Shown: positions 1-64,000 of the stretch, piece after piece
Numbering within the stretch: position 1 is the stretch's first letter
Layout: each line of letters opens with the position of its first letter
From: a virus
Reading direction: 5' to 3' (one strand)
IMG/VR virus record: IMGVR_UViG_3300006750_000004
Location: 31,726 to 95,725 of that record
Length of the DNA stretch: 64,000 nucleotides
Notes under the pieces: generated by a model
What the model was told of the DNA's origin: nothing
What the model saw: only the letters and a program-made list of their open reading frames with translations
Databases searched by the model: none
Made by a program: the position numbers and the translations under genes

Positions 1-105
1 CCAGTTACGGCCTTGCATCAGGTTGTTGAGTTTTTCAGCTGTGTTTAGATAGAGACTTTTTGTCTCCATTCCGCATGGTCCGACTATCCATACAATATCC
101 AGCAT
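1..105 (-). CDS. Partial CDS, N-terminus of an unidentified protein
   Basis: Only the first 35 codons are inside the window; the gene continues beyond base 1. The peptide begins MLDIVWIVGPCGMETKS. The VGPCGMETKS stretch resembles a nucleotide-binding loop but does not match the Walker A pattern exactly. The start is fixed by a TAATG overlap with the stop codon of the glycosyltransferase-DapA gene upstream on the same strand, so the two are probably translationally coupled. Function unknown. Confidence 0.6.
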   Translation of the reverse strand, partial: MLDIVWIVGPCGMETKSLYLNTAEKLNNLMQGRNW

Positions 106-1865
106 TAAAGACCTTCTTTATCCAGTCTGGATTCGATCAGCTGTAGAACTGCTTTGACTGCTTTGACGTGTTCTGGTTTCGCTTCACCAAATGATATCCT
201 GTTGGTTGTTTTTAGTAGACCTTTTACGTTCAAGGCAATTTGGAGTGCGCGGTGCCATCCAATAGGTCCGAAGACCGCGAATAGTGGGTCTTCGTACCGT
301 TCTACTATTTTGTGGGCGGTGGTGGTGAGACCTTCTTTCATGGCGATGTAGAAGGCTTCTTCGATCTGTGGATAAATATTGCCGATTCCACCGAGGAAAT
401 TTTGGGCTCCGGCGGGTTGAGTAAGCAAGTATCGACGACAACTACCTCCCGCCGGGAAGATGAGAAATTTGTGATCAGCTTGGCGGCTTACTTTATAGGC
501 CATTTCATAGGAGGTGCTCTCCTCCTTCATGCCGATAATATTATCGTGTTTCTTGAGTTTGGCGACAATCTCGGGTGTGAAGTTGTATGTGCCACCGGCT
601 ACCGCGTTCCGCATGAACATGCCGTGAACCATTACTGGCACTTTTAGTTTGTCGGCTGCCCTGAAGAAATAACCACACACATCCTCGTCTGAGTAGTACC
701 TGTCTGGGTACATGAGCATAACAGCGTCGGGTTCCCAACTATTGGCGTGGTCAATCCATCTACTTAATAATTTATCTGGAACCGGGGGTAGCCCGAGAAT
801 CTTTGTACCTTGGAATTGGTTGCACGAGGCGTTGAGTGCCTCTATTTCATGGTTCGTCAACATGTTGAAGCGGGCTGTGCCAGCTGTCACCAAGATGATT
901 TTAGCACCGTTCTTATGTAGGTGTTCCAGATAATTTTCGACGGCTACTTGGTCGAAGTCGCCTTGGCTGTCGAATGCTGGTGGAATTGGGTAGATGACAC
1001 CGCTGGTGAATTTTTCTGGGAACATTTCTCGTTTGATTCTGTCTGATATCGTCCAGGGGTATTGTTCGTGCTCGTAATAGTTGAATAATTCGTCGATTCC
1101 TGGTGGGATTTGTAGTTCGTCGGATTCTAGGACTGCGGGGATGTTGTTGGGTTTGCGGTCGTTGTCTGGTCGGACGCATATTTTGGCGTCGATGAGTTTT
1201 TCGAGTGGTTTTTTATACGTACTAAAATACTTACTGTGCATGTCATACCCGTAGAATTGGGCTTTCATCGCCACTTTCTCGAGGTCCATTATTGAGTAGT
1301 GATGGCGGATTCCGATTTCTTTGGGTACGGGCCGGATGTCTTTTGGTGCACTACCGCGAATGATTTGTGGTCGGTGGATTAGGACCAGGCCCTGTTTTTT
1401 CTTGTGGATTCTGGCCGGTCTGTTCCAGAATTTCTTGGTGCCATCTTTAGCCACCACTACGTTGTAATATCTATAGTAATAATATTCGTGGTGTGAATAA
1501 TTGAGTGTTTGAGTTTTGTCGATGTAAGCTCTTGTACCCTCGATACATTCTGGGGTATAGAATTCATCTGCATCGATGTGCCAAACATAATCACCTGTGG
1601 CTTTGTTATAATAGGCAGCCACCATAGCATCCTTACCGACCCATGTATCTTTAGTGATAAGGATAATTTTATTATCTGGATCTGGGAAGTCCCTGATTAT
1701 CTGTAGGGTCTTATCCCTGGTCTTGGGGAACTTGTCACCTAGTTCTGTCGATCGCCCTTCGACTATAATTATTTCATAGGCGTGGGGGTACAGATTAATA
1801 AGCTGTTGACGTATCAGATATGCCTCATTATAACAAATGAGACAAAATGAAATTCGCATTTTCAT
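105..1865 (-). CDS. Glycosyltransferase family 2 / DapA-NanA aldolase fusion
   Basis: 586 aa with two unrelated enzyme domains. Residues 1-240 look like a GT-A family 2 glycosyltransferase: an N-terminal strand with FCLICYNEA, then HIDADEF near residue 97 as the metal-binding DxD-type motif. Residues about 285-580 are a class I aldolase TIM barrel of the dihydrodipicolinate synthase/N-acetylneuraminate lyase family, with the Schiff-base lysine in IIGMKEES (Lys447). The usual catalytic Tyr (YNxP motif) is replaced by VMVHGM, and the TTGE motif reads TAGT, so the substrate or activity may differ from DapA. It may make and attach an unusual sugar acid to a virion or host glycan; this is inference. 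It heads a minus-strand series. Confidence 0.75.
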   Translation of the reverse strand: MKMRISFCLICYNEAYLIRQQLINLYPHAYEIIIVEGRSTELGDKFPKTRDKTLQIIRDFPDPDNKIILITKDTWVGKDAMVAAYYNKATGDYVWHIDADEFYTPECIEGTRAYIDKTQTLNYSHHEYYYYRYYNVVVAKDGTKKFWNRPARIHKKKQGLVLIHRPQIIRGSAPKDIRPVPKEIGIRHHYSIMDLEKVAMKAQFYGYDMHSKYFSTYKKPLEKLIDAKICVRPDNDRKPNNIPAVLESDELQIPPGIDELFNYYEHEQYPWTISDRIKREMFPEKFTSGVIYPIPPAFDSQGDFDQVAVENYLEHLHKNGAKIILVTAGTARFNMLTNHEIEALNASCNQFQGTKILGLPPVPDKLLSRWIDHANSWEPDAVMLMYPDRYYSDEDVCGYFFRAADKLKVPVMVHGMFMRNAVAGGTYNFTPEIVAKLKKHDNIIGMKEESTSYEMAYKVSRQADHKFLIFPAGGSCRRYLLTQPAGAQNFLGGIGNIYPQIEEAFYIAMKEGLTTTAHKIVERYEDPLFAVFGPIGWHRALQIALNVKGLLKTTNRISFGEAKPEHVKAVKAVLQLIESRLDKEGL

Positions 1866-1873
1866 GGCCTATC

Positions 1874-2317
1874 TTAAGTGGACTGACTAGTTGCCCATTT
1901 CCTAAGTAGCCTCATGATGCGGTTTCGTTCACGACGGGCCGCGATATCAGTACAAAAGAGACTAGATTCGGGCATCCATTCATCGTCAGAGTTTGAATAG
2001 AAAAATTCCGCAGTGTCCCGGCTTCGTATAACCTCTACAATAGTAAATGGTTCGACTCGGAATTCTGAGGTCAATAAAGACGTCATAGCCGCAAAGTCCA
2101 TGTGTTGCAATTTGGGCAACTTAGCTTTGCTGTTCCAAAGTCTCTGGTATGGACCGCGTTCATAGAGGACTTTTGGATGATAACTTACCATCCATTTTTG
2201 TTCTTCATCTAAGTCCGGAATGGAGTCTTTGTTGCGAAAGACTACCCACCAGACTGTTTCACCTGTCTTATAGCGAGACAACTCTAGGACCGATGAAATC
2301 CGTTCTTTTCGAACCAT
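1874..2317 (-). CDS. Hypothetical protein, 147 aa
   Basis: No recognised family. Soluble mixed alpha/beta protein with a basic C-terminus (RRERNRIMRLLRKW). It lies 8 bp upstream of the GT2-DapA fusion on the same strand, so the two are probably co-transcribed. Confidence 0.6.
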   Translation of the reverse strand: MVRKERISSVLELSRYKTGETVWWVVFRNKDSIPDLDEEQKWMVSYHPKVLYERGPYQRLWNSKAKLPKLQHMDFAAMTSLLTSEFRVEPFTIVEVIRSRDTAEFFYSNSDDEWMPESSLFCTDIAARRERNRIMRLLRKWATSQST

Positions 2318-2345
2318 TTGGAATGGCCTTGTATGAGCAAGGTTA

Positions 2346-2561
2346 TTATCCGAGAATAACCCTGTTGGTCGCCTGGCTGATAATATCTTCTGCGATTTTC
2401 TTGCTGATTCCTGACGCGACCGCAGTCCAAACCCCGGCCTGGTTTATCTCGATCTGATAATTGCCAGAATTTACATTCTGACCAGGCATTGGGATCGCTC
2501 GGACTGCAGCAGTACCAGCTGCTTTGATTTTTTGAATTGCTTCGTTAACATTTACAGCCAT
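2346..2561 (-). CDS. Hypothetical small protein, 71 aa
   Basis: Short alpha/beta protein beginning MAVNVNEAIQKIKAAG and ending QATNRVILG. In the middle is a strand pair (YQIEINQAGVWTAVASGI). Read on the minus strand, the start is preceded by a purine-rich CCTGGAGTAACCC, which supplies a GGAG ribosome binding site. No function is recognised. It is co-directional with its neighbours. Confidence 0.6.
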   Translation of the reverse strand: MAVNVNEAIQKIKAAGTAAVRAIPMPGQNVNSGNYQIEINQAGVWTAVASGISKKIAEDIISQATNRVILG

Positions 2562-2599
2562 GGGTTACTCCAGGGTCCTGTTCTAGATTAGTTTTGACA

Positions 2600-3430
2600 C
2601 TATTCTATAAGGGCATCGAACGCGTCCAAAGCCATCTGAAACGTCTCCTGTTTTGTGTGGGCGTCTCCATGGCGTCTTCCGAAGGACGGTTCCATTATAT
2701 ACCAGCCATTGTACCCGTTGCCGATGGCGTCTTTTACAGTATAGTCAATCTTGGAGTCCCCAAAACCTGCTGGTTTGAATCCTTTACCTATCTTCAAATC
2801 CCGAACATCGATCGCAGCAACACTGGATTTCAATAATGTCCAATATTTTACGAATGGGTTTTGATTCTTCCTTAGGATAAATTGGGCTGGGTCATAAAGC
2901 AATTTCCAACGTTTGTGTTTGCGGAATTGGTTGGCTAATGCACTAGGTGTATCAAAATATGAATCAAATGTGATTTCGCACACAGGAGTTATATTGGCAG
3001 ATATAGCTTTGGCAGATATCTTGCTCATCCACTCATCAACGAGGGATGTACATTCTTGCTGACATTGTTTACCAATACCAATTCTGACCATTGGGGCCTT
3101 AAAATAGGCTGCCAGATTGAAGATATGATCAATCCGTGATTCACTGATTCGACTCAGGTTATTTGCCGCCTCGTCGCCCAAATCGCTGGCGATCATAATT
3201 ACTGTCATATCCTTGTCGGTTATGATCTTACGTAATTTCTGGCAGGCGGTATCGGCGAGTGTGCCGATATTCCCGGTCCAGATATGTTTTAGAGCTATGT
3301 AGTGAATTCCGAAACCTAGGAGGTTGTCGCAGGAGATGCTAGGGTCTTCTCCGGCTTCCTCAAGATAAGAGGCGACTCGGAGAGTATCACGCACTCTTCC
3401 TGGTTTAGTCGGTATTGTTTGCTTATCCAT
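2600..3430 (-). CDS. Xylose isomerase-like TIM-barrel protein
   Basis: 276 aa resembling the sugar-phosphate isomerase/epimerase (AP endonuclease 2) superfamily. The first barrel strand is DTLRVASYLEEAGEDP, followed by a helix and IHYIALKHIW. Later strands include MTVIMIASDLGD, MVRIGIG, ITPVCEITFD, WKLLYDPAQF, VAAIDVRDLK and GWYIMEPSFG. The acidic and histidine positions expected for a metal site (E, D, H, E) are broadly present. Substrate unknown. It lies just downstream of the PurZ-like gene, so a role in sugar or nucleotide chemistry is plausible. An upstream ORF that could extend it was considered and rejected. Confidence 0.7.
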   Translation of the reverse strand: MDKQTIPTKPGRVRDTLRVASYLEEAGEDPSISCDNLLGFGIHYIALKHIWTGNIGTLADTACQKLRKIITDKDMTVIMIASDLGDEAANNLSRISESRIDHIFNLAAYFKAPMVRIGIGKQCQQECTSLVDEWMSKISAKAISANITPVCEITFDSYFDTPSALANQFRKHKRWKLLYDPAQFILRKNQNPFVKYWTLLKSSVAAIDVRDLKIGKGFKPAGFGDSKIDYTVKDAIGNGYNGWYIMEPSFGRRHGDAHTKQETFQMALDAFDALIE

Positions 3431-3535
3431 TCTATCGGGAACACTCCTGGTGTCTCAATGTTTGTGAGGATGTTACCTGCCCAACACCAACTATATACAG
3501 TGAGACTGCAGTCGCGTACGAGATTACCTGGCATC

Positions 3536-4705
3536 TTAATCCAGGAAGCAAACATGGTTGTTTTGTGGACCGGTTCCAACAATTGTGACTGGAATACCAG
3601 CAATATCTTCAACCATATGTATGAAATCCGTCACCTTTTTAGGTAGTGCACCATATTCGTTGGTGCCATAGCACGACCAATCAATATAATTGGCGAAATT
3701 CAGAGCTATTTTGTTAGCTCCGTTGACGAGAGCAGCTTCTTTGAGCTGTTTCTTCGAGAACGTGAATACACGTCGTAATCTCTTGGTAACGGTGGTTAGT
3801 TCGCCTTTCATCACTTCTGGCGGGGCGTTTGCCTCTCGTGCTATGTTCTCCCACGATGTTTCTTCGTGGTCGTCGTAGTGGCCACCAGAGTGTCCAACCG
3901 TCTTACCGTCTTCGATGACATTGCCGACACGGATTGGTGCGGGTCTGATTACTAAATAGACGTCACCCATAGCAGTATGTGGTAAGCCCATGTCCGCCAA
4001 GTTCTGAATGGCGGTAGTACCCCGACTAGTGCATTGTGGGTAATGTGAGCCATGATTAATGTCGAGAGAGAACCCTTGGGCTCCTTCATGTAGGATAGTA
4101 ACCCCGAAACGTTCCATAAGGACCATCAGCGTTTGTGGCAGGCTCATTCCTTGAACGTAATCAGAAATTTCTGGGTCGACATTATCAATCTTCTTGCCTA
4201 TAGCCGATGGCATGTAACCAGATAGGGCATCATAATCTCGAGCAAGTTTAAGTTCCCTCTTACGCATGATTTTATCTGCGAGAAAGGACCCACAACCCTG
4301 CATTGTGCTGGCTAGGTGTTTAGTACCAGTGGTTAGGTTGCCTTCGGCTTCCTTGTGGGCGTCTGTAATAACTCCAGCTCGTTCGTGGATTGTGAGTTGA
4401 TAGCTGGATTCGGTTTCCTGGATCTCTTTATGCATCTGCTCAATGGTGAATGCTGCACTACACCCCACGACGATGTGTGGATCATATTCTTTGATCCACT
4501 TGCGAAGAATAGCTGCAGAGGGAAGAGCTTTTGCTACAAATTCGTCTTTGCCGTTTTCGTGAACGGCGGTATGGCCCGCATTAGCCATATTCGTAGTTGA
4601 GATGATTCCGGGGCGATAACGTGATGCTATGGCGGTACAAATAAGACCTTTGCCGCAACTACCCCAAGATCCGTCAGTTACTACATTAAATCGCCGGTCT
4701 TGCAT
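3536..4705 (-). CDS. purZ: Adenylosuccinate synthetase family protein, PurZ-like
   Basis: 389 aa related to PurA, which condenses IMP and aspartate. The P-loop region reads DGSWGSCGKGL where E. coli PurA has GTQWGDEGKGK, so the catalytic Asp13 is replaced by Ser16. Also conserved are NAGHT (residues 42-46), the EGAQG-type loop (HEGAQGFSLDINHGSHYP) and a C-terminal GTGP. The guanine-recognition TKLD region is replaced by NKIALNFANYIDW, which argues against GTP as phosphate donor. An Asp-to-Ser change here is, as I recall, characteristic of PurZ, the N6-succino-2-amino-dAMP synthase of aminoadenine (Z) phages. MazZ and DatZ partners are not in this window. A perfect 9-bp hairpin lies in its 5' leader, and CGGAG precedes the start. 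Confidence 0.8.
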   Translation of the reverse strand: MQDRRFNVVTDGSWGSCGKGLICTAIASRYRPGIISTTNMANAGHTAVHENGKDEFVAKALPSAAILRKWIKEYDPHIVVGCSAAFTIEQMHKEIQETESSYQLTIHERAGVITDAHKEAEGNLTTGTKHLASTMQGCGSFLADKIMRKRELKLARDYDALSGYMPSAIGKKIDNVDPEISDYVQGMSLPQTLMVLMERFGVTILHEGAQGFSLDINHGSHYPQCTSRGTTAIQNLADMGLPHTAMGDVYLVIRPAPIRVGNVIEDGKTVGHSGGHYDDHEETSWENIAREANAPPEVMKGELTTVTKRLRRVFTFSKKQLKEAALVNGANKIALNFANYIDWSCYGTNEYGALPKKVTDFIHMVEDIAGIPVTIVGTGPQNNHVCFLD

Positions 4706-4732
4706 TTTCGTCTCCGTAGTTGTGTTGCGTTT

Positions 4733-4760
4733 TCATCACAGCATCTCAATACTGTGATGA
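4733..4760 (-). promoter_or_regulatory. Leader hairpin upstream of the PurZ-like gene
   Basis: A perfect 9-bp inverted repeat (TCATCACAG at 4733-4741 with CTGTGATGA at 4752-4760, 10-nt loop) lies between the 128-aa gene and the PurZ-like start. No T-run follows on the minus strand, so it is not a typical intrinsic terminator. It may be a protein-binding site or an mRNA hairpin. Function inferred only. Confidence 0.4.
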
Positions 4761-4780
4761 CTCGAAAACTTAACATACAA

Positions 4781-5167
4781 CTATGTGGTGCGGAGAGCTC
4801 TAGATCCTGGAATATCATAGCCATCTTTATCCCAACCATAGACTTGGGCGGCAACATTTACTTCGTCTAGAGTATCGACGGCTGGTTTTAGCAGTTGTTG
4901 TAGTGCATCGGGTAGATTCATTATCCGTATGACTATATCAACAACTTTTCCCTCACTGGAGCGAATAAGTTGCTGCACGGCTACCAAATTCTTCTGTTGC
5001 AACAATCTTTTTATACGTTGAGCCAGCAAGACTGCCCGAAGTTCGGTCGCCTTTTGTTCTAGATCACCTTGTAAGGCATTCCTTTGCGTCTCAAGCCAAT
5101 CATCGTGTCGTGCGAGTAAGTCGGCATCCTCGCCCAACTCATTGATCTGAGTCAGCAAGTGATTCAT
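4781..5167 (-). CDS. Hypothetical helical protein, 128 aa
   Basis: Predominantly alpha-helical, with heptad-like Leu/Gln-rich stretches (residues about 20-70) suggesting a coiled coil. No family recognised. Its start overlaps the end of the upstream zinc-ribbon gene by 29 bp, which suggests coupled translation. Confidence 0.6.
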   Translation of the reverse strand: MNHLLTQINELGEDADLLARHDDWLETQRNALQGDLEQKATELRAVLLAQRIKRLLQQKNLVAVQQLIRSSEGKVVDIVIRIMNLPDALQQLLKPAVDTLDEVNVAAQVYGWDKDGYDIPGSRALRTT

Positions 5168-5507
5168 CGATTTTCCTTACCCAATCTTCTGGTACCCATA
5201 GCCTCTTCCCCAGAATTTCGAGATGATAATGTTTGTGTTTACGGCCACAAATGAGGGCAATTTCATTGTGCCAAGGATGTTCTTCATTTACCAGGAGAAC
5301 AATTTCTCCTTCTTCCAATACTGGGAGAATGATTGAGAGATTAACTGATCCAGTCTCCTGGATCGTAACGGCGTTTTCTGAAGTCAGTACGAAGGGTTTG
5401 TTGCAATGGTAACAATGGTAGGGACCGGCAAGATCAGTCCTAATAAATTCCCAACCTATGTTTCCACCGCAATGTGGGCAGGCAATATATTTATTGTGTG
5501 GTATCAT
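5139..5507 (-). CDS. Zinc-ribbon hypothetical protein, 122 aa
   Basis: The N-terminus carries a four-cysteine zinc ribbon (CPHCGG near residue 10 and CYHCNK near residue 32). A beta-rich segment follows (SLSIILPVLEEGEIVLLVNEEHPWHNEIALICGRKHKHYHLEILGKRLWVPEDWV, quoted here only to mark the barrel-like region at about residues 55-112). It overlaps both neighbouring genes by a few bases. Function unknown. Confidence 0.65.
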   Translation of the reverse strand: MIPHNKYIACPHCGGNIGWEFIRTDLAGPYHCYHCNKPFVLTSENAVTIQETGSVNLSIILPVLEEGEIVLLVNEEHPWHNEIALICGRKHKHYHLEILGKRLWVPEDWVRKIDESLADSDQ

Positions 5508-6207
5508 TTTCGTTCCCCAGCAATCGCCTTAATTCTTCAGGCTGTTGTTGGAGTTCTTTCACCACATTTTTGGCCTGCAGAAGATTTACAGCGAAGCGGG
5601 CCGCGTCATTGCAAGACGTAATAGTCCTGACGTTATTTATATTGCCACTTAGTTTTATTGGCACCTTAACAATGCTACGGATTGTTTCCATAATTTTATT
5701 ATGGATATCAGGATTGGCCTTACTAACCTGAAGTTTCAGTTGAATATCAGTCCTGACATAAGCTGGCGTCCTGACATCCAACAATGCTTCACACAACGCT
5801 TTAATATTATCATCATCACGGCCATTAACTCCTAGCACAAAACGGACTTCTAAGGATTCGGCGAGATGAGTCTTGATGAATTCTGTGAGTGCTTTAGCTT
5901 CGTTGCGGGAATCTATTTTATTCTTTCCGCCAGTCAGTAAGATTTCGAAGCCATCTGCATCTAGGGCATCTGTGGATAGCCCACGCAGTTTGTTCTGACC
6001 GAAAATTTCCCCTTTAGGCCAATCAATAGGTGTGATTAAAAAATATCGTCCACCCGCCCTACCGCGATAGATCTGGGCTTCGGATGCTAGATCTGGGTGC
6101 ACCACTAGTGCTGGTATTTTGTGTTTTGCGGCAAGTTCTGACGCTTCTGCAAGTTCGTTGGCTTGCATGACGTCGATTTCAAGTCGATTGAGGATTGCTC
6201 CGCCCAT
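5491..6207 (-). CDS. DeoC-like TIM-barrel aldolase-family protein
   Basis: 238 aa from the ATG at 6207 (MGGAILNRLEID); the open frame extends upstream but overlaps the NDT-like gene too far. Strands IPALVVHP, FEILLTGG, RFVLGVNGRD, PAYVRTD and VPIKLSGNI follow the deoxyribose-phosphate aldolase layout. The lysine of the second key strand is present (PIKLSG). The position of the DeoC Schiff-base Lys (FIKTS) reads YVRTD, an Arg, so catalysis may differ or be lost. It overlaps the NDT-like gene by 29 bp, which suggests a linked role in deoxyribose or nucleotide metabolism (inference). Confidence 0.55.
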   Translation of the reverse strand: MGGAILNRLEIDVMQANELAEASELAAKHKIPALVVHPDLASEAQIYRGRAGGRYFLITPIDWPKGEIFGQNKLRGLSTDALDADGFEILLTGGKNKIDSRNEAKALTEFIKTHLAESLEVRFVLGVNGRDDDNIKALCEALLDVRTPAYVRTDIQLKLQVSKANPDIHNKIMETIRSIVKVPIKLSGNINNVRTITSCNDAARFAVNLLQAKNVVKELQQQPEELRRLLGNENDTTQ

Positions 6208-6613
6208 ATTTAGTATCCAAGTAATCAAGAGTAAATTGAACGGCTTTATCCTCGTCCCTAAATCGGGAAACAATTGGCCGATTCTGGACTTCTGGTAAGA
6301 AATAGAATGTTTTCTTCTCCCCCATGGTGTCTTGTTCTGTAAGCAAGACGATCTTGACACCAAAAGCTCTGGCTAAACCCAGTTCACAATGTGAACCTTT
6401 ACGAGCCGGGAACACCATAAAGAATACATCGGCGTTCTTAACACCAGTTTCTTCTGCGAGTCCATACTCTGCCAATTCTTCATCGCTATATACTTGTCCG
6501 TGTGTGGTCCAATCATAAGTTATCTCACATCCAGCTTTTTTGAACCTGGCTTGGAGTTCGTTTGCTCTTTTAGCATTTTGTAGGCTTGTGCCTATATAGA
6601 TTCTACCACGCAT
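6179..6613 (-). CDS. Nucleoside 2-deoxyribosyltransferase-like protein
   Basis: 144 aa, typical length for the family. The N-terminal strand is IYIGTSLQNA, followed by a ligand-contact segment (YDWTTHGQVY), the strand ADVFFMVFPA and the motif GSHCELGLARAFG, whose Glu fits the catalytic nucleophile. The family exchanges bases between deoxynucleosides or hydrolyses modified deoxynucleotides. Next to a PurZ-like synthetase and a DeoC-like barrel, this suggests a small deoxynucleotide-processing cassette. Confidence 0.7.
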   Translation of the reverse strand: MRGRIYIGTSLQNAKRANELQARFKKAGCEITYDWTTHGQVYSDEELAEYGLAEETGVKNADVFFMVFPARKGSHCELGLARAFGVKIVLLTEQDTMGEKKTFYFLPEVQNRPIVSRFRDEDKAVQFTLDYLDTKYGRSNPQST

Positions 6614-6675
6614 TTTGCTTTAATACAACGATTGAGAACGGAACGGCTAATATATTTTAGTTATCGCTATTATGA

Positions 6676-7308
6676 TTAAGCCTTCAAGTATTCATAGCCT
6701 GGCCAATCACGCACATCTTGTAATAAGATCTTTATTTTATTGTGCTCAATAGTCTCTCTAGTATATCCAACATTCCAATCAGGACCGATTTCGGGATCTG
6801 GATAAAGATTTAGGCCATCAATATCGACTTCAAGCATAGAACAATTCCCGCACATACAAGGATGGTGTGGACTACCCACAGCACTAGGCATATGAGGATC
6901 TATAAAGTGACCGAGAAGATTATTAACAGCTTGTTTATCTAAAAACAAATAAATGCGGCCTTTTTCATTGGGTCTCAGACCTTTGGTTTTGATAGATGAT
7001 AAATTTTCGGTTGGTGTGATATGGAATGCAAAACCGGTTGTTTGGAATGATTTAGTATCAGTAATCACAATTCGTAATGAATAATACTTCTTGGGTCCGC
7101 CAGAATGATATGGATTTGTTAACTCTTCCGATCCGATTAAATCCCAACCAATTTTGGTTAATTCTTGGCCCAATGCCTTCGTAGGGGGCGACTCAGAATT
7201 AACCCATATGTGGTCATCAAATGAACCCTTGATAAGAACTTTACCAAGATGTCTCTTGATAATTTCTAAAGCATCATTCTTAGATTCACAAATACTTCGT
7301 AGTTTCAT
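6676..7308 (-). CDS. ART/DarT-fold-like protein with capsid-targeting-type leader
   Basis: 210 aa beginning MKLRSICE-S, matching the leader of the MKLRHITE family and ending in an I-x-E site. A putative ADP-ribosyltransferase-type fold follows: GFAFHITPTENLSSIKTKGL (residues about 92-111), GRIYLFLDK, and a late TRETIEHNKIKIL, a layout like KptA/DarT (H...Y...E). A CMCGNC segment may bind metal. In T4 the packaged ADP-ribosyltransferase Alt also carries a cleaved leader, so this may be an injected host-modifying enzyme. The fold is inferred from motifs only. Confidence 0.5.
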   Translation of the reverse strand: MKLRSICESKNDALEIIKRHLGKVLIKGSFDDHIWVNSESPPTKALGQELTKIGWDLIGSEELTNPYHSGGPKKYYSLRIVITDTKSFQTTGFAFHITPTENLSSIKTKGLRPNEKGRIYLFLDKQAVNNLLGHFIDPHMPSAVGSPHHPCMCGNCSMLEVDIDGLNLYPDPEIGPDWNVGYTRETIEHNKIKILLQDVRDWPGYEYLKA

Positions 7309-7311
7309 ATT

Positions 7312-8271
7312 TTACAGCTTCGCTGCATGTTCCAAGATTGCGTCAACGTTTTTATGGCTCATTTTACCAAACTCGTTGACAAATCCCCAAGGATTATACT
7401 CTGTACAGAAAGTAAATTTTGCACGTTCATCTGGGGATAAGATCTTGGCGGCTGTGTCGTAGTGTTCTGCTTCTTTCTGGAACCTGTCCGCTCGGTTCTT
7501 TGGTTCTACATCGGGATTATCACCGTAGAAGTGTAGTTTCCCGTCTAGACCGTCTGGGTTCATATCACATCCGAAAATATAGATGTGTTCATATCCCATC
7601 CAGAGAGCAATTTGCATCGAAGCATAGACTGAGGACCGTCCGATATGCAATCCTTTGGACATATCGCGACTGAAGCCGTTGCCGCCCAAATTCTTGAACT
7701 GCATGGACTTCTCTTTTTGCTTTTTAATGGCTGTGCTATTAAAAACAAAGCCATTAAAATTTGTCCATAGGTCCTCATGTCTCCGCATTTGAGACCCGTC
7801 AAAGAATGACCAATGTGATGTTGGCCAAAGTCTTGCGTCTGGTTTGTTGATCGACAGAGTGTCGACGTTGGGAATATTGCGGAGTTTCTCGAGTGGTGTT
7901 TCGTTTAGAGATGGCCCATTGCCGACGATGATTAGGATTTTTCCTTTACCAATATTCCTGATCGAGTTGACTTTGGCAATAGATTGGGGGGATACACCTC
8001 TAGAGACGTATCGAACTTTGGTCGCTCGCCTGATACCACGGCGGTTTTTGTGGACTACCGCTCCTGATGGTGGTATTTGTTGTTGTGGTGGCTGTGCTTG
8101 TTGTTTAGCACTTTGCGACCGGATGCGGACTTGCTTCAGTTGCTTTGGTTCAGCAACTTTGGGCTTGCCAACACTTTTGACTACTACTTTGACGGTCGGG
8201 GGGACCCGAACGATGGCCCTTTTACGGACTAGTTGTGGTTTTAGTCGAGATGTTACAACTTGTTTTACCAC
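7312..8271 (-). CDS. DUF115-like protein with basic N-terminal extension
   Basis: 319 aa starting at GTG 8271. Residues 1-100 are basic, Pro/Gln-rich and probably disordered. From about residue 110 there is a Rossmann-like domain with KILIIVGNGPSLNETPLEKL, the hallmark of DUF115/MptE-like and some sialyltransferase-like proteins, then HWSFFDGSQ and YIFGCDMN. Probably involved in glycan or nucleotide-sugar chemistry; the substrate is unknown. The frame stays open upstream, so the start is uncertain. Confidence 0.6.
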   Translation of the reverse strand: MVKQVVTSRLKPQLVRKRAIVRVPPTVKVVVKSVGKPKVAEPKQLKQVRIRSQSAKQQAQPPQQQIPPSGAVVHKNRRGIRRATKVRYVSRGVSPQSIAKVNSIRNIGKGKILIIVGNGPSLNETPLEKLRNIPNVDTLSINKPDARLWPTSHWSFFDGSQMRRHEDLWTNFNGFVFNSTAIKKQKEKSMQFKNLGGNGFSRDMSKGLHIGRSSVYASMQIALWMGYEHIYIFGCDMNPDGLDGKLHFYGDNPDVEPKNRADRFQKEAEHYDTAAKILSPDERAKFTFCTEYNPWGFVNEFGKMSHKNVDAILEHAAKL

Positions 8272-8488
8272 GGCTTGTCTGCAATAATTGTTGCAGAAGC
8301 GTTGGGAGGTAAGCCGCCAGTCGGCTTGGCTCTCCTAACTTCATGAAACATGTTATTGTAGATTCGCCTTCAGTGGCTGTGTCTGGGTCTAAGAGCAAGA
8401 CGAGTGCCTCTTGATGCTCTCCCAGAAGTGCTCGAACTGATTCTGATGGCTGGTTAGCCTGTCCCTCCGTGGGTTTTTGATCTTTCAT
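8222..8488 (-). CDS. Hypothetical protein, 88 aa
   Basis: Soluble, acidic N-terminal half and a Ser/Thr-rich C-terminus. AGAGGG lies upstream of the ATG on the minus strand. Its last 50 bp overlap the start of the DUF115-like gene in another frame. No family recognised, and the end could be a fortuitous extension. Confidence 0.4.
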   Translation of the reverse strand: MKDQKPTEGQANQPSESVRALLGEHQEALVLLLDPDTATEGESTITCFMKLGEPSRLAAYLPTLLQQLLQTSRGKTSCNISTKTTTSP

Positions 8489-8644
8489 TGGAGGAACCCT
8501 CTAGTGTTATCATTGATCTCTTCTCCTACATCTATAATACGTTTGCTAGTATTCCCACCAACATGTCATATTAGAGGGTTGGTGTCCGTGAGAGGTTCTG
8601 ATGTCATAGACAAAGCATACTCTATAGATCTTGACAGAAAGATT

Positions 8645-9427
8645 TCAACGTGTTCTAATTGGGCGTCGTGTCGGCGTACGTAGAGACCTTTGCGAATCGG
8701 GGAGAGTGCCCGCTTGGGCAGCTTCAAGCAATCTTGCTTGCCCCTGTTTTCTATTAGACCGCCGATTCATAATTGAATACATACAGCGGTGAATTGTCGT
8801 GGTGAGAAGGTTAAAAACGGGTGCTTTGCCCGGAATATACACAAGCTTTCCTTTAACAAGCTTGTTGGTAACTTGCAAAAGGGCCTCGTTGGCAAGATCC
8901 AACCGCTCTTCATCTGTAGGTTGCTTAAACTTCATTGCGATCCCTTGGCACATTTTATCGATGTCTCTCAACATCGCATGCCAGGACACCTCTTCTGGAA
9001 CCTCTCGCACGTACCCGTTCACTTCGATATGTGGGAGTGTCACATGTTGATTCAACGGGTTCTCCAAATTATGCACCCACGAATCCGAAAGGAGATGCAA
9101 CTCACTGACCAGGGATTCTATTTCGATCGGTTTATGATGACCATCAATGAACACAGTCCCCGAAGATTGCGGAACACCACTATAACTGCTCAAGTATACT
9201 GGATGCCCCAAAGCAATGCAATGGGCTCTTGTCGGATACGACGGGTCCAAAAGCGGTATCCCACGACGACAAATCTCTGTGTCGTCATCCCGTCTAACGG
9301 TGCCAATCACCTTTGTCCACAGCACCCCCGCCTTCCGGAAAGCCTCCAGTGTTGGTACGGACGAAGACAGCAACCAGTTAAACCAGTTCTGTTCCAAAAT
9401 CTTGGTGTCGCAATATTGACTCATCAT
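8645..9427 (-). CDS. gp55-like late sigma factor (putative)
   Basis: 260 aa. The centre resembles a sigma region 2 core: DIDKMCQGIAMKF, ERLDLANEALLQVTNKL, GKAPVFNLLTTTIHRCMYSIMNRRSNRK (about residues 150-235). This is similar in order to T4 gp55, which directs host RNA polymerase to TATAAATA-type late promoters. The first 130 residues are unrelated and may be a separate domain. AAAGGG precedes the start. It is transcribed divergently from the zinc-ribbon/HTH gene at 9553. Several intergenic TAAATA motifs in the window fit a gp55-like system. Confidence 0.5.
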   Translation of the reverse strand: MMSQYCDTKILEQNWFNWLLSSSVPTLEAFRKAGVLWTKVIGTVRRDDDTEICRRGIPLLDPSYPTRAHCIALGHPVYLSSYSGVPQSSGTVFIDGHHKPIEIESLVSELHLLSDSWVHNLENPLNQHVTLPHIEVNGYVREVPEEVSWHAMLRDIDKMCQGIAMKFKQPTDEERLDLANEALLQVTNKLVKGKLVYIPGKAPVFNLLTTTIHRCMYSIMNRRSNRKQGQARLLEAAQAGTLPDSQRSLRTPTRRPIRTR

Positions 9428-9552
9428 ATCCCTTTTGTAACAAGATTACCGGATGGTTCTCCCCACAATACGGATCTATCAGTGGGGCGTTCCAATAACT
9501 ATCATGACAAGTGCAACGTTTCAAGGACGTTTTATCCCAATCGGAGGAATTC

Positions 9553-10866
9553 ATGGCACTCGTACGCCAAATGCCGGAACTTTATCTTAGAGGTTCACTC
9601 GCAAATGTGACCATGGTCAACCTGACACCTGACGAAAAGCAACACGTCGAGTTTATTGTTGATTACGTCGCCAAGCACCCAGGAATGTCACGGCACCGAG
9701 CCGGGATTATGGAAGAGCTTGGAAACACGATTGGAGGCGACTACGCCAGCGACAAACGCTGCGGAGAAGCCGAATTCCAAATCGCCATCTGGAAGGCCAC
9801 GGTGGAACTCTACCACCACCGACAATATACCTTCTGCTGCAAAGCCTGTGGTTCCAACTCCTGGATCACTCAACAAGGCATCTCCCGCCAAATCAATCGC
9901 CAAAAATTAGATTGCCCCAACTGTAAACAAGTCCGCGTCACCGACCCAGGTGACACCAACCTCGTGAAGAACACATACGTTCCCTTCACAGTCTTCCAGA
10001 ACAGTTACAAATATTTCACCCCTGTCCAAACAGCTCCTAAATGTGAATCACCAATCTATTATATTCCAGGAGTTAAGAAATACTTAGACCCCGACAAAAT
10101 CATCAATTGCGACACGCAGCTAGTCAAATTCTTCGGAGAATTTGTCTGGAATTACTTCCGGCAACAACTCGCAGAAAACGGCCGCAAAGAACACCGTAAA
10201 GAGCCCCAAAAAATCTGTGGACGGGCCGACGAAATTATCACGGAAGAGCTGTTATCGCTCTGTCAACGGCTCAAAATTGATTATAATCACAGCACAAGAG
10301 ACCAACCGTCTAATGGTTATTACTCCATCGCCGTTGTTGGTTTACTCACACCACCTGAATTCACAGCAGAGTTCGCTGTATTACGACAAAAAGCAAAAAA
10401 TCACTCAGTTGAGATTAATTGCACGCCGTCCGAGATTCGGGTCATCGAAAATTCCGACGCTGGAGAATTAGAAGCATACGTCTCAAAGCCGGAACACGTC
10501 CTGATTCTCGATAACCACACCAAGAGCGGAGATGATGAGGGAAGCGATTTCACAATCAGCCAACTCTCGTTTCGCACTATCGGAGCACAAAAGATGGATC
10601 AAGACGACCACGTCGCAACAATCGACGCAACAGACGTAATGATTGCAGTACGAGAATCACTCCCAGAAGGCGATTGCCAAAGTATCTTCGATATCCAGTG
10701 CGGACTCGGAGACATCTACAACGAATTCTCCAACGAATATGGCGATGACCGGCCACGAAAAAACCATATTTCCAAATTCCTCGGAATTACGGTACGATCG
10801 GTCACCATCTATATGGAGAATATTAGGACCGTCTGCCTAGCCCACGGATTAGTACCACAGAATTAG
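9553..10866 (+). CDS. Zinc-ribbon protein with C-terminal HTH
   Basis: 437 aa from the ATG at 9553, chosen because GGAGG sits 6 bp upstream; the frame opens earlier. A four-Cys zinc ribbon (CKACG...CPNCK) spans about residues 95-125. The C-terminus (KNHISKFLGITVRSVTIYMENIRTV) looks like a helix-turn-helix similar to sigma region 4. Role in transcription is an inference. It is divergent from the gp55-like gene and its end overlaps the next minus-strand gene by 4 bp. Confidence 0.6.
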   Translation: MALVRQMPELYLRGSLANVTMVNLTPDEKQHVEFIVDYVAKHPGMSRHRAGIMEELGNTIGGDYASDKRCGEAEFQIAIWKATVELYHHRQYTFCCKACGSNSWITQQGISRQINRQKLDCPNCKQVRVTDPGDTNLVKNTYVPFTVFQNSYKYFTPVQTAPKCESPIYYIPGVKKYLDPDKIINCDTQLVKFFGEFVWNYFRQQLAENGRKEHRKEPQKICGRADEIITEELLSLCQRLKIDYNHSTRDQPSNGYYSIAVVGLLTPPEFTAEFAVLRQKAKNHSVEINCTPSEIRVIENSDAGELEAYVSKPEHVLILDNHTKSGDDEGSDFTISQLSFRTIGAQKMDQDDHVATIDATDVMIAVRESLPEGDCQSIFDIQCGLGDIYNEFSNEYGDDRPRKNHISKFLGITVRSVTIYMENIRTVCLAHGLVPQN

Positions 10867-11429
10867 GTACCATATCCCGAGCGGTTGAATTGTTGCGGCA
10901 TTCCACGGCCACCATAAGCCTGACCTGGCTCACCAATCGGGCGAGTCCCAGGAGCAAGATCGATATATCCAGCCTTATGATCACCCAACACTCGCGTAAT
11001 AAACGCCACAATCCTGCGAGGAGTAGTCTGACGGCGAGCAGTGGACCCTAAAGTCTCTTCTGGCATAATAATACCAGTCTTGACCTGCCTTGCCAAATCC
11101 TGCAGATTATTGTGGTACGTTTCTCCCAGGTACATCCGTTGATTCCCTAGGATAAACATATTCCACCCAAGGACAGCCTTCCCAATCGACGTGTCGATCT
11201 CCTCAGCGTGGGGGACTACCTCAATCTTATTCGACAAAGCCGGGATGACCATCGGCAAATCCTGAATCAACCCAGGATACATCTGACGATCGAAACTCTC
11301 TACGAATCCCTTATCGACAAAATACTTAATCATCAAACGCCGAATAACCTCGGTGTTTGAGACCTTTTTCAACTTATCAACTGTGCAGGAGTCCATAGGA
11401 TATATTTGCTTTACCTGAACCAATTCCAA
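10863..11429 (-). CDS. Hypothetical protein, 188 aa
   Basis: N-terminal half helical, C-terminus Gly/Pro/Arg-rich (TRPIGEPGQAYGGRGMPQQFN) and probably disordered. No family recognised. It lies 38 bp downstream of the SbcC-like gene on the same strand and may be co-expressed. Confidence 0.6.
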   Translation of the reverse strand: MELVQVKQIYPMDSCTVDKLKKVSNTEVIRRLMIKYFVDKGFVESFDRQMYPGLIQDLPMVIPALSNKIEVVPHAEEIDTSIGKAVLGWNMFILGNQRMYLGETYHNNLQDLARQVKTGIIMPEETLGSTARRQTTPRRIVAFITRVLGDHKAGYIDLAPGTRPIGEPGQAYGGRGMPQQFNRSGYGT

Positions 11430-11467
11430 AGGCTAATATCCGTGATTGGTCAAGGCCCACCAAAAAT

Positions 11468-13294
11468 CTACACCACTTCGGTAATCTGAGAAAACCGATT
11501 GGTCCGAGTGACCCGAAGTTCCTTAGGGAATGTATCATACATCAAGTTCCGGTGAGAGATAATTAGAATTGTCTTCACCTTGGGAGCCAGATCATTCTTG
11601 ATGATGTTGATGAGCGAGTCAATGCCGTCATCATCAAGACGGCCATCCACCTCGTCCAGCACTAACATATTGCACTGACGACCATACATTTGTTCATGAA
11701 AATCGAACATTGCCAACATAAACGCGACATCCGTTCTTTTTCTCTCACCGCCTGATTCGAATTCATATCCCCACAAATTACTGGTAATACCCAACGCGGG
11801 CGTCAATTCAATCTGGACATCAAGCCCGAACACGTCCAGATAATGACGTAGTCGACTATTGATAAATGGAACATGTTCCTGGAATACAAAACTCTTGATC
11901 TTAGTTCGATCATTGTATGCTTTATAAATATAAGCATAATGCCGATTCAAGAAGGTCTCTTGTTCAATGTCCTTCTCTAGTTTAGTGATATCCTCACCAT
12001 GCTCCTCTACGGATTTCTTGGTTTCGGCAATAGTAACAGTATGTGGGTTCTTTTCTTTCTGGATTTTAGCGGCGTCGGCCTTAAATCGGGCCATGGCTTT
12101 ATCGTGGCGTTCCCACGATGAATGGGTGTCCTTGGCGGCCCGTATGGTTGTCTTGGGCTTTTTATCAGCCAATTGACCTTCAGCCAATTTAATGGTTTGG
12201 TGGGTTTTAGTGAGATCTTCCTGGTGCTTTGCGAGTTTGGTCTTCTCTTCCACCAATAATTTCTTAATCGGATCAATCTTAGAGGCTGTGTGGGCTGTTG
12301 GTACTTCCTGTTCGCAGGCATTACATATCTTCCCTGCTTTAGCCCCCCAGGTTTTGATCTTCTTACTTAGTGATTCAACAGTTCCTTCAATAGTAGCAAT
12401 TAGACGGGTTGTGACATTGAGTTTGGTCCGAAGTGAGCCGACGTATTCTTCGACTTTTTTAACCACGTCCCATTTGGCTTGTAATTTTTCCAGGTTTGGT
12501 CGCTCGATGGCGTCTCGTCTCTTTTTCTCGTCTATAGCGGTCTGGAGTGATTCAGTGACTCGACGGTCACGGTCTTTACCATAATTCTCGGATGCGGCGG
12601 TTAGACGTTCTATCTCTTGGTTGAGCCGCACGATATTTTGGTTGAGCGTATTAATCTGACCACGTTTAGTGTCGATACTACTATCAAGTTGACCACACTT
12701 ACCTTTAGCATTCTTGGCGTAATAGGCGAACCGGTCTACATGAAGCACTCTTTCAATCGCTTTTTTACGTGTTGAATCAGCCATCTCCATCCACGGTTTA
12801 CCGTATTGGTTGAAGAATATGGATCCACAGAATACTTCCCAATCCAGATTGAATTCTCGATTGAGCTGTTTTTGTTGATTCTTCTGAGTGGATAAAGTCT
12901 CACTCGTCAAAGTGATCTCATTGCCGTCTTTAACGAAGTGTAACTCATTGTGGCCGCCAGATTTTCTAGTCCTGGTTATAAAGTCGCCGTTGGTGAATTC
13001 TAGACGTGCTACACAGTCTTTACCGGTGAAATAATTGACTATTTTATCACCAGGACTGCTAGAGTGCATGGTCCGACCAAAAAGGACCCATTGAATAGCA
13101 TTAACTACCGTAGACTTTCCGGCACCATTGGATTTGGTGATTTGTAGATTGGCACTATTATCGTATAGTGACTTATCACCATCCACCACCTCTCCGGTAA
13201 TGAGGCATTGGCCTAGTTCGTCCAGGTTTAGTACCGTCTCGTAATCGCCATACGACATGAAATTCTGCCAGGCGACTGTCTTCAGCTCAAGCAT
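11468..13294 (-). CDS. SbcC/gp46-like recombination endonuclease ATPase subunit
   Basis: 608 aa SMC/Rad50-type ATPase. Walker A is KSNGAGKST (residues about 54-62). Two coiled-coil arms flank a CNACEQE zinc hook in mid-protein. The signature loop is ESGGERKRTDVA and Walker B/D-loop is NMLVLDEVDGRLDDDG, followed by ILIISHRN. It should pair with the SbcD-like nuclease at 17194 to process DNA ends for recombination-dependent replication, as gp46/gp47 do in T4. The partner gene is 3.9 kb away and on the opposite strand, unlike the usual adjacent pair. Confidence 0.9.
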   Translation of the reverse strand: MLELKTVAWQNFMSYGDYETVLNLDELGQCLITGEVVDGDKSLYDNSANLQITKSNGAGKSTVVNAIQWVLFGRTMHSSSPGDKIVNYFTGKDCVARLEFTNGDFITRTRKSGGHNELHFVKDGNEITLTSETLSTQKNQQKQLNREFNLDWEVFCGSIFFNQYGKPWMEMADSTRKKAIERVLHVDRFAYYAKNAKGKCGQLDSSIDTKRGQINTLNQNIVRLNQEIERLTAASENYGKDRDRRVTESLQTAIDEKKRRDAIERPNLEKLQAKWDVVKKVEEYVGSLRTKLNVTTRLIATIEGTVESLSKKIKTWGAKAGKICNACEQEVPTAHTASKIDPIKKLLVEEKTKLAKHQEDLTKTHQTIKLAEGQLADKKPKTTIRAAKDTHSSWERHDKAMARFKADAAKIQKEKNPHTVTIAETKKSVEEHGEDITKLEKDIEQETFLNRHYAYIYKAYNDRTKIKSFVFQEHVPFINSRLRHYLDVFGLDVQIELTPALGITSNLWGYEFESGGERKRTDVAFMLAMFDFHEQMYGRQCNMLVLDEVDGRLDDDGIDSLINIIKNDLAPKVKTILIISHRNLMYDTFPKELRVTRTNRFSQITEVV

Positions 13295-13336
13295 AATCGC
13301 GTTCCCCAGGTATAGAAATATACCTTAAATACGCGA

Positions 13337-13810
13337 TTACTCGTCTGGATGAGCAATACTACCATACAACTCTTGCATAGTATCAGCAACCACCATGCTG
13401 TCGAATTGTTTCTGTTGTTCTATAGCCCATTCTGGAAAGATTGCTTGGCGATTATTTCCATGAATAGCGTAGATCCAACAGTCGTTATGTTTGGCAAGCC
13501 TAGAAAGAATGCCGATTATGGATTCTTTGGACCATTGATCGGGTTCAGATTGGTGGCAGATAATCGCCAGACCTAACGGAGTGTTGTGGATATCAATGAT
13601 ACAACCAAGCTTGTCTGGTCGAAGCTCTTTTGGCACAGACTCATCAGATCTCCATTGACATTGGTAAGTCCGACATTCTTTGGGTTTGCTTATGTGGATA
13701 TCACATCCACCTTCGCACTGATGCTTACATCGTTGGTGAGGGTGTTTGACTAGTTCTTGAACACCGATTAGCATACAACAGAGTTGGCAATCACCACATT
13801 CTCTAGCCAT
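13337..13810 (-). CDS. YkgJ-type Cys-cluster (Zn/Fe-chelating) protein
   Basis: 157 aa. The N-terminal half carries the YkgJ cysteine pattern: CGDCQLCC, then CKHQCEGGCDIH, then CRTYQCQW (residues 5-52). Such domains bind zinc or an Fe-S cluster. The C-terminal half is an alpha/beta segment. The role in phage is unknown. Confidence 0.7.
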   Translation of the reverse strand: MARECGDCQLCCMLIGVQELVKHPHQRCKHQCEGGCDIHISKPKECRTYQCQWRSDESVPKELRPDKLGCIIDIHNTPLGLAIICHQSEPDQWSKESIIGILSRLAKHNDCWIYAIHGNNRQAIFPEWAIEQQKQFDSMVVADTMQELYGSIAHPDE

Positions 13811-14005
13811 TGAGTATACTCTCTATCCTTGCGAATAATTTCGGATAACCCGAAGAAGAGCTTCTACTGGTTCAACTTCCTTAGTTAGAGTCCACCAAAA
13901 CACACGCTCCTTGAAAATGACTCCAGACGCATGTCCGTTTTGTACTGAATTTGTTGGAAAAAGTGCAACCGACGAACCAGGTATCAACCCATATATAAAA
14001 TTGAG

Positions 14006-15826
14006 TCATTTGTTCTGGATAGCTTCCAAGAACCAATCTGGTAACATATTCTTCGCAACCTTGAGGAAACGATCGATTGCTTCATCAAGAATAAAAGTGT
14101 CCGCGTAATCGTCGACACTACGGACACTACGGCCATAGGATTGAACCAATTTGAGAGCAGTTAGCCACTCATAATACTTTCGGTCGATCTCTACTCGCCG
14201 GGCCAATTGCTCATTATCAAAACAATTTGGATAAGGCACCTTACAGATAATCTGAAACCGGCTCAAATCACCAACTAAATCAATCCCCTCATGCATCGCC
14301 GGAGCAATCAACACATTGCCCGGAGTTCTAGCATGATAGATCAACATGTCAGCCTTATCCCTGAAACTACGCTGATGACAAAGTCGAGCTCTGGTAGTTG
14401 CATGACATTTGGTCAGAATATTGTCCATAATAGCGAAATTGTGAGTGTGAATAATACCCTTATCATTTGGATATTCAGCCACGATCTCATCTACACGACG
14501 CACCACCTTAGGCATCCACCCACCCATTTTCGCCTTGCCGCCAGTCATTTTGGCGACACGATCCAAATAAATTGGGCGATTCTTAGCTGGGAACCGGTTT
14601 TTCATTCGGAACGCAGCCACATCTTTCCGATCGATACCAAGCGATCGACACATCACACCAACATCCAACACCGTAGCACTCAACATCAGAATCTTATCTG
14701 CATATTGAAATAAGAGATCCTCTGGAAAATTCATCGCATACACCGGGCGTAATGTCACAGTCCGATGTGCCACACCGCCCTTACCATCTGCCTTCTCCTC
14801 ATATTCACAAACCCATTCAGCACCAGTTTTAGTGACATGGTTCATAAACATCTCATATTTCTTCAAAGTCCTAGACAGTTCATCCACGACCTTGTTCTTT
14901 TCATCCACTTGAGCCTGTTTGATGATCTGGATTAGAGTCTGTTCAATCTTGGCGTCGCTGAAGAATAGAGCATACGCATCAGCAGTCTCCAACTCCGGAA
15001 TAAAAATCCCGTGATCCTGTAATTGCATATCGTTGATTGTCAACGAAACAAAATCCAACAAAATAGGCTCGACATTATGACACTCGTCGATCACCATCAA
15101 ATTACGCGGCGTGTTGAATCGTGGCGTGAGACTGGTCTGGAACAAGAAACTCGAAAAATTCATCACACATTTGCGGCCGTAGATCGCCTTAAAAACCTGC
15201 TCGTAATACGGACACGTGCTATAATCGTATCCTGGCGGCAGATGATCTAATTCACCAGGTGGAACAATAACTCGAGGAGGTGGTGCTGCCGAATCTTTAT
15301 GTGCTTCAAAGCATTTATTGCATTTGTGTTTACGGATTTTCTTCTTACCTGGCTCCTGATTCCATTTGGTGCGACAGAACCCATCTGCACAAGTACCATG
15401 ATCCTTTTTGAAATTAGTAAGGTCTGATTGACTCCAAAGTTTTTTGTTGATATAATTCTGACCATACCTGTCCCAGAAAGTGCACGAATAAGCATTCCGG
15501 CCTTTCAACTCTACAATAGGATCATGATAGCCGGAATCCTCGCCAAAATCGCCTGTTAGCTGATCCTGCAGGATTTTAGTAATAGTGAGATAGTATGAAT
15601 CCTTCACCATATCTGCGAGAGTCATGGCAACAGGCGACTTACCGCTGCCTGTGGGTGCCTCGATGATGACGATCTTTTTGCCGCTATTAAATGCGTTGGC
15701 GGCATATTCAATAGCGGATTTCTGTCCTTCCCGATATTCTTCCATCGGGAAATGATCGTCTATAGCATCCACATCGAAATGGACAGAGGGACGGAGCATT
15801 GGCTCCGTAGCGGTATCAATTGCCAT
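14006..15826 (-). CDS. DinG/XPD-family superfamily 2 helicase
   Basis: 606 aa. Motif I is EAPTGSGKSP (residues about 55-64) and motif II is DEAH-type (MVIDECHNVEP). Several cysteines between motifs I and II (CTFW, CADGFC, CNKCF, CPYY) match the Fe-S cluster region of XPD/DinG helicases. The C-terminal motifs include PAMHEGIDLVGD and QSYGRSVRSVDDYADTFILD (motif VI arginines). Likely a 5'-3' DNA helicase in replication or repair. It is followed at 2 bp spacing by the upstream methyltransferase gene on the same strand. Confidence 0.85.
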   Translation of the reverse strand: MAIDTATEPMLRPSVHFDVDAIDDHFPMEEYREGQKSAIEYAANAFNSGKKIVIIEAPTGSGKSPVAMTLADMVKDSYYLTITKILQDQLTGDFGEDSGYHDPIVELKGRNAYSCTFWDRYGQNYINKKLWSQSDLTNFKKDHGTCADGFCRTKWNQEPGKKKIRKHKCNKCFEAHKDSAAPPPRVIVPPGELDHLPPGYDYSTCPYYEQVFKAIYGRKCVMNFSSFLFQTSLTPRFNTPRNLMVIDECHNVEPILLDFVSLTINDMQLQDHGIFIPELETADAYALFFSDAKIEQTLIQIIKQAQVDEKNKVVDELSRTLKKYEMFMNHVTKTGAEWVCEYEEKADGKGGVAHRTVTLRPVYAMNFPEDLLFQYADKILMLSATVLDVGVMCRSLGIDRKDVAAFRMKNRFPAKNRPIYLDRVAKMTGGKAKMGGWMPKVVRRVDEIVAEYPNDKGIIHTHNFAIMDNILTKCHATTRARLCHQRSFRDKADMLIYHARTPGNVLIAPAMHEGIDLVGDLSRFQIICKVPYPNCFDNEQLARRVEIDRKYYEWLTALKLVQSYGRSVRSVDDYADTFILDEAIDRFLKVAKNMLPDWFLEAIQNK

Positions 15827-15827
15827 A

Positions 15828-16406
15828 TCACTTTTTCTCGGCCAGGACTAAGCCGACGCTAATCGGCTTTGTGAGTGTTTGTAGTATTCGCCACCCCGTA
15901 TGCTTTTCGAGATATGGGCGTAGCTTTACACATTTTTCTGCGACTACAATACGCTCGCCATCATTGTGTTCTATTCTGTCCCAGTCATGACAGGCAAACC
16001 ATGACCCAGATGCCATTCTAGTTTCTAAGAGTTTGAAATCCGAAAGTGATAAGTCCGCATCATTTGGGCCATCAAAGAAAGCAAAGTCTGGATTCAAGGT
16101 TGGAATAACCTCTGTCGATGGTTTCAAGAGGCATGTAACATGTGGTCGCCAATGATCCGTATTGAATATTTTTTTGGCTTCTGTATAGAGTATTGGGTCT
16201 ACTTCGCATGTGGTGAGATGGCCTCCCACATTCGCATCACGGATAGCATTAGCTATTTGCCAAGTTGAACCACCGCCCTTCCAAGTTCCAACTTCTAACA
16301 CAACTTTGGGTTGGGATTTCTTGACCCATTCATACAGACTTTGCCGCTCTCGCGGCTTTAGTTGTCCTTGCATATTTGGCCTATTTAGATCTTGTGACTT
16401 TACCAT
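15828..16406 (-). CDS. Class I SAM-dependent methyltransferase-like protein
   Basis: 192 aa. The SAM-binding motif I is PKVVLEVGTWKGGGST (residues about 34-49), then an acidic post-I residue in LTTCEVD and FAFFDGPND. Similar to small CmcI/Methyltransf_24-type enzymes that modify sugars or small molecules. The first 26 bp overlap the end of the upstream gene; Met12 (MQGQLKP) is an alternative start. Confidence 0.65.
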   Translation of the reverse strand: MVKSQDLNRPNMQGQLKPRERQSLYEWVKKSQPKVVLEVGTWKGGGSTWQIANAIRDANVGGHLTTCEVDPILYTEAKKIFNTDHWRPHVTCLLKPSTEVIPTLNPDFAFFDGPNDADLSLSDFKLLETRMASGSWFACHDWDRIEHNDGERIVVAEKCVKLRPYLEKHTGWRILQTLTKPISVGLVLAEKK

Positions 16407-16911
16407 GAATTGTTTCCGGTGCCACAGAAGCCTGAGCTATCTGTTTTGGTGTTGTGGAGTCCACTCCGGGCTGCACCGCTGAGGTGATACCCTTTCTTCT
16501 TGGATCAGGTATTATTAAACTAGTTACGTTGGTGTCATGGGTAATAAATGTGCCCTGTGGACAAGACCATGCCATTTGCCCAGCAATCCCGTTCCTTCTA
16601 GTAAAGAATTCTGGGATACCCAACCGCTCCCAACTCTCATAAGAAATCAAAGATGCCGGTCCATAAATAATGTCTCCATCCAACACCAACGAATCGGTGT
16701 GAAAGAATCCATTATTCCGTGTCCTGGTGAGATGGATCACCTTAATCTTCCAGTGGTGGACCACGACACATTTGTTATCTGCGAAGAAACACCCAGTCCA
16801 ATTCTCGAAGATGAGTGGGACATTATGCTTTGCAAGATCATCCGCCTCACAGATTTGGACATGCTCATAAGATTGTCCATCACCAAGAGAAATAAGTTCA
16901 GCATTAAACAT
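16381..16911 (-). CDS. Hypothetical protein, 176 aa
   Basis: Beta-rich soluble protein with a Ser/Thr/Pro/Gln-rich C-terminal tail. No family recognised. First gene of the minus-strand run that includes the methyltransferase and the DinG-like helicase; the 282-bp divergent region to SbcD lies upstream. Confidence 0.55.
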   Translation of the reverse strand: MFNAELISLGDGQSYEHVQICEADDLAKHNVPLIFENWTGCFFADNKCVVVHHWKIKVIHLTRTRNNGFFHTDSLVLDGDIIYGPASLISYESWERLGIPEFFTRRNGIAGQMAWSCPQGTFITHDTNVTSLIIPDPRRKGITSAVQPGVDSTTPKQIAQASVAPETIHGKVTRSK

Positions 16912-17003
16912 GATAAATCCTCCGCAGTATTTTTAATGAGCAATAGCGTAACTAATGTCAAATCCCTCATTAATCCGATCCGGGAGGCTTACATTCTGTG
17001 TCC

Positions 17004-17010
17004 TTAAATA
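17004..17010 (+). promoter_or_regulatory. TAAATA late-promoter-like motif
   Basis: TTAAATA followed by GGG in the 282-bp gap before the SbcD-like gene; a second copy, GTAAATA, is at 17145-17151. These resemble the TATAAATA box read by gp55-type sigma factors. The match is imperfect. The rest of this intergenic region shows nothing recognisable. Confidence 0.3.
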
Positions 17011-17193
17011 GGGCATCTTGAGTCTGGATAGAGCCAGGGGGCATGAAACCAGACGCAGGTTTCCTTTAGCAATACCACGTTTGAGTTGGATGATGTTCCA
17101 GGTGCACCAAGTAATGGGAGCCTAGAGCTGTTCATGTATTGTCCGTAAATAAATGTTACAAATTCCAGAACCACTGTTAATAAAGACAAACAC

Positions 17194-18291
17194 ATGTCAA
17201 AAGTTGCAATTACCGCCGATGTTCATTTTGGCGTCACAGACAAGTTAATGGATACCCTATGGGCATGCAGAGTAATGCGAGAATATTGTCAAGCAGCCAA
17301 TATTGACACCGTACTCGTTCTCGGAGATCTCTACCACGATCGTACGTCAATCGGAATTGACGTACTCTCACATGTTGCAAAATTCTTCGAAGATACAAAA
17401 GAGAAATACAACCAAACCTGGATTGCCTTCCCAGGTAACCACGACATGTTCTTAAGACATTCGTGGGGTGTCAATAGTCTGGACATCATGCGGCGGCACA
17501 TGACTGTTATTGATGATGTTAAATTATTAACACTGGATGACCGCCGATTCTGGGTTCTACCCTTCATTACTTATGAGAAATCATTTATGAAGGTGCTTTA
17601 TGAAATTGAAAAACAAGTGGAAGACGGGGATTGTCTTCTAACCCATATCGGGGTTAAAGGAGCATTGTATAATACATGTTTTCTACTCCAGGATTGGTCC
17701 GTCGTTAATTTCGAACGTACCCCATTCAAACGGATTTATACCGGGCACTTCCACAGCAAACAACAAATTGGAGAGAATTGTTGGTATCCAGGATCACCAA
17801 TTCCCTTTAAATTCGACGAGGGAGATGTTGCTCATGGATTTTATGTATATGATCTAGAGGCGGATTCCCATAAATTCATCAACATTTGGAAAGCTGGTGC
17901 TAAATTCTTCCCAGATGAGGTAGCACCACCTCAATTTCACACATTCTTAGATGAACTTCTGGAAGAAAAAACTGCGGCCGATGTGTCCAATAATATGATT
18001 CGCGTTGGTCTCCAGCGAGAATACACTATAGACGAGAAGCATAGTATACGTAAGTCGTTAATGGATAAGGGGGCCAGAGTCGTCCGCTGGTGGGATCTAA
18101 TCACGAAAAAGGAAGAGAAATCCCAAATTACTAAGGGTATCGATTCATCTCAACACAACAGTCTATTTAATGCATTCTTATCAGCAGACACCAAAGGAAC
18201 GAAAGAGTTGAATCATGAGATACTTCTCAAAAGGCACTCAGAAGTGATCAACGAGGGTGATCACGAGTATACTATAGAGGAATCAGAATAA
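17194..18291 (+). CDS. SbcD/gp47-like recombination nuclease subunit
   Basis: 365 aa calcineurin-type phosphoesterase. The metal-binding motifs are in order: ITADVHFG (residues 6-13), VLGDLYHDR, PGNHDMF, LLTHIGVKG and TGHFHSKQ. The C-terminal part is predicted to cap the SbcC partner. The family makes the Mre11-type nuclease of the gp46/gp47 complex. The partner ATPase is at 11468. Confidence 0.9.
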   Translation: MSKVAITADVHFGVTDKLMDTLWACRVMREYCQAANIDTVLVLGDLYHDRTSIGIDVLSHVAKFFEDTKEKYNQTWIAFPGNHDMFLRHSWGVNSLDIMRRHMTVIDDVKLLTLDDRRFWVLPFITYEKSFMKVLYEIEKQVEDGDCLLTHIGVKGALYNTCFLLQDWSVVNFERTPFKRIYTGHFHSKQQIGENCWYPGSPIPFKFDEGDVAHGFYVYDLEADSHKFINIWKAGAKFFPDEVAPPQFHTFLDELLEEKTAADVSNNMIRVGLQREYTIDEKHSIRKSLMDKGARVVRWWDLITKKEEKSQITKGIDSSQHNSLFNAFLSADTKGTKELNHEILLKRHSEVINEGDHEYTIEESE

Positions 18292-18373
18292 GATTCAGAA
18301 GTATCAAATAACTCAAAAATACGATAGACATCCAAAAAGCAAGGAGGCTATAGATCAGACAAGGGGTCAAAAC

Positions 18374-18604
18374 ATGATCCAAAATATCATCAAACAGTTC
18401 GGGCGAGGTGAAATCACTCTCACAGAAATGTGGAAACAAATCGACAATATATTAGACATTCATAATTATCATAAGACCTTTACAATTTCTTCTGAATTAG
18501 ATGGTTCATTCACCAGAAGAAATCGCACACTAATTAGTGACACCCATATGGCATTGGCTCCTGATGACATGCCTGACATGCCTGACATTTCTGCACAGAC
18601 GTGA
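18374..18604 (+). CDS. Hypothetical small protein, 76 aa
   Basis: Begins MIQNIIKQFGRGEITLTEMW and is preceded by AAGGGG. The C-terminus has a short DDMPDMPD repeat. No family recognised. It lies between SbcD and the 427-aa protein. Confidence 0.5.
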   Translation: MIQNIIKQFGRGEITLTEMWKQIDNILDIHNYHKTFTISSELDGSFTRRNRTLISDTHMALAPDDMPDMPDISAQT

Positions 18605-18623
18605 TCAGAGCCGAGACTTAAAC

Positions 18624-19907
18624 ATGAATTACTTTGAACTTGAATTATCCCGTGTGCTTGGGGAAGCATTACAAGATAGTGGTCTGGTTGCACAAAAACT
18701 TGGCATAGATCTAGAAGTATTGCAACAGATCTTGGATAAAACGGACCCAACTGCGCACGGCAAGTATGCACAATTTATTGCTAAGTTGATGCTGCGAAAG
18801 CTTGTAAATCTTCCAAAAGATCGTGAACGAGTGTACCAAGCTCTAAGTGCGTTCGATAAGTTTAAAAAACACATTAAGCTCAAGGATATCAATCAATACA
18901 AATCTCTAGAAGATCTTGAAAAAACAGTTGACCCTTTCTTAGCAAAGATCTCTAACCGAAAAGGTGGTTCTGGAGATATCTTTGGGCTTTCTGGAGTGAC
19001 CCAAATCGATCGAGAAGGTGATTTCAGTCTGACAAAAGTTAGTAACCGCCGGTCACTAGAAGAAATTTCGAAAAACACTAAATGGTGCACAAAAGCAAAG
19101 CTTGGCAAAGCTTTGACGTATCTCAAGACGTATAATCGCCTCTATCATGTTTTTTATAAAAACAAACCTGTCTTGATGCTTACTCCGGACCTCTCCCAAA
19201 TCATGGATCATGATAATGAGCCATATAATTTCGAAGATAAGAGAGTAAATCGGCTTATTTCATTTCTCAAGCCTTCCTGGTTACCAGAGGGGGTAGGTGA
19301 ATATGCGACGTATTCTGTCTTTGCTGATGTAAGTCCTGAATTCATTCAGCAATATATTGTACTAGAGATACAGGACGAGGTCGCGAATAGCATCAAGCGG
19401 TTCAATCAGGCACAGGAAAGGATGACCCCCGGCCCAGCGAGCCGTGAATCGCATGTGGGGCTACCTGTTGGGCCGAGGTGGAAAAGGACAATGCAATGGT
19501 CTGACTCGCATGATCGCATAGTGGAATCTTGTACTCCGAAAGCCAAGCATATAATATATAAAAAATTCAAATTTTTTGCGTACATGAGTACGGATGGCCA
19601 GCCAGCCCACGTCAATGGCTGGAGAAGCCCATCACGCCCGGTGGATGTGGCGGTTGGACTCAATCGATTCTACATTCTCAATTATGCTTCTATGCCTCTT
19701 TATAAAGCACTCGTAGAAGCTGGTGTCCCTAATGATGAATTGCCGCGTTTTCGGAATAGGGCTCGGTCGGCTTGGAAACCTTATAAAGCACTCGTAGAAG
19801 CTGGTGTCCCTAATGATGAATTGCCGCGTTTAGAAGAGTCTAACTTTAGTCTTTCCGGAGAGCGCTGGTCGCTCGTGAATGCGCGCCCGCGCGCGCGCGG
19901 CTACTGA
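18624..19907 (+). CDS. Hypothetical protein with internal 27-aa tandem duplication
   Basis: 427 aa from ATG 18624. The centre (NTKWCTKAKLGKALTYL...LYHVFYKNKPVLM) resembles the 'TKWCT' domain seen in other phage proteins, whose function is unknown. Near the C-terminus YKALVEAGVPNDELPR occurs twice, 27 residues apart, and resembles an ankyrin-like helical repeat. The last codons are in a GCGCGC-rich stretch unlike the rest of the gene. Bases 19594-19615 are identical to 22 bp inside the minus-strand gene at 21891, suggesting patch copying. Confidence 0.6.
   Translation: MNYFELELSRVLGEALQDSGLVAQKLGIDLEVLQQILDKTDPTAHGKYAQFIAKLMLRKLVNLPKDRERVYQALSAFDKFKKHIKLKDINQYKSLEDLEKTVDPFLAKISNRKGGSGDIFGLSGVTQIDREGDFSLTKVSNRRSLEEISKNTKWCTKAKLGKALTYLKTYNRLYHVFYKNKPVLMLTPDLSQIMDHDNEPYNFEDKRVNRLISFLKPSWLPEGVGEYATYSVFADVSPEFIQQYIVLEIQDEVANSIKRFNQAQERMTPGPASRESHVGLPVGPRWKRTMQWSDSHDRIVESCTPKAKHIIYKKFKFFAYMSTDGQPAHVNGWRSPSRPVDVAVGLNRFYILNYASMPLYKALVEAGVPNDELPRFRNRARSAWKPYKALVEAGVPNDELPRLEESNFSLSGERWSLVNARPRARGY
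19700..19831 (+). repeat. 51-bp direct repeat within the 427-aa gene
   Basis: An identical 51-bp sequence occurs at 19700-19750 and 19781-19831. The 81-bp period keeps the reading frame. Perfect identity indicates a recent duplication. Confidence 0.9.
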
Positions 19908-19947
19908 TGAAATCCTATCGCGCTCCTCAATGGGCACGCCCCTAGCG

Positions 19948-19966
19948 ACGTCCTAAATACGGACGT
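19948..19966 (+). terminator. Hairpin after the 427-aa gene
   Basis: ACGTCC and GGACGT form a 6-bp stem with a 7-nt loop, followed by GCTTCTTCTT. The tail is only moderately T-rich, so this is a weak terminator candidate. The rest of the 208-bp gap shows nothing recognisable. Confidence 0.3.
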
Positions 19967-20115
19967 GCTTCTTCTTGAATTCGGGCGTTGCCGATAGTGG
20001 TGTCAGTCTTGATTAGATCAATGGCTATCAAGACCATGGTTGGACATTGCTTGAATTTAACCAGTACGAATCCGCTGCAACAATGTAGAAACTTAACTTT
20101 CGTACAGGAGATCCT

Positions 20116-20904
20116 ATGGGCTTTTTCAGAATGCCGGATATTTTCTATACCAAACCGGCACCGCCAACTCTCTTCAAGGAACGCTACGGCAAGAAGCCGA
20201 TGCAGACCATCAACGTCCGAATCCCGGACGGCGACGGCCCCTTCCCCACGATCTTTCTTATCCACGGAGGCCAATGGAAGAAAGCCTACACTCACAAGCA
20301 GATGGAATACCTGGCCGAAGAACTAAAAGCCCAAGGAATCACTACCTGCAACCTCGAATTCAAAAGACTCGGACACATTGACGGCGGATATCCAGGCACC
20401 TTCCGCGACCTCCTAGATGGCATAGCATACTGCCTCCAACACGCCAACGAATGGAAGCTAGACACTAATAAGCTCTCAATTCTTGGTCACTCATCAGGAG
20501 CCCACCTAGCATTCTGCCTATGCGGAGCTAAAGACTTCGACGGGCATGCCCTCAGCCCCGACAGTGCCTTAGGCTTCACCCCTTACTCTGCGATCGGCAT
20601 CGCTGGTGTCTACGATCTGCGAAACGCCAGAGAGGGCTTACAGACCCCGATCAACGATTTCTTCGGCGATCACCCCAAGCTCTCACCAATTGAAATGCTG
20701 CCGACCGGAATCCGGCAACGGCTCATTGTCGGCGACCAAGATAAGCTGACCGAGCAAGCCCTCAGCTACGTCGAAGCAGCCCAAGAAGCTGGAGAAGACA
20801 TCACCTTCACTCTGGTCAAAGGTTGCTCACATTTTCGGGTCATTGATCCAACATTCGAAGGATGGGCGACCATCCTAAACGCCATCACCGAAATAACCAA
20901 GTGA
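20116..20904 (+). CDS. Alpha/beta hydrolase, BD-FAE/kynurenine formamidase-like
   Basis: 262 aa. Oxyanion-hole motif FLIHGGQW (residues about 48-55), nucleophile elbow LGHSSGAH (Ser near residue 121), acid in VGDQDK and catalytic His in CSHF near the C-terminus. AGGAG is well spaced before the ATG. These enzymes hydrolyse esters or amides; the substrate is unknown. Codon use here is more C-rich in third positions than in the flanking minus-strand genes, hinting at separate acquisition. Confidence 0.8.
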   Translation: MGFFRMPDIFYTKPAPPTLFKERYGKKPMQTINVRIPDGDGPFPTIFLIHGGQWKKAYTHKQMEYLAEELKAQGITTCNLEFKRLGHIDGGYPGTFRDLLDGIAYCLQHANEWKLDTNKLSILGHSSGAHLAFCLCGAKDFDGHALSPDSALGFTPYSAIGIAGVYDLRNAREGLQTPINDFFGDHPKLSPIEMLPTGIRQRLIVGDQDKLTEQALSYVEAAQEAGEDITFTLVKGCSHFRVIDPTFEGWATILNAITEITK

Positions 20905-21134
20905 GAACTTACATCTACGAAATAGCCGGAATCCACGCTGTCGTCGTCGCACCCAACTCGGTGGCAGCGTGGAAGAAGGTCCGTACCAAATACCAAGCAT
21001 CGCCGAGATTGTTATGGAGCACCGACTTACCCACCGACGAGGCGGAGGTAATCTGCCAGATTACTACGACGCCACATGGCACTATATCGTGCGAGAGTGG
21101 AAGCATGATGGCCCCAACGAGTACCTCGCAATAG
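20901..21134 (+). CDS. Hypothetical small protein, 77 aa (GTG start)
   Basis: The GTG overlaps the hydrolase stop (GTGA), giving MRTYIYEIAGIHAVVVAP. The first about 40 residues look protein-like, while the last part is Ser/Thr-rich and resembles a shadow frame. It overlaps the next ORF by 166 bp in another frame. The two may be one gene joined by a frameshift. Confidence 0.4.
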   Translation: MRTYIYEIAGIHAVVVAPNSVAAWKKVRTKYQASPRLLWSTDLPTDEAEVICQITTTPHGTISCESGSMMAPTSTSQ

Positions 21135-21250
21135 CCACAGATGGCTGCACCGACAACATTAACACAGCATACCAGATCTGTAACAGTTCCAATAGGCCAA
21201 GGCACATTTTTGACACCCGGCAAGACAAAATCATCTACAGGAGCTACTGA
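20969..21250 (+). CDS. Hypothetical protein, 93 aa, overlapping frame
   Basis: GTG start; its stop overlaps the next gene as TGATG. The C-terminal two thirds (YYDATWHYIVREW...AIATDGCTDNI) look protein-like. It is the -1 frame relative to the 77-aa ORF. Either a separate overlapping gene or the C-terminal part of that gene. Confidence 0.4.
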   Translation: MEEGPYQIPSIAEIVMEHRLTHRRGGGNLPDYYDATWHYIVREWKHDGPNEYLAIATDGCTDNINTAYQICNSSNRPRHIFDTRQDKIIYRSY

Positions 21251-21465
21251 TGAAAACTTCTGACGACGAACTGGCTGTCCGTAAAGTGAGTGAAGAGTTG
21301 CTCGACGCAGCCGTCCTCACTGAGAGCGCACTAGTCCACTTCGAAGACATCATCGTATCAGAACCAAGCGACAGTTTCGCCGCCGCTGTGATCCTCGCCC
21401 TCAAATCCGCTCATAACGTAATGAGCAAAGCATCCGACGATCTGACGAAAGTAGTGGGAGAATGA
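21250..21465 (+). CDS. Hypothetical helical protein, 71 aa
   Basis: Acidic and helical (MKTSDDELAVRKVSEELLDAA). Coupled to the upstream ORF by TGATG. It ends 1 bp from the convergent stop of the leader-motif gene at 21466. No family recognised. Confidence 0.55.
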   Translation: MKTSDDELAVRKVSEELLDAAVLTESALVHFEDIIVSEPSDSFAAAVILALKSAHNVMSKASDDLTKVVGE

Positions 21466-21891
21466 TCAATATGCGATTTCCTGGAATCCCTGCCATTGTT
21501 GCCAGCTAATAACATTCCAATTATCGCCATAATTGATTAGCCAAGATACACCATATGTGTCAGTTACCCAAATCACAAATAGATCGTTAGTGAAATTTGG
21601 ATCGCGTCCTGGAGTTATAACACGTCCAACTGGGAGGGTGGCGAAGTAACTGGGTACGACTGGAACGTCCTGATCCAACTCACCAAATCGACGACCATCA
21701 GGAAGTCCTTCTAGGATCCCATGTTTGTCGACAATATTGATCACGCCATTATTCTCTATTGCTTTGATACCCTCTTGATGGAAATAAGCAGCTATTTGTT
21801 CGGCTTCTTGTCGATTAGAACCATCATCGAATTGGTCGTTGTCTTCGAGACCGTCGTAGTCGGATGATTCGGTGATATATTTAAGTTTCAT
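21466..21891 (-). CDS. Leader-motif protein A, one DYDGLEDADEF-type module
   Basis: 141 aa: MKLKYITE-S followed by DYDGLEDNDQF (residues 11-21), then a domain without cysteines containing FVIWVTDTYGVSWLINYGD. The leader ends in I-T-E, matching the [I/L]-x-E cleavage consensus of T4-type prohead proteases. Start codon and upstream stop overlap as TAATG. Likely a late, capsid-targeted protein; inferred from the shared leader. Confidence 0.6.
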   Translation of the reverse strand: MKLKYITESSDYDGLEDNDQFDDGSNRQEAEQIAAYFHQEGIKAIENNGVINIVDKHGILEGLPDGRRFGELDQDVPVVPSYFATLPVGRVITPGRDPNFTNDLFVIWVTDTYGVSWLINYGDNWNVISWQQWQGFQEIAY

Positions 21892-22697
21892 TAGTACTCG
21901 GCTGCACTGAAGATGTCTAATATTGCTTGGATGTCTTCTTCTTTGAGTTCTGGGCCGTTCCAGTCGTACCCAGTTACTTCGTCACCCTGAATGGCCAGCC
22001 AGCCCACGTCAAGGCGGTCGTAGTAGAGAGTTAATCTACCTATGAATGGTTTGAAAGTTGGGTCAGGACTTCCTGCTTCTTGAGTAGCCAATAATTCAGC
22101 TTTTCTGGCTGGGTCTATATCCACGGGCTCGGGGTCTGCCGCATCACCGCCAGCTAGGGCATCGCCAGCTACGCGCGCGCGAATATTATCCACCATTGTG
22201 GTGCCGGGTTGTCCGGCTACTTGTATTTCAATAATCCAGGATCGTGATCCTTCTTCATTCTGGTCTTCTGGAACTGATGTTACATCTATTTGAACCCACC
22301 TGTCCATCATGTCGACAAGATGGAGACCCTCTTCACCGTGTGGGTCGTAGAATCTGTCGTTGTCTTCGAGACCGTCGTAGTCGGATGATTCGGTGAGCTT
22401 CGGACGCTTACGGAGATCCGAAGGGAACGCTGATTTTATACATTTTTTACATTGTCCAGATGACCCGAAACTCGGCAGTTCGCCACAAAATCCACAAAAC
22501 AGATAATCACATTCAGTACAAGAAGCAAGGGATCGTTCATAACCACTCACATCACAATAATCACAATTTTCCATTGTATCTTGATCATCGTCATCTGGTT
22601 CCTCGATGAATTCGTCGGCGTCTTCGAGGCCGTCATAATCAGATTCGTCCGGATCTTCCGAAATCATTCTGGCTATTTTTTTAGGGTCAATTTTCAT
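21891..22697 (-). CDS. Leader-motif protein B, two modules with zinc-binding segment
   Basis: 268 aa from ATG 22697; an upstream in-frame extension is ignored because MKIDPKKIARMISE recurs at two other gene starts. Module 1: ISE at residue 14, DYDGLEDADEF (20-30), then a Cys-rich zinc segment (CDYC, CTEC, CGFC, CKKC). Module 2: LTE-S at residue 103, DYDGLEDNDRF, then an alpha/beta domain (residues 118-268). This looks like two cargo domains joined by a protease site. Confidence 0.65.
   Translation of the reverse strand: MKIDPKKIARMISEDPDESDYDGLEDADEFIEEPDDDDQDTMENCDYCDVSGYERSLASCTECDYLFCGFCGELPSFGSSGQCKKCIKSAFPSDLRKRPKLTESSDYDGLEDNDRFYDPHGEEGLHLVDMMDRWVQIDVTSVPEDQNEEGSRSWIIEIQVAGQPGTTMVDNIRARVAGDALAGGDAADPEPVDIDPARKAELLATQEAGSPDPTFKPFIGRLTLYYDRLDVGWLAIQGDEVTGYDWNGPELKEEDIQAILDIFSAAEY
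22619..22697 (-). repeat. 79-bp leader repeat (copies at 22619, 25278 and, shortened, 25778)
   Basis: Bases 22619-22697 and 25278-25356 are identical over 79 bp. They encode MKIDPKKIARMISEDPDES and the start of the acidic motif. A third copy at 25778-25825 shares the first 48 bp of the coding sequence. Identity at third codon positions indicates recent DNA-level copying of the leader. Confidence 0.9.
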
Positions 22698-22734
22698 ATC
22701 CGTCTCGTCAGTAAGCTTCAATGTTCTTGGCGTA

Positions 22735-24228
22735 CTATCGCCCGTCATCTCGTCGTCGCCAATCGAGTCGCTCTGCCTCCTCACAATTCGGACATCGCTC
22801 GCAGAAGGGACCGTGGATACAAGAACAAGAGAGAGGTAAGGCCGTAGTGCACCATTGACAATTCCAAAAATCACTTTGTTCTTGTTTTTCTACACATACA
22901 TCGCACCACATTGTGTTGCAGGAGGCGCAATAAACACCGTGATTAATTATTGCAAGGGGGGAATCCCCCGTAGATTCATCTTCTACTGGTGTGCCACACG
23001 TCGTGCATGGTGCACTATACCCTTCCGCATCGCTAAACTCATCGGCATCTTCAAGCCCCGCATATTCGCCAGACTCTCTAATATTGCTCTCGCGGGCGAA
23101 GTCTTCATCAGCTATGCAGTCTTGGCAGATATCAAGCGGGGATATTCCCCGCCATCCTGCATGTGAAGTACAATCGTCACACATTGATTGATTGCATTTG
23201 TAGCAATGTGTGACACGATCCCCTTCTTGCCAGGCAGTTCCACACCAACAAAAAGAATTATCTTGAAATTCATCGGCATCTTCAAGCCCGGCATATTCAT
23301 TGGCATCTTCATTCACATTTTCAGGTCCAAGAGAACCATGTCCTTGGCAGTAGTCAGTCCGCTCCCCACAATCCGGACACGTCTCGCAGTATTCCGCATC
23401 GGGATCGCAAAATTCGTCGGCGTCCTCGAGTCCCTCGTATGATTCGTTTACGTTGCGTTTATTGGCGGAAGAGATCCATTGTTGACGATTTGAGCGTCTA
23501 AAGAATCCTAATGGCCCTTCCCGTCCGTTGAATTCTTCCACATCCTGGTCGTTGGCGACCAGAAGTGCGCCGAGGTTCTGAATGAATTCTTCACTGTCCA
23601 AGTACTCTTTACATGATCGACAATATTGATCGTCCTGCTCTAGATCGTTAGTTCCACACACGCCGCAAACATTTGGTTCGCCGAATTCGTCGGCGTCCTC
23701 GAGTCCGGCATAGTCGGATTCGGTAATATGCTTGAGTTTCATTGGAGACCGACGCGCCTCGGACAACTCGCCGTCGTTCCAGAGATCCATATCTGGCGGC
23801 ACAGTTTCCTTATAGTGAGCGAAAGCAATATCTTGGATGGCATCTCTTAGGATAGAGGGCTTTGATCCCAATTGGGGATTTTGGTTTTGGAACCATTGTT
23901 CATATTTGGGGTATTCGGCGAGAATAGCGTCTTTAATGCTATCTAGTTCTGAACACCAGCGACATTTGTCAAGGTCGTAGTCATTTCCGACAGCCCAAAT
24001 TGGTGGGCCTGTACGAACTGGCTTTTCGAATGCTTCCGATCTGACGAAGATTATTACACTGTCAATATCCCTACTTTCTTGTTCGTACATGGTGTGAGCA
24101 GTGAAGAGATATGGTCCTACTTTCACTGGGCCATAATTATCTTGTTGCCATTCAGCTACGTCGTCAGTGAATTCGTCGGCGTCTTCGAGGCCGTCGTAGT
24201 CGGATTCGGTGATGTGGCGAAGTTTCAT
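22735..24228 (-). CDS. Leader-motif polyprotein C, five modules with zinc domains
   Basis: 497 aa built from five repeats of [I/V]-x-E plus an (x)Y(D/A/E)GLEDADEF motif. Motifs are at residues about 10-20, 172-182, 264-273, 311-321 and 388-398. The first follows MKLRHITE. The second follows an internal MKLKHITE at Met163, as if two genes had fused. Domains after motifs 2-5 contain CxxC pairs (CGVCG...CRSC; CETCPDC; CWCG...CYKC...CDDC...CQDC; CTTCG...CASC...CDVC...CQWC...CERCPNC). Read as a capsid-targeted polyprotein that a prohead protease could cut into small zinc proteins. A TTAAATA box (minus) lies about 45 bp upstream. Confidence 0.7.
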   Translation of the reverse strand: MKLRHITESDYDGLEDADEFTDDVAEWQQDNYGPVKVGPYLFTAHTMYEQESRDIDSVIIFVRSEAFEKPVRTGPPIWAVGNDYDLDKCRWCSELDSIKDAILAEYPKYEQWFQNQNPQLGSKPSILRDAIQDIAFAHYKETVPPDMDLWNDGELSEARRSPMKLKHITESDYAGLEDADEFGEPNVCGVCGTNDLEQDDQYCRSCKEYLDSEEFIQNLGALLVANDQDVEEFNGREGPLGFFRRSNRQQWISSANKRNVNESYEGLEDADEFCDPDAEYCETCPDCGERTDYCQGHGSLGPENVNEDANEYAGLEDADEFQDNSFCWCGTAWQEGDRVTHCYKCNQSMCDDCTSHAGWRGISPLDICQDCIADEDFARESNIRESGEYAGLEDADEFSDAEGYSAPCTTCGTPVEDESTGDSPLAIINHGVYCASCNTMWCDVCVEKQEQSDFWNCQWCTTALPLSCSCIHGPFCERCPNCEEAERLDWRRRDDGR

Positions 24229-24272
24229 TGATGCTCCAGAATTTCATTGTATCTTCGCCCAGATGGTGCCGG

Positions 24273-24279
24273 TATTTAA
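24273..24279 (-). promoter_or_regulatory. TTAAATA late-promoter-like motif upstream of polyprotein C
   Basis: On the minus strand GTTAAATACC lies about 45 bp upstream of the polyprotein start. It is a candidate gp55-type late promoter. Only the core box is recognisable. Confidence 0.3.
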
Positions 24280-25000
24280 CGAGTGACGGTAGCCCAACTG
24301 CCGTCGACATAGTGGTGACGTTTACCACGAATGATTTCTGCTAATCTTGATCGGTTGGAGCATCGGTTCTTATGGTGTTCTTGTGGCTTCCTTCGGGGAG
24401 TCCGGGTCTCGACAAAGTCGGGTCACCTGCTTCCAACCACCTTACAGGACGTAAGGCTTAAAAGAAACACTGGGCCTATCTGATAATGATTATCGGCTGC
24501 CCGAGATTAAGATGACCGCAGGCTTGGTGAGAACATTGTTGGGGTTACCCAGTGTACCAGCAGACAGATTTGAGCGTCTAAAGAATCCTAATGGCCCTTG
24601 TGCAATTATTCAAGATAGTCCGAAGCTCAAGCGTAAAGTCTGTAAGCATTGGCAGTTGTAATATTTCATCAAGTAACTCGACGTCCTTGAGAATGCCGAA
24701 CCTGATAGAGCATTCGGACTCCCTGGCGGGAGTTGATGACGGCAAGGATATGGACCAGGGGTCGACCAGCACAATTCTCCCCAAATCGATTTTAGTGTTG
24801 GAGCTTTCCTGAAATCTGAGAGCGGCAAGTCCGCTAACCCGCTTAATTTGTCAGAGACTAAATGAAAGTTTTTGGCGGTTAGGACGGGGGGAAACGATGT
24901 CTATCTATAATACTTTCAAATGACTAAAATCCAGAAATTGGAAGCCCCTGACTTTCTAATAGCTCTAAAGCTCACACTATTAATATCAGACCACGCTGGG
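24280..25000 (+). ncRNA. Candidate large structured noncoding RNA
   Basis: The 834-bp gap 24229-25062 has no credible ORF but many strong helices. Examples: 24285-24292 with 24298-24305 (8 bp); 24385-24391 with 24396-24402 closing a TTCG tetraloop (7 bp); 24440-24445 with 24451-24456; 24467-24474 with 24548-24555 enclosing CTGATAA/TTATCGG at 24480-24496; 24691-24696 with 24710-24715; 24718-24723 with 24728-24733; 24821-24825 with 24831-24835. Several helices contain G-U pairs only on the plus strand, which favours plus-strand transcription, opposite to the flanking genes. The size is like GOLLD/ROOL-type phage RNAs. A group I-intron-like box (GTCAGAGACTAAATG, 24850-24864) is also present. Ends are approximate. 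Confidence 0.45.
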
Positions 25001-25062
25001 GCAATCGCTGACACGTTGTTTTTATTGGACAAAGCTGGGCAATGTGCAGTCTATCGAAGGGA

Positions 25063-25356
25063 CTAGCCATTATGATTCTGCTCGATCCTCGCCAAATCAT
25101 CCTTGAAGTACTGCTGGCAGGAATGGCAGACAATCAGTTGGCCAGATGGATCTTTTAGATTGAAATTGCTGATACAATCGCTGCAGAAGTATGCATTTCG
25201 GCATCCATCACAACGGAACAACATATGTATTCCGAGTCCGCATGCGTCACATGTTTCCTTATCAACGAACTTGTCATCGTCTTCGAGGCCGTCATAATCA
25301 GATTCGTCCGGATCTTCCGAAATCATTCTGGCTATTTTTTTAGGGTCAATTTTCAT
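25063..25356 (-). CDS. Leader-motif protein D, small zinc protein
   Basis: 97 aa: MKIDPKKIARMISE leader, motif DYDGLEDDDKF (residues 20-30), then one compact zinc domain (CDACG, CDGC, CSDC, CHSC). This single-module form shows what one unit of the polyprotein looks like on its own. It overlaps the next gene upstream by 11 bp. Confidence 0.65.
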   Translation of the reverse strand: MKIDPKKIARMISEDPDESDYDGLEDDDKFVDKETCDACGLGIHMLFRCDGCRNAYFCSDCISNFNLKDPSGQLIVCHSCQQYFKDDLARIEQNHNG

Positions 25357-25825
25357 GAATTATACGCCTATTTATCGGAGGTTCGCCGGGGAGCCAACCA
25401 TGATCGTCGGCATACCAAGCACGACCACCTGCCCCGTTTTTGGTCACAATGGCCCATTCATTTTCATTATCGATTTCTATTTCATAAGTATTATCGATCC
25501 CCCAATGTTCGTTTTTAGGATTATCTATTGTTGTTATATAACTATCTGGTTCTGACACCTCGTCTTCGTCATCTCCAGAAGGGAAATCAGCATCTATATA
25601 TAATACTCCAAGCTTACCATGGCCCGCTGATACATATCCAGCTTCAACATTATAATGATTGAGAAAGTCTGCAAAGTTACCATTTTCATCCCCAAACTCA
25701 TCGGCATCTTCAAGCCCCGCATATTCGTCATCTTGTTTGTTAGATATGTATTCATCGGAGCGATCACTAGGAATATTCGGATCTTCCGAAATCATTCTGG
25801 CTATTTTTTTAGGGTCAATTTTCAT
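25346..25825 (-). CDS. Leader-motif protein E
   Basis: 159 aa from the ATG at 25825 (MKIDPKKIARMISE). The motif EYAGLEDADEF lies near residues 37-47. No zinc cysteines follow; instead there is a domain with AGYVSAGHGKLGVLYIDADF and EIEIDNENEWAIVTKNG. The leader is identical at DNA level to those of proteins B and D. Function unknown; probably capsid cargo like its neighbours. Confidence 0.6.
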   Translation of the reverse strand: MKIDPKKIARMISEDPNIPSDRSDEYISNKQDDEYAGLEDADEFGDENGNFADFLNHYNVEAGYVSAGHGKLGVLYIDADFPSGDDEDEVSEPDSYITTIDNPKNEHWGIDNTYEIEIDNENEWAIVTKNGAGGRAWYADDHGWLPGEPPINRRIIHEN

Positions 25826-25914
25826 TTGCAAGCCTTATAATATAGAACTTTTTGATCACCAAGGGCCTGCTTCTCTAGACCATCTTTCCCAGGTACCCTC
25901 TTCTATTTCGTATT

Positions 25915-26418
25915 TCACACACGGTTTGTGCTGGCGGCAAGTTGTGCTGCGACGATTCGTGCTGCAATAATATTGGCAGCTACTGTGGGTTTGGTTCTGA
26001 GTGATGCTTGTGCTTGGGAGGTGAAATTAGCGACTATATTATCACCAATTTGTTGGAATTTATCGATTCCGGCTAGTCCATTATCAGCTCCGGCTGGAGA
26101 GCCATCCCGAAGTCGATTCCCGCCGATTCCATATGCTTGGCATGATTTAGCTAATTCATGTTCGATTAATTTTTCTAGTTTGATTGTCATTTCTTCTGGT
26201 GATTTGTTGATTATCCATTCGCGTAGTGGTCGGTCTTCGATACAATCGGTGCATACTTCTTCTGGTTCATGTTGCCGATGGGAGTATCGCCATCGTATTA
26301 TATCTGCTGCATTAGATCCTATTCCGCAATCGACACATCCATCCGAGAATTGGTCATCGTCCTCGAGACCATAGTAGTCGGATTCTTGGTCGTTTTCGAT
26401 TATGTGTCGTAGTTTCAT
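25915..26418 (-). CDS. Leader-motif protein F
   Basis: 167 aa: MKLRHIIE-N leader, motif DYYGLEDDDQF (residues 14-24), a CVDCG...CTDC zinc pair, then a helical, Ala-rich C-terminus (ANIIAARIVAAQLAAS). First gene of the minus-strand leader-motif cluster, divergent from the collagen-like gene. Confidence 0.6.
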   Translation of the reverse strand: MKLRHIIENDQESDYYGLEDDDQFSDGCVDCGIGSNAADIIRWRYSHRQHEPEEVCTDCIEDRPLREWIINKSPEEMTIKLEKLIEHELAKSCQAYGIGGNRLRDGSPAGADNGLAGIDKFQQIGDNIVANFTSQAQASLRTKPTVAANIIAARIVAAQLAASTNRV

Positions 26419-26458
26419 ATTCTAATTTTGGCGGGATGTAGATAAAAGATATGATGAA

Positions 26459-26502
26459 ATTTTGTGTGAGAAATGAGTATATTTTGTGTGAGAAATGAGT
26501 AT
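26459..26502 (+). repeat. 22-bp tandem duplication of the collagen-like gene start
   Basis: A perfect 22-bp unit (26459-26480 and 26481-26502) contains GTGTGAGAA plus ATGAGTAT, so the start region is present twice. The first ATG (26473) opens only a 12-codon frame; the second (26495) opens the collagen-like gene. The first may act as a leader ORF. Confidence 0.85.
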
Positions 26503-28246
26503 GGCAGATAGTTGTGAAACCAAACCATTCCTGCCACGAAAGGGATCTGAAGGGGATGAGGTTTGTGACAAGTACGGGAATCGTTGGAAGTATGATCTAG
26601 AGAGTAATGGTTGGATTTCTTCTGGCACGATTACTGATACTCCATTAGTCACAGAGAAGATAGATGGATTGATTACATCTGATGCTTTTTCCAATCTTCG
26701 GAAATTGCAGACGTACGTTGATCTGGATCCGGACCTCAACACCTTTAAGATGCTCCCTGGTAGGGATGCATATTGGTACTATTTCCGATCCAGCGATAAG
26801 CTCTTCCGGTTTAGGCAGGAAGGAGAAGATTGCCTCCGTGTCGAGGTGGATAAGGGGCGGTTTTTTCAAATTTTGATGAAGGAGGTGTGCCCCGGTACTA
26901 AGGGGCCAAAGGGAGAGAAGGGCGATAAAGGATTGCCGGGTAATGTTGGGACGGCGGAGGTTTGCTTTACTCCGTCAGCGATTAATGGCGATCAGATGGA
27001 TTTCGCCATTTTTACCCCGACTCCGTTGGTTGAGAATGGTCCGATATCCCTGCCCGGTGGTGTTGTGCCTAATGTCTCTGTTCGGTTGTTTGAAGCAACT
27101 ATCCCGATTGGTGCGACAGCTACGCAACAAGACCAGATGCAAGATCTGGCTATCTTCTTCAACAATCATGATCCACGAGACGAGATACTTCCCAAATTCC
27201 AGGCTACTAGGGATTTGTTGCGGAAACGCAGTATGGGAATTATTGCTCAGGATAGTTTGTGCCAGATTCCTTTGAGTCAGGTTGCTGTTTTACCGTCTGG
27301 CACTACGTTAGCTGCTGCACCAAGTGTTACGGTTGAGGTGAATCCGGCAAATCCGTCTCAAGTCACTATTAGTGGTACTATTCCGGTTGATAATGTCCGT
27401 ACTGCTAATTCGATTCAGTTTGATCCAGAAACGAATATTGCATGCGGTTCTATTATTTTGGAGCCAGGTAATCAATGGTCTGACTTGGAAGCTGATGATT
27501 GGTGTATCAAGTCTCGTCAGAAAGGGCCGAATGGTCTGAAGGGGGATGCTGGAGAGTGTCGTATCAAGATCGTTGAGTGTTTGATCGATGATACGAATAT
27601 TCGTGCTACGTGTCCTATTGTTAATGCGAGACTCGATTGTGATCGTGAGATAATTTATACCTTATGTTCTGATTTATTGACAGAAATCTGTGTCGATAAA
27701 GTTAGTTTGCTCCCTGAGTCGACGACACTGGCGAATACCAATGCTTTTAAGAGTGTTTTTGCTGCGGCAGAGATGACTCTTGAGGAATGTAAGAGAATCA
27801 ACCGCTACAAAGTGGGATTAGAGGCGGATGAGCTGCCTGAACTTGATTTGTTGCATTGGGACCCACAACCAGGTTGTTCTACAAGGAGGCATTATGACAG
27901 ACACAAGTTTAATTGGATTCCGGACACTGACCTTCCAGCATGTGATTCAACCGCTGCTTGGTTTGGGCCTGATACGGTTCGATCTGGGAAGTATCCGCAT
28001 GAGATTGTCATACCTCCAGAACCGCCAGTTGACGAGTGTTGTCAGGATGAATTCTTCTATTGTCCCAATGTTCAGGAAGCACCATGCACTGATGACCCGC
28101 CATCACCGCCATCACCGCCATCGCCACCGTCATCGCCGTTAGCGGCAGCAGCGGGTCGTGCGGAGGTAGGCGATATACCGCTTGGTGGGAGACCCTCTTC
28201 TCCTCAACTTCAAATGGGTACGCGTAAGTGGCAGGTAAGGACTTAG
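26495..28246 (+). CDS. Collagen-like virion protein (putative)
   Basis: 583 aa. Two short Gly-x-y segments: CPGTKGPKGEKGDKGLPG near residue 132 and QKGPNGLKGDAGEC near residue 345. Between them are beta-rich regions, and near the C-terminus a PPSPPSPPSPP linker. Cysteines are frequent. Phage collagen-like proteins are usually tail-fibre or surface components. The GalNAc-transferase-like gene lies 28 bp downstream, suggesting that this protein may be glycosylated (inference). Confidence 0.65.
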   Translation: MSMADSCETKPFLPRKGSEGDEVCDKYGNRWKYDLESNGWISSGTITDTPLVTEKIDGLITSDAFSNLRKLQTYVDLDPDLNTFKMLPGRDAYWYYFRSSDKLFRFRQEGEDCLRVEVDKGRFFQILMKEVCPGTKGPKGEKGDKGLPGNVGTAEVCFTPSAINGDQMDFAIFTPTPLVENGPISLPGGVVPNVSVRLFEATIPIGATATQQDQMQDLAIFFNNHDPRDEILPKFQATRDLLRKRSMGIIAQDSLCQIPLSQVAVLPSGTTLAAAPSVTVEVNPANPSQVTISGTIPVDNVRTANSIQFDPETNIACGSIILEPGNQWSDLEADDWCIKSRQKGPNGLKGDAGECRIKIVECLIDDTNIRATCPIVNARLDCDREIIYTLCSDLLTEICVDKVSLLPESTTLANTNAFKSVFAAAEMTLEECKRINRYKVGLEADELPELDLLHWDPQPGCSTRRHYDRHKFNWIPDTDLPACDSTAAWFGPDTVRSGKYPHEIVIPPEPPVDECCQDEFFYCPNVQEAPCTDDPPSPPSPPSPPSSPLAAAAGRAEVGDIPLGGRPSSPQLQMGTRKWQVRT

Positions 28247-28274
28247 CGTACGTAGTTGGAAACATGAGGATTCA

Positions 28275-29693
28275 ATGGCATCACTTATTGTCTATCTTGC
28301 GGATACCAAGTATATTGGTCGTACGTTGGCTGAAATAGCTGACAAAACACCACCGTACTTGCTTGAAGACTTAATCATCTGCAATGACACCGGACAAGAA
28401 TACGAAAATGATCGTGCTCTAGTGATCAATTCAGATAGGATTGGTCGATCTAAATGCTGGAACGAGGCTGCCAAACAAGCTACGTCTGACGAATTGGTGT
28501 TCCTACGTGATACTACCAAACTGAGTAAGGACTGGTTGCAACCACTTATTTCGAGGGTGAAAGGATCTAACTCCTTGGTGAGTCCTAGAATTCACACTTT
28601 AAATACTGATTTCTGGAGTACCGAGAATGAGTCGTGGCGGCGATTTGGGTGGAGATGGGATCTGTCTTTATATAGTCGCCAAATGCTTCGGAATTCTGAA
28701 TCTCCGGCGGTATCTTCTAATTGTATTGCTGTGACAGCTGATTGGTTTGAGCATCTTGGTGGGTTTGATGAGGGGATGGTTGCTGGGGTTGGTGAGGATA
28801 TTGAGCTGTCGATTCGGTCTTGGTTATTCGATGGGAAGGTCGAGGTTGAGGATGATAGTTTGATTGCGGTTCGGTCTGAGATAGACAATAGTCGGCATAC
28901 GATTAACAATTTGGCGAGGATTGTTGAGATTTGGATGCCAAAATATTCCAGCCGGTTTTATTCTGCCAGGGATGTGAAGCCGAGTGAATTGGATACAGGT
29001 AAGTTGTCTAATCTGATGATGCTTCAAGATAGACAAATCCACAAGATTTCATGGTTTCTTGAGCGTTGTCAGCCAGAGCTTGGTGATGTATATGACTTGA
29101 GGGGGACGGCGTCTGGCAAGTCTGTGGCGGTTATTGGTCCTGGTGCTTCGGTGGATTTGATTGATCCGTCATTGATTTATCGTCATGATTTAATTATCTC
29201 TGTAGATTATATGGGGATGGCGTTTGAGTCTGATTATGTGGTTACGGATTTGTCGCATGTGGCGGTTGAGTTGAGGTCGCGGTATCGGGACAGGCAGTTT
29301 GTGTTGCCATTGGCTTTGGCGGATCGGACTTCGGCGGAGTTTATTGCTGCTGGTGAGGTGGTGGTTGATTGCTATCAGTTTGAGTTGTCTGGTTTGCGTG
29401 GTAGAGTGATTTCTGATTCTCCTCCATTTTGCAATTTTGAGCAGTCGTTGCATTCGGCCGTGAATTTTGCTTTGTTTTTGAACCCTAGGACAATTTCATT
29501 ATTCGGGTGTGATAATAAAATTGTGGGGGATAGGAGTCATTCGGCGAAGATAGAATATTATGATGATGGTAGGTTGTGGCCGGATTCTGATGCTACTCGG
29601 CGGAAGTTTGCGTATTCCGAGTTTGGTATCGGCCAGCTTGGGAACCTTGCTTATTCTTTGGGTATTCCACTAATCCGGATGAATCATACATAA
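28275..29693 (+). CDS. GalNAc-transferase-like GT2 fused to DUF115-like domain
   Basis: 472 aa. The N-terminal half is a family 2-type glycosyltransferase. FGWRWDLSLYSR, then LGGFDEGMVAGVGEDIELSIRSW resemble polypeptide GalNAc-transferases (the 'WGGEDxExS' region). From about residue 285 a second domain, KSVAVIGPGASVDLID, resembles the DUF115 Rossmann fold. It sits directly after the collagen-like gene and 2 bp before the next gene. Likely role: glycosylation of a virion protein or host glycan. Confidence 0.6.
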   Translation: MASLIVYLADTKYIGRTLAEIADKTPPYLLEDLIICNDTGQEYENDRALVINSDRIGRSKCWNEAAKQATSDELVFLRDTTKLSKDWLQPLISRVKGSNSLVSPRIHTLNTDFWSTENESWRRFGWRWDLSLYSRQMLRNSESPAVSSNCIAVTADWFEHLGGFDEGMVAGVGEDIELSIRSWLFDGKVEVEDDSLIAVRSEIDNSRHTINNLARIVEIWMPKYSSRFYSARDVKPSELDTGKLSNLMMLQDRQIHKISWFLERCQPELGDVYDLRGTASGKSVAVIGPGASVDLIDPSLIYRHDLIISVDYMGMAFESDYVVTDLSHVAVELRSRYRDRQFVLPLALADRTSAEFIAAGEVVVDCYQFELSGLRGRVISDSPPFCNFEQSLHSAVNFALFLNPRTISLFGCDNKIVGDRSHSAKIEYYDDGRLWPDSDATRRKFAYSEFGIGQLGNLAYSLGIPLIRMNHT

Positions 29694-29695
29694 CC

Positions 29696-30019
29696 ATGGT
29701 AGATATTGTAGTTTCAATCTTTTTGATGGGGACCTTGGTGTGTGAGATCGCTGTTGTGGTTTTGGCTTACCGGGTCGTGTCTAAGATTGGAAGTATTCCC
29801 GCCAGTACTTTGAGAGACATAGCAAATGCCTGGAGCGAACGACGAGTTGCTCCGGTCGATGAAGCATCAACTGGATATAACGAGAGCGAAAGCAGACAGC
29901 GAGCAGCCACAAAAGTCGAAGAAATCCCGCCAGAAATCTTCGCACCAAGTCTCAAAAAACCGCCAAGGCCCGAAGGTGGTTTCGGCTCTCGTGTCAGTAA
30001 AGATGATGGCGATCCATAA
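29696..30019 (+). CDS. Small membrane protein, 107 aa
   Basis: One N-terminal transmembrane segment (VVSIFLMGTLVCEIAVVVLAY, residues about 5-25, 21 residues) is followed by a charged cytoplasmic-type tail rich in Glu, Arg and Pro. Follows the GT gene by 2 bp. Function unknown. A long competing frame over this region (from 29826) was rejected. Confidence 0.55.
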   Translation: MVDIVVSIFLMGTLVCEIAVVVLAYRVVSKIGSIPASTLRDIANAWSERRVAPVDEASTGYNESESRQRAATKVEEIPPEIFAPSLKKPPRPEGGFGSRVSKDDGDP

Positions 30020-30067
30020 TTTTTCCAAAAAGATAAGAGTCCAAACCCAAGAAGTAAAGGTAGTACA

Positions 30068-30319
30068 ATGCGAGACGAAACCGTTAGCCGAGATGCCGCA
30101 GCTAAAAGCGAGTGCTGTGGTGGAGCCGAGAGTCAAGAAACTCCCCGAGAGGAAGAAGGCTGTTGCGGCAGAAAAGCTTCCAACCAAGAAGCCGATTCTG
30201 GGTGTTGTGGAGATGACCCCACTCCTACCAAGCTCCAATCCAAAACTTCCACAGACACCACTCCCACCAAGCTCCAATCCAAAACTTCCACAGACACCAA
30301 GTCCAAGCCCGGTGGCTGA
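30068..30319 (+). CDS. Cys-rich small protein with tandem C-terminal repeat
   Basis: 83 aa. Three CC-G motifs spaced about 17 residues apart (ECCGG, GCCGR, GCCGD) may bind metal. The C-terminus holds TPTKLQSKTSTDT twice, from a 39-bp tandem repeat. It competes with an N-terminal extension of the actin-like frame. It is preferred because AAAGG precedes its ATG and the actin-like gene has its own start. Confidence 0.45.
   Translation: MRDETVSRDAAAKSECCGGAESQETPREEEGCCGRKASNQEADSGCCGDDPTPTKLQSKTSTDTTPTKLQSKTSTDTKSKPGG
30221..30298 (+). repeat. 39-bp tandem repeat, two copies
   Basis: Units 30221-30259 and 30260-30298 differ at a single base. In frame they encode TPTKLQSKTSTDT twice. Confidence 0.85.
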
Positions 30320-30407
30320 CGCCCTTTCAAGCGATAGCCGAGTTTCGGCTAATCCGAACTATCAAGTATACAGGCTCGGTGATGTCTTCACCGGTAGGAG
30401 AATATTG

Positions 30408-31532
30408 ATGAAACAATTAGGGATTGATATCGGGACCAAAACTGTTGTCGTTGCCTATCGAGGTGATGACGGGGAAATTGGATATATCTCCGAAATCAAT
30501 GGATGGTGGCCATTCGAGCGAGCCACAAAGTTCATTGAGAAACTTCTGGCCGATCCGACTAAAGTCCGATCTGATGGTACGCAACGACCAGCTCGTTGGA
30601 TTAAGATGCCAGAAACCAATCAAATCGTCGTATTAGGTAAAGACGCGGAAGAATTTGCGTATGCTAAGAACGACACCCTACGCCGCCCTATGGCCGAGGG
30701 CGGTATCTCTGCAGACGAAGAGGCGATGATTATTCTTGCTAGTATCGTCCAAGGTCTTATGGAAATGGCGGAGACTGAGTTAGGTGAATTTGGTGATTCA
30801 GTAAAGATTACTTATTGCACCACTGCCCCAGCCATCAATAAGAGATCCTCTAATGTAGAGTATCACGAGAGAGTCGTGAACTTGATCATCGAAGGATATG
30901 AAACCAAGGCCAAAGTTGAGCTGGTTGGTCCATACGACGATCATCAAGGTGCTATAAAAGAATCGCACGCTATCGTCCTGGATATGGACGATCAACACGG
31001 CAATGAAGGTACTGGCATTGGCATCTCGTGGGGGGCTGGTACCGTCACAGTCAGTTACGTGAAATGGGGAGAGGAAATCTATTCGTTCTGTTGGGTTGGT
31101 GCTGGTGACTGGATTGATAATGAAGTGGCTAAACGGCATGGGTACGAGCCTGATGTTATGAGTATAATGAAAAAGGCTAAGGAAACACCTACTACCGTTG
31201 CCAAGCGGAAAGAGACAGTTGACCTAACCCCAGGAATAGAACCAGAAGATCGCGTTGGCCTAGATATTGTGCTACATTATGACGTGCTCATCGCCAAAGT
31301 CATTGAAGGTGTGGTAGCCGGATTTGTAGAGAATGAAGACAGAGCCCGTATTGATGGTGCTGTCAATATTTATATGGCTGGTGGTACTAGCTCCCCACAA
31401 GGATTCGTGGAACGTGTGGCTGCCAAGTTTGACGAGAAAGATCTACCGTTCGAAATCGGTCAGATTTTCAAATCTGATAAGCCTCTCTATTGTGTGGCTA
31501 CTGGTTGTCTCAAGGCAGCTGAAATGTTCTAA
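30408..31532 (+). CDS. Actin-like ATPase (ParM/phage actin family)
   Basis: 374 aa from ATG 30408, chosen because GGAG lies 9 bp upstream and the actin fold starts there. Phosphate-1 motif GIDIGTKTVVVAY (residues 4-16), phosphate-2 motif GIGISWGAGTVTVSYV, and adenosine motif IYMAGGTSSP. Such proteins form filaments used in DNA segregation or, in some phages, in positioning replication. No ParR-like partner was identified next to it. Confidence 0.75.
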   Translation: MKQLGIDIGTKTVVVAYRGDDGEIGYISEINGWWPFERATKFIEKLLADPTKVRSDGTQRPARWIKMPETNQIVVLGKDAEEFAYAKNDTLRRPMAEGGISADEEAMIILASIVQGLMEMAETELGEFGDSVKITYCTTAPAINKRSSNVEYHERVVNLIIEGYETKAKVELVGPYDDHQGAIKESHAIVLDMDDQHGNEGTGIGISWGAGTVTVSYVKWGEEIYSFCWVGAGDWIDNEVAKRHGYEPDVMSIMKKAKETPTTVAKRKETVDLTPGIEPEDRVGLDIVLHYDVLIAKVIEGVVAGFVENEDRARIDGAVNIYMAGGTSSPQGFVERVAAKFDEKDLPFEIGQIFKSDKPLYCVATGCLKAAEMF

Positions 31533-31556
31533 ATCGATAGGATTCTGTAGGACTTA

Positions 31557-32753
31557 ATGTTTACAGATGAAGGCGAACCTCTCTGTACCGCCCCTTTCAC
31601 CAGCTTCCTTGTAGACGTCAACAAAGGTGTGAGGCCATGCTGTGTCTGGGAAGGACCATATCTAGGAAATCTCAAAGACTCCGGTATTCGTGATATAATT
31701 AACGGAGCCGAATGGGTCAAACTCCGGCGACAAATGATGATGGGTCTCTGGCCCGACAGTTGCTTAGAATGTCGTCATCGTGAAGAAAAGACCGGATGGA
31801 GCGTCAGGAAAGAATTCCTAAAAGGAGGAATTTTCCATAGCGACAATTGGAAAGAGATAACCTATATAGAATTCAGTGATTCTAATGTCTGCAATCTCGC
31901 TTGTATGCATTGTTCCGCCGGATTCAGCAATAGCTGGATACAACAAGAGAAAATTTTCCAAGACATATTACCCGATCGACAAAGCCCAGAAGACAACACT
32001 AGATATAGAACCCATGAAGTCCATGCACCAGATGAATCAGTAATAAACGATATTGTGTCCAAAGTAGAGCTTGGTTATCTTGAACAAATCATGATCAAGG
32101 GCGGTGAGCCGATGCTCAACAGTGATGTGGCATTACTTCTAGAGCAATTGGACGCGGCCGGTATCCTAGCACTGATTAAGGTCAACATGGTTACCAATGG
32201 GACACGCCCACATTCAACTCTCACCGACAGAATTTATAACTTGTTAACTAAAGCTCGCGAAGTGCACTTCGACGTGAGTGTTGATGGGGTTGGCGACGTC
32301 CAGGAGTATATTCGGCATGGTAAAGGATCAGATATTGCCACCATCGAATCGTTTATCCGGCGATTTTCTATGATCCCACAGGCCAGGTTCTCACTGTTGA
32401 CGTCTATTATGGCTTATAATATCTTCAATCTGCCCGCTATTGTTGATTGGTGGTCAACATTACCGTTTCAGAAATCATTACATCATCATGGACAATTTAG
32501 GCTTATGGTGGTGAACCCTGCATACCTATCTGTCCAATGTCTTGCAGACAAGACTAGAGCTGAATTGGTGGAGAGATATGAACCTTTTAGTGACACTTAT
32601 AAAAGTGTCGTGCAGAGTCTGAAGGGTGACTGCTTGGGTGAGGGACCTCGAGAGAAGCTCAGGAAGTTCACCAGCATGTTGGACGAGCATCGTGGTACCA
32701 ACCTAGAAGCTGTGGTACCGGAGCTAGCGGAAGATCTTAAATTACGTCCTTAA
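31557..32753 (+). CDS. Radical SAM protein with N-terminal SPASM/twitch-like cluster
   Basis: 398 aa. The radical SAM cluster motif is CNLACMHC (Cys112, Cys116, Cys119), followed by IKGGEPML (the GGE SAM-binding motif). Ahead of it, residues 10-73 contain CTAPF, RPCCVW and CLEC, an auxiliary Fe-S cluster-like region typical of SPASM/twitch enzymes but N-terminal. These enzymes modify peptides or sugars. Gene order places it in a glycan cassette. The end overlaps the convergent gene by 17 bp. Confidence 0.8.
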   Translation: MFTDEGEPLCTAPFTSFLVDVNKGVRPCCVWEGPYLGNLKDSGIRDIINGAEWVKLRRQMMMGLWPDSCLECRHREEKTGWSVRKEFLKGGIFHSDNWKEITYIEFSDSNVCNLACMHCSAGFSNSWIQQEKIFQDILPDRQSPEDNTRYRTHEVHAPDESVINDIVSKVELGYLEQIMIKGGEPMLNSDVALLLEQLDAAGILALIKVNMVTNGTRPHSTLTDRIYNLLTKAREVHFDVSVDGVGDVQEYIRHGKGSDIATIESFIRRFSMIPQARFSLLTSIMAYNIFNLPAIVDWWSTLPFQKSLHHHGQFRLMVVNPAYLSVQCLADKTRAELVERYEPFSDTYKSVVQSLKGDCLGEGPREKLRKFTSMLDEHRGTNLEAVVPELAEDLKLRP

Positions 32754-33834
32754 AGACGTAATCTTTGACGATATTGGCGAATCTACCGGCTAGTGTTCTA
32801 TCATCGATCTTTCTGATCATTTTATATGCTTTAACCCTGTAATCGTGGTATGAATCCCAGTTGCTTAGAATTTGATCAATGACTTCTGATAGGTCTGAGA
32901 AGTCAACTCTGCATGGGATGTGTGGGATGTTTGGCCATGTTTCGACGAAGCTGGTGTCTGGTTTAACGACGATACAACCGCACAGTACTGCTTCGATATC
33001 TCGATAGGTTACTGGTTCCCATCCCCATGGTGATACTACTATTTTAGCTTCTTGCATGCTTTGCAGATATTCGAGTCGACATATTCTTTTGTTAGTTACT
33101 AGCTTTTTGCATGTGAGTTTATCCATAGCTTCTATTGCGTGCTGGCGGTGTTTGGTTAGAACTGTGCATGCGTCAGAGTAATTGCTCCCAGCATGTGGGA
33201 TAGATCCAAGATCGAAATGCAGATTCCCCATGAAGTGGACATCATGTTTTCGTGGGTTATCAAACGCTGTTTTTTCGAATTGGTAGGCAGAGAACGCTAT
33301 TTCTGGTCCACCTCTAGATGGTTTAAATAAAGCCCAGGCGATCCAGTTCCACATGACCCGAATATTCGGTAGGAGGTCTGTTTTTATCGGTTCTCCGCAA
33401 CATCCAAGTTTCGCCTCTGATTGGAGTTGCTCATCTGCTTGTATGATTCGGTGTTGGTGTGTTGAGTAGTTGTAGTGTTTGCTATTATACTCGGAGCGGT
33501 CTGAGAGGGCCATCATCTTAACGACGGCTCTAATATTGACGTGACTCAATTCTTGGCGTATGTCGTTATAGATATCTGGGCTGGTACGGTAATCTTCAAG
33601 GATGATTGGCTTGTTACTTTCGATTAACTCTTCGGTGAGTTTGTCTTGGGTAACCCAGATGAGATCTGGTTCAGCCCACGCTTTATTCCAGCCGGTTAAT
33701 TTGATGTCGTTGACGCCGAAAGAGTCAGAGACTCTCAGCAGCGACATGGTTTGTCGGTTGTAAAACAGAGCTGGACAACCATCATAATAAATGTGGATCA
33801 AATGACGTCCGCCTCTTCTTTCAAGGAAATGCAT
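32737..33834 (-). CDS. Exostosin/GT-B-like glycosyltransferase
   Basis: 365 aa. The C-terminal region EYLQSMQEAKIVVSPWGWEPVTYRDIEAVLCGCIVV (about residues 255-290, shown to mark the site) matches the nucleotide-sugar-binding half of exostosin-like and group 1 transferases. The N-terminal half is a Rossmann-like domain. It overlaps the upstream glycosyltransferase gene by 37 bp, so the two are co-expressed. Confidence 0.6.
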   Translation of the reverse strand: MHFLERRGGRHLIHIYYDGCPALFYNRQTMSLLRVSDSFGVNDIKLTGWNKAWAEPDLIWVTQDKLTEELIESNKPIILEDYRTSPDIYNDIRQELSHVNIRAVVKMMALSDRSEYNSKHYNYSTHQHRIIQADEQLQSEAKLGCCGEPIKTDLLPNIRVMWNWIAWALFKPSRGGPEIAFSAYQFEKTAFDNPRKHDVHFMGNLHFDLGSIPHAGSNYSDACTVLTKHRQHAIEAMDKLTCKKLVTNKRICRLEYLQSMQEAKIVVSPWGWEPVTYRDIEAVLCGCIVVKPDTSFVETWPNIPHIPCRVDFSDLSEVIDQILSNWDSYHDYRVKAYKMIRKIDDRTLAGRFANIVKDYVFKDVI

Positions 33835-34715
33835 GATTTCAACCCGCGTCTGGTCAGGTTGACACGGATATCCATTAATTTCTTATCATATTCTTGCATG
33901 TGACCTTGTAGCAGGTAATCTTCACCACTTTCTATCTTGTTGATAGTAACTGGGGAGAAATGGATGAACACAATTGGTTGTCCATTGATAAGGATTTGAT
34001 GGTTACTGCTCTCCCGCTTCAGGTAGTGAATGTTCCAACCAGCCACGTTACACCCACTGTGTCGGATGATACTGACTCCGTCGAAATATAAGGGCACCAC
34101 ATCAAGATATTTCTGGTCGACGTAAGTGCCATTGCTGCTCTCAGCTGAGCATTCGATAGCACACATTTCGGTCCACCATTGTAGGAAATCATCTGCGTCT
34201 CTGGTGGCGAAGAAACCTCCGTTATAGAGGCCGTGCATGAAGTTGTATTTGTAATCGGTGTTGGCGACTGGGGATATCTCACGCCAATGGGGTGAGATGA
34301 CGATTCGGTTATCATCTAACATATCTGTCAGAAATTTATAGTCGTTGTAGAAATAGAGATCACAATCACAATAAATGACCCTTTCATATTCTTTATGCAG
34401 CATTTGGATGAATGATGGCTTTAAGGCCCACCGGAGGTAATCATAAAATGAGATGATGCCTTTTAGTGGGAGTTGGATTTGCCCATCAGATTCGTGACCA
34501 ACGTACTTGGTCAGGATGATTTTGTTGATTGGTTCTGTGAGCAATTCTTGTTGGGTGTGAATAATTAATCCAGGATGGTCTAATTTTTGTGGTTGCATGG
34601 TCAAATCGACAATATAGATGTGCAATTCTGTTTCGCCGAATTGTTGTAATGAAGTCAGGAGGGCGAGAGCCTTATCTAGATGGTCCATTGTGATGATGGT
34701 GGCGAAATGGTTCAT
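33798..34715 (-). CDS. GT-A glycosyltransferase, family 8-like
   Basis: 305 aa. The metal-binding site is VIYCDCDLYF (DxD, near residue 114). GLYNGGFFA and DQKYLDVVP follow, in the order seen in GT8-type enzymes, and a late HFSP histidine is present. Middle gene of three minus-strand glycosyltransferases. Confidence 0.65.
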   Translation of the reverse strand: MNHFATIITMDHLDKALALLTSLQQFGETELHIYIVDLTMQPQKLDHPGLIIHTQQELLTEPINKIILTKYVGHESDGQIQLPLKGIISFYDYLRWALKPSFIQMLHKEYERVIYCDCDLYFYNDYKFLTDMLDDNRIVISPHWREISPVANTDYKYNFMHGLYNGGFFATRDADDFLQWWTEMCAIECSAESSNGTYVDQKYLDVVPLYFDGVSIIRHSGCNVAGWNIHYLKRESSNHQILINGQPIVFIHFSPVTINKIESGEDYLLQGHMQEYDKKLMDIRVNLTRRGLKSCISLKEEADVI

Positions 34716-35686
34716 ATATTGATTACTCTTTCTGTTTTAGCGTGGAATGGTAGCTTGGTCGGGTTGGTGTAAATGTAGTCTCTGAATACTGGTCCAACAA
34801 ACATGGTGTGATCAAACAGGGCTTTTTGCTCATCGTGAACCGCAGCAACATCGCTATCAAGATGTCGTGCAAATTTTGGCCAGTCATACTGCGGGAAGTC
34901 CATGGCGTTGGGTGTATACTTCAGGCATACGTAATCGCCGGTGGATGTTTTAGCGATTTTGTTCAGGAACCTTAAGAATGTTATTGAGGTTTTGTCTTTA
35001 TGTTGGTGTATGAATTCCTGGAGGTTGTTGGCTCTTCTTTCTGCTAGATAGCCTCTCTCATGGATCTTGATTGATCTGTTGGTGTTGTGGAGTCTGGCTT
35101 CGTAGGGGGTGTGGTTTTTGGCATAGCGGAATCCGTATTCAACTACTTTCCTCCAGAATAACCAGTCCTCGTGATAGTCCTTATTGTCGGGGTGGTCTTT
35201 GAATGGTTCGCTGAGTTCGATGGCTATGCGGGAGACCACACACCCAACATGCAGGAAGTTGGTTTGCCATAATCTTTTTGGTTGGATGTCGTTTGGAAAT
35301 TTAACTAGGGTGGAGGCATGCCCGAAGTACTGGAGGTCGGAGAAGGCGATGTCTACGCCGTGTTGGGTGATGGTAGATGTGGCGTCGGCTAAGTAGTTTG
35401 GTGGCAACCTGTCGTCGGCGTCTAGGAAGCACACTAATTCTGAATTGGTTGCTTTAAACCCAGCCTCTCTAGCATAGAGAGGGTTTTTGAATTCAGTACG
35501 AAGATATCTGTAGCCAAATTGTTTGACGAGGTCTTCGCATCTTTTGCAAGACCCATCATCTACGACGATGACGTCCTTTGGTTTGAGGATTTGGGCTTGG
35601 ATGCTAGATAAGGCATTGGGCAAATAATGTAAATAATTGTGGTTCGTCACAATAACTGCGACAGTTTTTCGGTCTTGTAGAAACAT
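34712..35686 (-). CDS. Glycosyltransferase family 2
   Basis: 324 aa from the ATG at 35686 (35695 is an alternative). Typical GT2 motifs: TVAVIVTNHNYLHYL, VIVVDDGS, and LVCFLDADDRLPP (DxD). It probably adds sugars to a phage or host glycan together with the two downstream transferases. The start codon overlaps the start of the divergent plus-strand gene at 35685. Confidence 0.8.
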   Translation of the reverse strand: MFLQDRKTVAVIVTNHNYLHYLPNALSSIQAQILKPKDVIVVDDGSCKRCEDLVKQFGYRYLRTEFKNPLYAREAGFKATNSELVCFLDADDRLPPNYLADATSTITQHGVDIAFSDLQYFGHASTLVKFPNDIQPKRLWQTNFLHVGCVVSRIAIELSEPFKDHPDNKDYHEDWLFWRKVVEYGFRYAKNHTPYEARLHNTNRSIKIHERGYLAERRANNLQEFIHQHKDKTSITFLRFLNKIAKTSTGDYVCLKYTPNAMDFPQYDWPKFARHLDSDVAAVHDEQKALFDHTMFVGPVFRDYIYTNPTKLPFHAKTERVINI

Positions 35687-36365
35687 GATTACCATCAAGT
35701 ATGCTAGTGGTGAAACTGTTGCTTTTCAGCTAGAGGGCGATATTTGGTACCTGCGTATTGGGCCTGGTATTCCGTGTCTTTTTGATGAGCGGCTTCGTAA
35801 GCAGGTGGTTCCAAATTTAGATAGCTGGTTTCAATCTAAGACTGGACAACGTTATTCATATCGTACTGTGTGTGATATGGCCGTAGCATTTGCCACTGGC
35901 CTGAATTGCTCTTATCGTGCGGAGGATGTTGTCCGTGTTTGTACCCAAGCGTCTCGTTCTACTGTTGCTCAGGTATTCAGAACAGAATTAGTAAATGATT
36001 ATCGTCGGGCTTACTGGATTGAAATTTTAGATCCCTTGCGACTACCGGAACAAGCACAATCTATTAGGGAGAAGTTCGACTTTCTGCGTAAGAAATTGGG
36101 GGACGATGTCTTTTATAATTACCTGTGTCGTTTATGGAGAGCATGTAGTCTTCAAAATCCGAATGAGACAGCTGTATTTGAACGACTCATTCAACGACTC
36201 GGGCGACAGGCAGCGGACCCGAAGTACCCAGACACAGAAGAATTGGACAAGAAACTTTGTGAGCGTGTGGTCGGTGGGATATTGAGAAGAGACCTACCAC
36301 AATACCGCAATATTCCAGATGATATAATGAGGAACGTTGATGGTATTCAAGCCGGAAGAATATAA
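35685..36365 (+). CDS. Hypothetical protein, 226 aa
   Basis: Start at 35685, where ATG overlaps the CAT start of the divergent glycosyltransferase. Mostly helical with many aromatic and Arg residues; no family recognised. The last 26 bp overlap the first polymerase gene, which suggests coupled expression with replication genes. Confidence 0.6.
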   Translation: MITIKYASGETVAFQLEGDIWYLRIGPGIPCLFDERLRKQVVPNLDSWFQSKTGQRYSYRTVCDMAVAFATGLNCSYRAEDVVRVCTQASRSTVAQVFRTELVNDYRRAYWIEILDPLRLPEQAQSIREKFDFLRKKLGDDVFYNYLCRLWRACSLQNPNETAVFERLIQRLGRQAADPKYPDTEELDKKLCERVVGGILRRDLPQYRNIPDDIMRNVDGIQAGRI

Positions 36366-37767
36366 AGGACCGAAGGAATTCGTCCACCTACATAATCATA
36401 CTGTATTTTCCGCTCTAGATGGAGTGGCTACACCGGAGCAGTATGCTGAGCAGTGTGTAGAACGCGGTTATCCGGCGATGAGTGCTACTGAGCATGGACA
36501 TATGGCATCAGTGCCCGATATGTATCTAGCATTCAAGAAAGCAGGGGTGAAGTATATTCCAGGGTGCGAGATATACTTCAACGATTTTGAACCTGCTAGA
36601 CAAGACTTAGTGGCTAAAGGTATCAAAATCCGGTCACAGGATTGGCGTAAACAAAATCCGGAGATGGCCGCAAGATTATTTCGTAATCGTCATCTCACTG
36701 TTCTTTGCAAGAATAAGACCGGATTCCACAACCTAGTTAAATTGACGACTCAAGCATATGAGACTGGCTTATATGGCATGGGTCGAATGCAATTCAACAG
36801 GGTCTGGTTTGATAAGCTTTGCGAATACAAAGAAGGGCTTATAATCTTATCTGGGTGTCTCAATGGTCCGGTGTGTCATGAACTCCGATACAAAGAATTA
36901 ACTGATCGTGAAGGCAATGTGATTAGTGAGAGACCAAACGCAGACCGAATACGCGACGCTGTGGATTGGGTGAAGAGATTCAAGGCGGAGTTTGGAGAAG
37001 ATTATTATATAGAACTTCAGATGCCAGGTATCCCTGAGGATGATAAAATCTTTAGACTCATGATATCGATTGCTGATCAATACAAAATACCGCTCGCACT
37101 GGCTAATGATTGTCACTATCTTCGTCGTAAAGACTTTATGCTACAGAAGATTATGATGGCTGTGGCTCAGGATACGACGGTGGATTCGCCAGATTTGTTT
37201 CATGTCAATAGTGACGAACAATTTATGAAAACTAGGGCTGAATTGTGGACGCAATTTAAGAATGGCGGTTACGACAAGGGATTGGATGATGGGGTGTTTG
37301 AGGCGATGTGTGATAATACTTTGATGATAGCTGATAAATGTGAGGCGTTTGCTGTCGACACTTCCCCAAAAATCCCGGAAATCCACAATGCTGATGATCA
37401 GTTGAGAAGGTTGGTGGCTGAGAGGTTACAGAGCAGTGGCTTGGTAAAGGAGGATAAGAAGTTCGTGATCGATGGTAAGGAGGTCACTTACGTTCAGCAG
37501 GCCAAGATTGAACTTAATCGATTTATTGACAAAGGGTTTTCCAGTTACTTTATTATCACTAAGGATTTGGTGGGATATGGTAAGTCACGGGGGTGGCCGT
37601 TTAGTCCTCGTGGTAGTGCTGGTGGTTCTTTGGTGTGTTTCCTTTTAGGTATTCATACTTTGGACCCAATGCTGTGGGAATTGTCGTTTGATCGTTTTCT
37701 GTCTCCGAGTCGTGGTGGGTATATGTTGAATGTGAAGATGCCGGAGCCGATTGACCGAAGCACGTGA
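36340..37767 (+). CDS. dnaE: DNA polymerase III alpha, piece 1 (PHP domain and start of palm)
   Basis: 475 aa from ATG 36340 (GAGG upstream). PHP motifs are complete: FVHLHNHT (HxH), ATEHGH, GCEIYF and NDCHYL, so the metal site may be active. The palm begins with FSPRGSAGGSLV, the equivalent of GPGRGSGAGSLV in E. coli DnaE. The protein ends shortly after FDRFLSPSRGG, just before the catalytic aspartates, which are in the next piece at 40025. Pieces 1 and 2 are separated by 2.3 kb, including one minus-strand gene. No intein sequence is visible at this break, so the two chains would have to assemble non-covalently. Confidence 0.85.
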   Translation: MVFKPEEYKGPKEFVHLHNHTVFSALDGVATPEQYAEQCVERGYPAMSATEHGHMASVPDMYLAFKKAGVKYIPGCEIYFNDFEPARQDLVAKGIKIRSQDWRKQNPEMAARLFRNRHLTVLCKNKTGFHNLVKLTTQAYETGLYGMGRMQFNRVWFDKLCEYKEGLIILSGCLNGPVCHELRYKELTDREGNVISERPNADRIRDAVDWVKRFKAEFGEDYYIELQMPGIPEDDKIFRLMISIADQYKIPLALANDCHYLRRKDFMLQKIMMAVAQDTTVDSPDLFHVNSDEQFMKTRAELWTQFKNGGYDKGLDDGVFEAMCDNTLMIADKCEAFAVDTSPKIPEIHNADDQLRRLVAERLQSSGLVKEDKKFVIDGKEVTYVQQAKIELNRFIDKGFSSYFIITKDLVGYGKSRGWPFSPRGSAGGSLVCFLLGIHTLDPMLWELSFDRFLSPSRGGYMLNVKMPEPIDRST

Positions 37768-37820
37768 AGCAACTTGCACTTGGCCAGATGGGCAAATCTG
37801 TCAAGTTATTTGGTTAACAA

Positions 37821-38282
37821 TTATTTTATACGCTGCTTGTCAAAGCTGACAGACCCTCCCTCTACCCTCGGAGTGAACTCCCACACCTTGGTGATTTTGT
37901 CTAGTGGCACAGGCCCCTTAGCCCAATACTCACCCTTATGGACTTGTGAATCATCCTTATAATCATCAACCAAATGGCGAGAAACCTCCGCAACGATGCC
38001 CGTGTAAGGCATTTCACGCGGAGACTCCGAACGCCATTCAAAATCGATATGTTCAGGCGTCTCGATAGGAAGTTCCGTGGCGTAATACACCGCATCGTCG
38101 TAGTCGCCGAAGCAGGAAATGTTCTCCTGGCTCTCATAAGGAGCAAACCGGCAATCAGACAGGATATATCCACGATTAATGGCTTCTGCCCACTCTACGT
38201 TGCTCATGCCGCGATACACGAATTTAACGGAAGCCGGTTCTTGCTTATCGCCCAGTGATTCGTAAATTTGTCTAAGTCTCAT
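37821..38282 (-). CDS. ART-like protein with capsid-targeting-type leader
   Basis: 153 aa beginning MRLRQIYE-S, the same leader type as the MKLRHITE family, ending in I-x-E. It is followed by a compact domain with FVYRGMSNVEWAEAI (R-G-x-S), ISCFGDYDDAVYYA and a C-terminal KGEYW, reminiscent of the R-S-E order of ADP-ribosyltransferases. It sits on the minus strand inside the polymerase locus. Likely cargo injected with the DNA (inference). Confidence 0.5.
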   Translation of the reverse strand: MRLRQIYESLGDKQEPASVKFVYRGMSNVEWAEAINRGYILSDCRFAPYESQENISCFGDYDDAVYYATELPIETPEHIDFEWRSESPREMPYTGIVAEVSRHLVDDYKDDSQVHKGEYWAKGPVPLDKITKVWEFTPRVEGGSVSFDKQRIK

Positions 38283-38300
38283 AATTTATTTTTGAGTAAT

Positions 38301-38334
38301 AAGCCAAAACCCCTGCGAACAGAGGTTCTGGCTT
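38301..38334. other. Hairpin in the divergent region 38283-38551
   Basis: AAGCCA/TGGCTT with inner AACC/GGTT forms a stem between the ART-like gene and the 174-aa gene. It has no good T-run and lies upstream of both genes, so it may be regulatory. The rest of the 269-bp gap holds an AAATAAATAGCG stretch (38401-38412) and nothing else recognisable. Confidence 0.3.
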
Positions 38335-38551
38335 TATAGCTTAACCTCTATTGATAAAATCAATAAGAAAATTAGGCCACCAACCTTGTCACACCCCAGC
38401 AAAATAAATAGCGGGGGCGATCGACCCTAAAAATAGGTAATGAGCGATGATGGCGAGAAGGCGGGTATTATCTGGAATGAGAGAGTAGATACTTCATGCA
38501 CTGCCGTTACTGGATTTGATGAAACAGTACCGTCCAAATGGTTGAAATATA

Positions 38552-39076
38552 ATGACTGATGAAATAACATCTGTTGAGGAATCACAAGTTGTTGGTGGTG
38601 TTCCACATAAGCCGATTGCTTATAAGGATTCACCCACTGCTCGAGATGAATTACGTCATTCTGTCCACCTCCATCTGATGATTATGAATGGTCCGACGCA
38701 GCAATTGGTTGTGTTTCTGACCAAGACGCTTGATCTCATTCCAGATCCTGGTGAAGAAACTTATGATTTTGCCTCTAACGATGTGGAGATGGGGATATTG
38801 GCTTATAGCATTATTGAGGCTTTGGCCCTTCATGTCCAACGATCTGTTGATGATCGTGCAGCCCGTGCTCAACAGCGTGGCGAGAAGTTCCCGGTGTCTG
38901 TCCGTCAAAAGGGTGATGAGATTTTGGTGGTTGTTGGGAAGACCCGTAGCTCTGGGGATCAAGTGACTTCTAAGAATGCCGTTCTTAAGGCTATTGCCGA
39001 TGCCTTGCATGCTCTTGCTACTGTCACCAAGGCCAAATATCCGGAGATACGGACTGCACGCGGTCAAGTGTTATGA
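38552..39076 (+). CDS. Hypothetical protein, 174 aa
   Basis: Helical protein (residues 30-110) with a C-terminal Ala-rich helix. No family recognised. It overlaps the RNase H-like gene by ATGA and lies between polymerase pieces 1 and 2, so a replication role is possible. Confidence 0.6.
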   Translation: MTDEITSVEESQVVGGVPHKPIAYKDSPTARDELRHSVHLHLMIMNGPTQQLVVFLTKTLDLIPDPGEETYDFASNDVEMGILAYSIIEALALHVQRSVDDRAARAQQRGEKFPVSVRQKGDEILVVVGKTRSSGDQVTSKNAVLKAIADALHALATVTKAKYPEIRTARGQVL

Positions 39077-39558
39077 GAGTCGATCTGGTCTGTGCTGGTG
39101 CTTGCCAAGATGATGGCCTGCCTACTCAGATTGCTGGTTGTGGTATTATTATCAGACTTATTGATGATCACGACCGTGTGCAATCCCGCGAGTTTGGGTG
39201 GGCACTTGGTGGGTCTACCGCTAACCTAGCTGATGTTCAAGCCGTGCGGCTTGCCTTGAGTAGTGTATTACCACAATTCCGTGGTTACCCAACTATTCTG
39301 TATGTGAATAGTAATTATGTGTTTAATCTTTTGGAAAAGGAGAATAAGCACACATTCAAGGCTACTTCGAAGAAAAACAAATCAGAGATCGAAGAGATGC
39401 GGCGATGGTTCGGCTATTATAAGTCTATCTCGATGGTCAAGTATAACCAACACGCTGATATGGATGTAGAGATATTGACCAGAACTATTCAGTTAGCTCA
39501 AGATGCCTTAGAGTCACAACAACATCACGATTCAGGGACCATTGGGCTTGATGCTTAA
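39073..39558 (+). CDS. RNase H-like fold protein, catalytic residues altered
   Basis: 161 aa. Fold features: VDLVCAGAC (first strand with Asp4), GCGIIIRL, EFGWALGGSTANLADVQAVRLAL, TILYVNSNYVFNLL and NQHADMDV. In active RNase HI the third strand reads DS; here it is NSN, so one metal-binding Asp is missing. It may be a reduced-activity or structural relative. ATGA overlap with the upstream gene. Confidence 0.6.
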   Translation: MRVDLVCAGACQDDGLPTQIAGCGIIIRLIDDHDRVQSREFGWALGGSTANLADVQAVRLALSSVLPQFRGYPTILYVNSNYVFNLLEKENKHTFKATSKKNKSEIEEMRRWFGYYKSISMVKYNQHADMDVEILTRTIQLAQDALESQQHHDSGTIGLDA

Positions 39559-39572
39559 TGTGTTAAGGCAAT

Positions 39573-40052
39573 ATGTCAATTAGGGACCAGCTACAAAAAA
39601 TCGCCGATACGGGGTCAAAACGCACCGAAGGTATCGATTACGCGAGTATTGCATTACTCTTAGTGAAACCGCCATCTCGTGTTCTTTCTTCACATCGCAT
39701 CAAAAACAAGGCAGAACATACTAAACTTTTGGAAATTGCTTTTAAAAAGCAATGTCTCATTTATTTCGCATCTGTTGCACATCGTGATGGGAAATACTAC
39801 GCTGCCCAGCCATGGATTCTTGATTTGGATTCTATTAATGCTCTGTGTGAGATAGATGATACACCTAAGGTTGAAATTAAGAAAGAAGAGAGAGGCAAGA
39901 AGGCAGAAGATATTGCTCCACTAACCCTTTATTGCCCATATTGCGACCACCCAATAAACAGTACACCAGGCCGCACTCTCCACATAAAGAGTAGACATCC
40001 TGATAAACTCGAGGATTACAAAAAATGGCTGAAGTCACATGGGAAGAAATAA
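39573..40052 (+). CDS. Hypothetical protein with C-terminal C2H2 zinc finger
   Basis: 159 aa. The C-terminal segment LYCPYCDHPINSTPGRTLH...RH matches a C2H2 finger (CxxC, H...H). The N-terminus is helical. The last 28 bp overlap polymerase piece 2, implying coupled expression; it may bind DNA or the polymerase. Confidence 0.65.
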   Translation: MSIRDQLQKIADTGSKRTEGIDYASIALLLVKPPSRVLSSHRIKNKAEHTKLLEIAFKKQCLIYFASVAHRDGKYYAAQPWILDLDSINALCEIDDTPKVEIKKEERGKKAEDIAPLTLYCPYCDHPINSTPGRTLHIKSRHPDKLEDYKKWLKSHGKK

Positions 40053-41998
40053 AGTCTCTCGCACGCGAGGAACTTGACCAGCGTGGCTTGAACGGAGTAT
40101 ATCTCGACCGCTTGGCATTCGAACAGCGGGAAGTCGAGAAACAGGGAGCCACAGCTTATTGGACCAATCTTGTCAATGACGGCAAGAAATTCGCGTCCAA
40201 CCCTAGCCATTTAATGCTTCCCTGGTTATTAGGAATGGTGGATGGCGACCCAATTCCCAACCGTGTAGACGATATGCTCTGCACAGTACGTGCCTCTGAA
40301 GTAGTCAAGTATAAAGATTCCAAAGGCCACGTGCCATCCGATTTCATCAAAGACCCAGATATGCCAGATATCGATCTGGACTGTCTGCCAGAAGCTCGTG
40401 ATCCGATCAAGGAGTATGCCGCCAAGAAATATGGTATGAACATCACTGACGGGTATGGCCCGGTGTGCTCGGTCGGTACATGGCAGACTTATAAGTTGAG
40501 ATCGGCAATTATCGACGTTTGTACTGCTACAGCCAAAGTCGATAAAGCGGAAGCGTATGATCTCACTACCAATCTACCGGATGATGTGGATGATCTTAAA
40601 GATGGCGGCTACTCTAATTGTAAAGGTAGACCCAAGAACCGCGACGGCGAAGAGATCGAATGCAATGTATCCCATAACAGAACCAAATGCCCGGATTGTG
40701 ATTCAGAGGCAACAGACGGGCCGACAATAGGGAAACTCCTCCAAGAACACGAATTGTTACGAAATTTCGCTATAAAGTATCCAGATGTCATAAACTATGC
40801 TGTCCAAATCATCGGCCGAGTCCGGAATATGGGTATGCATGCTGGTGCTCTGATTATTGCGGACCGTACCTTATTTGGAAATATTCCATTAGCTAAGGGT
40901 GGCAAGAAGGATTATTGGGTCAGTATGTGGTCCGAGGGTCGGAATACCCAATTGTCCAAATTTGGATATATCAAGTGGGATATCCTTGGTCTCAAGACCC
41001 TCAAGTACATCTTCGAATGTTGCCGTCTGATTGAACAGAATCGTGGTATTTCGTTTGGCAAGAAGATCGAACTAGAATCGGACCACGGCCAAGAACTCCC
41101 ACCGGCTATGGATGGATGGGATGATATTGATCCAAGTAAGAACAGGGCTGGCCATTATTATGACCCACAGGGTAATAAGCACTATATCGAATTGAATGAT
41201 AAACATGTTCTCAGCTTGGCCAATGACCAGAAGACCGATGGTGTCTTCCAGTTCGACACGGATTTGGCTAAAAGCACTTTGGCGAACGGCGTCCGGAATT
41301 TTGAGGACTTAATGCTGTTTAATGCTATGGGACACCCTGGTCCGATGGCATCGATTCCTGAGGCTGTTGAGAACCGTGACGACATGTATGGGTCGTGGAA
41401 GAAGAAATTACATCCAGATATTCTCAGGGTTCTTGAATCGACGTATGGTGTGATTGTATATCAGGAGCAATTACAGGCTATTTGGCAAATAGTCGCTGGA
41501 TTTACTGCTCCCCAGGCTCAGGAGGCACGGAAAGCTGTTGCTAAGAAGTGGGTCCACAAATTGAAGCCTATTCGTGAGCAGTGGATTGTTGGTGCTACGC
41601 GGGTTCTTGGTGCTCGCGAGGCGGAGATGTGGTGGCCCAAAATGGAGACGTTTGGTAGATATGCATTCAACCGATGCCTTAACAAAGATACACCGCTTGT
41701 TGATGCGATAACCGGAGAATCATTAACAGTCGAAGAATGGTATGAGTCAAACAGATCTCCATCATTACCGTCATATGTTGACGAGGTTGTTGTTGATAAA
41801 TGTGTCGACATTCATTACAGCGGTGAGCTTGAAGTGTTTGAAATTGAATTTGATAATGGGGATAAAGAAACAGTGACTATGGGCCACAAATTTTTGTGTG
41901 GCGATGGAGAATACCATGAAGTGCGTGAAATTATCGAGCAAGGACTGGAAATCGCCGAAGCTTCGGTTGGTCTCTGTGGATCAAAAACCCAGAGTTAG
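40025..41998 (+). CDS. dnaE: DNA polymerase III alpha, piece 2, with N-terminal split intein half
   Basis: 657 aa. Residues about 1-110 are a non-standard lead-in. MPDIDLD supplies the first two catalytic Asp residues and IKWDILGLKTLK the third. DGVFQFDTD, HPGPMAS, VIVYQEQL and MWWPKMETFGRYAFNR complete palm, thumb and finger motifs. A Cys-rich insertion (CKGR...CPDCDSE) lies near residue 220. After FNR, at base 41675, an intein begins with CLNKDTPLVD (block A) and contains VTMGHKFL (block B); 107 intein residues precede the stop. Splicing with the half encoded at 43433 would restore FNR-SHAVSYC, the usual FNKSHSAAY of DnaE. Confidence 0.9.
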   Translation: MAEVTWEEIKSLAREELDQRGLNGVYLDRLAFEQREVEKQGATAYWTNLVNDGKKFASNPSHLMLPWLLGMVDGDPIPNRVDDMLCTVRASEVVKYKDSKGHVPSDFIKDPDMPDIDLDCLPEARDPIKEYAAKKYGMNITDGYGPVCSVGTWQTYKLRSAIIDVCTATAKVDKAEAYDLTTNLPDDVDDLKDGGYSNCKGRPKNRDGEEIECNVSHNRTKCPDCDSEATDGPTIGKLLQEHELLRNFAIKYPDVINYAVQIIGRVRNMGMHAGALIIADRTLFGNIPLAKGGKKDYWVSMWSEGRNTQLSKFGYIKWDILGLKTLKYIFECCRLIEQNRGISFGKKIELESDHGQELPPAMDGWDDIDPSKNRAGHYYDPQGNKHYIELNDKHVLSLANDQKTDGVFQFDTDLAKSTLANGVRNFEDLMLFNAMGHPGPMASIPEAVENRDDMYGSWKKKLHPDILRVLESTYGVIVYQEQLQAIWQIVAGFTAPQAQEARKAVAKKWVHKLKPIREQWIVGATRVLGAREAEMWWPKMETFGRYAFNRCLNKDTPLVDAITGESLTVEEWYESNRSPSLPSYVDEVVVDKCVDIHYSGELEVFEIEFDNGDKETVTMGHKFLCGDGEYHEVREIIEQGLEIAEASVGLCGSKTQS

Positions 41999-43436
41999 AG
42001 ACAGAGTTACAGTTTGTTGTTCTCAATGCAACAATACTTTGTCAGTAGTGTTTCGCGATTTAATAAAGTCTACCAATACTCATTTGTCGATTGGTCTTGA
42101 TGGGTATTATTGTGCATCTTGTTTGAAGACAACGCCTGCATATAAAGAAATGCATCGGAATAACTCTATTAATTCTAAATCTTTAATAATCGCAGGTGCT
42201 TCCGAACGATCTAAAAAGCTGTGGTCTGATGATGAGTATCGTGCCAAGATGGCGGCTAACAGTCTTCATCTTTCTGAATCCAAAGAATTTAAAGAGAAAA
42301 TGTCTCGTGTTATAAGTGAAAAATTCAAAGATCCACAGTACTCAAACAGTGTGAAATCAGCTAGGAAAAAGTATTGGCGTGATCTGGATTATCGATCATC
42401 TAAATCATGGTCTTTGGAGCAGTTTTTAAAAGCCGCTGCTAGAGAACATGGCGACAAATATCAATATCATCTTGTTGACTATAGGAATATTAAAACAAAG
42501 GTTGCTATCGTTTGTGAGAAACATGGAGAATTTTTGCAGCGTCCGAGTCACCATATTTTTTATGGTAACGGATGCCCGCGATGTTCTTTAGAAATTAAAG
42601 TGTCCAAGCCCCAACAAGAAATAGCCGAATGGCTTGAGGGATGTGGATACGATGTTTCTATGAATGATAGAAAGAGGCTCGACGGTCTTGAATTGGATAT
42701 TTTGGTACCTAATCGCAATTTTGCTATAGAGTATCATGGTGGGTTTTGGCATTCTTTTGATGTTGTTGAATCTGCATCTCAAAGAGCTAGGCATTCTCGC
42801 AAGGCTGATGTTGCTATACAAAACAATGTTGTTTTAATGCAGCTTTTTGATGTTGAGTGGGGTGCTAAGAAAGAACTTGTGAAGTCAATGATTTTACACC
42901 GATTGGGTGGATCATCAGAAAGGATTTATGCTAGGAATTGTACAGCTGTTGAATTGGATGGGAAAACTGCAAATCAATTTTGCGATGAAAACCATATTGC
43001 TGGTGGCAGGTATGCTGAATTGTATTATGGCTTAGAAATTGGTGGATCGTTGATTTCTGTTGTTTCATTCAAACAAACCAATGATGGATTTTTTGAAGTC
43101 ATCCGATTTTGTAGCCAAATTGGGGTGTGTGTTGTTGGAGGGTTGTCTAAAATGTTGGCTGCTTCCAGAATTGGTTCATTTATGACATATGCTGACAGAA
43201 GATACTCAACCGCTAATGGGTATCTGGCAGTTGGATTTAAAAAGATTTCTACTACTAAGCCTGGATATTACTATTGGCGAAACAATAAATTGTTTAACAG
43301 GATGAAATTCCAAAAGCATAAGTTAAACAAAATGCTAAATCTTTTTGATGGTAGCCTGACAGAAGCTGAAAATATGTTTATGAATGGATACCGTAGAATC
43401 TGGGACGCTGGCCACTATAAGTTAGTGAAGTCATGA
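41916..43436 (+). CDS. Vsr/EDxHD-type homing endonuclease inside the fractured polymerase gene
   Basis: 506 aa from the ATG at 41916, which has GGAG 6 bp upstream; it overlaps the intein N-half gene by 83 bp in another frame. The N-terminal part has CxxC fingers (CSQC, CASC). A DUF723-like segment follows (HGDKYQYHLVDYRN, CEKHGEF, CPRC). The nuclease core LELDILVPNRNFAIEYHGGFWHS matches the Vsr-like family found with phage split inteins. A C-terminal domain contains NHIAGGRYAELYYGL and YADRRYSTANGYL. Its stop overlaps the next start as ATGA. Base composition is more AT-rich than the polymerase, consistent with mobility. Confidence 0.85.
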   Translation: MKCVKLSSKDWKSPKLRLVSVDQKPRVRDRVTVCCSQCNNTLSVVFRDLIKSTNTHLSIGLDGYYCASCLKTTPAYKEMHRNNSINSKSLIIAGASERSKKLWSDDEYRAKMAANSLHLSESKEFKEKMSRVISEKFKDPQYSNSVKSARKKYWRDLDYRSSKSWSLEQFLKAAAREHGDKYQYHLVDYRNIKTKVAIVCEKHGEFLQRPSHHIFYGNGCPRCSLEIKVSKPQQEIAEWLEGCGYDVSMNDRKRLDGLELDILVPNRNFAIEYHGGFWHSFDVVESASQRARHSRKADVAIQNNVVLMQLFDVEWGAKKELVKSMILHRLGGSSERIYARNCTAVELDGKTANQFCDENHIAGGRYAELYYGLEIGGSLISVVSFKQTNDGFFEVIRFCSQIGVCVVGGLSKMLAASRIGSFMTYADRRYSTANGYLAVGFKKISTTKPGYYYWRNNKLFNRMKFQKHKLNKMLNLFDGSLTEAENMFMNGYRRIWDAGHYKLVKS

Positions 43437-44692
43437 AAATTAAATCTATTCGATCTCTTGGTGTTCAGAAGACTTTCTCTCCAGAAATGGAGAGTGCCCA
43501 ACATAATTATATAACTGGGAATTCTAATGCTGTTCATAAGAATTCGCACGCTGTTTCTTACTGTCTGGTGGCACATAGATGCCTGTGGCTGAAAGCTCAT
43601 TTCGCCCCAGAGTGGTGGGCGGCGGTTATGAGTGATTGTCATCCACTTAAATTGATTCGGTATATGGGTATTGCTAGAGCTGAGAAGTGGGAGGCAACGG
43701 ATATCACTTACCAGGGCACGTACCAACCGGAGGAGAGGGCCACTAGTGTCGTATTCGACACGATTAATGTGCATAATCTCACTACGGACTTTACGGCTAC
43801 TGGTGATAAGGTCAACCAGGGGATGATTGGTATCAAGGGGATCGGGGAGGCTGCGGCTGGGTTGTTTGTTGGTCGTGGTGAGTTCTTGGATATCGACGAT
43901 TTCATTGAGAAGAAAGGTGCTAAGAGCAAGGTGGTGATGGAGCGTTTTATCAAGCTTGGTGCTTTTGGTACTTTGGAAGGTCATGAGAACAGTTATGCCA
44001 CTTGGATGTGGTATCAGTATAAATATTGCAGTGGTAAGGATATCACTCAGTTGCGGAAACAGGTCCGGCAACGGTTGTTGGATGAGGACAAATGGGATGA
44101 AGATGCTGTGGAGGAAGAACGGCAGAGGCAGACGTCTGAATATAAAGCCCAATTCCCCAATCGCCGCAAGATTCCGAATAAGATCCAGAATTGGAAGCCG
44201 AAGCCTGATGATCGGCGTGAGCGAGTGATGGCTTTATATGCTGACAAGTTGTTCTCCCTGGAGGAGACTTTGGAGTTTGAGAAACAATATCTTGGATATT
44301 ATCTGCACTCTCCCTTGGATCTGTATGATATTCAGGGCGATTGTAATATTGAGGCGGCTAAGGAGGTTAGCAAGAATGGTGGTGATCCCAAGTTGGAGGT
44401 GGTGATTACTGATTTGCAATTTGCTGAGACAAAGACAAAGAAGGAGTATGCTAGGCTGATTGTGAGTGATGGGATGCAAAGTGCCTTGATTCTTCTTTTC
44501 AGCAATGAATTGGCGATGCAGGCTGCGAATAGCTTGGTGGTCGGTACTGGTGTTCAGGCATGTGTTGATTATGACGAGATGCGTGGTACTTTTACTATGA
44601 AGAGGAACCAGATCCTTGTCAAACTCCTCCCGAAAAATTGGCGTGAACGTCAAAGAGAAATTGACGGCCTTCCTCTACTTGATGATGCGTGA
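43433..44692 (+). CDS. dnaE: C-terminal split intein half plus DNA polymerase III alpha, piece 3
   Basis: 419 aa. The first 37 residues are the intein C-half (MKIKSIRSLG...QHNYITGN...VHKN); splicing should occur before Ser at base 43544. The penultimate residue is Lys rather than the usual His. The extein starts SHAVSYCLVAHRCLWLKAHF, matching the DnaE fingers. A helix-hairpin-helix (IGIKGIGEAAAG) and an OB-fold-like region (LEVVITDLQFAET...ARLIVSDG) follow. Read together with the 40025 product, these form a contiguous polymerase C-half. Confidence 0.88.
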   Translation: MKIKSIRSLGVQKTFSPEMESAQHNYITGNSNAVHKNSHAVSYCLVAHRCLWLKAHFAPEWWAAVMSDCHPLKLIRYMGIARAEKWEATDITYQGTYQPEERATSVVFDTINVHNLTTDFTATGDKVNQGMIGIKGIGEAAAGLFVGRGEFLDIDDFIEKKGAKSKVVMERFIKLGAFGTLEGHENSYATWMWYQYKYCSGKDITQLRKQVRQRLLDEDKWDEDAVEEERQRQTSEYKAQFPNRRKIPNKIQNWKPKPDDRRERVMALYADKLFSLEETLEFEKQYLGYYLHSPLDLYDIQGDCNIEAAKEVSKNGGDPKLEVVITDLQFAETKTKKEYARLIVSDGMQSALILLFSNELAMQAANSLVVGTGVQACVDYDEMRGTFTMKRNQILVKLLPKNWRERQREIDGLPLLDDA

Positions 44693-44855
44693 CGAGGTGT
44701 CTGTGGGTGTGGTCTGTAAGAAAATTATGGACCTAGACTCAGAGCGTGATGTGCACGACGGTGGGGATGTGACCAAATATGAGTTCACTAATCCTCATTT
44801 GGCGGCGTTGGCGGACGATTATGCGGGTCGTCTTTTAGATGGGTGTTGGGATTGA
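44685..44855 (+). CDS. Hypothetical small protein, 56 aa
   Basis: Begins MRDEVSVGVVCKKIM and overlaps the polymerase stop by 8 bp. Acidic and soluble, with no clear ribosome binding site. No family recognised. Confidence 0.4.
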   Translation: MRDEVSVGVVCKKIMDLDSERDVHDGGDVTKYEFTNPHLAALADDYAGRLLDGCWD

Positions 44856-44919
44856 TCCGCAAACGAGCTGACGAATTCTTTTCGGTATTCGCCTTGGACT
44901 GTGCTACAGGAGGGCAATC

Positions 44920-45468
44920 GTGCAAACCAGTGATAGAACAGGTATTGTTTGCGATCATTGTGGTACTCAGTACAAGAATGATTTTACGTACTATTCATGG
45001 GATTTTCGTCCTGTGTCTGTGATGAATAGTATTCGTCCGGCGTTGAATCAGATATTTCACACCCAGACGGTGTTTTCTTTGGATATCTGCACTTCTTGTT
45101 TTGACAAGTTCAAGAAGGGGATAATTCATAATTATGGGCAATCGATGGATAAGAAGGGTGCATTCACGGTTTGCGAACTTAGTGGGAACAAATTCACTGG
45201 CACATATAATTATTATCATGTGGCAGTCGCTAGCGTGTCTGTCAGGATGACGGGGCAGCCAAATATTTGCACTAAGTGTCAGCACAAGACGTTCGACAAT
45301 GATAAGGTGTGTTCGAAGTGTCAGGGAACGGATTTTATCAGGCCCGCTGTTATTGATCAGCAGGATCGCTTTGTCGAGTTGAACATGTGTGAAGGAGCTA
45401 TGGACATGCTTCGTGAGAAAGCGGAGCAAATGAGAAAGGTTGCGGGGCAGTGGGCGACAACAAGTTGA
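44920..45468 (+). CDS. Zinc-ribbon protein, 182 aa
   Basis: GTG start with a strong AGGAGG. Zinc pairs: CDHCG near residue 11 with CTSC near residue 59, and CTKC...CSKC near residues 117-133. Acidic/basic helical C-terminus. Function unknown; one of many Cys-rich small proteins here. The 207 bp after it hold a promoter-like box and nothing else seen. Confidence 0.65.
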   Translation: MQTSDRTGIVCDHCGTQYKNDFTYYSWDFRPVSVMNSIRPALNQIFHTQTVFSLDICTSCFDKFKKGIIHNYGQSMDKKGAFTVCELSGNKFTGTYNYYHVAVASVSVRMTGQPNICTKCQHKTFDNDKVCSKCQGTDFIRPAVIDQQDRFVELNMCEGAMDMLREKAEQMRKVAGQWATTS

Positions 45469-45651
45469 GAGAGAATTTTAGACGCGATGCTCCGGAAGGT
45501 ACTTATAATTCGGTTTGAATTTTCGGAGTTTAAGCCCATGCCGTCGTAATTGGGTAGCACGTCCTGAAACACATCGTATCGATCACCGCAATTGCTGACC
45601 GTGACCAATCATTGAGTACAAATAACAATTAGGGCTCAAGTTGGTCTTAGC

Positions 45652-45658
45652 GTAAATA
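45652..45658 (+). promoter_or_regulatory. GTAAATA late-promoter-like motif
   Basis: GCGTAAATATCC lies 19 bp before the gene at 45677, in a 208-bp gap. Similar TAAATA boxes occur at 17004, 17145, 24273 (minus) and 61944. Candidate target of the gp55-like sigma factor. Confidence 0.3.
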
Positions 45659-45676
45659 TCCACACCCAAGGAGAAT

Positions 45677-46477
45677 ATGATGGCAGAGTATAATCCCTAT
45701 GATTTAATCGTTGTCCGCATTGAGGGCGTTGAGATCGATGGGCGACCATATGAATTCGATTCACAACCAGCTAACAACCAGACGATGCAGAATGAGTTTG
45801 GCAATTATGTCAAACCAACACATATTTCTACGGTGTGTCCACAGTGTGGCCAGGGTATCAATGTGGAGAATATTCAATTACCAGAACCCCCGTTTCCAGT
45901 GATTGATTGGGTCTGTCCGAATTGCAGCCCCAGCATCGATCCTCCGGTAAATGCATTCATGAATCCGTTGGATGCGGGTAGGATTGAGAGCTTTCAGTTA
46001 GATCCTTTGCTGCATGATCCTAATGAACAAGTTATCGTTGACGATCCGGAGGAGACGGTTGCTGATCGTTTGGCGATGGTTGATGGTGCTGATGGTGCTG
46101 ATGGTGCTTCACATTCAACCAGTGCCCTATTGGAAGATGATTCTGAGACCGATCTGAATGACGAATCGCTCGCTATTGAGCAACCGAAAGAGCCGTCTGA
46201 GGAATCAGTGGTCGAGGAGCCGAAGAAGACCAAGAAAAAGGCTGCCAAGAAGACCAAGAAAAAGGCTACGAAAAAGGCTACGAAAAAGGCTACGAAAAAG
46301 GCTACGAAAAAGTCTAAGGGCGACGCCCCTCCTCAGCCGTCTGAATCTGCTGGAGCTCCACCGGAGGTACAGGAGACACCTTCGTTGGCCACAGAAGACA
46401 GACCTATCCCTAAGCTGGAACCAGCCGAAGGGATGTCAGAGGAAAAAGACCTCGACGATCTGGTTGATGATGAATGA
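45677..46477 (+). CDS. Zinc-ribbon protein with histone-like lysine repeats
   Basis: 266 aa. N-terminal zinc ribbon (CPQCG...CPNC, about residues 54-83). An acidic middle (Asp/Glu-rich, GADGADGA) precedes a basic stretch of KKATKKATKKATKK-type repeats encoded by a 12-bp tandem repeat. The tail is acidic. The basic part resembles histone H1/AlgP-like DNA-binding tails, so it may bind nucleic acid. GGAG precedes the start. Confidence 0.65.
   Translation: MMAEYNPYDLIVVRIEGVEIDGRPYEFDSQPANNQTMQNEFGNYVKPTHISTVCPQCGQGINVENIQLPEPPFPVIDWVCPNCSPSIDPPVNAFMNPLDAGRIESFQLDPLLHDPNEQVIVDDPEETVADRLAMVDGADGADGASHSTSALLEDDSETDLNDESLAIEQPKEPSEESVVEEPKKTKKKAAKKTKKKATKKATKKATKKATKKSKGDAPPQPSESAGAPPEVQETPSLATEDRPIPKLEPAEGMSEEKDLDDLVDDE
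46258..46310 (+). repeat. 12-bp tandem repeat encoding KKAT units
   Basis: AAAAAGGCTACG is repeated about four times in frame, giving consecutive KKAT units in the lysine-rich protein. Confidence 0.85.
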
Positions 46478-47430
46478 ATGTAATCTTTGGATCAGGGATT
46501 GTGGGATTACTTGCCAGAATCATTTTAGGTGATTCCTGGACTGTCATACCATTTTATAGAAGTCGATTCTTTAGTTTCAACCCTGCTTTAGATGATAACT
46601 TCATAATCTGTGACGACCAACTCGATCCCTTCATCAAGGATTTGATGAAGGATATGGCTCCCCAGCGGTTTATTTATACTAGGGCTTGGTCCGTTGGTGG
46701 CGAACTTCTCAGAGAGTGGGACTCTGGTGTCTTTAATGACTGGGCCTACAAGATATTCGGGTCCCAAATTCCCCCACAGACCGAACCTTATATGATAAAT
46801 AGGATGAGTCTGTTTGTTTACGATATTCGTATCAACCAACTCTACGAACAACTCCAATCGATTTATATCGACGAACTCAGGGAAGAGGTTACGAAGGGTG
46901 AAGTGACAGAAATTGGAGATCATTATTTCATTCAGAATGGGGTGCGACGGGATTTTGACAACGCGGTCAGTACTATCCCACTTGATGCATTATTACGCCT
47001 GATGAAGCAAGAGACCACCCTTCCGTCTAAAACTGTGCACTATCTGCACATCCAGACGGAGGATTTGGATTTTGAGGGCATAAACCAGGTGATGGTCTCC
47101 GATCCGATTTTCAGCTTTTTCAAATCGACGAATGTATCTCCCGGCAGGTACTTGATTTACTGCCATGAAGAAATCCCAAATCCTGGGATTTACTTTATGA
47201 GTTTTATCAAGAAATTTGATATTCTAGATGGCACCTCTATCGATGGTGCTATTCCAATGGGGCCAATCCCGAAGATCGACGCTGTAGAACAGCGTGGGAT
47301 TTTTAGTGTTGGTAGTTCAGCCCAGTGGGATTGGTGTATGGATGTTGGCTCGTGTATGATTAGGATATTGAAATATTCACAGCGTGGTGCTAAACCTGGC
47401 GGCAAATCCAAAGAGGTAAAACTTGGTTGA
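46474..47430 (+). CDS. FAD/NAD-binding oxidoreductase-like protein
   Basis: 318 aa. N-terminal dinucleotide-binding loop MNVIFGSGIVGLLARIIL (GxGxxG) and a later DNAVSTIPLDALL typical of the protoporphyrinogen oxidase/UDP-galactopyranose mutase group. An activity in sugar metabolism would suit the KdsB gene downstream, but the substrate is not shown. ATGA overlap with the upstream gene. Confidence 0.6.
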   Translation: MNVIFGSGIVGLLARIILGDSWTVIPFYRSRFFSFNPALDDNFIICDDQLDPFIKDLMKDMAPQRFIYTRAWSVGGELLREWDSGVFNDWAYKIFGSQIPPQTEPYMINRMSLFVYDIRINQLYEQLQSIYIDELREEVTKGEVTEIGDHYFIQNGVRRDFDNAVSTIPLDALLRLMKQETTLPSKTVHYLHIQTEDLDFEGINQVMVSDPIFSFFKSTNVSPGRYLIYCHEEIPNPGIYFMSFIKKFDILDGTSIDGAIPMGPIPKIDAVEQRGIFSVGSSAQWDWCMDVGSCMIRILKYSQRGAKPGGKSKEVKLG

Positions 47431-47483
47431 GATCCTGAACGAGCTGTTAGTTTGCCGCCGAAAAAGAGAAAGATTATATAATT

Positions 47484-48203
47484 GTGGCAATAATAATCAT
47501 ACCGGCTCGTCTCGCTTCTACCCGTCTGCCTAATAAGCTGTTGCTTGCTGAGACTGGTAAATCTCTTCTCCACCATACCATCGATAGGGCCAGGGAGTCG
47601 AAATTAGCTAATAAAATTATTGTGGCGTCTGAGGATCAAGGGATCCTGGATGTTGTCCCCAGTGATATTATTACTGCATTGACCCCTAAATGCTTTTCTG
47701 GTTCTGAGAGAGTGGCTTGGGTTACTGAGAATTGCGTTATGCCAGATAATATTGTGGTGAATCTCCAAGGTGATGAACCGGAGCTGTCTGGTGAACATCT
47801 GGACTCTTTGATTCAAGTTCTCCAGGATGATTCTGTTGTGGATGTGGCCACTCTAGCTGCACCTGCTAATAGTCTCGACTACAAGTCGTATAGTGTTGTT
47901 AAAACGGTGTTAAACCATGATGGTGATGCGATGTACTTCAGTAGGTGTGCTATTCCGTATGGGGCTGGGAGTGCTGATAATGTTTGGCCTTTGAAGCATA
48001 TTGGTGTATATGCGTATCGACGGGAATTCTTGCTTGCTCTAAGCAGTATGGAACCTACCACTTTGGGTAGCGAATCCTTGGAGCAATTACAATGGTTACA
48101 GAGTGGGTTCAAGATACGGGTACTAGAGAGAGATATTAAAACAACAGGGATTGATACGATTGATGAATATCAATCATTCGTTCAAAGAGTTGGAAAATTT
48201 TGA
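47484..48203 (+). CDS. kdsB: 3-deoxy-manno-octulosonate cytidylyltransferase (CMP-Kdo synthetase)
   Basis: 239 aa, the normal length. The nucleotide-binding motif is IIPARLASTRLPNKLL (residues 5-20) and NLQGDEPEL contains the metal-binding Asp; the C-terminal part has IDTIDE. The enzyme activates Kdo as CMP-Kdo for lipopolysaccharide inner core or related surface glycans. A phage copy fits the surface-glycan genes at 28-36 kb and implies a Gram-negative host. GTG start. Confidence 0.88.
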   Translation: MAIIIIPARLASTRLPNKLLLAETGKSLLHHTIDRARESKLANKIIVASEDQGILDVVPSDIITALTPKCFSGSERVAWVTENCVMPDNIVVNLQGDEPELSGEHLDSLIQVLQDDSVVDVATLAAPANSLDYKSYSVVKTVLNHDGDAMYFSRCAIPYGAGSADNVWPLKHIGVYAYRREFLLALSSMEPTTLGSESLEQLQWLQSGFKIRVLERDIKTTGIDTIDEYQSFVQRVGKF

Positions 48204-48927
48204 TTGGTTCTGGCTCAGTAAGAGTACTGCTCCTGCGAAGTCATTCAAGCCAGTATTTGTGAGTATTATGCAATCAATACAGCCTGAAAAGCTTTATGAC
48301 CGTAAGTTACGCATGTTGCGACAGTTGGATGTCGCATGCGTTGCCTGTTCGATGTGTGAGCTGGGCTTGAAGGAGGCTGTGAAGAATAATACCGTTCGTG
48401 ATCCACATGTCTTTAGTAATCTAAATCCCACTAGATATATGGTGGTTGGCCAGAATCCAGGTTGGAACGAGCTTGAGAAGCGAGAGCCATTTGTTGGAGC
48501 GGCTGGGGCTAATTTCGATAAGGCAATTGCCCCTCATGGTTTGTCGAGGAATGATTTTTATATCTGCAACACTGTCCGATGTTTTACGATTAGTAATACT
48601 AAACCCACGGATAAACATAAGAAGAGGTGTGAATCATTCCTGCAGATGGAGATAAATCTGATAAAACCACGCCTTGTTATTGCCCTCGGTGCAGTTGCTT
48701 TTTCACAATTATGTCCCGAGACTGAATTTAAGAATGGCCTAAAGAAGATTACTAAAAGTTCTGTTTATAATAATGCTCCTGTTTTTGCGATTTATCATCC
48801 ATCACCAGTGAATTTTCGCGATGGCACCAGACGGGAAGCCTTTGCATCACAGATCCAAGTGATGTGCGGTCTTGTAAAGGAACTTCAAAGACGTGATAGA
48901 TCAGGATCCACCAGAAGTATACAGTGA
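48163..48927 (+). CDS. Uracil-DNA glycosylase, family 4 type
   Basis: 254 aa from ATG 48163; the first 41 bp overlap kdsB, and a later start (48268) is possible. Family 4 motifs: CVACSMCELG (Fe-S cysteines), VVGQNPGWNELEKREPFVGAAG, NTVRC, ALGAVAFSQL and YHPSPVNFR. Removes uracil from DNA; in a phage it may protect a modified genome or assist repair. Confidence 0.85.
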   Translation: MNINHSFKELENFDWFWLSKSTAPAKSFKPVFVSIMQSIQPEKLYDRKLRMLRQLDVACVACSMCELGLKEAVKNNTVRDPHVFSNLNPTRYMVVGQNPGWNELEKREPFVGAAGANFDKAIAPHGLSRNDFYICNTVRCFTISNTKPTDKHKKRCESFLQMEINLIKPRLVIALGAVAFSQLCPETEFKNGLKKITKSSVYNNAPVFAIYHPSPVNFRDGTRREAFASQIQVMCGLVKELQRRDRSGSTRSIQ

Positions 48928-49267
48928 ATCAGAATTGAAAGTATATGGGAGGAAAATAGCCCAGCAGGTTTCACAAGTAGATGGGATGAATTCCAGGGTC
49001 GATTTCAGAGAAATCAACAAGTTGTCATTGGCGGAGAAGAAAGAACAGGCACTCCGCCAATTAGGTGTTTCAGCTAGGGCTGCTAATGCCTTGGAGACAC
49101 ATAAGGGAATTCTGTTCGTTGGACAATTATTACAGGTATCGTGCTTTGAGATAATGGCGATACCAAATTGTGGTAAGAAGACAATTATTGATTTGATTAA
49201 TTGCCTCGAGTGTCTTAATCTTCTGGAGTTGTGGGATTGGGATCCGGAAGAATTTCCACTTGATTGA
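48893..49267 (+). CDS. RNA polymerase alpha-CTD-like protein
   Basis: 124 aa, GTG start. The C-terminal half reads LGVSARAANALETHKGILFVGQLL...IPNCGKKTIIDL, closely following the alpha C-terminal domain of bacterial RNA polymerase (SxRxxNxL, TxGxLL, NxGxKSLxEI). The N-terminal half is a short helical linker. It could compete with or bridge host alpha at promoters. It overlaps the UDG gene and, convergently, the next minus-strand gene. Confidence 0.65.
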   Translation: MIDQDPPEVYSESELKVYGRKIAQQVSQVDGMNSRVDFREINKLSLAEKKEQALRQLGVSARAANALETHKGILFVGQLLQVSCFEIMAIPNCGKKTIIDLINCLECLNLLELWDWDPEEFPLD

Positions 49268-49667
49268 ACGGCTCGAAGGTGTAGACTGCCTTTTTATTCC
49301 GTTTTTTGCGGGCGATTCTGAATGGATGCCCCTTATCTTTCAAGATCTTTTTCATCCTGAGTGTGAATGCTGAGGTGTTGGGGACAAATTCCTGGATAAT
49401 AGCCATGATGTCATCTACAATGACTCCATCTTCACCGGCTTTCTCTAGTAGTTCATATACTTGTCCCATTGCATTAGTGACTTTGTCGTCACTTTCTTTT
49501 TTGGCTGCAGCACGTTTGTTTTTGACTTCGTCTACTTTCTTCCGTTCTTCTATGGCGGTATCTAACTCTTGGCGGGCTTTGCCGGTTAAGCTCACTACGT
49601 TTTCGGAGATAATGTCTTCTACCCGTGCTCCTAGAGTTACGTCGATGATAGATACTTTTGTTGCCAT
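49215..49667 (-). CDS. Hypothetical protein with putative winged-helix C-terminus
   Basis: 150 aa. Residues 30-70 form a charged coiled-coil-like helix. Residues about 70-135 (VYELLEKAGEDGVIVDDIM...TLRMKKILKDKGH...AVYTFEPF) fit a winged-helix pattern. Function unknown; possibly DNA binding. The last 53 bp overlap the alpha-CTD-like gene. Confidence 0.5.
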   Translation of the reverse strand: MATKVSIIDVTLGARVEDIISENVVSLTGKARQELDTAIEERKKVDEVKNKRAAAKKESDDKVTNAMGQVYELLEKAGEDGVIVDDIMAIIQEFVPNTSAFTLRMKKILKDKGHPFRIARKKRNKKAVYTFEPFNQVEILPDPNPTTPED

Positions 49668-49780
49668 GTGTATTACCTAATATGGATGAATGTGCAAGTG
49701 TGGTTTATGTACCAACACGGAAGAAACAACATCAATGTCCAGAGTGTTTTCGATAAGAAATACTCTTAAGGAATTTAAAG

Positions 49781-50551
49781 ATGGCTCAATGTGTCTACTG
49801 TGATAAAGTAGAAAATCTTAATACGCAGCTTACCGTCACTTTGGAGGATGGTAATCGGATCACTGTGGATATCTGCGATGAACATGCAGAAGAAGCATCT
49901 ATCAAAACGGCCAAGGCTGCACATCTTGATAAACAGAGGAAGATTGAGGAAGTCCTAGCACAAGCTAAAGCACTTGGTTTGGATCTGAGTCAGACTGACA
50001 GTGGCCTTACCGTTGCTGCTACCCAACCTACCCAGCCTACCCCGGCCTCCCCTACTCCAGTAGCTCAAAATCCAGTATTGGAGGATATGGGCGGGGATGA
50101 TGTTATTGAGACTGGTCTTATTGACAGTAGACCTGGAATGACATCTGTTGGTGGATCCACTGATATGGGTGCTGTTGCTTCCCACACTTCTCATCAAGTA
50201 ATTGGGCAAGAGGATATTCTGTCCGAAGAAATCCTGAAGGGCAAGGCGAAAATGGGATTGGCTGAGGGGCGTGAGGGTATGCCTATGGCCATCCCTGAGA
50301 AACGAGTAGATGGTACTGGTACCACACGTATTAAGATCACTAAGGCAGAGGACGACCAAAAATTACAAAGTCGGTTTAAGAAAATGGCCGACGACTCGAT
50401 GCATGACAAAGTACCAGATTTCGCAAGGTCGGGATATTCGAATACGACCGTTAACTGCGGAATGTGTAGGGGTGAGGGGTCAATTAATAATGCTGGTAAA
50501 ATTATAGAGTGCCCCAAATGTGGGGGAGCAGGGATTATTTCTACTTATTGA
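49781..50551 (+). CDS. Zinc protein with DnaJ-type CxxCxGxG finger
   Basis: 256 aa. N-terminal CVYCDK...CDEH pair. Long Pro/Thr-rich and acidic linker. C-terminal CGMCRGEGSI...CPKCGGAGI, the two-site zinc finger of DnaJ-type proteins. Role unknown. Coupled to the next gene by TGATG. Confidence 0.65.
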   Translation: MAQCVYCDKVENLNTQLTVTLEDGNRITVDICDEHAEEASIKTAKAAHLDKQRKIEEVLAQAKALGLDLSQTDSGLTVAATQPTQPTPASPTPVAQNPVLEDMGGDDVIETGLIDSRPGMTSVGGSTDMGAVASHTSHQVIGQEDILSEEILKGKAKMGLAEGREGMPMAIPEKRVDGTGTTRIKITKAEDDQKLQSRFKKMADDSMHDKVPDFARSGYSNTTVNCGMCRGEGSINNAGKIIECPKCGGAGIISTY

Positions 50552-50748
50552 TGGATAGTATTATGACGCCAAGGACGTGCTTAGGCCCTGGATGTGGGAA
50601 AACTTTCTTATCAGATAGGCCAAAATCACAACACCGGATTTGCCCGGACTGCGATAAAAAACGACCCAAGACATATGGGAAGACTTCCAGCAGTGGTAAA
50701 GGCAAGAGAGCTGGAAAATCTGTTAATTCTGGCGTTGACTCTGGTTAG
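50551..50748 (+). CDS. Small basic zinc protein, 65 aa
   Basis: From ATG 50551 (TGATG overlap). CLGPGCGKTFLS and CPDCDKK supply four cysteines; the C-terminus is rich in Lys, Gly and Ser. Probably nucleic-acid binding; no family recognised. Confidence 0.55.
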   Translation: MDSIMTPRTCLGPGCGKTFLSDRPKSQHRICPDCDKKRPKTYGKTSSSGKGKRAGKSVNSGVDSG

Positions 50749-50987
50749 AGTCTGATCGTCCCTGGTCTTGCTTCCATACCGAGGTATTGGCGGTGTCGTG
50801 GTTTTTGCGGCACCCCGGTTGGGAGATAAGTGCCACTAGATACCCTGGTACCAGAATCCATCCCTCTAGATGAATCATAGAGTTGGTTGGATGTGACGAA
50901 TGGACGTGCGGCGAACGGCCCAGACCTGAGTAGTTGCCCCCGGACTTGCTGCATGATCAGGTTTTCGTTGATTTGCCGCAATTTCAC
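50745..50987 (-). CDS. Leader-type protein G, 80 aa
   Basis: Begins MKLRQINE-N, matching the capsid-targeting-type leader (I-x-E), then a basic, Arg/Pro/Gly-rich sequence without the acidic motif or cysteines. Candidate packaged internal protein. Located just below the three-module protein on the minus strand. Confidence 0.5.
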   Translation of the reverse strand: MKLRQINENLIMQQVRGQLLRSGPFAARPFVTSNQLYDSSRGMDSGTRVSSGTYLPTGVPQKPRHRQYLGMEARPGTIRL

Positions 50988-51020
50988 GCTAATTTGGCCA
51001 TTTGACGGGGTTAGTGTCCA

Positions 51021-52013
51021 TTAATAATACCAATCAGGTGGTTCTTTTGGTGGGAAACCTTGAGGAGGTTCCCAGAGGCGGCCCCATTGCGGAGGCCAGC
51101 GCCACCTATTATCTTTGTACGCTCTGAGGTAGACCTTATCTTTAATCATTTCGGTCAACTTCTCATACGACGTCTGATGATAGAATTGGACTCCTAACCA
51201 GGTGGCAAGCTCCTGGATGAAGCTGAGGTCGAAATCATCTATGATGTTCTCACCGAACATCACATCCCACCGTTGGGGACTATTGACGTCAATCAGGAGT
51301 GTGACTTGGTCGCATGCTATGGTGAATTGGTAAACCGATCTCCATTCTATCTCGTAGTCCTTCTCGAATTCGTCCGCGTCCTCGAGACCGTCGTAATCAG
51401 ACGATTCCGTTAAGTTCCCAGTTTTGGCACAATTTGGGCAAGTGTAGACGTCGTAGCATCGAGTGGCAGCTAGTACTCGCTGACCCTGGAGAACATTGTG
51501 ATTTTGGCGAAAATATTGCCCTGGTTCTGGGCGGTAGTACCAGCCGGTCGATGTGATTCCTTCCCGTTGGCTGTCGTATTGGTGAATGTCTTTTTGGGTC
51601 GGCATCGCACAACTGAAGTGGACAGCGATATCGCATCTGTCACATACCCAAGGGCCGACGCTGTCTTCTGGGACATCCATTCTGCAGCCATAGCACGGAC
51701 CTAGAGAAGGTTCGCCGAACTCATCGGCATCTTCGAGTCCGTCGTAATCAGATTCAGATACTGGTTTTGCCCAATGTCTACTGCCCCAGCAATTTGGACA
51801 CCATCTTTGTGCGTTAAAAGAATATGATTCGCGATCCTCGTGACGTCCCGCACATTGAGCACAGATATCTAGTGGTACTTCTTTGCCACACCCACCAATA
51901 CACGGTATATTGGTTTGTTCATAGAGCTCGCCGCAATAATTACAGTTAGATGCGAACTCATCGGCATCTTCGAGTCCGTCGTAATCAGATTCAGAGATCT
52001 GGAAGAGTTTCAT
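51021..52013 (-). CDS. Leader-motif polyprotein H, three modules with zinc domains
   Basis: 330 aa: MKLFQISE leader with motif DYDGLEDADEF at residues 10-20, then CNYCG...CIGGCG...CAQC...CPNC. Second site VSE-S (residue 87) and motif, then CYGC...CDRC...CPNC. Third site LTE-S (residue 203) and motif, then a cysteine-free domain (residues 217-330). Same architecture as the cluster at 21.5-26.4 kb, 25 kb away. Its start overlaps the stop of the upstream 179-aa gene by one base. Confidence 0.65.
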   Translation of the reverse strand: MKLFQISESDYDGLEDADEFASNCNYCGELYEQTNIPCIGGCGKEVPLDICAQCAGRHEDRESYSFNAQRWCPNCWGSRHWAKPVSESDYDGLEDADEFGEPSLGPCYGCRMDVPEDSVGPWVCDRCDIAVHFSCAMPTQKDIHQYDSQREGITSTGWYYRPEPGQYFRQNHNVLQGQRVLAATRCYDVYTCPNCAKTGNLTESSDYDGLEDADEFEKDYEIEWRSVYQFTIACDQVTLLIDVNSPQRWDVMFGENIIDDFDLSFIQELATWLGVQFYHQTSYEKLTEMIKDKVYLRAYKDNRWRWPPQWGRLWEPPQGFPPKEPPDWYY

Positions 52014-52552
52014 TAGTCACTGGGAGTCCGGTCAGGACTTGCGTTGCCCGGATCCCAATCGACATTTGAGTCAGTGGGCCAGCCATCGACTTCTTCGATA
52101 TTGAAGTCCATCGGTTGTTCGGGCTTGCTGGCTTCGCGGATTTCGTTTAATGCTGGGTTGAATCCGAAATCCTTCTCTTGCCATTCTTTTTGTTCGGTCT
52201 TCAGCTCTTTGATAATGGCTGGGACGAAGTCGGTGGCTTTGGTGCGTTCGGCGGCTGGCACTGCTTGGGCCACCATTTGCTTTTCCATAGCGGTGCCGAA
52301 GGATGGATCGTCGACATACTTATAATTATGCACTGAGCGGAATGCTTGGCAAACGCTTTCTGCGTGTACTAGTTCGGCGGCCTTGACCTGGAACATATCG
52401 TCGATTTGGCCATGTAGATATTCATATCCACGTTCGGCCGCACCGGTTTCTTCGTGCTGCTTGTCGTGGATGACCAAACCTAGTTTGGCGTCCTGCTGGA
52501 GCATCGAATCGATGGCCTCCAGGACAAGCTTTTCATTCTTATTCAGTGCCAT
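52013..52552 (-). CDS. Hypothetical protein, 179 aa
   Basis: Helical, acidic protein beginning MALNKNEKLVLEAIDSML. No leader or acidic motif. Coupled to polyprotein H by a one-base overlap, so it may be part of the same late unit. Function unknown. Confidence 0.6.
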   Translation of the reverse strand: MALNKNEKLVLEAIDSMLQQDAKLGLVIHDKQHEETGAAERGYEYLHGQIDDMFQVKAAELVHAESVCQAFRSVHNYKYVDDPSFGTAMEKQMVAQAVPAAERTKATDFVPAIIKELKTEQKEWQEKDFGFNPALNEIREASKPEQPMDFNIEEVDGWPTDSNVDWDPGNASPDRTPSD

Positions 52553-52601
52553 TTTTATCCTCCGAGAAATCCATTGGTAATTTTGAACGAAGAGTGACTG
52601 T

Positions 52602-52910
52602 ATGGCGGAACAACAACAAACGAAAATTGGTAGGTTCGATCAGGTCAGGCTGATGACTACTAAAAATGTCGATTATTTATCTGCTCCATCTACCTCTGAA
52701 GCACAACCTGGTGGGATATGGTCGGTGGCTGCGATTGTGGCCGAAGATCATTTGTTGGTCGTGAAGAACAATGTTACGATCCGTATCCCCGCTGCTGACG
52801 TGTTAAAAATTGCTGGCTATACATTAGAAAAGATCACAAGTCGACTTGGGAGATTATCACGTGGCGAAAGAGAAGAAGAAGGTGGCCCCAAAGCCCAAGG
52901 ATCTCAATGA
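52602..52910 (+). CDS. Hypothetical protein, 102 aa
   Basis: Small beta-rich protein (IWSVAAIVAEDHLLVVKNNVTIRIPAAD) that may form an SH3/OB-like barrel. The last 50 bp overlap the UvsX start. Function unknown. Confidence 0.55.
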   Translation: MAEQQQTKIGRFDQVRLMTTKNVDYLSAPSTSEAQPGGIWSVAAIVAEDHLLVVKNNVTIRIPAADVLKIAGYTLEKITSRLGRLSRGEREEEGGPKAQGSQ

Positions 52911-54000
52911 GCTACGTGCCCAATGTGATAAGGAATATGGTGCTGGCACATTAATTATGGGTCAGGATGCTATTGTCGATGTGGAGGTCTGGCCTTCTGG
53001 TATTGCCCAATTGGATCGTGAGATTGGTGTTGGGGGTATTCCTCGCGGTAGGATTCTCGAGATCTTTGGGGTAGAGAGCTGTGGCAAGACTACTCTATGC
53101 CACCATCTTGCGGCAGCTTGTCAGCGGCATTATTTCGAGGACAAAGACCGGAGTGGTGTGGCCGCCTTCATTGACGTGGAACACGCGGTGGACCCGGATT
53201 GGGCACAATCATGTGGGGTGAATTGGGAGACTCTATTGTTCTCCCAGCCTAATAGTGGTGATGAGGCACTAAAGTTAGTCCAACGTGTTGCTGATAGTGG
53301 ATTGGTGGATCTAGTTATTCTCGATTCTGTTGCGGCCTTGACACCACAATGCGAAATCGATGGTGAAATTGGTGATGTCCAGATTGGTGCCTTGGCTCGC
53401 TTGATGAGTCAATCGATGCGGAAAATCCATGCCGCATCGGCGAAGAATAAGTGTACTATCATTTTCATCAATCAAATCCGCGAGAAGATTGGGGTTATGT
53501 TCGGGAATCCCGAAACTACTCCCGGCGGCAGGGCACTGAGACATTATACTTCTGCACGCATGGACTTGACGAAGGGTTCTAAGGTTAAGGATGATAATAA
53601 GGTTATCGGATTCAGCCCGAAGTGCAAATTCATCAAGACCAAGATTGGGCAGCCCTTCCGTGAGTTTGAGTTCAAGATTTATAGTGGTGACCCCGTATCT
53701 GGAATTGATACGATCGAGTCGTTAGTGAAAGTGGGGTTGGATTCTGGCATCTTGACCAAGAAGGGGCATTTTGTCAATTTTGGTAAGGAGACACTTGGCA
53801 ATGGGATGGCGAACGCCTACGATAAGTTGAGGTTAGATGTGGCACTCGCCGATGATCTCAGGAACCAAATCTACAATGGACTCTATGCGGAGATCGAGAA
53901 GAAGAAAGCGAAGGCCAGAGCTGCTGGTACCTTGATCTCGCAGTCCGAACATGATGCGGTAATTGAGAATATCTCGGAGGCACTAAACGATGGCGATTGA
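52861..54000 (+). CDS. uvsX: RecA/UvsX-family recombinase
   Basis: 379 aa from GTG 52861 with GGGAG upstream. Walker A EIFGVESCGKTTLC, then AAFIDVEHAVDPDWAQSCGV, Walker B VDLVILDSVAALTP, loop 2 region FINQIREKIGVMFGNPETTPGGRALRHY. Catalyses strand exchange for recombination-dependent replication and repair, with the SSB, the UvsY-like candidate and SbcCD in this window. It overlaps the next gene by 11 bp. Confidence 0.92.
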   Translation: MAKEKKKVAPKPKDLNELRAQCDKEYGAGTLIMGQDAIVDVEVWPSGIAQLDREIGVGGIPRGRILEIFGVESCGKTTLCHHLAAACQRHYFEDKDRSGVAAFIDVEHAVDPDWAQSCGVNWETLLFSQPNSGDEALKLVQRVADSGLVDLVILDSVAALTPQCEIDGEIGDVQIGALARLMSQSMRKIHAASAKNKCTIIFINQIREKIGVMFGNPETTPGGRALRHYTSARMDLTKGSKVKDDNKVIGFSPKCKFIKTKIGQPFREFEFKIYSGDPVSGIDTIESLVKVGLDSGILTKKGHFVNFGKETLGNGMANAYDKLRLDVALADDLRNQIYNGLYAEIEKKKAKARAAGTLISQSEHDAVIENISEALNDGD

Positions 54001-54328
54001 ATCACCACTCTATGATATTAATGAGGTAGTATACCTGAAGGAATCGGCTGCCCTCGGTTTCTTGGAAGCCGTTCGTGTCAGTGGTATTAGTCGTGCTAAT
54101 GGGACTTGGATATACTCTATTTCTGCTAAGGCTCCGCAACCTACTGCTGTATCGCACCATGGGGATCGCATTACTGCGGTAGCGGGCATGATCTTGTATT
54201 TCACAGAAAGCGATTTCGTGCCTTTGTGTGACGCCCTGTCTTTAGCTGAAGCTAATGCTGCCCGGCAGCTGGCTCAGATTCAGGCACAACGGGCGAGTAT
54301 TTGTATTGAGCCTACAGCGGGAACCTAA
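53990..54328 (+). CDS. Hypothetical protein, 112 aa
   Basis: Beta-strand-rich N-terminal half with a short Ala/Gln helix at the C-terminus (LAEANAARQLAQIQAQRA). Sits between UvsX and the helicase with overlaps at both ends, so a replication-accessory role is possible. No family recognised. Confidence 0.6.
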   Translation: MAIESPLYDINEVVYLKESAALGFLEAVRVSGISRANGTWIYSISAKAPQPTAVSHHGDRITAVAGMILYFTESDFVPLCDALSLAEANAARQLAQIQAQRASICIEPTAGT

Positions 54329-55668
54329 TGTCTACGTTATCGAAGCTCCAAGACTTGACTGAAGATTCAGATGAGATCAAACCTTTTGGGCCATATCAAG
54401 AAGAGGCGATAATATCACTGGCTCTCGATCATCCGGAGTTCTTTACTTCGGTTGGGAGATTTATGAAGCCAGAGATGTTTGGTAGTCTTGAATGCCGGTG
54501 GGTGATAGCAGAGATTCTCAATTCTTTTGAGAAACACAATGTTGTACCGCCACGCCCTTTGTTACGGGACAAGATGGTTGCCTCTCTGACCGAGGACGAT
54601 CCATGGCAGCGAATTTTGGAGCTGGTGGATCGTCCATCTGATCCCCGTGAGGTACCGATCATTAAGGATACCTTATTACGGTGGGCACAGGATAGGGCGT
54701 ATGGGTTGATTTATAGTGAAGAGGCACAGGAAGCTTATGCTAGAGGGGATTATGAAGAACTGGAATCTATAGTTGAGAGTGCTAATCGTATCGCTGATGT
54801 TGGGCAGCAGGCATTTTGGTTTCTAGATAATTACGAGATTTTGTTTGAGCCAGATGTTATTGACCATAAGACCACCGGATTTCCGAGTCTTGACCGTAAA
54901 CTGAATAATGGCGGTCCATCTACTAAAGAAGTGGTATGCTGGTTGGCGGCGACGAACGTTGGTAAGTCTATTGTCCTCTGCAATAATGCTATCTCGTCTT
55001 TAAAGGGTATTGGCAAGAATGGTAAACCGGGACAGGATGTCCTGTTGATTACTTTCGAACTGGATACGATCAAAACTGCGATGCGGTGTTTGGGTGCAGC
55101 TACTGATGTGCGTCTCGATGAGATACCTGAAAAACGTAATTATATCGAGCGTATTATCGCCCAAATGAAACAGACGTATAACAAGAGATTCGCTATCTTC
55201 GAATGGCCACCTGATGAATGTAGTGTGAGCCATGTTTATGCTCTATTAGATAATCTTCGGCGAACCGATGGGTTCAGGCCGGATGTAGTCATCTTAGACT
55301 ACATGGATTTGATGATGAGCCGTCACCCTGCTTTGAACAAGGATGACTACACACGGCAAAAACATGTCGCAAATGAGATTCGAGGTCTTGCGAAGAATGA
55401 GAATGTTTTAGTCTTCACCGCGACGCAAACTAACCGTAGTGGTGCGTCCGGTGAAGGTGTAGCTGATTTGACTAAGGCTGCGGAGAGTTTTGCCAAGCAA
55501 TTCTCATTGGATTATGTGGTTAGTCTTAATCAATCTGAATCACAACGACAGGCAACGCCTCTTCCAAGATTGAGCATGTTTATCGCCAAAAATCGTAATG
55601 GACCTAAGCATGAAACTGTGAACTGCACCATCAATTACAACAACATGCTTGTTAGAGAAGAAACATGA
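54328..55668 (+). CDS. DnaB/gp41-like replicative helicase
   Basis: 446 aa. Helical N-terminal domain (residues 1-150). RecA-like core with Walker A WLAATNVGKSIV (about residues 208-219), VLLITFELD, Walker B PDVVILDYMDLM, and the T-x-TQTNRSG motif. Coupled to the preceding gene (TAATG). A DnaG-like primase was not seen in this window. Confidence 0.85.
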   Translation: MSTLSKLQDLTEDSDEIKPFGPYQEEAIISLALDHPEFFTSVGRFMKPEMFGSLECRWVIAEILNSFEKHNVVPPRPLLRDKMVASLTEDDPWQRILELVDRPSDPREVPIIKDTLLRWAQDRAYGLIYSEEAQEAYARGDYEELESIVESANRIADVGQQAFWFLDNYEILFEPDVIDHKTTGFPSLDRKLNNGGPSTKEVVCWLAATNVGKSIVLCNNAISSLKGIGKNGKPGQDVLLITFELDTIKTAMRCLGAATDVRLDEIPEKRNYIERIIAQMKQTYNKRFAIFEWPPDECSVSHVYALLDNLRRTDGFRPDVVILDYMDLMMSRHPALNKDDYTRQKHVANEIRGLAKNENVLVFTATQTNRSGASGEGVADLTKAAESFAKQFSLDYVVSLNQSESQRQATPLPRLSMFIAKNRNGPKHETVNCTINYNNMLVREET

Positions 55669-55886
55669 AACTTAGAGTAATAGTGGACGTGGACGTGTCG
55701 CCAACATTGGCTGAAACCATCCAGCGGGGAGGATTCACCTTGTGTGCCGATGGGTCAGGCCAACAGGTCAAAGTTGGTGGTACCTCCCCAGCCGTCCCGA
55801 AGAGAAAGACAAAAGTATTGTTCGTCGAGAATCCGGAAACACCAATAACCCACTTCGCTGAGACTAAGGTCTCTGAGAGTAAATAG
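55665..55886 (+). CDS. Hypothetical protein, 73 aa
   Basis: Overlaps the helicase stop (ATGA). Begins MKLRVIVDVDVSPTLAETI; despite MKLR it lacks the I-x-E leader site. Small alpha/beta protein, unknown function. Confidence 0.55.
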   Translation: MKLRVIVDVDVSPTLAETIQRGGFTLCADGSGQQVKVGGTSPAVPKRKTKVLFVENPETPITHFAETKVSESK

Positions 55887-55919
55887 CAGGTCACTCAAAG
55901 AGATAAATGGAGACCAATT

Positions 55920-56360
55920 ATGGCGACACCAAAGAGCGAGAAGCTGCAGAAAGAGGAAAAAGCCGGGAGAAGTCCAGAAGTCCCGGAAGGATTGGCTACT
56001 GTTATGGCAGAGCAAGATGGCCCTATCCAAGTCCGCGAAGTTCAGTGTCTGAATGATTTCGTGGCTATCCTCCAATTTGAAGTGGATATGGGGAGTATTG
56101 TCGTACCAGACTCGGACTCTAAGTATAAGTTCGAAGGTTTGGTAGTGGGTGTAGGACCTGGTGTTTCTGATAATGCTGGTGGCCGGTTACCACCGCAATT
56201 ATCAGTAGGTGATGTGGTAATGTTCGGAAAGAACATCGTCGCCCAAATCGCCTCCGACAGCCCTCCCTACGCAGGACACAAAATCGTACTCGTTTCTGAA
56301 CGAAATGTTCTCTGCAAATTGCATAAGCAGTTGCCGTGGGAGCGTTATAAAGGTGACTGA
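55920..56360 (+). CDS. GroES-like co-chaperonin (gp31-like)
   Basis: 146 aa. A GroES-type barrel: LNDFVAILQ, GSIVVPDSDSKYKFEGLVVGVGPG (mobile-loop and strand region), LSVGDVVMFGKN, KIVLVSERNVLCKL. The N-terminal 35 residues are an extra charged extension. T4 gp31 replaces GroES for folding the large capsid protein; a similar role is likely. Confidence 0.75.
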   Translation: MATPKSEKLQKEEKAGRSPEVPEGLATVMAEQDGPIQVREVQCLNDFVAILQFEVDMGSIVVPDSDSKYKFEGLVVGVGPGVSDNAGGRLPPQLSVGDVVMFGKNIVAQIASDSPPYAGHKIVLVSERNVLCKLHKQLPWERYKGD

Positions 56361-56848
56361 TGGCGAACTACAATTACCACTGTTTTGACTGCGAGAAAGC
56401 CGCACGCGAACAATACGCTGACCATCTAGTGGTGAATAGCAATGGGGAATCCGAGTTTCCTATTGAGATTTACGAAGAATTGGTGCTGTTCGAGACCTCG
56501 CACGCGATGCAACCGACAGAAGAAGAATTGCATGAGGCAACCGAATGCCCTAGATGCCATGGCCACAACTGTGAAAAAAGTTTCTATGGTGCCCAGATTT
56601 ATGGGTATACAAAGGGGTATGGATGGCTTGATCGAGCTGGTGCCAAACGGGACATGAATAGGCATAAACTGGCTAACGATGATCCATATGCCCCATATCG
56701 GGTAGATGGGGAAGTTGATCATATCGATCAGCAATTGAAGAAAGAAGGTCAATACGACCCTAAGAGGAAGCATTATCTGACCACTCCGGGACCGCATTTG
56801 GGAAAAGAGATAGATAAAGCTACCTCGACTCCAGCTGAAGAAGAGTGA
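56360..56848 (+). CDS. Zinc-ribbon protein, 162 aa
   Basis: N-terminal CFDC and a later CPRCHGHNCEKSF give a split zinc ribbon similar to FmdB-like proteins. The C-terminus is charged. Overlaps both neighbours by one to four bases. Function unknown. Confidence 0.65.
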   Translation: MANYNYHCFDCEKAAREQYADHLVVNSNGESEFPIEIYEELVLFETSHAMQPTEEELHEATECPRCHGHNCEKSFYGAQIYGYTKGYGWLDRAGAKRDMNRHKLANDDPYAPYRVDGEVDHIDQQLKKEGQYDPKRKHYLTTPGPHLGKEIDKATSTPAEEE

Positions 56849-57432
56849 TGGATTATGATCAACTCCTCTCTGTAGTCACTCATCGTCGTGATATACCCAA
56901 ATTACTCACCGCTTTAGGTCTAGTTGGTTATGGTGCGGAAGTTGGTGTTAAACATGCCGACTACTCAACATATTTATTAGCCAAATCTGAGTTATCACTC
57001 CTGTACTCAGTAGACTTCTGGTGCCACCCCAGTAAGTCCGAGACAGAAAATATCAGCGACTATATCTCCGCTTCTCTCAAGTTGTTTCCATATCTTGGGC
57101 GGAGTGTAATTCTACGTCTAGACCACCAGACGGCAGCTGGTCTCATCCCAAATGGTTCCCTAGATTTTGTTTATTATGATATAGGTCATGATCGGGTAAG
57201 TGTCAAAGAGGGAATCGATACCTGGTGGCCAAAGGTGAAAAATGGCGGTTTATTTTGTGGTCATATATTCCATAAGGTAGTGCAAGAAAACGGGGTGATA
57301 ACAAGTACGATGGCACCGCGTGAAGCACTCAATGAATTCTTGTCGGAAGTCAGATTAGAGGCTCACTATACATCTGAGCTACCAGGTCGTGGGACGAATT
57401 CGTGGATAGTGAGAAAACCAATTGATTTCTGA
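56848..57432 (+). CDS. Class I methyltransferase-like protein
   Basis: 194 aa from ATG 56848. YGAEVGVKHADYSTYLL resembles the SAM-binding loop (ExGxxxG-like), then YSVDFW, LDFVYYDIGHD and GGLFCGHIF in the order of Methyltransf_24-type folds. Substrate unknown. TGATG overlap with the upstream gene. Confidence 0.55.
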   Translation: MDYDQLLSVVTHRRDIPKLLTALGLVGYGAEVGVKHADYSTYLLAKSELSLLYSVDFWCHPSKSETENISDYISASLKLFPYLGRSVILRLDHQTAAGLIPNGSLDFVYYDIGHDRVSVKEGIDTWWPKVKNGGLFCGHIFHKVVQENGVITSTMAPREALNEFLSEVRLEAHYTSELPGRGTNSWIVRKPIDF

Positions 57433-57470
57433 CACGGCCTTGTTTGCCTGTGTTGATAGGTGTCGAGGCT

Positions 57471-58784
57471 ATGATGAGCAATCTTTATGTTTACACATTA
57501 TTTGATCACGTTACTAGACTCCCCAGATGCACCGGAATTTTTGACGGTGGTCAAGTGGTTTTGGCAGAGTTGTATCGTGCTGGCGATCGTAAATCTATCG
57601 CCGATCTCTTTAAACAAACCAAGATTATTCGAAATTTAATCTTGTTGGCTAATACTCAGGGCCGCCCAGTTGTTTTATCTGACTTTAAAAGCCATATTCA
57701 GGCTTTTAATATACCACGGGACACTACTCATTATAACATTTATGATCTTCATCTTCCTGATGTTAGATCAACTGGGAAGAAGCAAAGTGATCATGCTTTG
57801 GTCCGTAAAATCTTGGCCAAAATGGTTGGAGCACCGACTCGGGAATATCAGCGTGTTATGGCCAATGCTGCTGTGGTCTACCAGGATTTAGAGGATAAGG
57901 GGCTGTTGGTTAACTACGGACTTGAAAAGCCGGTTTGGTCGCAGAAGACGTTTTCTGGACGCAGCAAGACTACTAAATTCAATATTCAGGGATACTCTAA
58001 TAATGATAAAATTCGATCTACAGCTATGCCGGATGATTCGATTTTGATTCATTTTGATTGGATTTGTGCTGATATTCGCGTGGCGTCATTACTATCCCAG
58101 GATGAGAACCTTCAGGTTGCTTTTGAATCGTCTGATCCATATATGGTTATGATGGAGGAGTTAAATAAGGGGGCGACGACTGATTTGTTGACTAGGGATG
58201 AATGTAAGACATATCTGCTGAAGTCGATTAACTCAATGGACTTTACTAGTGCCGCTCTCTCATCTGTCTACCCACAACTTGGTGATTGGATTGGGCGGTG
58301 TAAGCAGACTTTGTCGCGTGATAATGGGTATCTTGAGACATTGCTGAAACGTAGATTCCGTAGGGCTCAGGCAAAGAATGATTTGGCGGTCCTTAATGGG
58401 GTGATGCAAGGATCTGTTGCTCATGCTATGCAATTGTCGATCAGGCGGATTTGGGAAGTGATTCCGCAGTGTCTGATTACTGAAATCCATGACTCGTTAG
58501 TCATATCTGCCCATCCCACATCTCGTGGTATCAAGTCAGCGATAGATACTGTTTCCGAAATCATGTTGCACCCATTCAGGGGTGTGCTAAAAACTGATCC
58601 TGCGTTCCCGTTGAAGGTGAGTGTAGGTAAACGCTGGAAGAAATGGCACACGATGCGAGAGTATCGCGAGAGCGGAATTACCCATGTCCAACAAAAGAAA
58701 CAAGACGAAGGCTCGGCAGCAGACCAAGAAGAAATCTCTGGAGCGGAAGCGGAAGAAGAAAAAGCAGGCCGAGAAGAAACGTAG
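57471..58784 (+). CDS. Family A DNA polymerase relative, exonuclease domains absent
   Basis: 437 aa from ATG 57471 (GAGG upstream). Motif A: HFDWICADIRVASLLSQDENL (Asp196, cf. DYSQIELR). Motif B: KSINSMDFTS (Lys251 retained; the Arg and Tyr of E. coli RxxxK...FGxxYG absent). Then GYLETLLKRR...VMQGSVAHAMQLSIRRI and motif C TEIHDSLVIS (HDS for HDE). The substitutions make normal polymerase activity doubtful. The C-terminal acidic tail is encoded in a region that also encodes the basic N-terminus of the next gene. Confidence 0.8.
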   Translation: MMSNLYVYTLFDHVTRLPRCTGIFDGGQVVLAELYRAGDRKSIADLFKQTKIIRNLILLANTQGRPVVLSDFKSHIQAFNIPRDTTHYNIYDLHLPDVRSTGKKQSDHALVRKILAKMVGAPTREYQRVMANAAVVYQDLEDKGLLVNYGLEKPVWSQKTFSGRSKTTKFNIQGYSNNDKIRSTAMPDDSILIHFDWICADIRVASLLSQDENLQVAFESSDPYMVMMEELNKGATTDLLTRDECKTYLLKSINSMDFTSAALSSVYPQLGDWIGRCKQTLSRDNGYLETLLKRRFRRAQAKNDLAVLNGVMQGSVAHAMQLSIRRIWEVIPQCLITEIHDSLVISAHPTSRGIKSAIDTVSEIMLHPFRGVLKTDPAFPLKVSVGKRWKKWHTMREYRESGITHVQQKKQDEGSAADQEEISGAEAEEEKAGREET

Positions 58785-59013
58785 GAAGAATGTCAAGTCG
58801 ACTGACACGGTTCGTGCTGAAAATCTCATTTCGCAGCTCGAGCAGCAGAAGGTCCCTAGTTTCAATAGGGGTGCCTTCCAGGCGTCGCGGCCTCCAAGTA
58901 ATACCACATCAGGCACTGTAAAGAGTGCCGTATTAGATAACAAGCAACCAAGTGTAGGCTTCCAAAAGGGAGCGTGGGGACCACCACCGAATGAGCATAC
59001 CGAAGAGGGGTGA
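58684..59013 (+). CDS. Very basic small protein overlapping the polymerase gene
   Basis: 109 aa. The first 40 residues are almost continuous Lys/Arg (residues 2-40), then Ser/Gln-rich linkers. About 100 bp of its start overlap the end of the A-family polymerase gene in another frame, which there encodes a Glu-rich tail. Possibly DNA or RNA binding. No family recognised. Confidence 0.6.
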   Translation: MSNKRNKTKARQQTKKKSLERKRKKKKQAEKKRRKNVKSTDTVRAENLISQLEQQKVPSFNRGAFQASRPPSNTTSGTVKSAVLDNKQPSVGFQKGAWGPPPNEHTEEG

Positions 59014-59518
59014 AATCCCCAAATGGATGGACGAGAATCTGCCCGAAGAATTACTCGGGACTGGTTTGTTCGCATTCAAAGTGAATCTGCGGGTTAAAGA
59101 CCCCAACACCGGTTTACCACGTGTCATAGCCTTGGATATGTTACCCGATCTTATGTGCGATCGGGAAATGATCGAATTCCAAATGGAGGATATTCCGGCA
59201 GCTTATGCTTTTTGGTCCGCAGTTTATTCCGAACTACGGATGAACGTTTCTGTCTTGGAACGAGCTGTCAAAATCCGAAAGGGTCAAGCGGTGAAGGAAG
59301 TCCAAGAGAGTGCGAGAGAAGAGAATATCCGATTTACTGGGGATCAGGTTAAGATCGTTATGGAAGCCGACCCTGAACTTGGCAAATTGGATCAGGGACT
59401 TGCTAAAGTACAAATGCATACCGGCAAGGTCTATCATATGATGGAAGCCCTGAAGATGAAGGCAGAATTAGCTCGGTCACTACTCGCGACCAAGCGACAA
59501 GAGTATGACAAAAGTTGA
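58991..59518 (+). CDS. UvsY-like recombination mediator candidate
   Basis: 175 aa. The helical C-terminal half (AYAFWSAVYSELRMNVSVLERAV...QVKIVMEADPELGKLDQGLAKVQ) follows the arrangement of T4 UvsY, the mediator that loads UvsX on SSB-coated DNA. It lies directly before the gp32-like SSB. Similarity is at motif level only; a different small DNA-binding protein is possible. Confidence 0.45.
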   Translation: MSIPKRGEIPKWMDENLPEELLGTGLFAFKVNLRVKDPNTGLPRVIALDMLPDLMCDREMIEFQMEDIPAAYAFWSAVYSELRMNVSVLERAVKIRKGQAVKEVQESAREENIRFTGDQVKIVMEADPELGKLDQGLAKVQMHTGKVYHMMEALKMKAELARSLLATKRQEYDKS

Positions 59519-59538
59519 TGCTAATACTATTGACCACA

Positions 59539-59561
59539 GCGGGGGTTGGCCCCGCGTTTTT
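59539..59561 (+). terminator. Intrinsic terminator
   Basis: GCGGGG (59539-59544) pairs with CCCCGC (59550-59555) around a 5-nt loop, followed by GTTTTTC. Lies after the 175-aa gene and before the SSB gene. Confidence 0.7.
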
Positions 59562-59597
59562 CATTTCGATGTTAAGGTAACCTCAGGAGTTTGACAA

Positions 59598-60704
59598 ATG
59601 GCTTATGACGTAGAAGCAATCCGCAAAAAGCTCAAGCAATCCCAAGCCGGAAAATACACTGATCCGGATGAATTCAAACCGGCAAAGGCAAAAGACGGCA
59701 CCACCGCTATCAGGTACCGATTTTTCATACTGCCACCTCTCCAACTGGGCTTCAAGCTCAAGAGCGGGGAAGTGTTGAAGGATATGGAACAGTTTTACAT
59801 TCAGCATGCCAACCATTGGGTCAATGATCGACCACACCCCTGCCCACGAGTCTGGAGCAGCGAGGAATGTCCAGTGTGCAAATTCGGCTTCGACATGCTT
59901 AAGGAGGAGAAGGACGAAGATAAGCGACGTGCTATTATCAAGCAATGGATGCCGACGACCTATCAGGCCGTCAACATCTACTTTCCACATTGGAAGCATA
60001 ACCCGGAAGACCTTCGCGGCAAAGTCAAGTGGTACAACGCCCCTAAGACGTTGTTCGATCACTGGACCGCCACCCTGATGAAGGACGACGCCGGGGATCC
60101 AGAAGAACCGGAAGCACATGGTGTGTTCTTCGATGAGTCTGCTGCTTACCTTTATCAGCTTGAAGTCCTCAAGCAAGGAAAGCAGAATAGTTATCGCACC
60201 AGTCACTTTCTCGCTAATGGCGGCATTGGCCAGCCAATGGTGAAGGACGAGGATGGATCGTTGAACGAGAAGGGTGTCGCCACTCTACTCCGTCTCCGCC
60301 ATAACCTCTGGGATAAACTGGAAGAGCCTGATATGGCGAAGATCAAGAAGCTCTATAGCGTCATGGTCGAAGGTGATGACGACGACGATGACGGTGGTGG
60401 TGGCTTCGATTCCGACGAAACCAAGTCGGAGACAAAGCCCACGAAGACGAAGACGAAGACTAAGACGGAGTATAAGAAGCCGCCAAAGGACGATGACGAA
60501 GATGTTGTCGACCACATTGACCCAGGCCCGGCAGACGATGCCCCAGATCCGGGTCCGTCCGACGAATCATCTTCACTTGCCGACGAGGCACCGATTGACG
60601 ACACTGACTCTGACTCGCCGGAGCCGGTAGCTGCCACCGCTGATAGTGGGGAAGAATCGAATGAGATCTCCGCACTGCTTAGTCAATTAGAAGATGATGA
60701 CTAA
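59598..60704 (+). CDS. gp32-like single-stranded DNA-binding protein
   Basis: 368 aa. OB-fold core with a His/Cys zinc site (HPCPRVWSSEECPVC, about residues 75-90) and basic/aromatic strands. After residue 260 it turns into a Lys/Thr linker (KPTKTKTKTKTEYKK) and a long Asp/Glu-rich tail ending LSQLEDDD, the partner-binding tail type of gp32. Preceded by AGGAG and flanked by two terminators, so it is probably a highly expressed single-gene unit. Confidence 0.85.
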   Translation: MAYDVEAIRKKLKQSQAGKYTDPDEFKPAKAKDGTTAIRYRFFILPPLQLGFKLKSGEVLKDMEQFYIQHANHWVNDRPHPCPRVWSSEECPVCKFGFDMLKEEKDEDKRRAIIKQWMPTTYQAVNIYFPHWKHNPEDLRGKVKWYNAPKTLFDHWTATLMKDDAGDPEEPEAHGVFFDESAAYLYQLEVLKQGKQNSYRTSHFLANGGIGQPMVKDEDGSLNEKGVATLLRLRHNLWDKLEEPDMAKIKKLYSVMVEGDDDDDDGGGGFDSDETKSETKPTKTKTKTKTEYKKPPKDDDEDVVDHIDPGPADDAPDPGPSDESSSLADEAPIDDTDSDSPEPVAATADSGEESNEISALLSQLEDDD

Positions 60705-60714
60705 AGTCATGCTA

Positions 60715-60750
60715 GTCACAGGCGGCCTTCGGGCCGCCTGTGACCTTTTT
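60715..60750 (+). terminator. Strong intrinsic terminator after the SSB gene
   Basis: A perfect 13-bp stem (60715-60727 with 60732-60744) capped by a TTCG tetraloop, followed by CTTTTT. The tetraloop makes it very stable. It ends the SSB unit just before the exonuclease gene. Confidence 0.9.
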
Positions 60751-60760
60751 GGGTATAGGT

Positions 60761-61603
60761 ATGAGTGCTAAACCGGCTTTACTGGTGGATGCCAGGAATG
60801 CACTGTACCGAGCGATCTTCGCCACTAAGCATGACACTAGATTCGATGTGAAGTATCATTACTTTGTCATCTTTCTGCGTCAAATGGCGAGTTGGATTCG
60901 GCGGTATGATCCTGTTTCTGTCCACGTTTTTTGGGATGCTCCACGTCAAACGGTGTGGCGTAGGAAGCTCTATCCTACATATAAAGATCGCGATGATAGC
61001 AAGTACACGGAGGATATCTCCGAAGAGTTGTCTATGACAACATCTGTGTCGCAGGCATTTTTCACCAAGATGGGAGTGCGGCAATATTCTAGGAAAGAAA
61101 TGGAAGCTGATGATCTCATCTATGCTGCTGTTTCTGCTCTGCATCCACTACCCACAGTGATCGTGTCCACAGACAGTGACATGATTCAGATCCCATATCG
61201 ATTCTCTAGCTCTGTGGTGTACCATCCCCAGAAGCAAGAAGAGGTGCAAGTGCCAGATGTAAATCCGGTAATGCAGAAGGCACTGATTGGAGATAAATCT
61301 GATAATATTGATGGATATTATGGCATCGGTCCCAAGAAAAGTGCAATCATGCTGGCGGATTTTACGACGTTGGATGATTTTTTGAAACTCAAGGGTCGGA
61401 GGATTTTTGGCTTAAATATGGCATTGATTGATCTGGCTATGTGCCCACGATTACTGGCCAATACTCTATATGTGAACCGCCGATTAGCGGAAGAGGTAGA
61501 ATTTTCCAAGAAGGACATTGACGAGATGACTCGCAAATATAAAGTCAATGGTATGATGCAAGAATACTCTAATCTGGTTCCACCATTTAAGAAATTAGCG
61601 TGA
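60761..61603 (+). CDS. 5'-3' exonuclease / FEN-type (T4 RNase H-like)
   Basis: 280 aa from ATG 60761; an earlier GTG lies in the terminator and is rejected. LLVDARNALYR (residues about 8-18) supplies the first metal Asp. EADDLIYA, VSTDSDMIQI and the GDKSDNIDGYYGIGPKKSA helix-hairpin-helix follow. Removes RNA primers and flaps during replication. Confidence 0.88.
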   Translation: MSAKPALLVDARNALYRAIFATKHDTRFDVKYHYFVIFLRQMASWIRRYDPVSVHVFWDAPRQTVWRRKLYPTYKDRDDSKYTEDISEELSMTTSVSQAFFTKMGVRQYSRKEMEADDLIYAAVSALHPLPTVIVSTDSDMIQIPYRFSSSVVYHPQKQEEVQVPDVNPVMQKALIGDKSDNIDGYYGIGPKKSAIMLADFTTLDDFLKLKGRRIFGLNMALIDLAMCPRLLANTLYVNRRLAEEVEFSKKDIDEMTRKYKVNGMMQEYSNLVPPFKKLA

Positions 61604-61642
61604 CAGAAAAAATAGGTAGAACCAGCTAACAGGAGAATATAA

Positions 61643-61927
61643 ATGGCTATTGGCATTCATGTTGTTCGAGTCGCCTTCTTGAAAGTAGATGCGACCGGTG
61701 CTGTCCTCAGTAAGGAGGACCCGGATGTCACTCTCAAGCAACAATTGACGGGTGGTCATGATCACCGTATCATTTCAAGTGCTATTGTTCCTAATTCGAC
61801 CACTCAACCTACTGTGAAGGCATACTTAGAAGCAGAGGCGAGTGACGATTATGTTCTGGAATATATGGACCAGAATACAATTATCACTTACCGTAGGACA
61901 GCAGCTGGTGGATTTTCGGCACCATAA
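61643..61927 (+). CDS. Hypothetical protein, 94 aa
   Basis: Beta-rich small protein beginning MAIGIHVVRVAFLKVDATG; AGGAG precedes the ATG. No family recognised. The following 165 bp hold a TAAATA box and a short CCTG/CAGG stem (61961-61975). Confidence 0.55.
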   Translation: MAIGIHVVRVAFLKVDATGAVLSKEDPDVTLKQQLTGGHDHRIISSAIVPNSTTQPTVKAYLEAEASDDYVLEYMDQNTIITYRRTAAGGFSAP

Positions 61928-61943
61928 ATGGGCAATATCTATT

Positions 61944-61950
61944 GTAAATA
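61944..61950 (+). promoter_or_regulatory. GTAAATA late-promoter-like motif
   Basis: ATTGTAAATAGG in the gap 61928-62092. Same core as the boxes at 17004, 17145, 45652 and 24273 (minus). Confidence 0.3.
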
Positions 61951-62092
61951 GGTGTATTCCTGTAATTTCCAGGAAAGCCAGCTTACCATAGTGTGATACC
62001 TAGCGATGGTCGGGAGTGGCTTGGTTTTGTGCAATGGCTACACAAACGCTGAGTGATTGATTGATCCAACAACCCGAACATGTCACACTTAT

Positions 62093-62296
62093 ATGAATTT
62101 CAGGGAGTCATCCACCAAACGGATCATGCTCTTGAGCCACGAAATGGGCCAAGAGATGAGTTGTGAAGAAGTACTTAAGAAGGCGAAACGCTTAATTCGC
62201 TACCTTCGTAAGGAAGAAGGTGTTAAAAAAGCGGATATAGATTACGCTCTTCATTACTGGCAAGAATTGTTGGAAAAGAAGTACTATGGTGGATAA
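62093..62296 (+). CDS. Hypothetical helical protein, 67 aa
   Basis: Start uncertain: the ATG at 62093 (MNFRESSTKRIM) is used, but downstream ATG codons or an upstream TTG are possible. Helical and basic (EEVLKKAKRLIRYLRKEEGVKKADIDYAL). Overlaps the nuclease gene by 11 bp. Confidence 0.5.
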   Translation: MNFRESSTKRIMLLSHEMGQEMSCEEVLKKAKRLIRYLRKEEGVKKADIDYALHYWQELLEKKYYGG

Positions 62297-63008
62297 ATCT
62301 GATTGGATGGAAAAAGCTCGTGGTGATCTTGGTAAGCTTACCAAAGATCAACTTATTGAGAAGATTATCCAGAAGCGGAAAGAGACATTCTCTAAAACTG
62401 GTAAACGCAACGTAGCCACCTCGAAAAGCCACGAAAGGCGTTGTAAAAAACTTCTGACTGAATGGGCGGGTGTCGAATTTAGGCGGCGTCGAGTTGAAGG
62501 AAGAGGCGACGATGTGTCCGTCGTAGAGGGTGTTGCGGATATTATCCCAGTAGAAGGAAAAATCCTATTCGCCATCGAATCTAAAAAGGGTGAGGATTTC
62601 AGCCTAGATGGGTTATTCCTCAATTCGCATGGTGCCAGGTTTACTAAATGGTGGCACCAGGTGAATTACGACGCTAAACTCCTAACAGAGAAGCTCGGTG
62701 CAAAGCGGTGGCCGTTACTCTTTTTCAAGCCACATCCTAATTGGGATTGGGTAGCTGTGCCTATCAAGTGCTTTGAGAATGAGATCTTGGTCTCGAAAAA
62801 TTATCCTTCTGATTTTTATGGAGGAAAATGCTGGTTCCAGCATATCTCTTACGATGCATACCGTTGGATAGGTCCGGTCACACACAATATTGCCACATCT
62901 ACTAAGAATAAGGTGATGGAGGCACTTGATCTAGAACCCTGTATTATGTGCCGATGGAAAGATTTTGCCACTAACGTTGATCCGCAATCGATATTCGTCC
63001 AAACCTAA
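62286..63008 (+). CDS. PD-(D/E)XK nuclease, Holliday-junction-resolvase-like
   Basis: 240 aa. The nuclease motif runs HERRCKKLLTEWAGVEFRRRRVEG...VADIIPVEGKILFAIESKKGEDF (Asp of ADII, then E-S-K), typical of Hjc/RecB-type PD-(D/E)XK folds. A DNA junction or repair role is likely in this recombination-rich genome. A late CIMC pair is present near the C-terminus. Confidence 0.65.
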   Translation: MVDKSDWMEKARGDLGKLTKDQLIEKIIQKRKETFSKTGKRNVATSKSHERRCKKLLTEWAGVEFRRRRVEGRGDDVSVVEGVADIIPVEGKILFAIESKKGEDFSLDGLFLNSHGARFTKWWHQVNYDAKLLTEKLGAKRWPLLFFKPHPNWDWVAVPIKCFENEILVSKNYPSDFYGGKCWFQHISYDAYRWIGPVTHNIATSTKNKVMEALDLEPCIMCRWKDFATNVDPQSIFVQT

Positions 63009-63021
63009 AGAGGAGGACAAA

Positions 63022-63204
63022 ATGACTTGTAAATCATGTGGAGGCAAGAATTCTTCAATCAGAATTGATCGAGCAGGGATACATATTACACCCGCTAAAG
63101 TGGTGAAGACTACTGCCGCTATACAACAGCTCGGATCGAGAAAGCTGATTGCTAGGACTTCTGTCTCTGTACCAGCAAATCGTATCGATAAATATCGAGC
63201 ATAA
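63022..63204 (+). CDS. Small zinc protein, 60 aa
   Basis: Starts at ATG 63022, preceded by GAGGAGG. One CKSCGG pair at the N-terminus and a basic body. No family recognised; followed after 2 bp by another small zinc protein. Confidence 0.6.
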   Translation: MTCKSCGGKNSSIRIDRAGIHITPAKVVKTTAAIQQLGSRKLIARTSVSVPANRIDKYRA

Positions 63205-63206
63205 AT

Positions 63207-63467
63207 ATGGCATGTGGTGGATGTGGCGGCGGTAAAGGACGAAAACTCCGCACACAACAAATTTCTAAGTCTAAGGCGAAGCCTCAAAAAGCCGCTAAGG
63301 TACAACGTGTAAGACGGCGTGCCACTCGCCCAGTAAGTATTGCTAGACAACGTGTTGAACCTCATGCCCGATGCCCATCGTGTGGTTACCCAACCATGCT
63401 CGTAAATATCGGCGGACGTGAGAGACAACAATGTAGCAATGCTAACTGTAGGCAGATTATCAAGTGA
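63207..63467 (+). CDS. Small basic zinc protein, 86 aa
   Basis: N-terminal CGGCGGG, Arg/Lys-rich middle, and a C-terminal zinc ribbon CPSCGYP...CSNANC. Probably nucleic-acid binding. ATAAATA occurs just before the ATG. Overlaps the membrane-protein gene by 4 bp. Confidence 0.6.
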   Translation: MACGGCGGGKGRKLRTQQISKSKAKPQKAAKVQRVRRRATRPVSIARQRVEPHARCPSCGYPTMLVNIGGRERQQCSNANCRQIIK

Positions 63468-63928
63468 TTGACTTTGGACTACTCATCATATTAGTGATCG
63501 CGACTGAAGCGGTGACAGAAATAATTGTTGCTTCTGAGTTCCCACTATTTCTATGGTTCCGCAACAATCTTGCTCAAAGAGCCATTCCAGATACCCCACG
63601 TAATGATTTCAAGCAACAGACTACTGTTGCTGTTTATAAATTGTTTAGTTGCGGGTATTGCTTCAGTGTTTGGACCGCAGGATTCTTCGCTTTATTCACT
63701 CCTGAATTGTTTTACAACCAATTCGTCAACTGGATGTGTATGACGTTCCTTTTGCATCGTTTGGCTAATTGGTTGCATGTAATATATGAATTGGTTAGGA
63801 AAGGAAGGGTCTCTACCCATGATGCTGAATTATCTGTTAGGGTTATTATGGTAGAACCTGATGAGGACGAGGATGAGGACGAGGATGACAACGTTGGTGA
63901 ATTAGTCGAGTCTTTGGAGAAATCCTGA
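63464..63928 (+). CDS. Membrane protein, DUF1360-like
   Basis: 154 aa, GTG start. Hydrophobic segments at about residues 4-25 and 66-110 with the motif KLFSCGYCFSVWTAGF, typical of the DUF1360 family of small membrane proteins seen in phages. The C-terminus is an acidic DEDEDED tail. Function unknown. Confidence 0.65.
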   Translation: MIDFGLLIILVIATEAVTEIIVASEFPLFLWFRNNLAQRAIPDTPRNDFKQQTTVAVYKLFSCGYCFSVWTAGFFALFTPELFYNQFVNWMCMTFLLHRLANWLHVIYELVRKGRVSTHDAELSVRVIMVEPDEDEDEDEDDNVGELVESLEKS

Positions 63929-64000
63929 TGGAGAATTTAGAACGTGCCAAAGCTCGGGATGCTCGCCGACTTAGTAAGGTTATCCTTGATCCAGTAGAAG
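63928..64000 (+). CDS. Partial CDS, start of an unidentified protein
   Basis: Starts at ATG 63928 by TGATG overlap and runs to the window end. The peptide MENLERAKARDARRLSKVI is helical and basic. Too short to identify. Confidence 0.5.
   Translation, partial: MENLERAKARDARRLSKVILDPVE

Follow-up and report, generated by a model that had tools for sequence, protein, structure and literature searches.

Candidate capsid-packaged internal proteins, possibly including polyproteins, in a large T4-like bacterial virus

Introduction

The internal head proteins of phage T4 (IPI, IPII, IPIII and Alt) combine a short N-terminal leader ending in an I-x-E site with variable cargo, ART-type enzymes included, and are cut by the gp21 protease. 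Their capsid-targeting sequence (CTS), about 10 residues long, suffices for targeting; the proteins are described as basic, and passage through the portal in the folded state is considered possible for the small IPI (PMC9026906). In SPN3US, a gp21-related protease cuts after AxE (x-x-E), with serine preferred at P1′, and giant phages of the SPN3US/phiKZ-like type have many inner head proteins, x-x-E cuts and several sites per propeptide (PMC10052503). The SPN3US cuts remove propeptides (PMC10052503, PMC5694885), and release of several mature units per chain is not described there.

Two further systems involve packaged or injected proteins. Polyvalent proteins carry many domains per injected chain, with ART domains common among them; their processing has been proposed, mainly via embedded metallopeptidases, and their describers draw an analogy to RNA-virus polyproteins (PMC5512222). 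The Dar proteins of phage P1 are packaged defence proteins, with N-terminal capsid targeting in DarB and a DarA that is believed to be processed; they are much larger single proteins, in which repeated joints are not described (PMC9024508).

Here we describe a gene family in a 64,000-nucleotide stretch (the window, positions 31726-95725 of a linear viral record of 95,725 bases, G000) whose members combine a T4-like leader with a Y-x-GLED-x-D-x-F motif (GLED). Unlike the single, basic units of T4, these are mostly acidic proteins, and several are chains with repeated joints marked by GLED. These joints would be sites of the prohead-protease type recurring in chains that, in the window, contain no peptidase, in contrast to the embedded metallopeptidases of polyvalent proteins.

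Results

The GLED family of the window

The window contains 14 copies of GLED, all on the minus strand and spread over seven genes: 11 copies lie in a six-gene cluster at 21466-26418 and three in a gene at 51021-52013 (Table 1). No further copies were found elsewhere in the 95.7-kb record, in which the corresponding DNA pattern gave 14 matches against 0 in a reversed control. The initial annotation had described this arrangement from the sequence, and its inventory stands: the six adjacent genes, the one at 51021, the 14 copies and the leader starts all exist, as do single-, double-, triple- and five-module versions (four genes, one, one and one). Four genes begin with MKL-type leaders and three with MKIDPKKIARMISE. 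A CxxC-type module follows 9 of the 14 copies on reading the translations, where "many" had first been reported. Ten or more copies had been placed behind an [ILV]xE site; we count 13, with the site ending at most six residues before Y. The exception is the copy at 25723, and in this 159-aa protein GLED sits 20 residues past the leader site (the leader of the 161-aa ORF begins at 25825). The acidic residue assigned to the position before Y is present in 13 copies, but the copy with Y at 23439 has S.

Table 1. Genes of the window that carry GLED or a leader, with positions in the window
Feature	Position	Strand	Leader	Remarks
Single-unit gene, 167 aa	25915..26418	-	MKLRHIIE	GLED 26347-26376; CxxC pairs; orthologue in G001 at 57428-57856
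Single-unit gene, 159 aa	25346..25825	-	MKIDPKKIARMISE	GLED 25694-25723; no cysteines
Single-unit gene, 97 aa	25063..25356	-	MKIDPKKIARMISE	GLED 25267-25296; eight cysteines; weak zf-MYND match
Five-unit gene, 497 aa	22735..24228	-	MKLRHITE	second complete leader-like MKLKHITES ahead of unit 2
GLED copies of the 497-aa protein	24169-24198, 23683-23712, 23410-23439, 23266-23295, 23035-23064	-
Two-unit gene, 268 aa	21891..22697	-	MKIDPKKIARMISE, from 22697	GLED 22608-22637, 22350-22379
Single-unit gene, 141 aa	21466..21891	-	MKLKYITE	GLED 21829-21858; counterpart ends G001 polyprotein
Three-unit gene, 330 aa	51021..52013	-	MKLFQISE	GLED 51954-51983, 51717-51746, 51366-51395; orthologue in G001 at 27772-28806
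Leader-only gene, 80 aa	50745..50987	-	KLRQINE	GTG start; no GLED
Leader-only gene, 153 aa	37821..38282	-	MRLRQIYE	no family match
Leader-only gene, 210 aa	6676..7308	-	MKLRSICE	C-terminus weakly resembles RNA 2'-phosphotransferase (KptA)

Searches of the window's GLED and leader proteins against Pfam, PHROGs and NCBIfam gave weak matches and nothing stronger; the zinc-family matches were zf-MYND at 7.5e-5 (97-aa protein) and C1 at 0.007 (330-aa protein). AlphaFold models were uninformative, with pLDDT of 31 for the 330-aa protein and 49.5 for the 210-aa leader-only protein.

Across 42 non-redundant copies the residues Y, G, L, E, D, D and F of GLED are invariant, but most of these are already set by the pattern used in the search, and the independent evidence comes from synonymous sites. 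Third codon positions show a pairwise identity of 0.505 against 0.454 predicted from codon usage, while first and second positions, most of them fixed by the pattern, are 99% identical. Synonymous sites thus appear nearly saturated, and these codon comparisons indicate that the peptide is conserved by selection and not by recent copying. The same figures leave scarcely any room for GLED being mainly a DNA-level recombination sequence for module shuffling, even with modules that clearly shuffle among genes and genomes. The D-x-D-G...D..E-F spacing of the commonest copies also resembles calcium-binding loops of the EF-hand or thrombospondin-3 type. This identity is very improbable: 10 of the 42 copies have A, S, V, W or Y at the would-be ligand position between Y and G, and the scanned GLED proteins match no calcium-binding Pfam family at E up to 1.

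The mean net charge of GLED proteins is negative, at about 13 charges per 100 residues, compared with about zero in leader-only proteins, and the motif adds several per copy. The family was first read as a set of zinc proteins with a capsid-targeting leader; the leader does resemble a T4-type CTS, but the trait common to the GLED proteins is strong acidity, not zinc. One guess is that GLED is a handle by which unusually acidic cargo, unable to cling to DNA, is docked or retained.

Relatives and genomic context

The source is a large T4-like bacterial virus, with distant matches to known T4-like phages from the helicase of the window record and from a relative's capsid protein; the record itself is an incomplete contig without head genes. 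One contig (G003) shares 18 kb with the end of the record at 99.9% identity; G005 in turn overlaps G003 at 99.98%. Both belong to the same species and contribute six more leader genes, giving 16 in the species with the extension contig counted, together with a tail sheath gene predicted by reading the sequence. A 147-kb contig (G001) is largely collinear with the window record at about 70% DNA identity.

The initial annotation had suggested a profile search for the motif across phage genomes. The back-translated pattern locates GLED in viral contigs, chiefly G001, G002 (146 kb), G003, G005, G011 and G012, with 14, 11 and 11 copies in G000, G001 and G002 and 0 in the reversed control; the few remaining matches in viral contigs are chance-like. 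The pattern has no match in eight related contigs, one of 408 kb included, and only chance-like matches in 84,980 prokaryote genomes; a tblastn search of 50,697 phage records returned no GLED relative. Scanning the viral contigs with a single protein, unlike the motif pattern, gave no match. Hits of the 497-aa protein to phages by tblastn had E values of 0.04 or worse and were set aside; they were to Gordonia/Nocardia proteins, which share a small zinc motif, and to a single protein of a Klebsiella phage. As far as these searches reach, GLED is limited to a sub-clade, and leader and zinc cargo have a wider range than GLED.

On one side of the main cluster stands a nuclease-like gene (17194-18291), on the other a gene at 26495-28246; counterparts of both border a different GLED set in G001. 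Its position fits that of a variable cargo locus, as judged from gene order. A search for the T4 late promoter TATAAATA was uninformative. Elsewhere in the window, 29826-31532 matches Volactin strongly (PF25216, E 6.8e-35), and a DNA polymerase III alpha-like sequence, perhaps interrupted by inserts, extends over several ORFs at 36337-44692, with PF07733 and PF17657 matched in 40025-41998. Record positions 1-31725 and the window start (L001, L002) hold many genes that read as sugar- or glycosyltransferase-like from their N-termini, and an ORF of 2,330 aa.

The leader as a capsid-targeting sequence

The pattern MKLxxIxE occurs 41 times in 11 related records, some of which overlap one another, against 6 times in the control. 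Its cargo is diverse, including ART-PolyVal (2.1e-5, under the Pfam cut-off), GNAT (2.6e-5), phosphoribosyltransferase (5.1e-6), an HD_4/SpoT-like hydrolase and, in the window, the weak KptA-like stretch. The 80-aa leader-only protein has a counterpart beginning MKLRQITENLLTQQ... in the 408-kb relative (G017). The second leader type, MKIDPKKIARMISE in the window, reappears as MTIDPKQIAKMITEDPDE in a distant relative (G025, 138172-156696; L173 16477-16917), where CxxC pairs but no GLED come after it.

A short N-terminal [IL]-x-E leader is therefore common to otherwise unrelated proteins throughout the clade, as expected of a T4-style CTS, and these distributions make it likely that the leader acts as one. 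IPII and IPIII of T4 start with MKTYQEFIAE, which is an analogous sequence; this is a likeness and not demonstrated homology. Since the leader also occurs on non-zinc enzymes that lack GLED, the motif is best seen as a sub-clade addition. In two places a twin-arginine signal would be exposed at a new N-terminus by cutting: the Tat-type RRNFLK directly after leader IIE (L160 1501-2355; Pfam TAT_signal 9.9e-5) and RRRDFLK after internal LQE (G003 24723-26261).

Protease, head genes and shared site chemistry

A gp21-like protease elsewhere in the genome was among the checks first proposed. Peptidase_S77, the gp21-type prohead protease, is encoded in the GLED-bearing relatives G002, G011 and G012, next to gp22-like and gp23 genes, and also in four leader-bearing relatives without GLED. 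In the record that holds the window, searches turned up neither this protease nor a capsid gene; the record is counted as incomplete because the capsid-gene pieces of G001 lie past the point matching its left end; a search for contigs with the species' own head genes returned other species only. The gp23-like capsid gene of G001 is matched in only three short pieces (114256-114405, 128532-128633 and 129135-129224; L057, L058), separated by as much as 15 kb and by other genes. The gene may be split, misassembled or interrupted by introns or inteins; no intron reached the Rfam gathering score there.

Predicted sites of one chemistry, [ILV]xE with S, G, A, D, E or T as the next residue, are found in the capsid propeptide, the gp22-like core protein and both ends of the protease, and are conserved across relatives. 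This agreement bears on the possibility that the proteins are not packaged at all and act as intracellular anti-host or regulatory proteins, with two short linear motifs binding a common partner. Zinc modules and acidity fit intracellular inhibitors, and the main window cluster does not adjoin head genes. However, the build of the leader, the chemistry of the sites and the kinds of cargo all agree with internal proteins of the T4 type, and in G002, G001 and G012 capsid, terminase or protease genes have GLED or leader genes as neighbours, so that we regard an unpackaged role as improbable.

Internal joints

Among 25 internal GLED copies, 18 have an [ILV]xE ending one to four residues before Y, compared with a background of 6.3% in these proteins (binomial P 8e-17, indicative only, as the copies are related). 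Of the other seven, five have an E within four residues that lacks [ILV] at P3, and two have no E in that stretch. In the three-unit orthologues of G000 and G001 the joints are kept (PVSE-S/PIEE-S and NLTE-S/YIAE-S) while the adjoining linkers are gapped. One unit occurs both alone and in a chain: the 141-aa protein matches, at 38% over 112 aa (E 1e-25), the unit that closes the Zn_protease-bearing chain of G001 described below. Several units per chain and conserved putative protease sites at their boundaries, features of viral polyproteins, thus occur together.

These joints lead us to favour, with some reserve, cutting by the prohead protease. Cleavage after each I-x-E, as originally proposed, finds support in the enriched and conserved joints but not in the seven copies without a fitting site within four residues, and cutting at every joint is therefore not required. 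The short [ILV]xE also occurs elsewhere in these proteins, which counts against the joint reading, and the internal sites might be remnants of leaders fused into the chains, as MKLKHITES in the 497-aa protein suggests.

A distinct explanation accepts packaging through the leader but leaves the joints uncut, the products being multidomain injected proteins of the polyvalent type (PMC5512222) and GLED a repeated docking peptide after a fused leader remnant. Such multidomain proteins are already described, part of the internal copies lack a site and one retains a whole leader, Met included. Relics should decay, whereas these sites are strongly enriched and kept despite linker divergence, and any [ILV]xE exposed to the protease inside the prohead would be liable to be cut; uncut chains consequently seem unlikely, though they deserve more weight than the other alternatives. 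Neither an embedded peptidase nor a known polyvalent domain is among the Pfam matches of the GLED proteins in the window. An exception among relatives, nearer the polyvalent pattern, is a G001 chain (59226-60536) with a GTG start preceded by a good ribosome site, a leader-like KLCKIVNEE, a PF05618 Zn_protease domain (E 1e-33) and then three GLED units. A 1,312-aa low-complexity protein of G002 (48799-52737; L046 8799-12737) has three GLED units with poor joints near its N-terminus and no leader at the called start; it is possibly a core protein bearing GLED units.

Discussion

Our analyses lean towards a family of internal proteins that are packaged in the capsid and are in part polyproteins cut by a gp21-type prohead protease. 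The MKLxxIxE or M..DPKxIAxMI[ST]E leader would direct each product into the prohead, and the protease would remove it by cutting after [ILV]-x-E. Further sites of this kind, often followed by S and lying just ahead of GLED, would allow the same protease, within the prohead, to split the chains into units that are about 50-160 residues long and begin with a short acidic GLED peptide. Several units could thereby be loaded in equal numbers by one leader. The small cut units would exit with the DNA via portal and tail for early action against host functions, which we infer to be the rationale for the chains. The sequence itself shows the leader, the motif, the enrichment and conservation of sites, the protease and capsid genes of relatives and the shuffling of units; packaging, cleavage, ejection and an anti-host role are inferred from these.

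The fuller proposal, that the maturation protease cuts leader-targeted chains into small effectors whose shared acidic N-terminal GLED tag handles retention, ejection or host targeting, is more tentative, and we hold it at somewhat short of an even chance. Internal proteins with a CTS are a kind known from T4; the repeated-joint polyprotein form looks new when set against open-access PubMed Central papers, which is weak evidence of novelty.

If this reading is true, the protease that matures the capsid would also process injected polyproteins, and one targeting signal would load several proteins at a fixed ratio. The leader would then provide a simple sequence rule for the injected arsenal of a large clade of uncultivated phages, and which phage proteins enter the cell would become testable in uncultured phages.

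What the first reader, a model, noticed from the sequence alone, without database searches (positions are those of the whole stretch)
40025..44692. Fractured DNA polymerase III alpha: split intein flanking a free-standing homing endonuclease
Polymerase piece 2 ends in a 107-residue intein N-half beginning CLNKDTPLV. Piece 3 begins with a 37-residue C-half. Between them is a separate Vsr-type endonuclease gene with its own start and an ATGA stop-start overlap. Splicing restores FNR-SHAVSYC exactly. This is the 'fractured gene' arrangement reported for metagenomic phage split inteins, here in a C-family replicase. The site lies about four residues from that of the cyanobacterial DnaE split intein (AEY-CFNKSHS) and is not the same.
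Basis: partly seen in the sequence, partly recalled or inferred. Interest (0 to 1): 0.85.

Follow-up and report, generated by a model that had tools for sequence, protein, structure and literature searches.

The report
Phage replicase broken by split intein
A phage DNA-copying enzyme is encoded in separate genes because a mobile split intein and its DNA-cutting gene sit inside it, and the two intein halves, which should splice the enzyme back together, look like relatives of the well-known split intein of cyanobacteria.

Summary
In this 95.7-kb phage contig the catalytic part of a DnaE-type polymerase III alpha is interrupted by 1869 bp (41675-43543): a 107-residue intein N-half, a 506-codon EDxHD (Vsr-like) homing endonuclease gene, and a 37-residue intein C-half. 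Twelve related phages carry the same site uninterrupted (YAFN[RKL]|SH). The same arrangement occurs in at least five other viral lineages, with catalytic residues conserved. The cassette is scattered among empty alleles on the polymerase tree, and one contig pair shows a recent conversion tract, so it behaves as a homing element. By profile search the intein family is closest to the cyanobacterial DnaE split inteins (72 bits, against 33 for the next family), although those sit four residues away. The other break in the polymerase (piece 1/piece 2) is an ancestral two-gene split without an intein. 'Fractured genes' of this kind were described in 2009, so this is a new member; the new points are the replicase host, the apparent kinship with cyanobacterial DnaE inteins, and a natural series running from cis, through overprinted and fractured, to possibly dispersed halves. 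Splicing itself is inferred, not shown.

The parts
36337..37767 (+). Piece 1: PHP domain and N-terminal part of polymerase III alpha, a separate gene
   Evidence: Pfam PHP 1.7e-34 and DNA_pol3_alpha 2.1e-20; the same gene split is present in intein-less relatives L010-L012
40025..41674 (+). Piece 2 N-extein: palm and finger part of polymerase III alpha (550 residues)
   Evidence: Pfam finger domain 1e-29 and DNA_pol3_alpha 5e-17; 74-79% identical to L010/L011
41675..41998 (+). Split intein N-half, 107 residues plus stop (Cys1; block B TMGH)
   Evidence: intein_Nterm match from residue 551; family alignment A3 with invariant C1, T68, H71
41916..43436 (+). EDxHD (Vsr-like) homing endonuclease gene, 506 codons; ATG 41916 after GGAG, alternative GTG 41898; +1 frame relative to N-half; C-terminal Mom-like domain
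   Evidence: phrog_559 5.5e-84, phrog_3339 4.9e-79; PDB 3r3p 2e-4; fold match Mom 2.7e-6; same +1 overlap in L041, L042, L043, L046
43433..43436 (+). ATGA stop/start overlap between endonuclease and C-half genes
   Evidence: sequence; same ATGA overlap in L041
43433..43543 (+). Split intein C-half, 37 residues ending HKN
   Evidence: family alignment; HKN/HRN in 7 of 8 aligned family members, HAN in L065
43544..44692 (+). Piece 3 C-extein: rest of polymerase III alpha, starting SHAVSYC
   Evidence: HHH_6 4.9e-7; 63-82% identical to empty alleles L010-L012
41675..43543 (+). Whole mobile insert (1869 bp)
   Evidence: absent in 12 related loci; GC 33-42% against 47% in flanking exteins

Best explanation
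The insert is a mobile split intein with its own homing endonuclease at the FN[KR]|SH motif of a phage C-family replicase. Three products are made: N-extein with N-half, endonuclease, and C-half with C-extein. The two intein halves associate and excise themselves (Cys1, block B TxxH, block F His, terminal Asn, Ser+1), joining AFNR to SHAVSYC and restoring the uninterrupted allele's sequence. The endonuclease cuts intein-less alleles during co-infection and repair copies the whole cassette in. Piece 1 would join non-covalently, because that split is ancestral. The intein family is most likely a specific relative of the cyanobacterial DnaE split inteins. Shown: anatomy, exact empty site, conserved family, mobility pattern, lineage ranking. 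Inferred: splicing, cutting, non-covalent joining of piece 1.
For: Exact empty site in L010-L013 and eight more loci. Same arrangement in L041, L042, L043/44/45, L046 and, with decayed endonuclease, L048. Invariant C1, T68, H71, H131 and terminal N across eight inteins only 40-59% identical to the window's. Between window and L041/L042/L043 synonymous change is at or near saturation while dN is 0.3-0.6 in N-half, endonuclease and C-half. Profile versus PDB: cyanobacterial DnaE 3e-19, SspDnaB 4e-7, NrdJ-1 0.05, gp41-1 not found. Polymerase tree puts the window beside empty L010 (100/98), with at least five forced changes of state, while the intein tree joins the window with L043: mobility. L043/L044: 15 mismatches in the 95 bp before the intein, then 2 within about 1.9 kb of intein plus endonuclease. 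Endonuclease matches I-Bth0305I. No intron RNA family at the site.
Against: No splicing or cutting assay. The penultimate residue is Lys instead of His, though the cyanobacterial DnaE inteins also lack it (Ser/Ala). The window's own intein_Nterm score is below the curated cut-off (20.4 against 24.5 bits). Kinship with cyanobacterial DnaE inteins is 98/98 in one tree but only 85/68-74 in a broader one, with about 145-150 columns and some long branches.
Confidence: 0.88

Rival explanations
1. The intein halves are inactive relics; polymerase pieces 1, 2 and 3 work as a non-covalent complex, as in phage replicases broken by free-standing endonucleases alone.
For: Aeromonas plasmid CP053880 (L031) and Klebsiella phage-plasmids (L032) have DnaE broken near the same place by HNH/NUMOD4 genes, with no intein C-half; piece 1 is already separate in the relatives L010-L012; Lys replaces the penultimate His.
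Against: All splicing residues and both half-lengths are conserved across divergent members with saturated synonymous sites; the family stays exactly junctional, which a relic need not.
Confidence: 0.07
2. One continuous intein-endonuclease-polymerase is made by two ribosomal frameshifts (+1 then -1).
For: The endonuclease frame is +1 to the N-half and the C-half returns to frame 0; L059 and TerL-type inteins L096-L099 keep the host frame open across an out-of-frame endonuclease.
Against: 56 host-frame stops across the window's endonuclease, near the 63 expected; the endonuclease and C-half have their own ATG, with GGAG before 41916; L042 and L048 have C-halves in a different frame from the N-half.
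Confidence: 0.03
3. The breaks are sequencing or assembly errors of an ordinary intein.
For: Metagenomic contig.
Against: Identical arrangement in a contig from another dataset and in divergent family members.
Confidence: 0.01

Closest known systems
Fractured genes with split inteins (Dassa et al. 2009, NAR 37:2560, doi 10.1093/nar/gkp095; full text not held, content from memory)
   Same: Enzyme gene broken by split intein halves with an endonuclease gene between them; Vsr-related endonuclease; phage-like source
   Different: Host gene here is a C-family replicase alpha subunit (I could not check whether DnaE is among the enzyme types in that paper); intein is DnaE-lineage, not gp41-1/NrdJ-1-like; endonuclease gene starts inside the N-half in another frame
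Cyanobacterial DnaE split inteins (Npu, Ssp)
   Same: Best profile match, same host protein, similar half lengths (107/37 against about 102-123/36), no penultimate His
   Different: Insertion four residues downstream (AEY|CFN against AFNR|SH); Ser+1 instead of Cys+1; halves adjacent and endonuclease retained
Cis inteins at the same site in Rhodococcus phages (Dorin, Trina, NiceHouse, Grayson, Weasels2, Peregrin) and gut phage MT835601
   Same: Same FNK|SH junction
   Different: Single-chain mini-inteins without endonuclease; fall outside the split clade
EDxHD homing endonuclease I-Bth0305I (PDB 3r3p)
   Same: Nuclease domain and motif
   Different: Extra N-terminal zinc-binding-like region and a C-terminal Mom/GNAT-fold domain
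Aes123 PolB1 split intein (PMC11923092)
   Same: Split intein in a phage replicative polymerase
   Different: Family-B polymerase of T4-like phages; cysteine-less intein

Membership tests
Fractured gene | Enzyme gene broken in two by split intein halves | tested here: met
Fractured gene | Endonuclease gene between the halves | tested here: met
Fractured gene | Precise empty allele exists | tested here: met
Fractured gene | Protein trans-splicing | not testable with these tools
   no assay
Cyanobacterial DnaE split intein | Sequence profile of the intein | tested here: met
   7qil 3.2e-19, Npu 5e-18, next family 3.7e-7
Cyanobacterial DnaE split intein | Insertion site AEY|CFN and Cys+1 | tested here: not met
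   AFNR|SH, Ser+1
Cyanobacterial DnaE split intein | Common ancestry excluding other inteins | tested here: inconclusive
   98/98; 85/68-74
Cyanobacterial DnaE split intein | Halves encoded far apart | tested here: not met
   halves adjacent here; only L047 is separated, by inversion
gp41-1/NrdJ-1 split inteins | Intein sequence kinship | tested here: not met
   gp41-1 not found, NrdJ-1 E 0.046
EDxHD homing endonuclease | Catalytic motif and fold | tested here: met
   E259, D261, E272, H279 among invariant columns; 3r3p match
EDxHD homing endonuclease | Cleavage of the intein-less site | not testable with these tools
   no assay; homing pattern seen indirectly

The most novel reading that the evidence does not exclude
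The cyanobacterial DnaE split intein descends from, or shares a split ancestor with, phage-borne fractured DnaE inteins. Endonuclease genes read in another frame inside the intein first overprint it (L059), then stop codons fracture it (window), then the endonuclease decays (L048) and rearrangement separates the halves (L047), giving the dispersed state seen in cyanobacteria.
Probability: 0.4. Interest if true: 0.82.

Novelty: new member of a known kind. Interest (0 to 1): 0.6.

Why it matters
How the cyanobacterial DnaE intein, the founding split intein and a standard protein-engineering tool, came to be split is an old question. A phage family in the same protein, with the same split point and the closest sequence profile, still holding its endonuclease and found in several stages of breakage, makes that question testable. 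It also adds a new set of natural split inteins.

Tried and rejected
Ordinary cis intein with a sequencing error: rejected by the second contig and the family. Group I or II intron: no Rfam match in 39000-45500. Intein at the piece 1/piece 2 break: none; that split is shared by intein-less relatives. Aeromonas and Klebsiella phage-plasmid DnaE splits as the same element: rejected, since their C-pieces begin with native DnaE sequence and the tail of the N-piece is a native loop also present in intact SSU5 DnaE. Bacterial genomes: only three hits in MAGs, two of them read as cis mini-inteins, L095 a long open frame. A second contig with the L047 inversion: none found, so that case rests on one assembly. 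Full text of Dassa 2009: not held.

Full report
What is there. The window is part of a 95,725-bp IMG/VR virus record. Polymerase III alpha is encoded in three genes: piece 1 (36337-37767, PHP domain and N-terminal part), piece 2 (40025-41998) and piece 3 (43433-44692). Between residue 550 of piece 2 and residue 38 of piece 3 lies an insert of 1869 bp, 41675-43543, with GC 33-42% against 47% in the flanking exteins. It holds a 107-residue intein N-half, a 506-codon endonuclease gene and a 37-residue intein C-half.

Empty site. Relatives L010-L013 (50-82% identical in piece 3) have one uninterrupted gene in which piece-2 residue 550 is followed directly by piece-3 residue 38, reading YAFN[RK]SH; eight more viral loci are also empty, two of them reading FNLSH. 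In E. coli alpha the matching motif is GFNKSH, about residues 755-760 of the aligned PDB chain 2hnh. Piece 1 is separate from piece 2 in L010-L012 too, so that split is old and has nothing to do with the intein.

Not an artefact. A contig from another dataset (L002) is 99.98% identical over 11.6 kb with the same stops. Divergent contigs L041, L042, L043-L045 and L046 have the same arrangement, and L048 has it with a decayed endonuclease. In L041, L042, L043 and L046 the endonuclease frame begins inside the N-half, always in the +1 frame; in the window an ATG at 41916 preceded by GGAG is the likely start.

Intein. Alignment of eight members shows invariant Cys1, block B Thr and His, block F His and terminal Asn. 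The last residues are HKN or HRN in seven of the eight; the eighth has HAN. Synonymous sites are at or near saturation between members while dN stays at 0.3-0.6. The family profile matches cyanobacterial DnaE split inteins at up to 3e-19 (72 bits); next are SspDnaB 3.7e-7 (33 bits), RecA inteins near 7e-5, NrdJ-1 0.046; gp41-1 is absent. Trees group phage split inteins with the cyanobacterial ones at 98/98 in a first panel and 85/68-74 in a broader one. Cis inteins at the same phage site fall outside.

Endonuclease. The profile of nine relatives matches the catalytic domain of I-Bth0305I (3r3p, E 2e-4), with E259, D261, E272 and H279 invariant. An AlphaFold model (mean pLDDT 81, pTM 0.53) has as its best fold match the phage Mu DNA-modification protein Mom (8bv8, E 2.7e-6), a GNAT-fold protein; the other top matches are also GNAT acetyltransferases. 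That this domain is the C-terminal one is inferred from the nuclease match lying at residues 229-318 and from Pfam Mom matching the C-terminal half (2e-26) of the gene between the halves of L065. What a Mom-like domain does in a homing endonuclease is unknown; DNA binding or protective modification are guesses.

Mobility. On the polymerase tree the window is sister to empty L010 (100/98), and starred branches force at least five changes for the fractured state, while the inteins of the window and L043 are sisters (98/83; 99/82 and 98/79). L043 and L044 differ at 15 sites in the 95 bp before the intein but at only 2 sites from 5055 to 6965, across intein and endonuclease. This is what homing with co-conversion leaves.

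Series of states. At or within a few residues of this site, phage DnaE genes show: empty; cis mini-inteins (Rhodococcus phages, L053, L055, L056); cis with HNH-like inserts (L052, L078, L079) or an in-frame LAGLIDADG-like insert (L050), both judged by eye from the sequence; cis with a LAGLIDADG gene in the +1 frame while the polymerase frame stays open for about 270 codons (L059-L061; 0 stops against 11 expected); fractured with EDxHD (window family) or with LAGLIDADG (L049); fractured with decayed endonuclease (L048); and halves on opposite strands after an inversion of several genes (L047, one contig only). The order of these states is inference, not shown.

Mechanism and limits. The most likely mechanism is protein trans-splicing that restores the replicase, with the endonuclease spreading the cassette. 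Splicing and cutting are inferred. A non-covalent polymerase with dead intein halves is the main rival. A hidden, out-of-frame HNH endonuclease in a phage methylase has been published (PMC11855218), so overprinting as such is not new. Fractured genes were described in 2009 and I could not read that paper here; hence 'new member of a known kind'.

Noticed in passing
L059 4228-5052 (also L060, L061, identical over the stretch): LAGLIDADG endonuclease gene in the +1 frame inside a DnaE intein whose own frame stays open throughout (0 stops, 11 expected).
   Followed up: partly
L097 5119-5667, L099 2958-3506, L096 677-1237: Inteins in what look like terminase large-subunit genes carry an HNH-like endonuclease in the +1 frame with the host frame open (0 stops against 7-11 expected).
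   Followed up: partly
L047 3522-5354 (+) and 8547-9797 (-): Fractured DnaE whose C-half gene lies in an inverted block of several genes, no endonuclease; resembles the dispersed cyanobacterial state. One contig only.
   Followed up: partly
window 41916-43436, C-terminal about 200 residues: Homing endonuclease carries a Mom-like (GNAT-fold) domain; L065 3683-5020 matches Pfam Mom at 2e-26.
   Followed up: partly
L031 838-5182 and L032 1919-6170: DnaE of Aeromonas and Klebsiella phage-plasmids is broken by HNH/NUMOD4 genes inside an intein-block-B-like loop that is intact in phage SSU5.
   Followed up: partly
L065 203-2600: Second break in the same polymerase, just before the catalytic PDxDxD motif, with its own EDxHD endonuclease and an intein-like tail lacking Cys1.
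   Followed up: partly
record of L048 (IMGVR 3300023202_000383, 256 kb): Seven intein N-terminal matches in one phage record.
   Followed up: no
L051 2496-7462: Fractured DnaE intein one residue upstream (FN|CSH) with Cys+1 and a different endonuclease-like gene; joined the cyanobacterial inteins in one tree (long branch), not in the broader one.
   Followed up: partly
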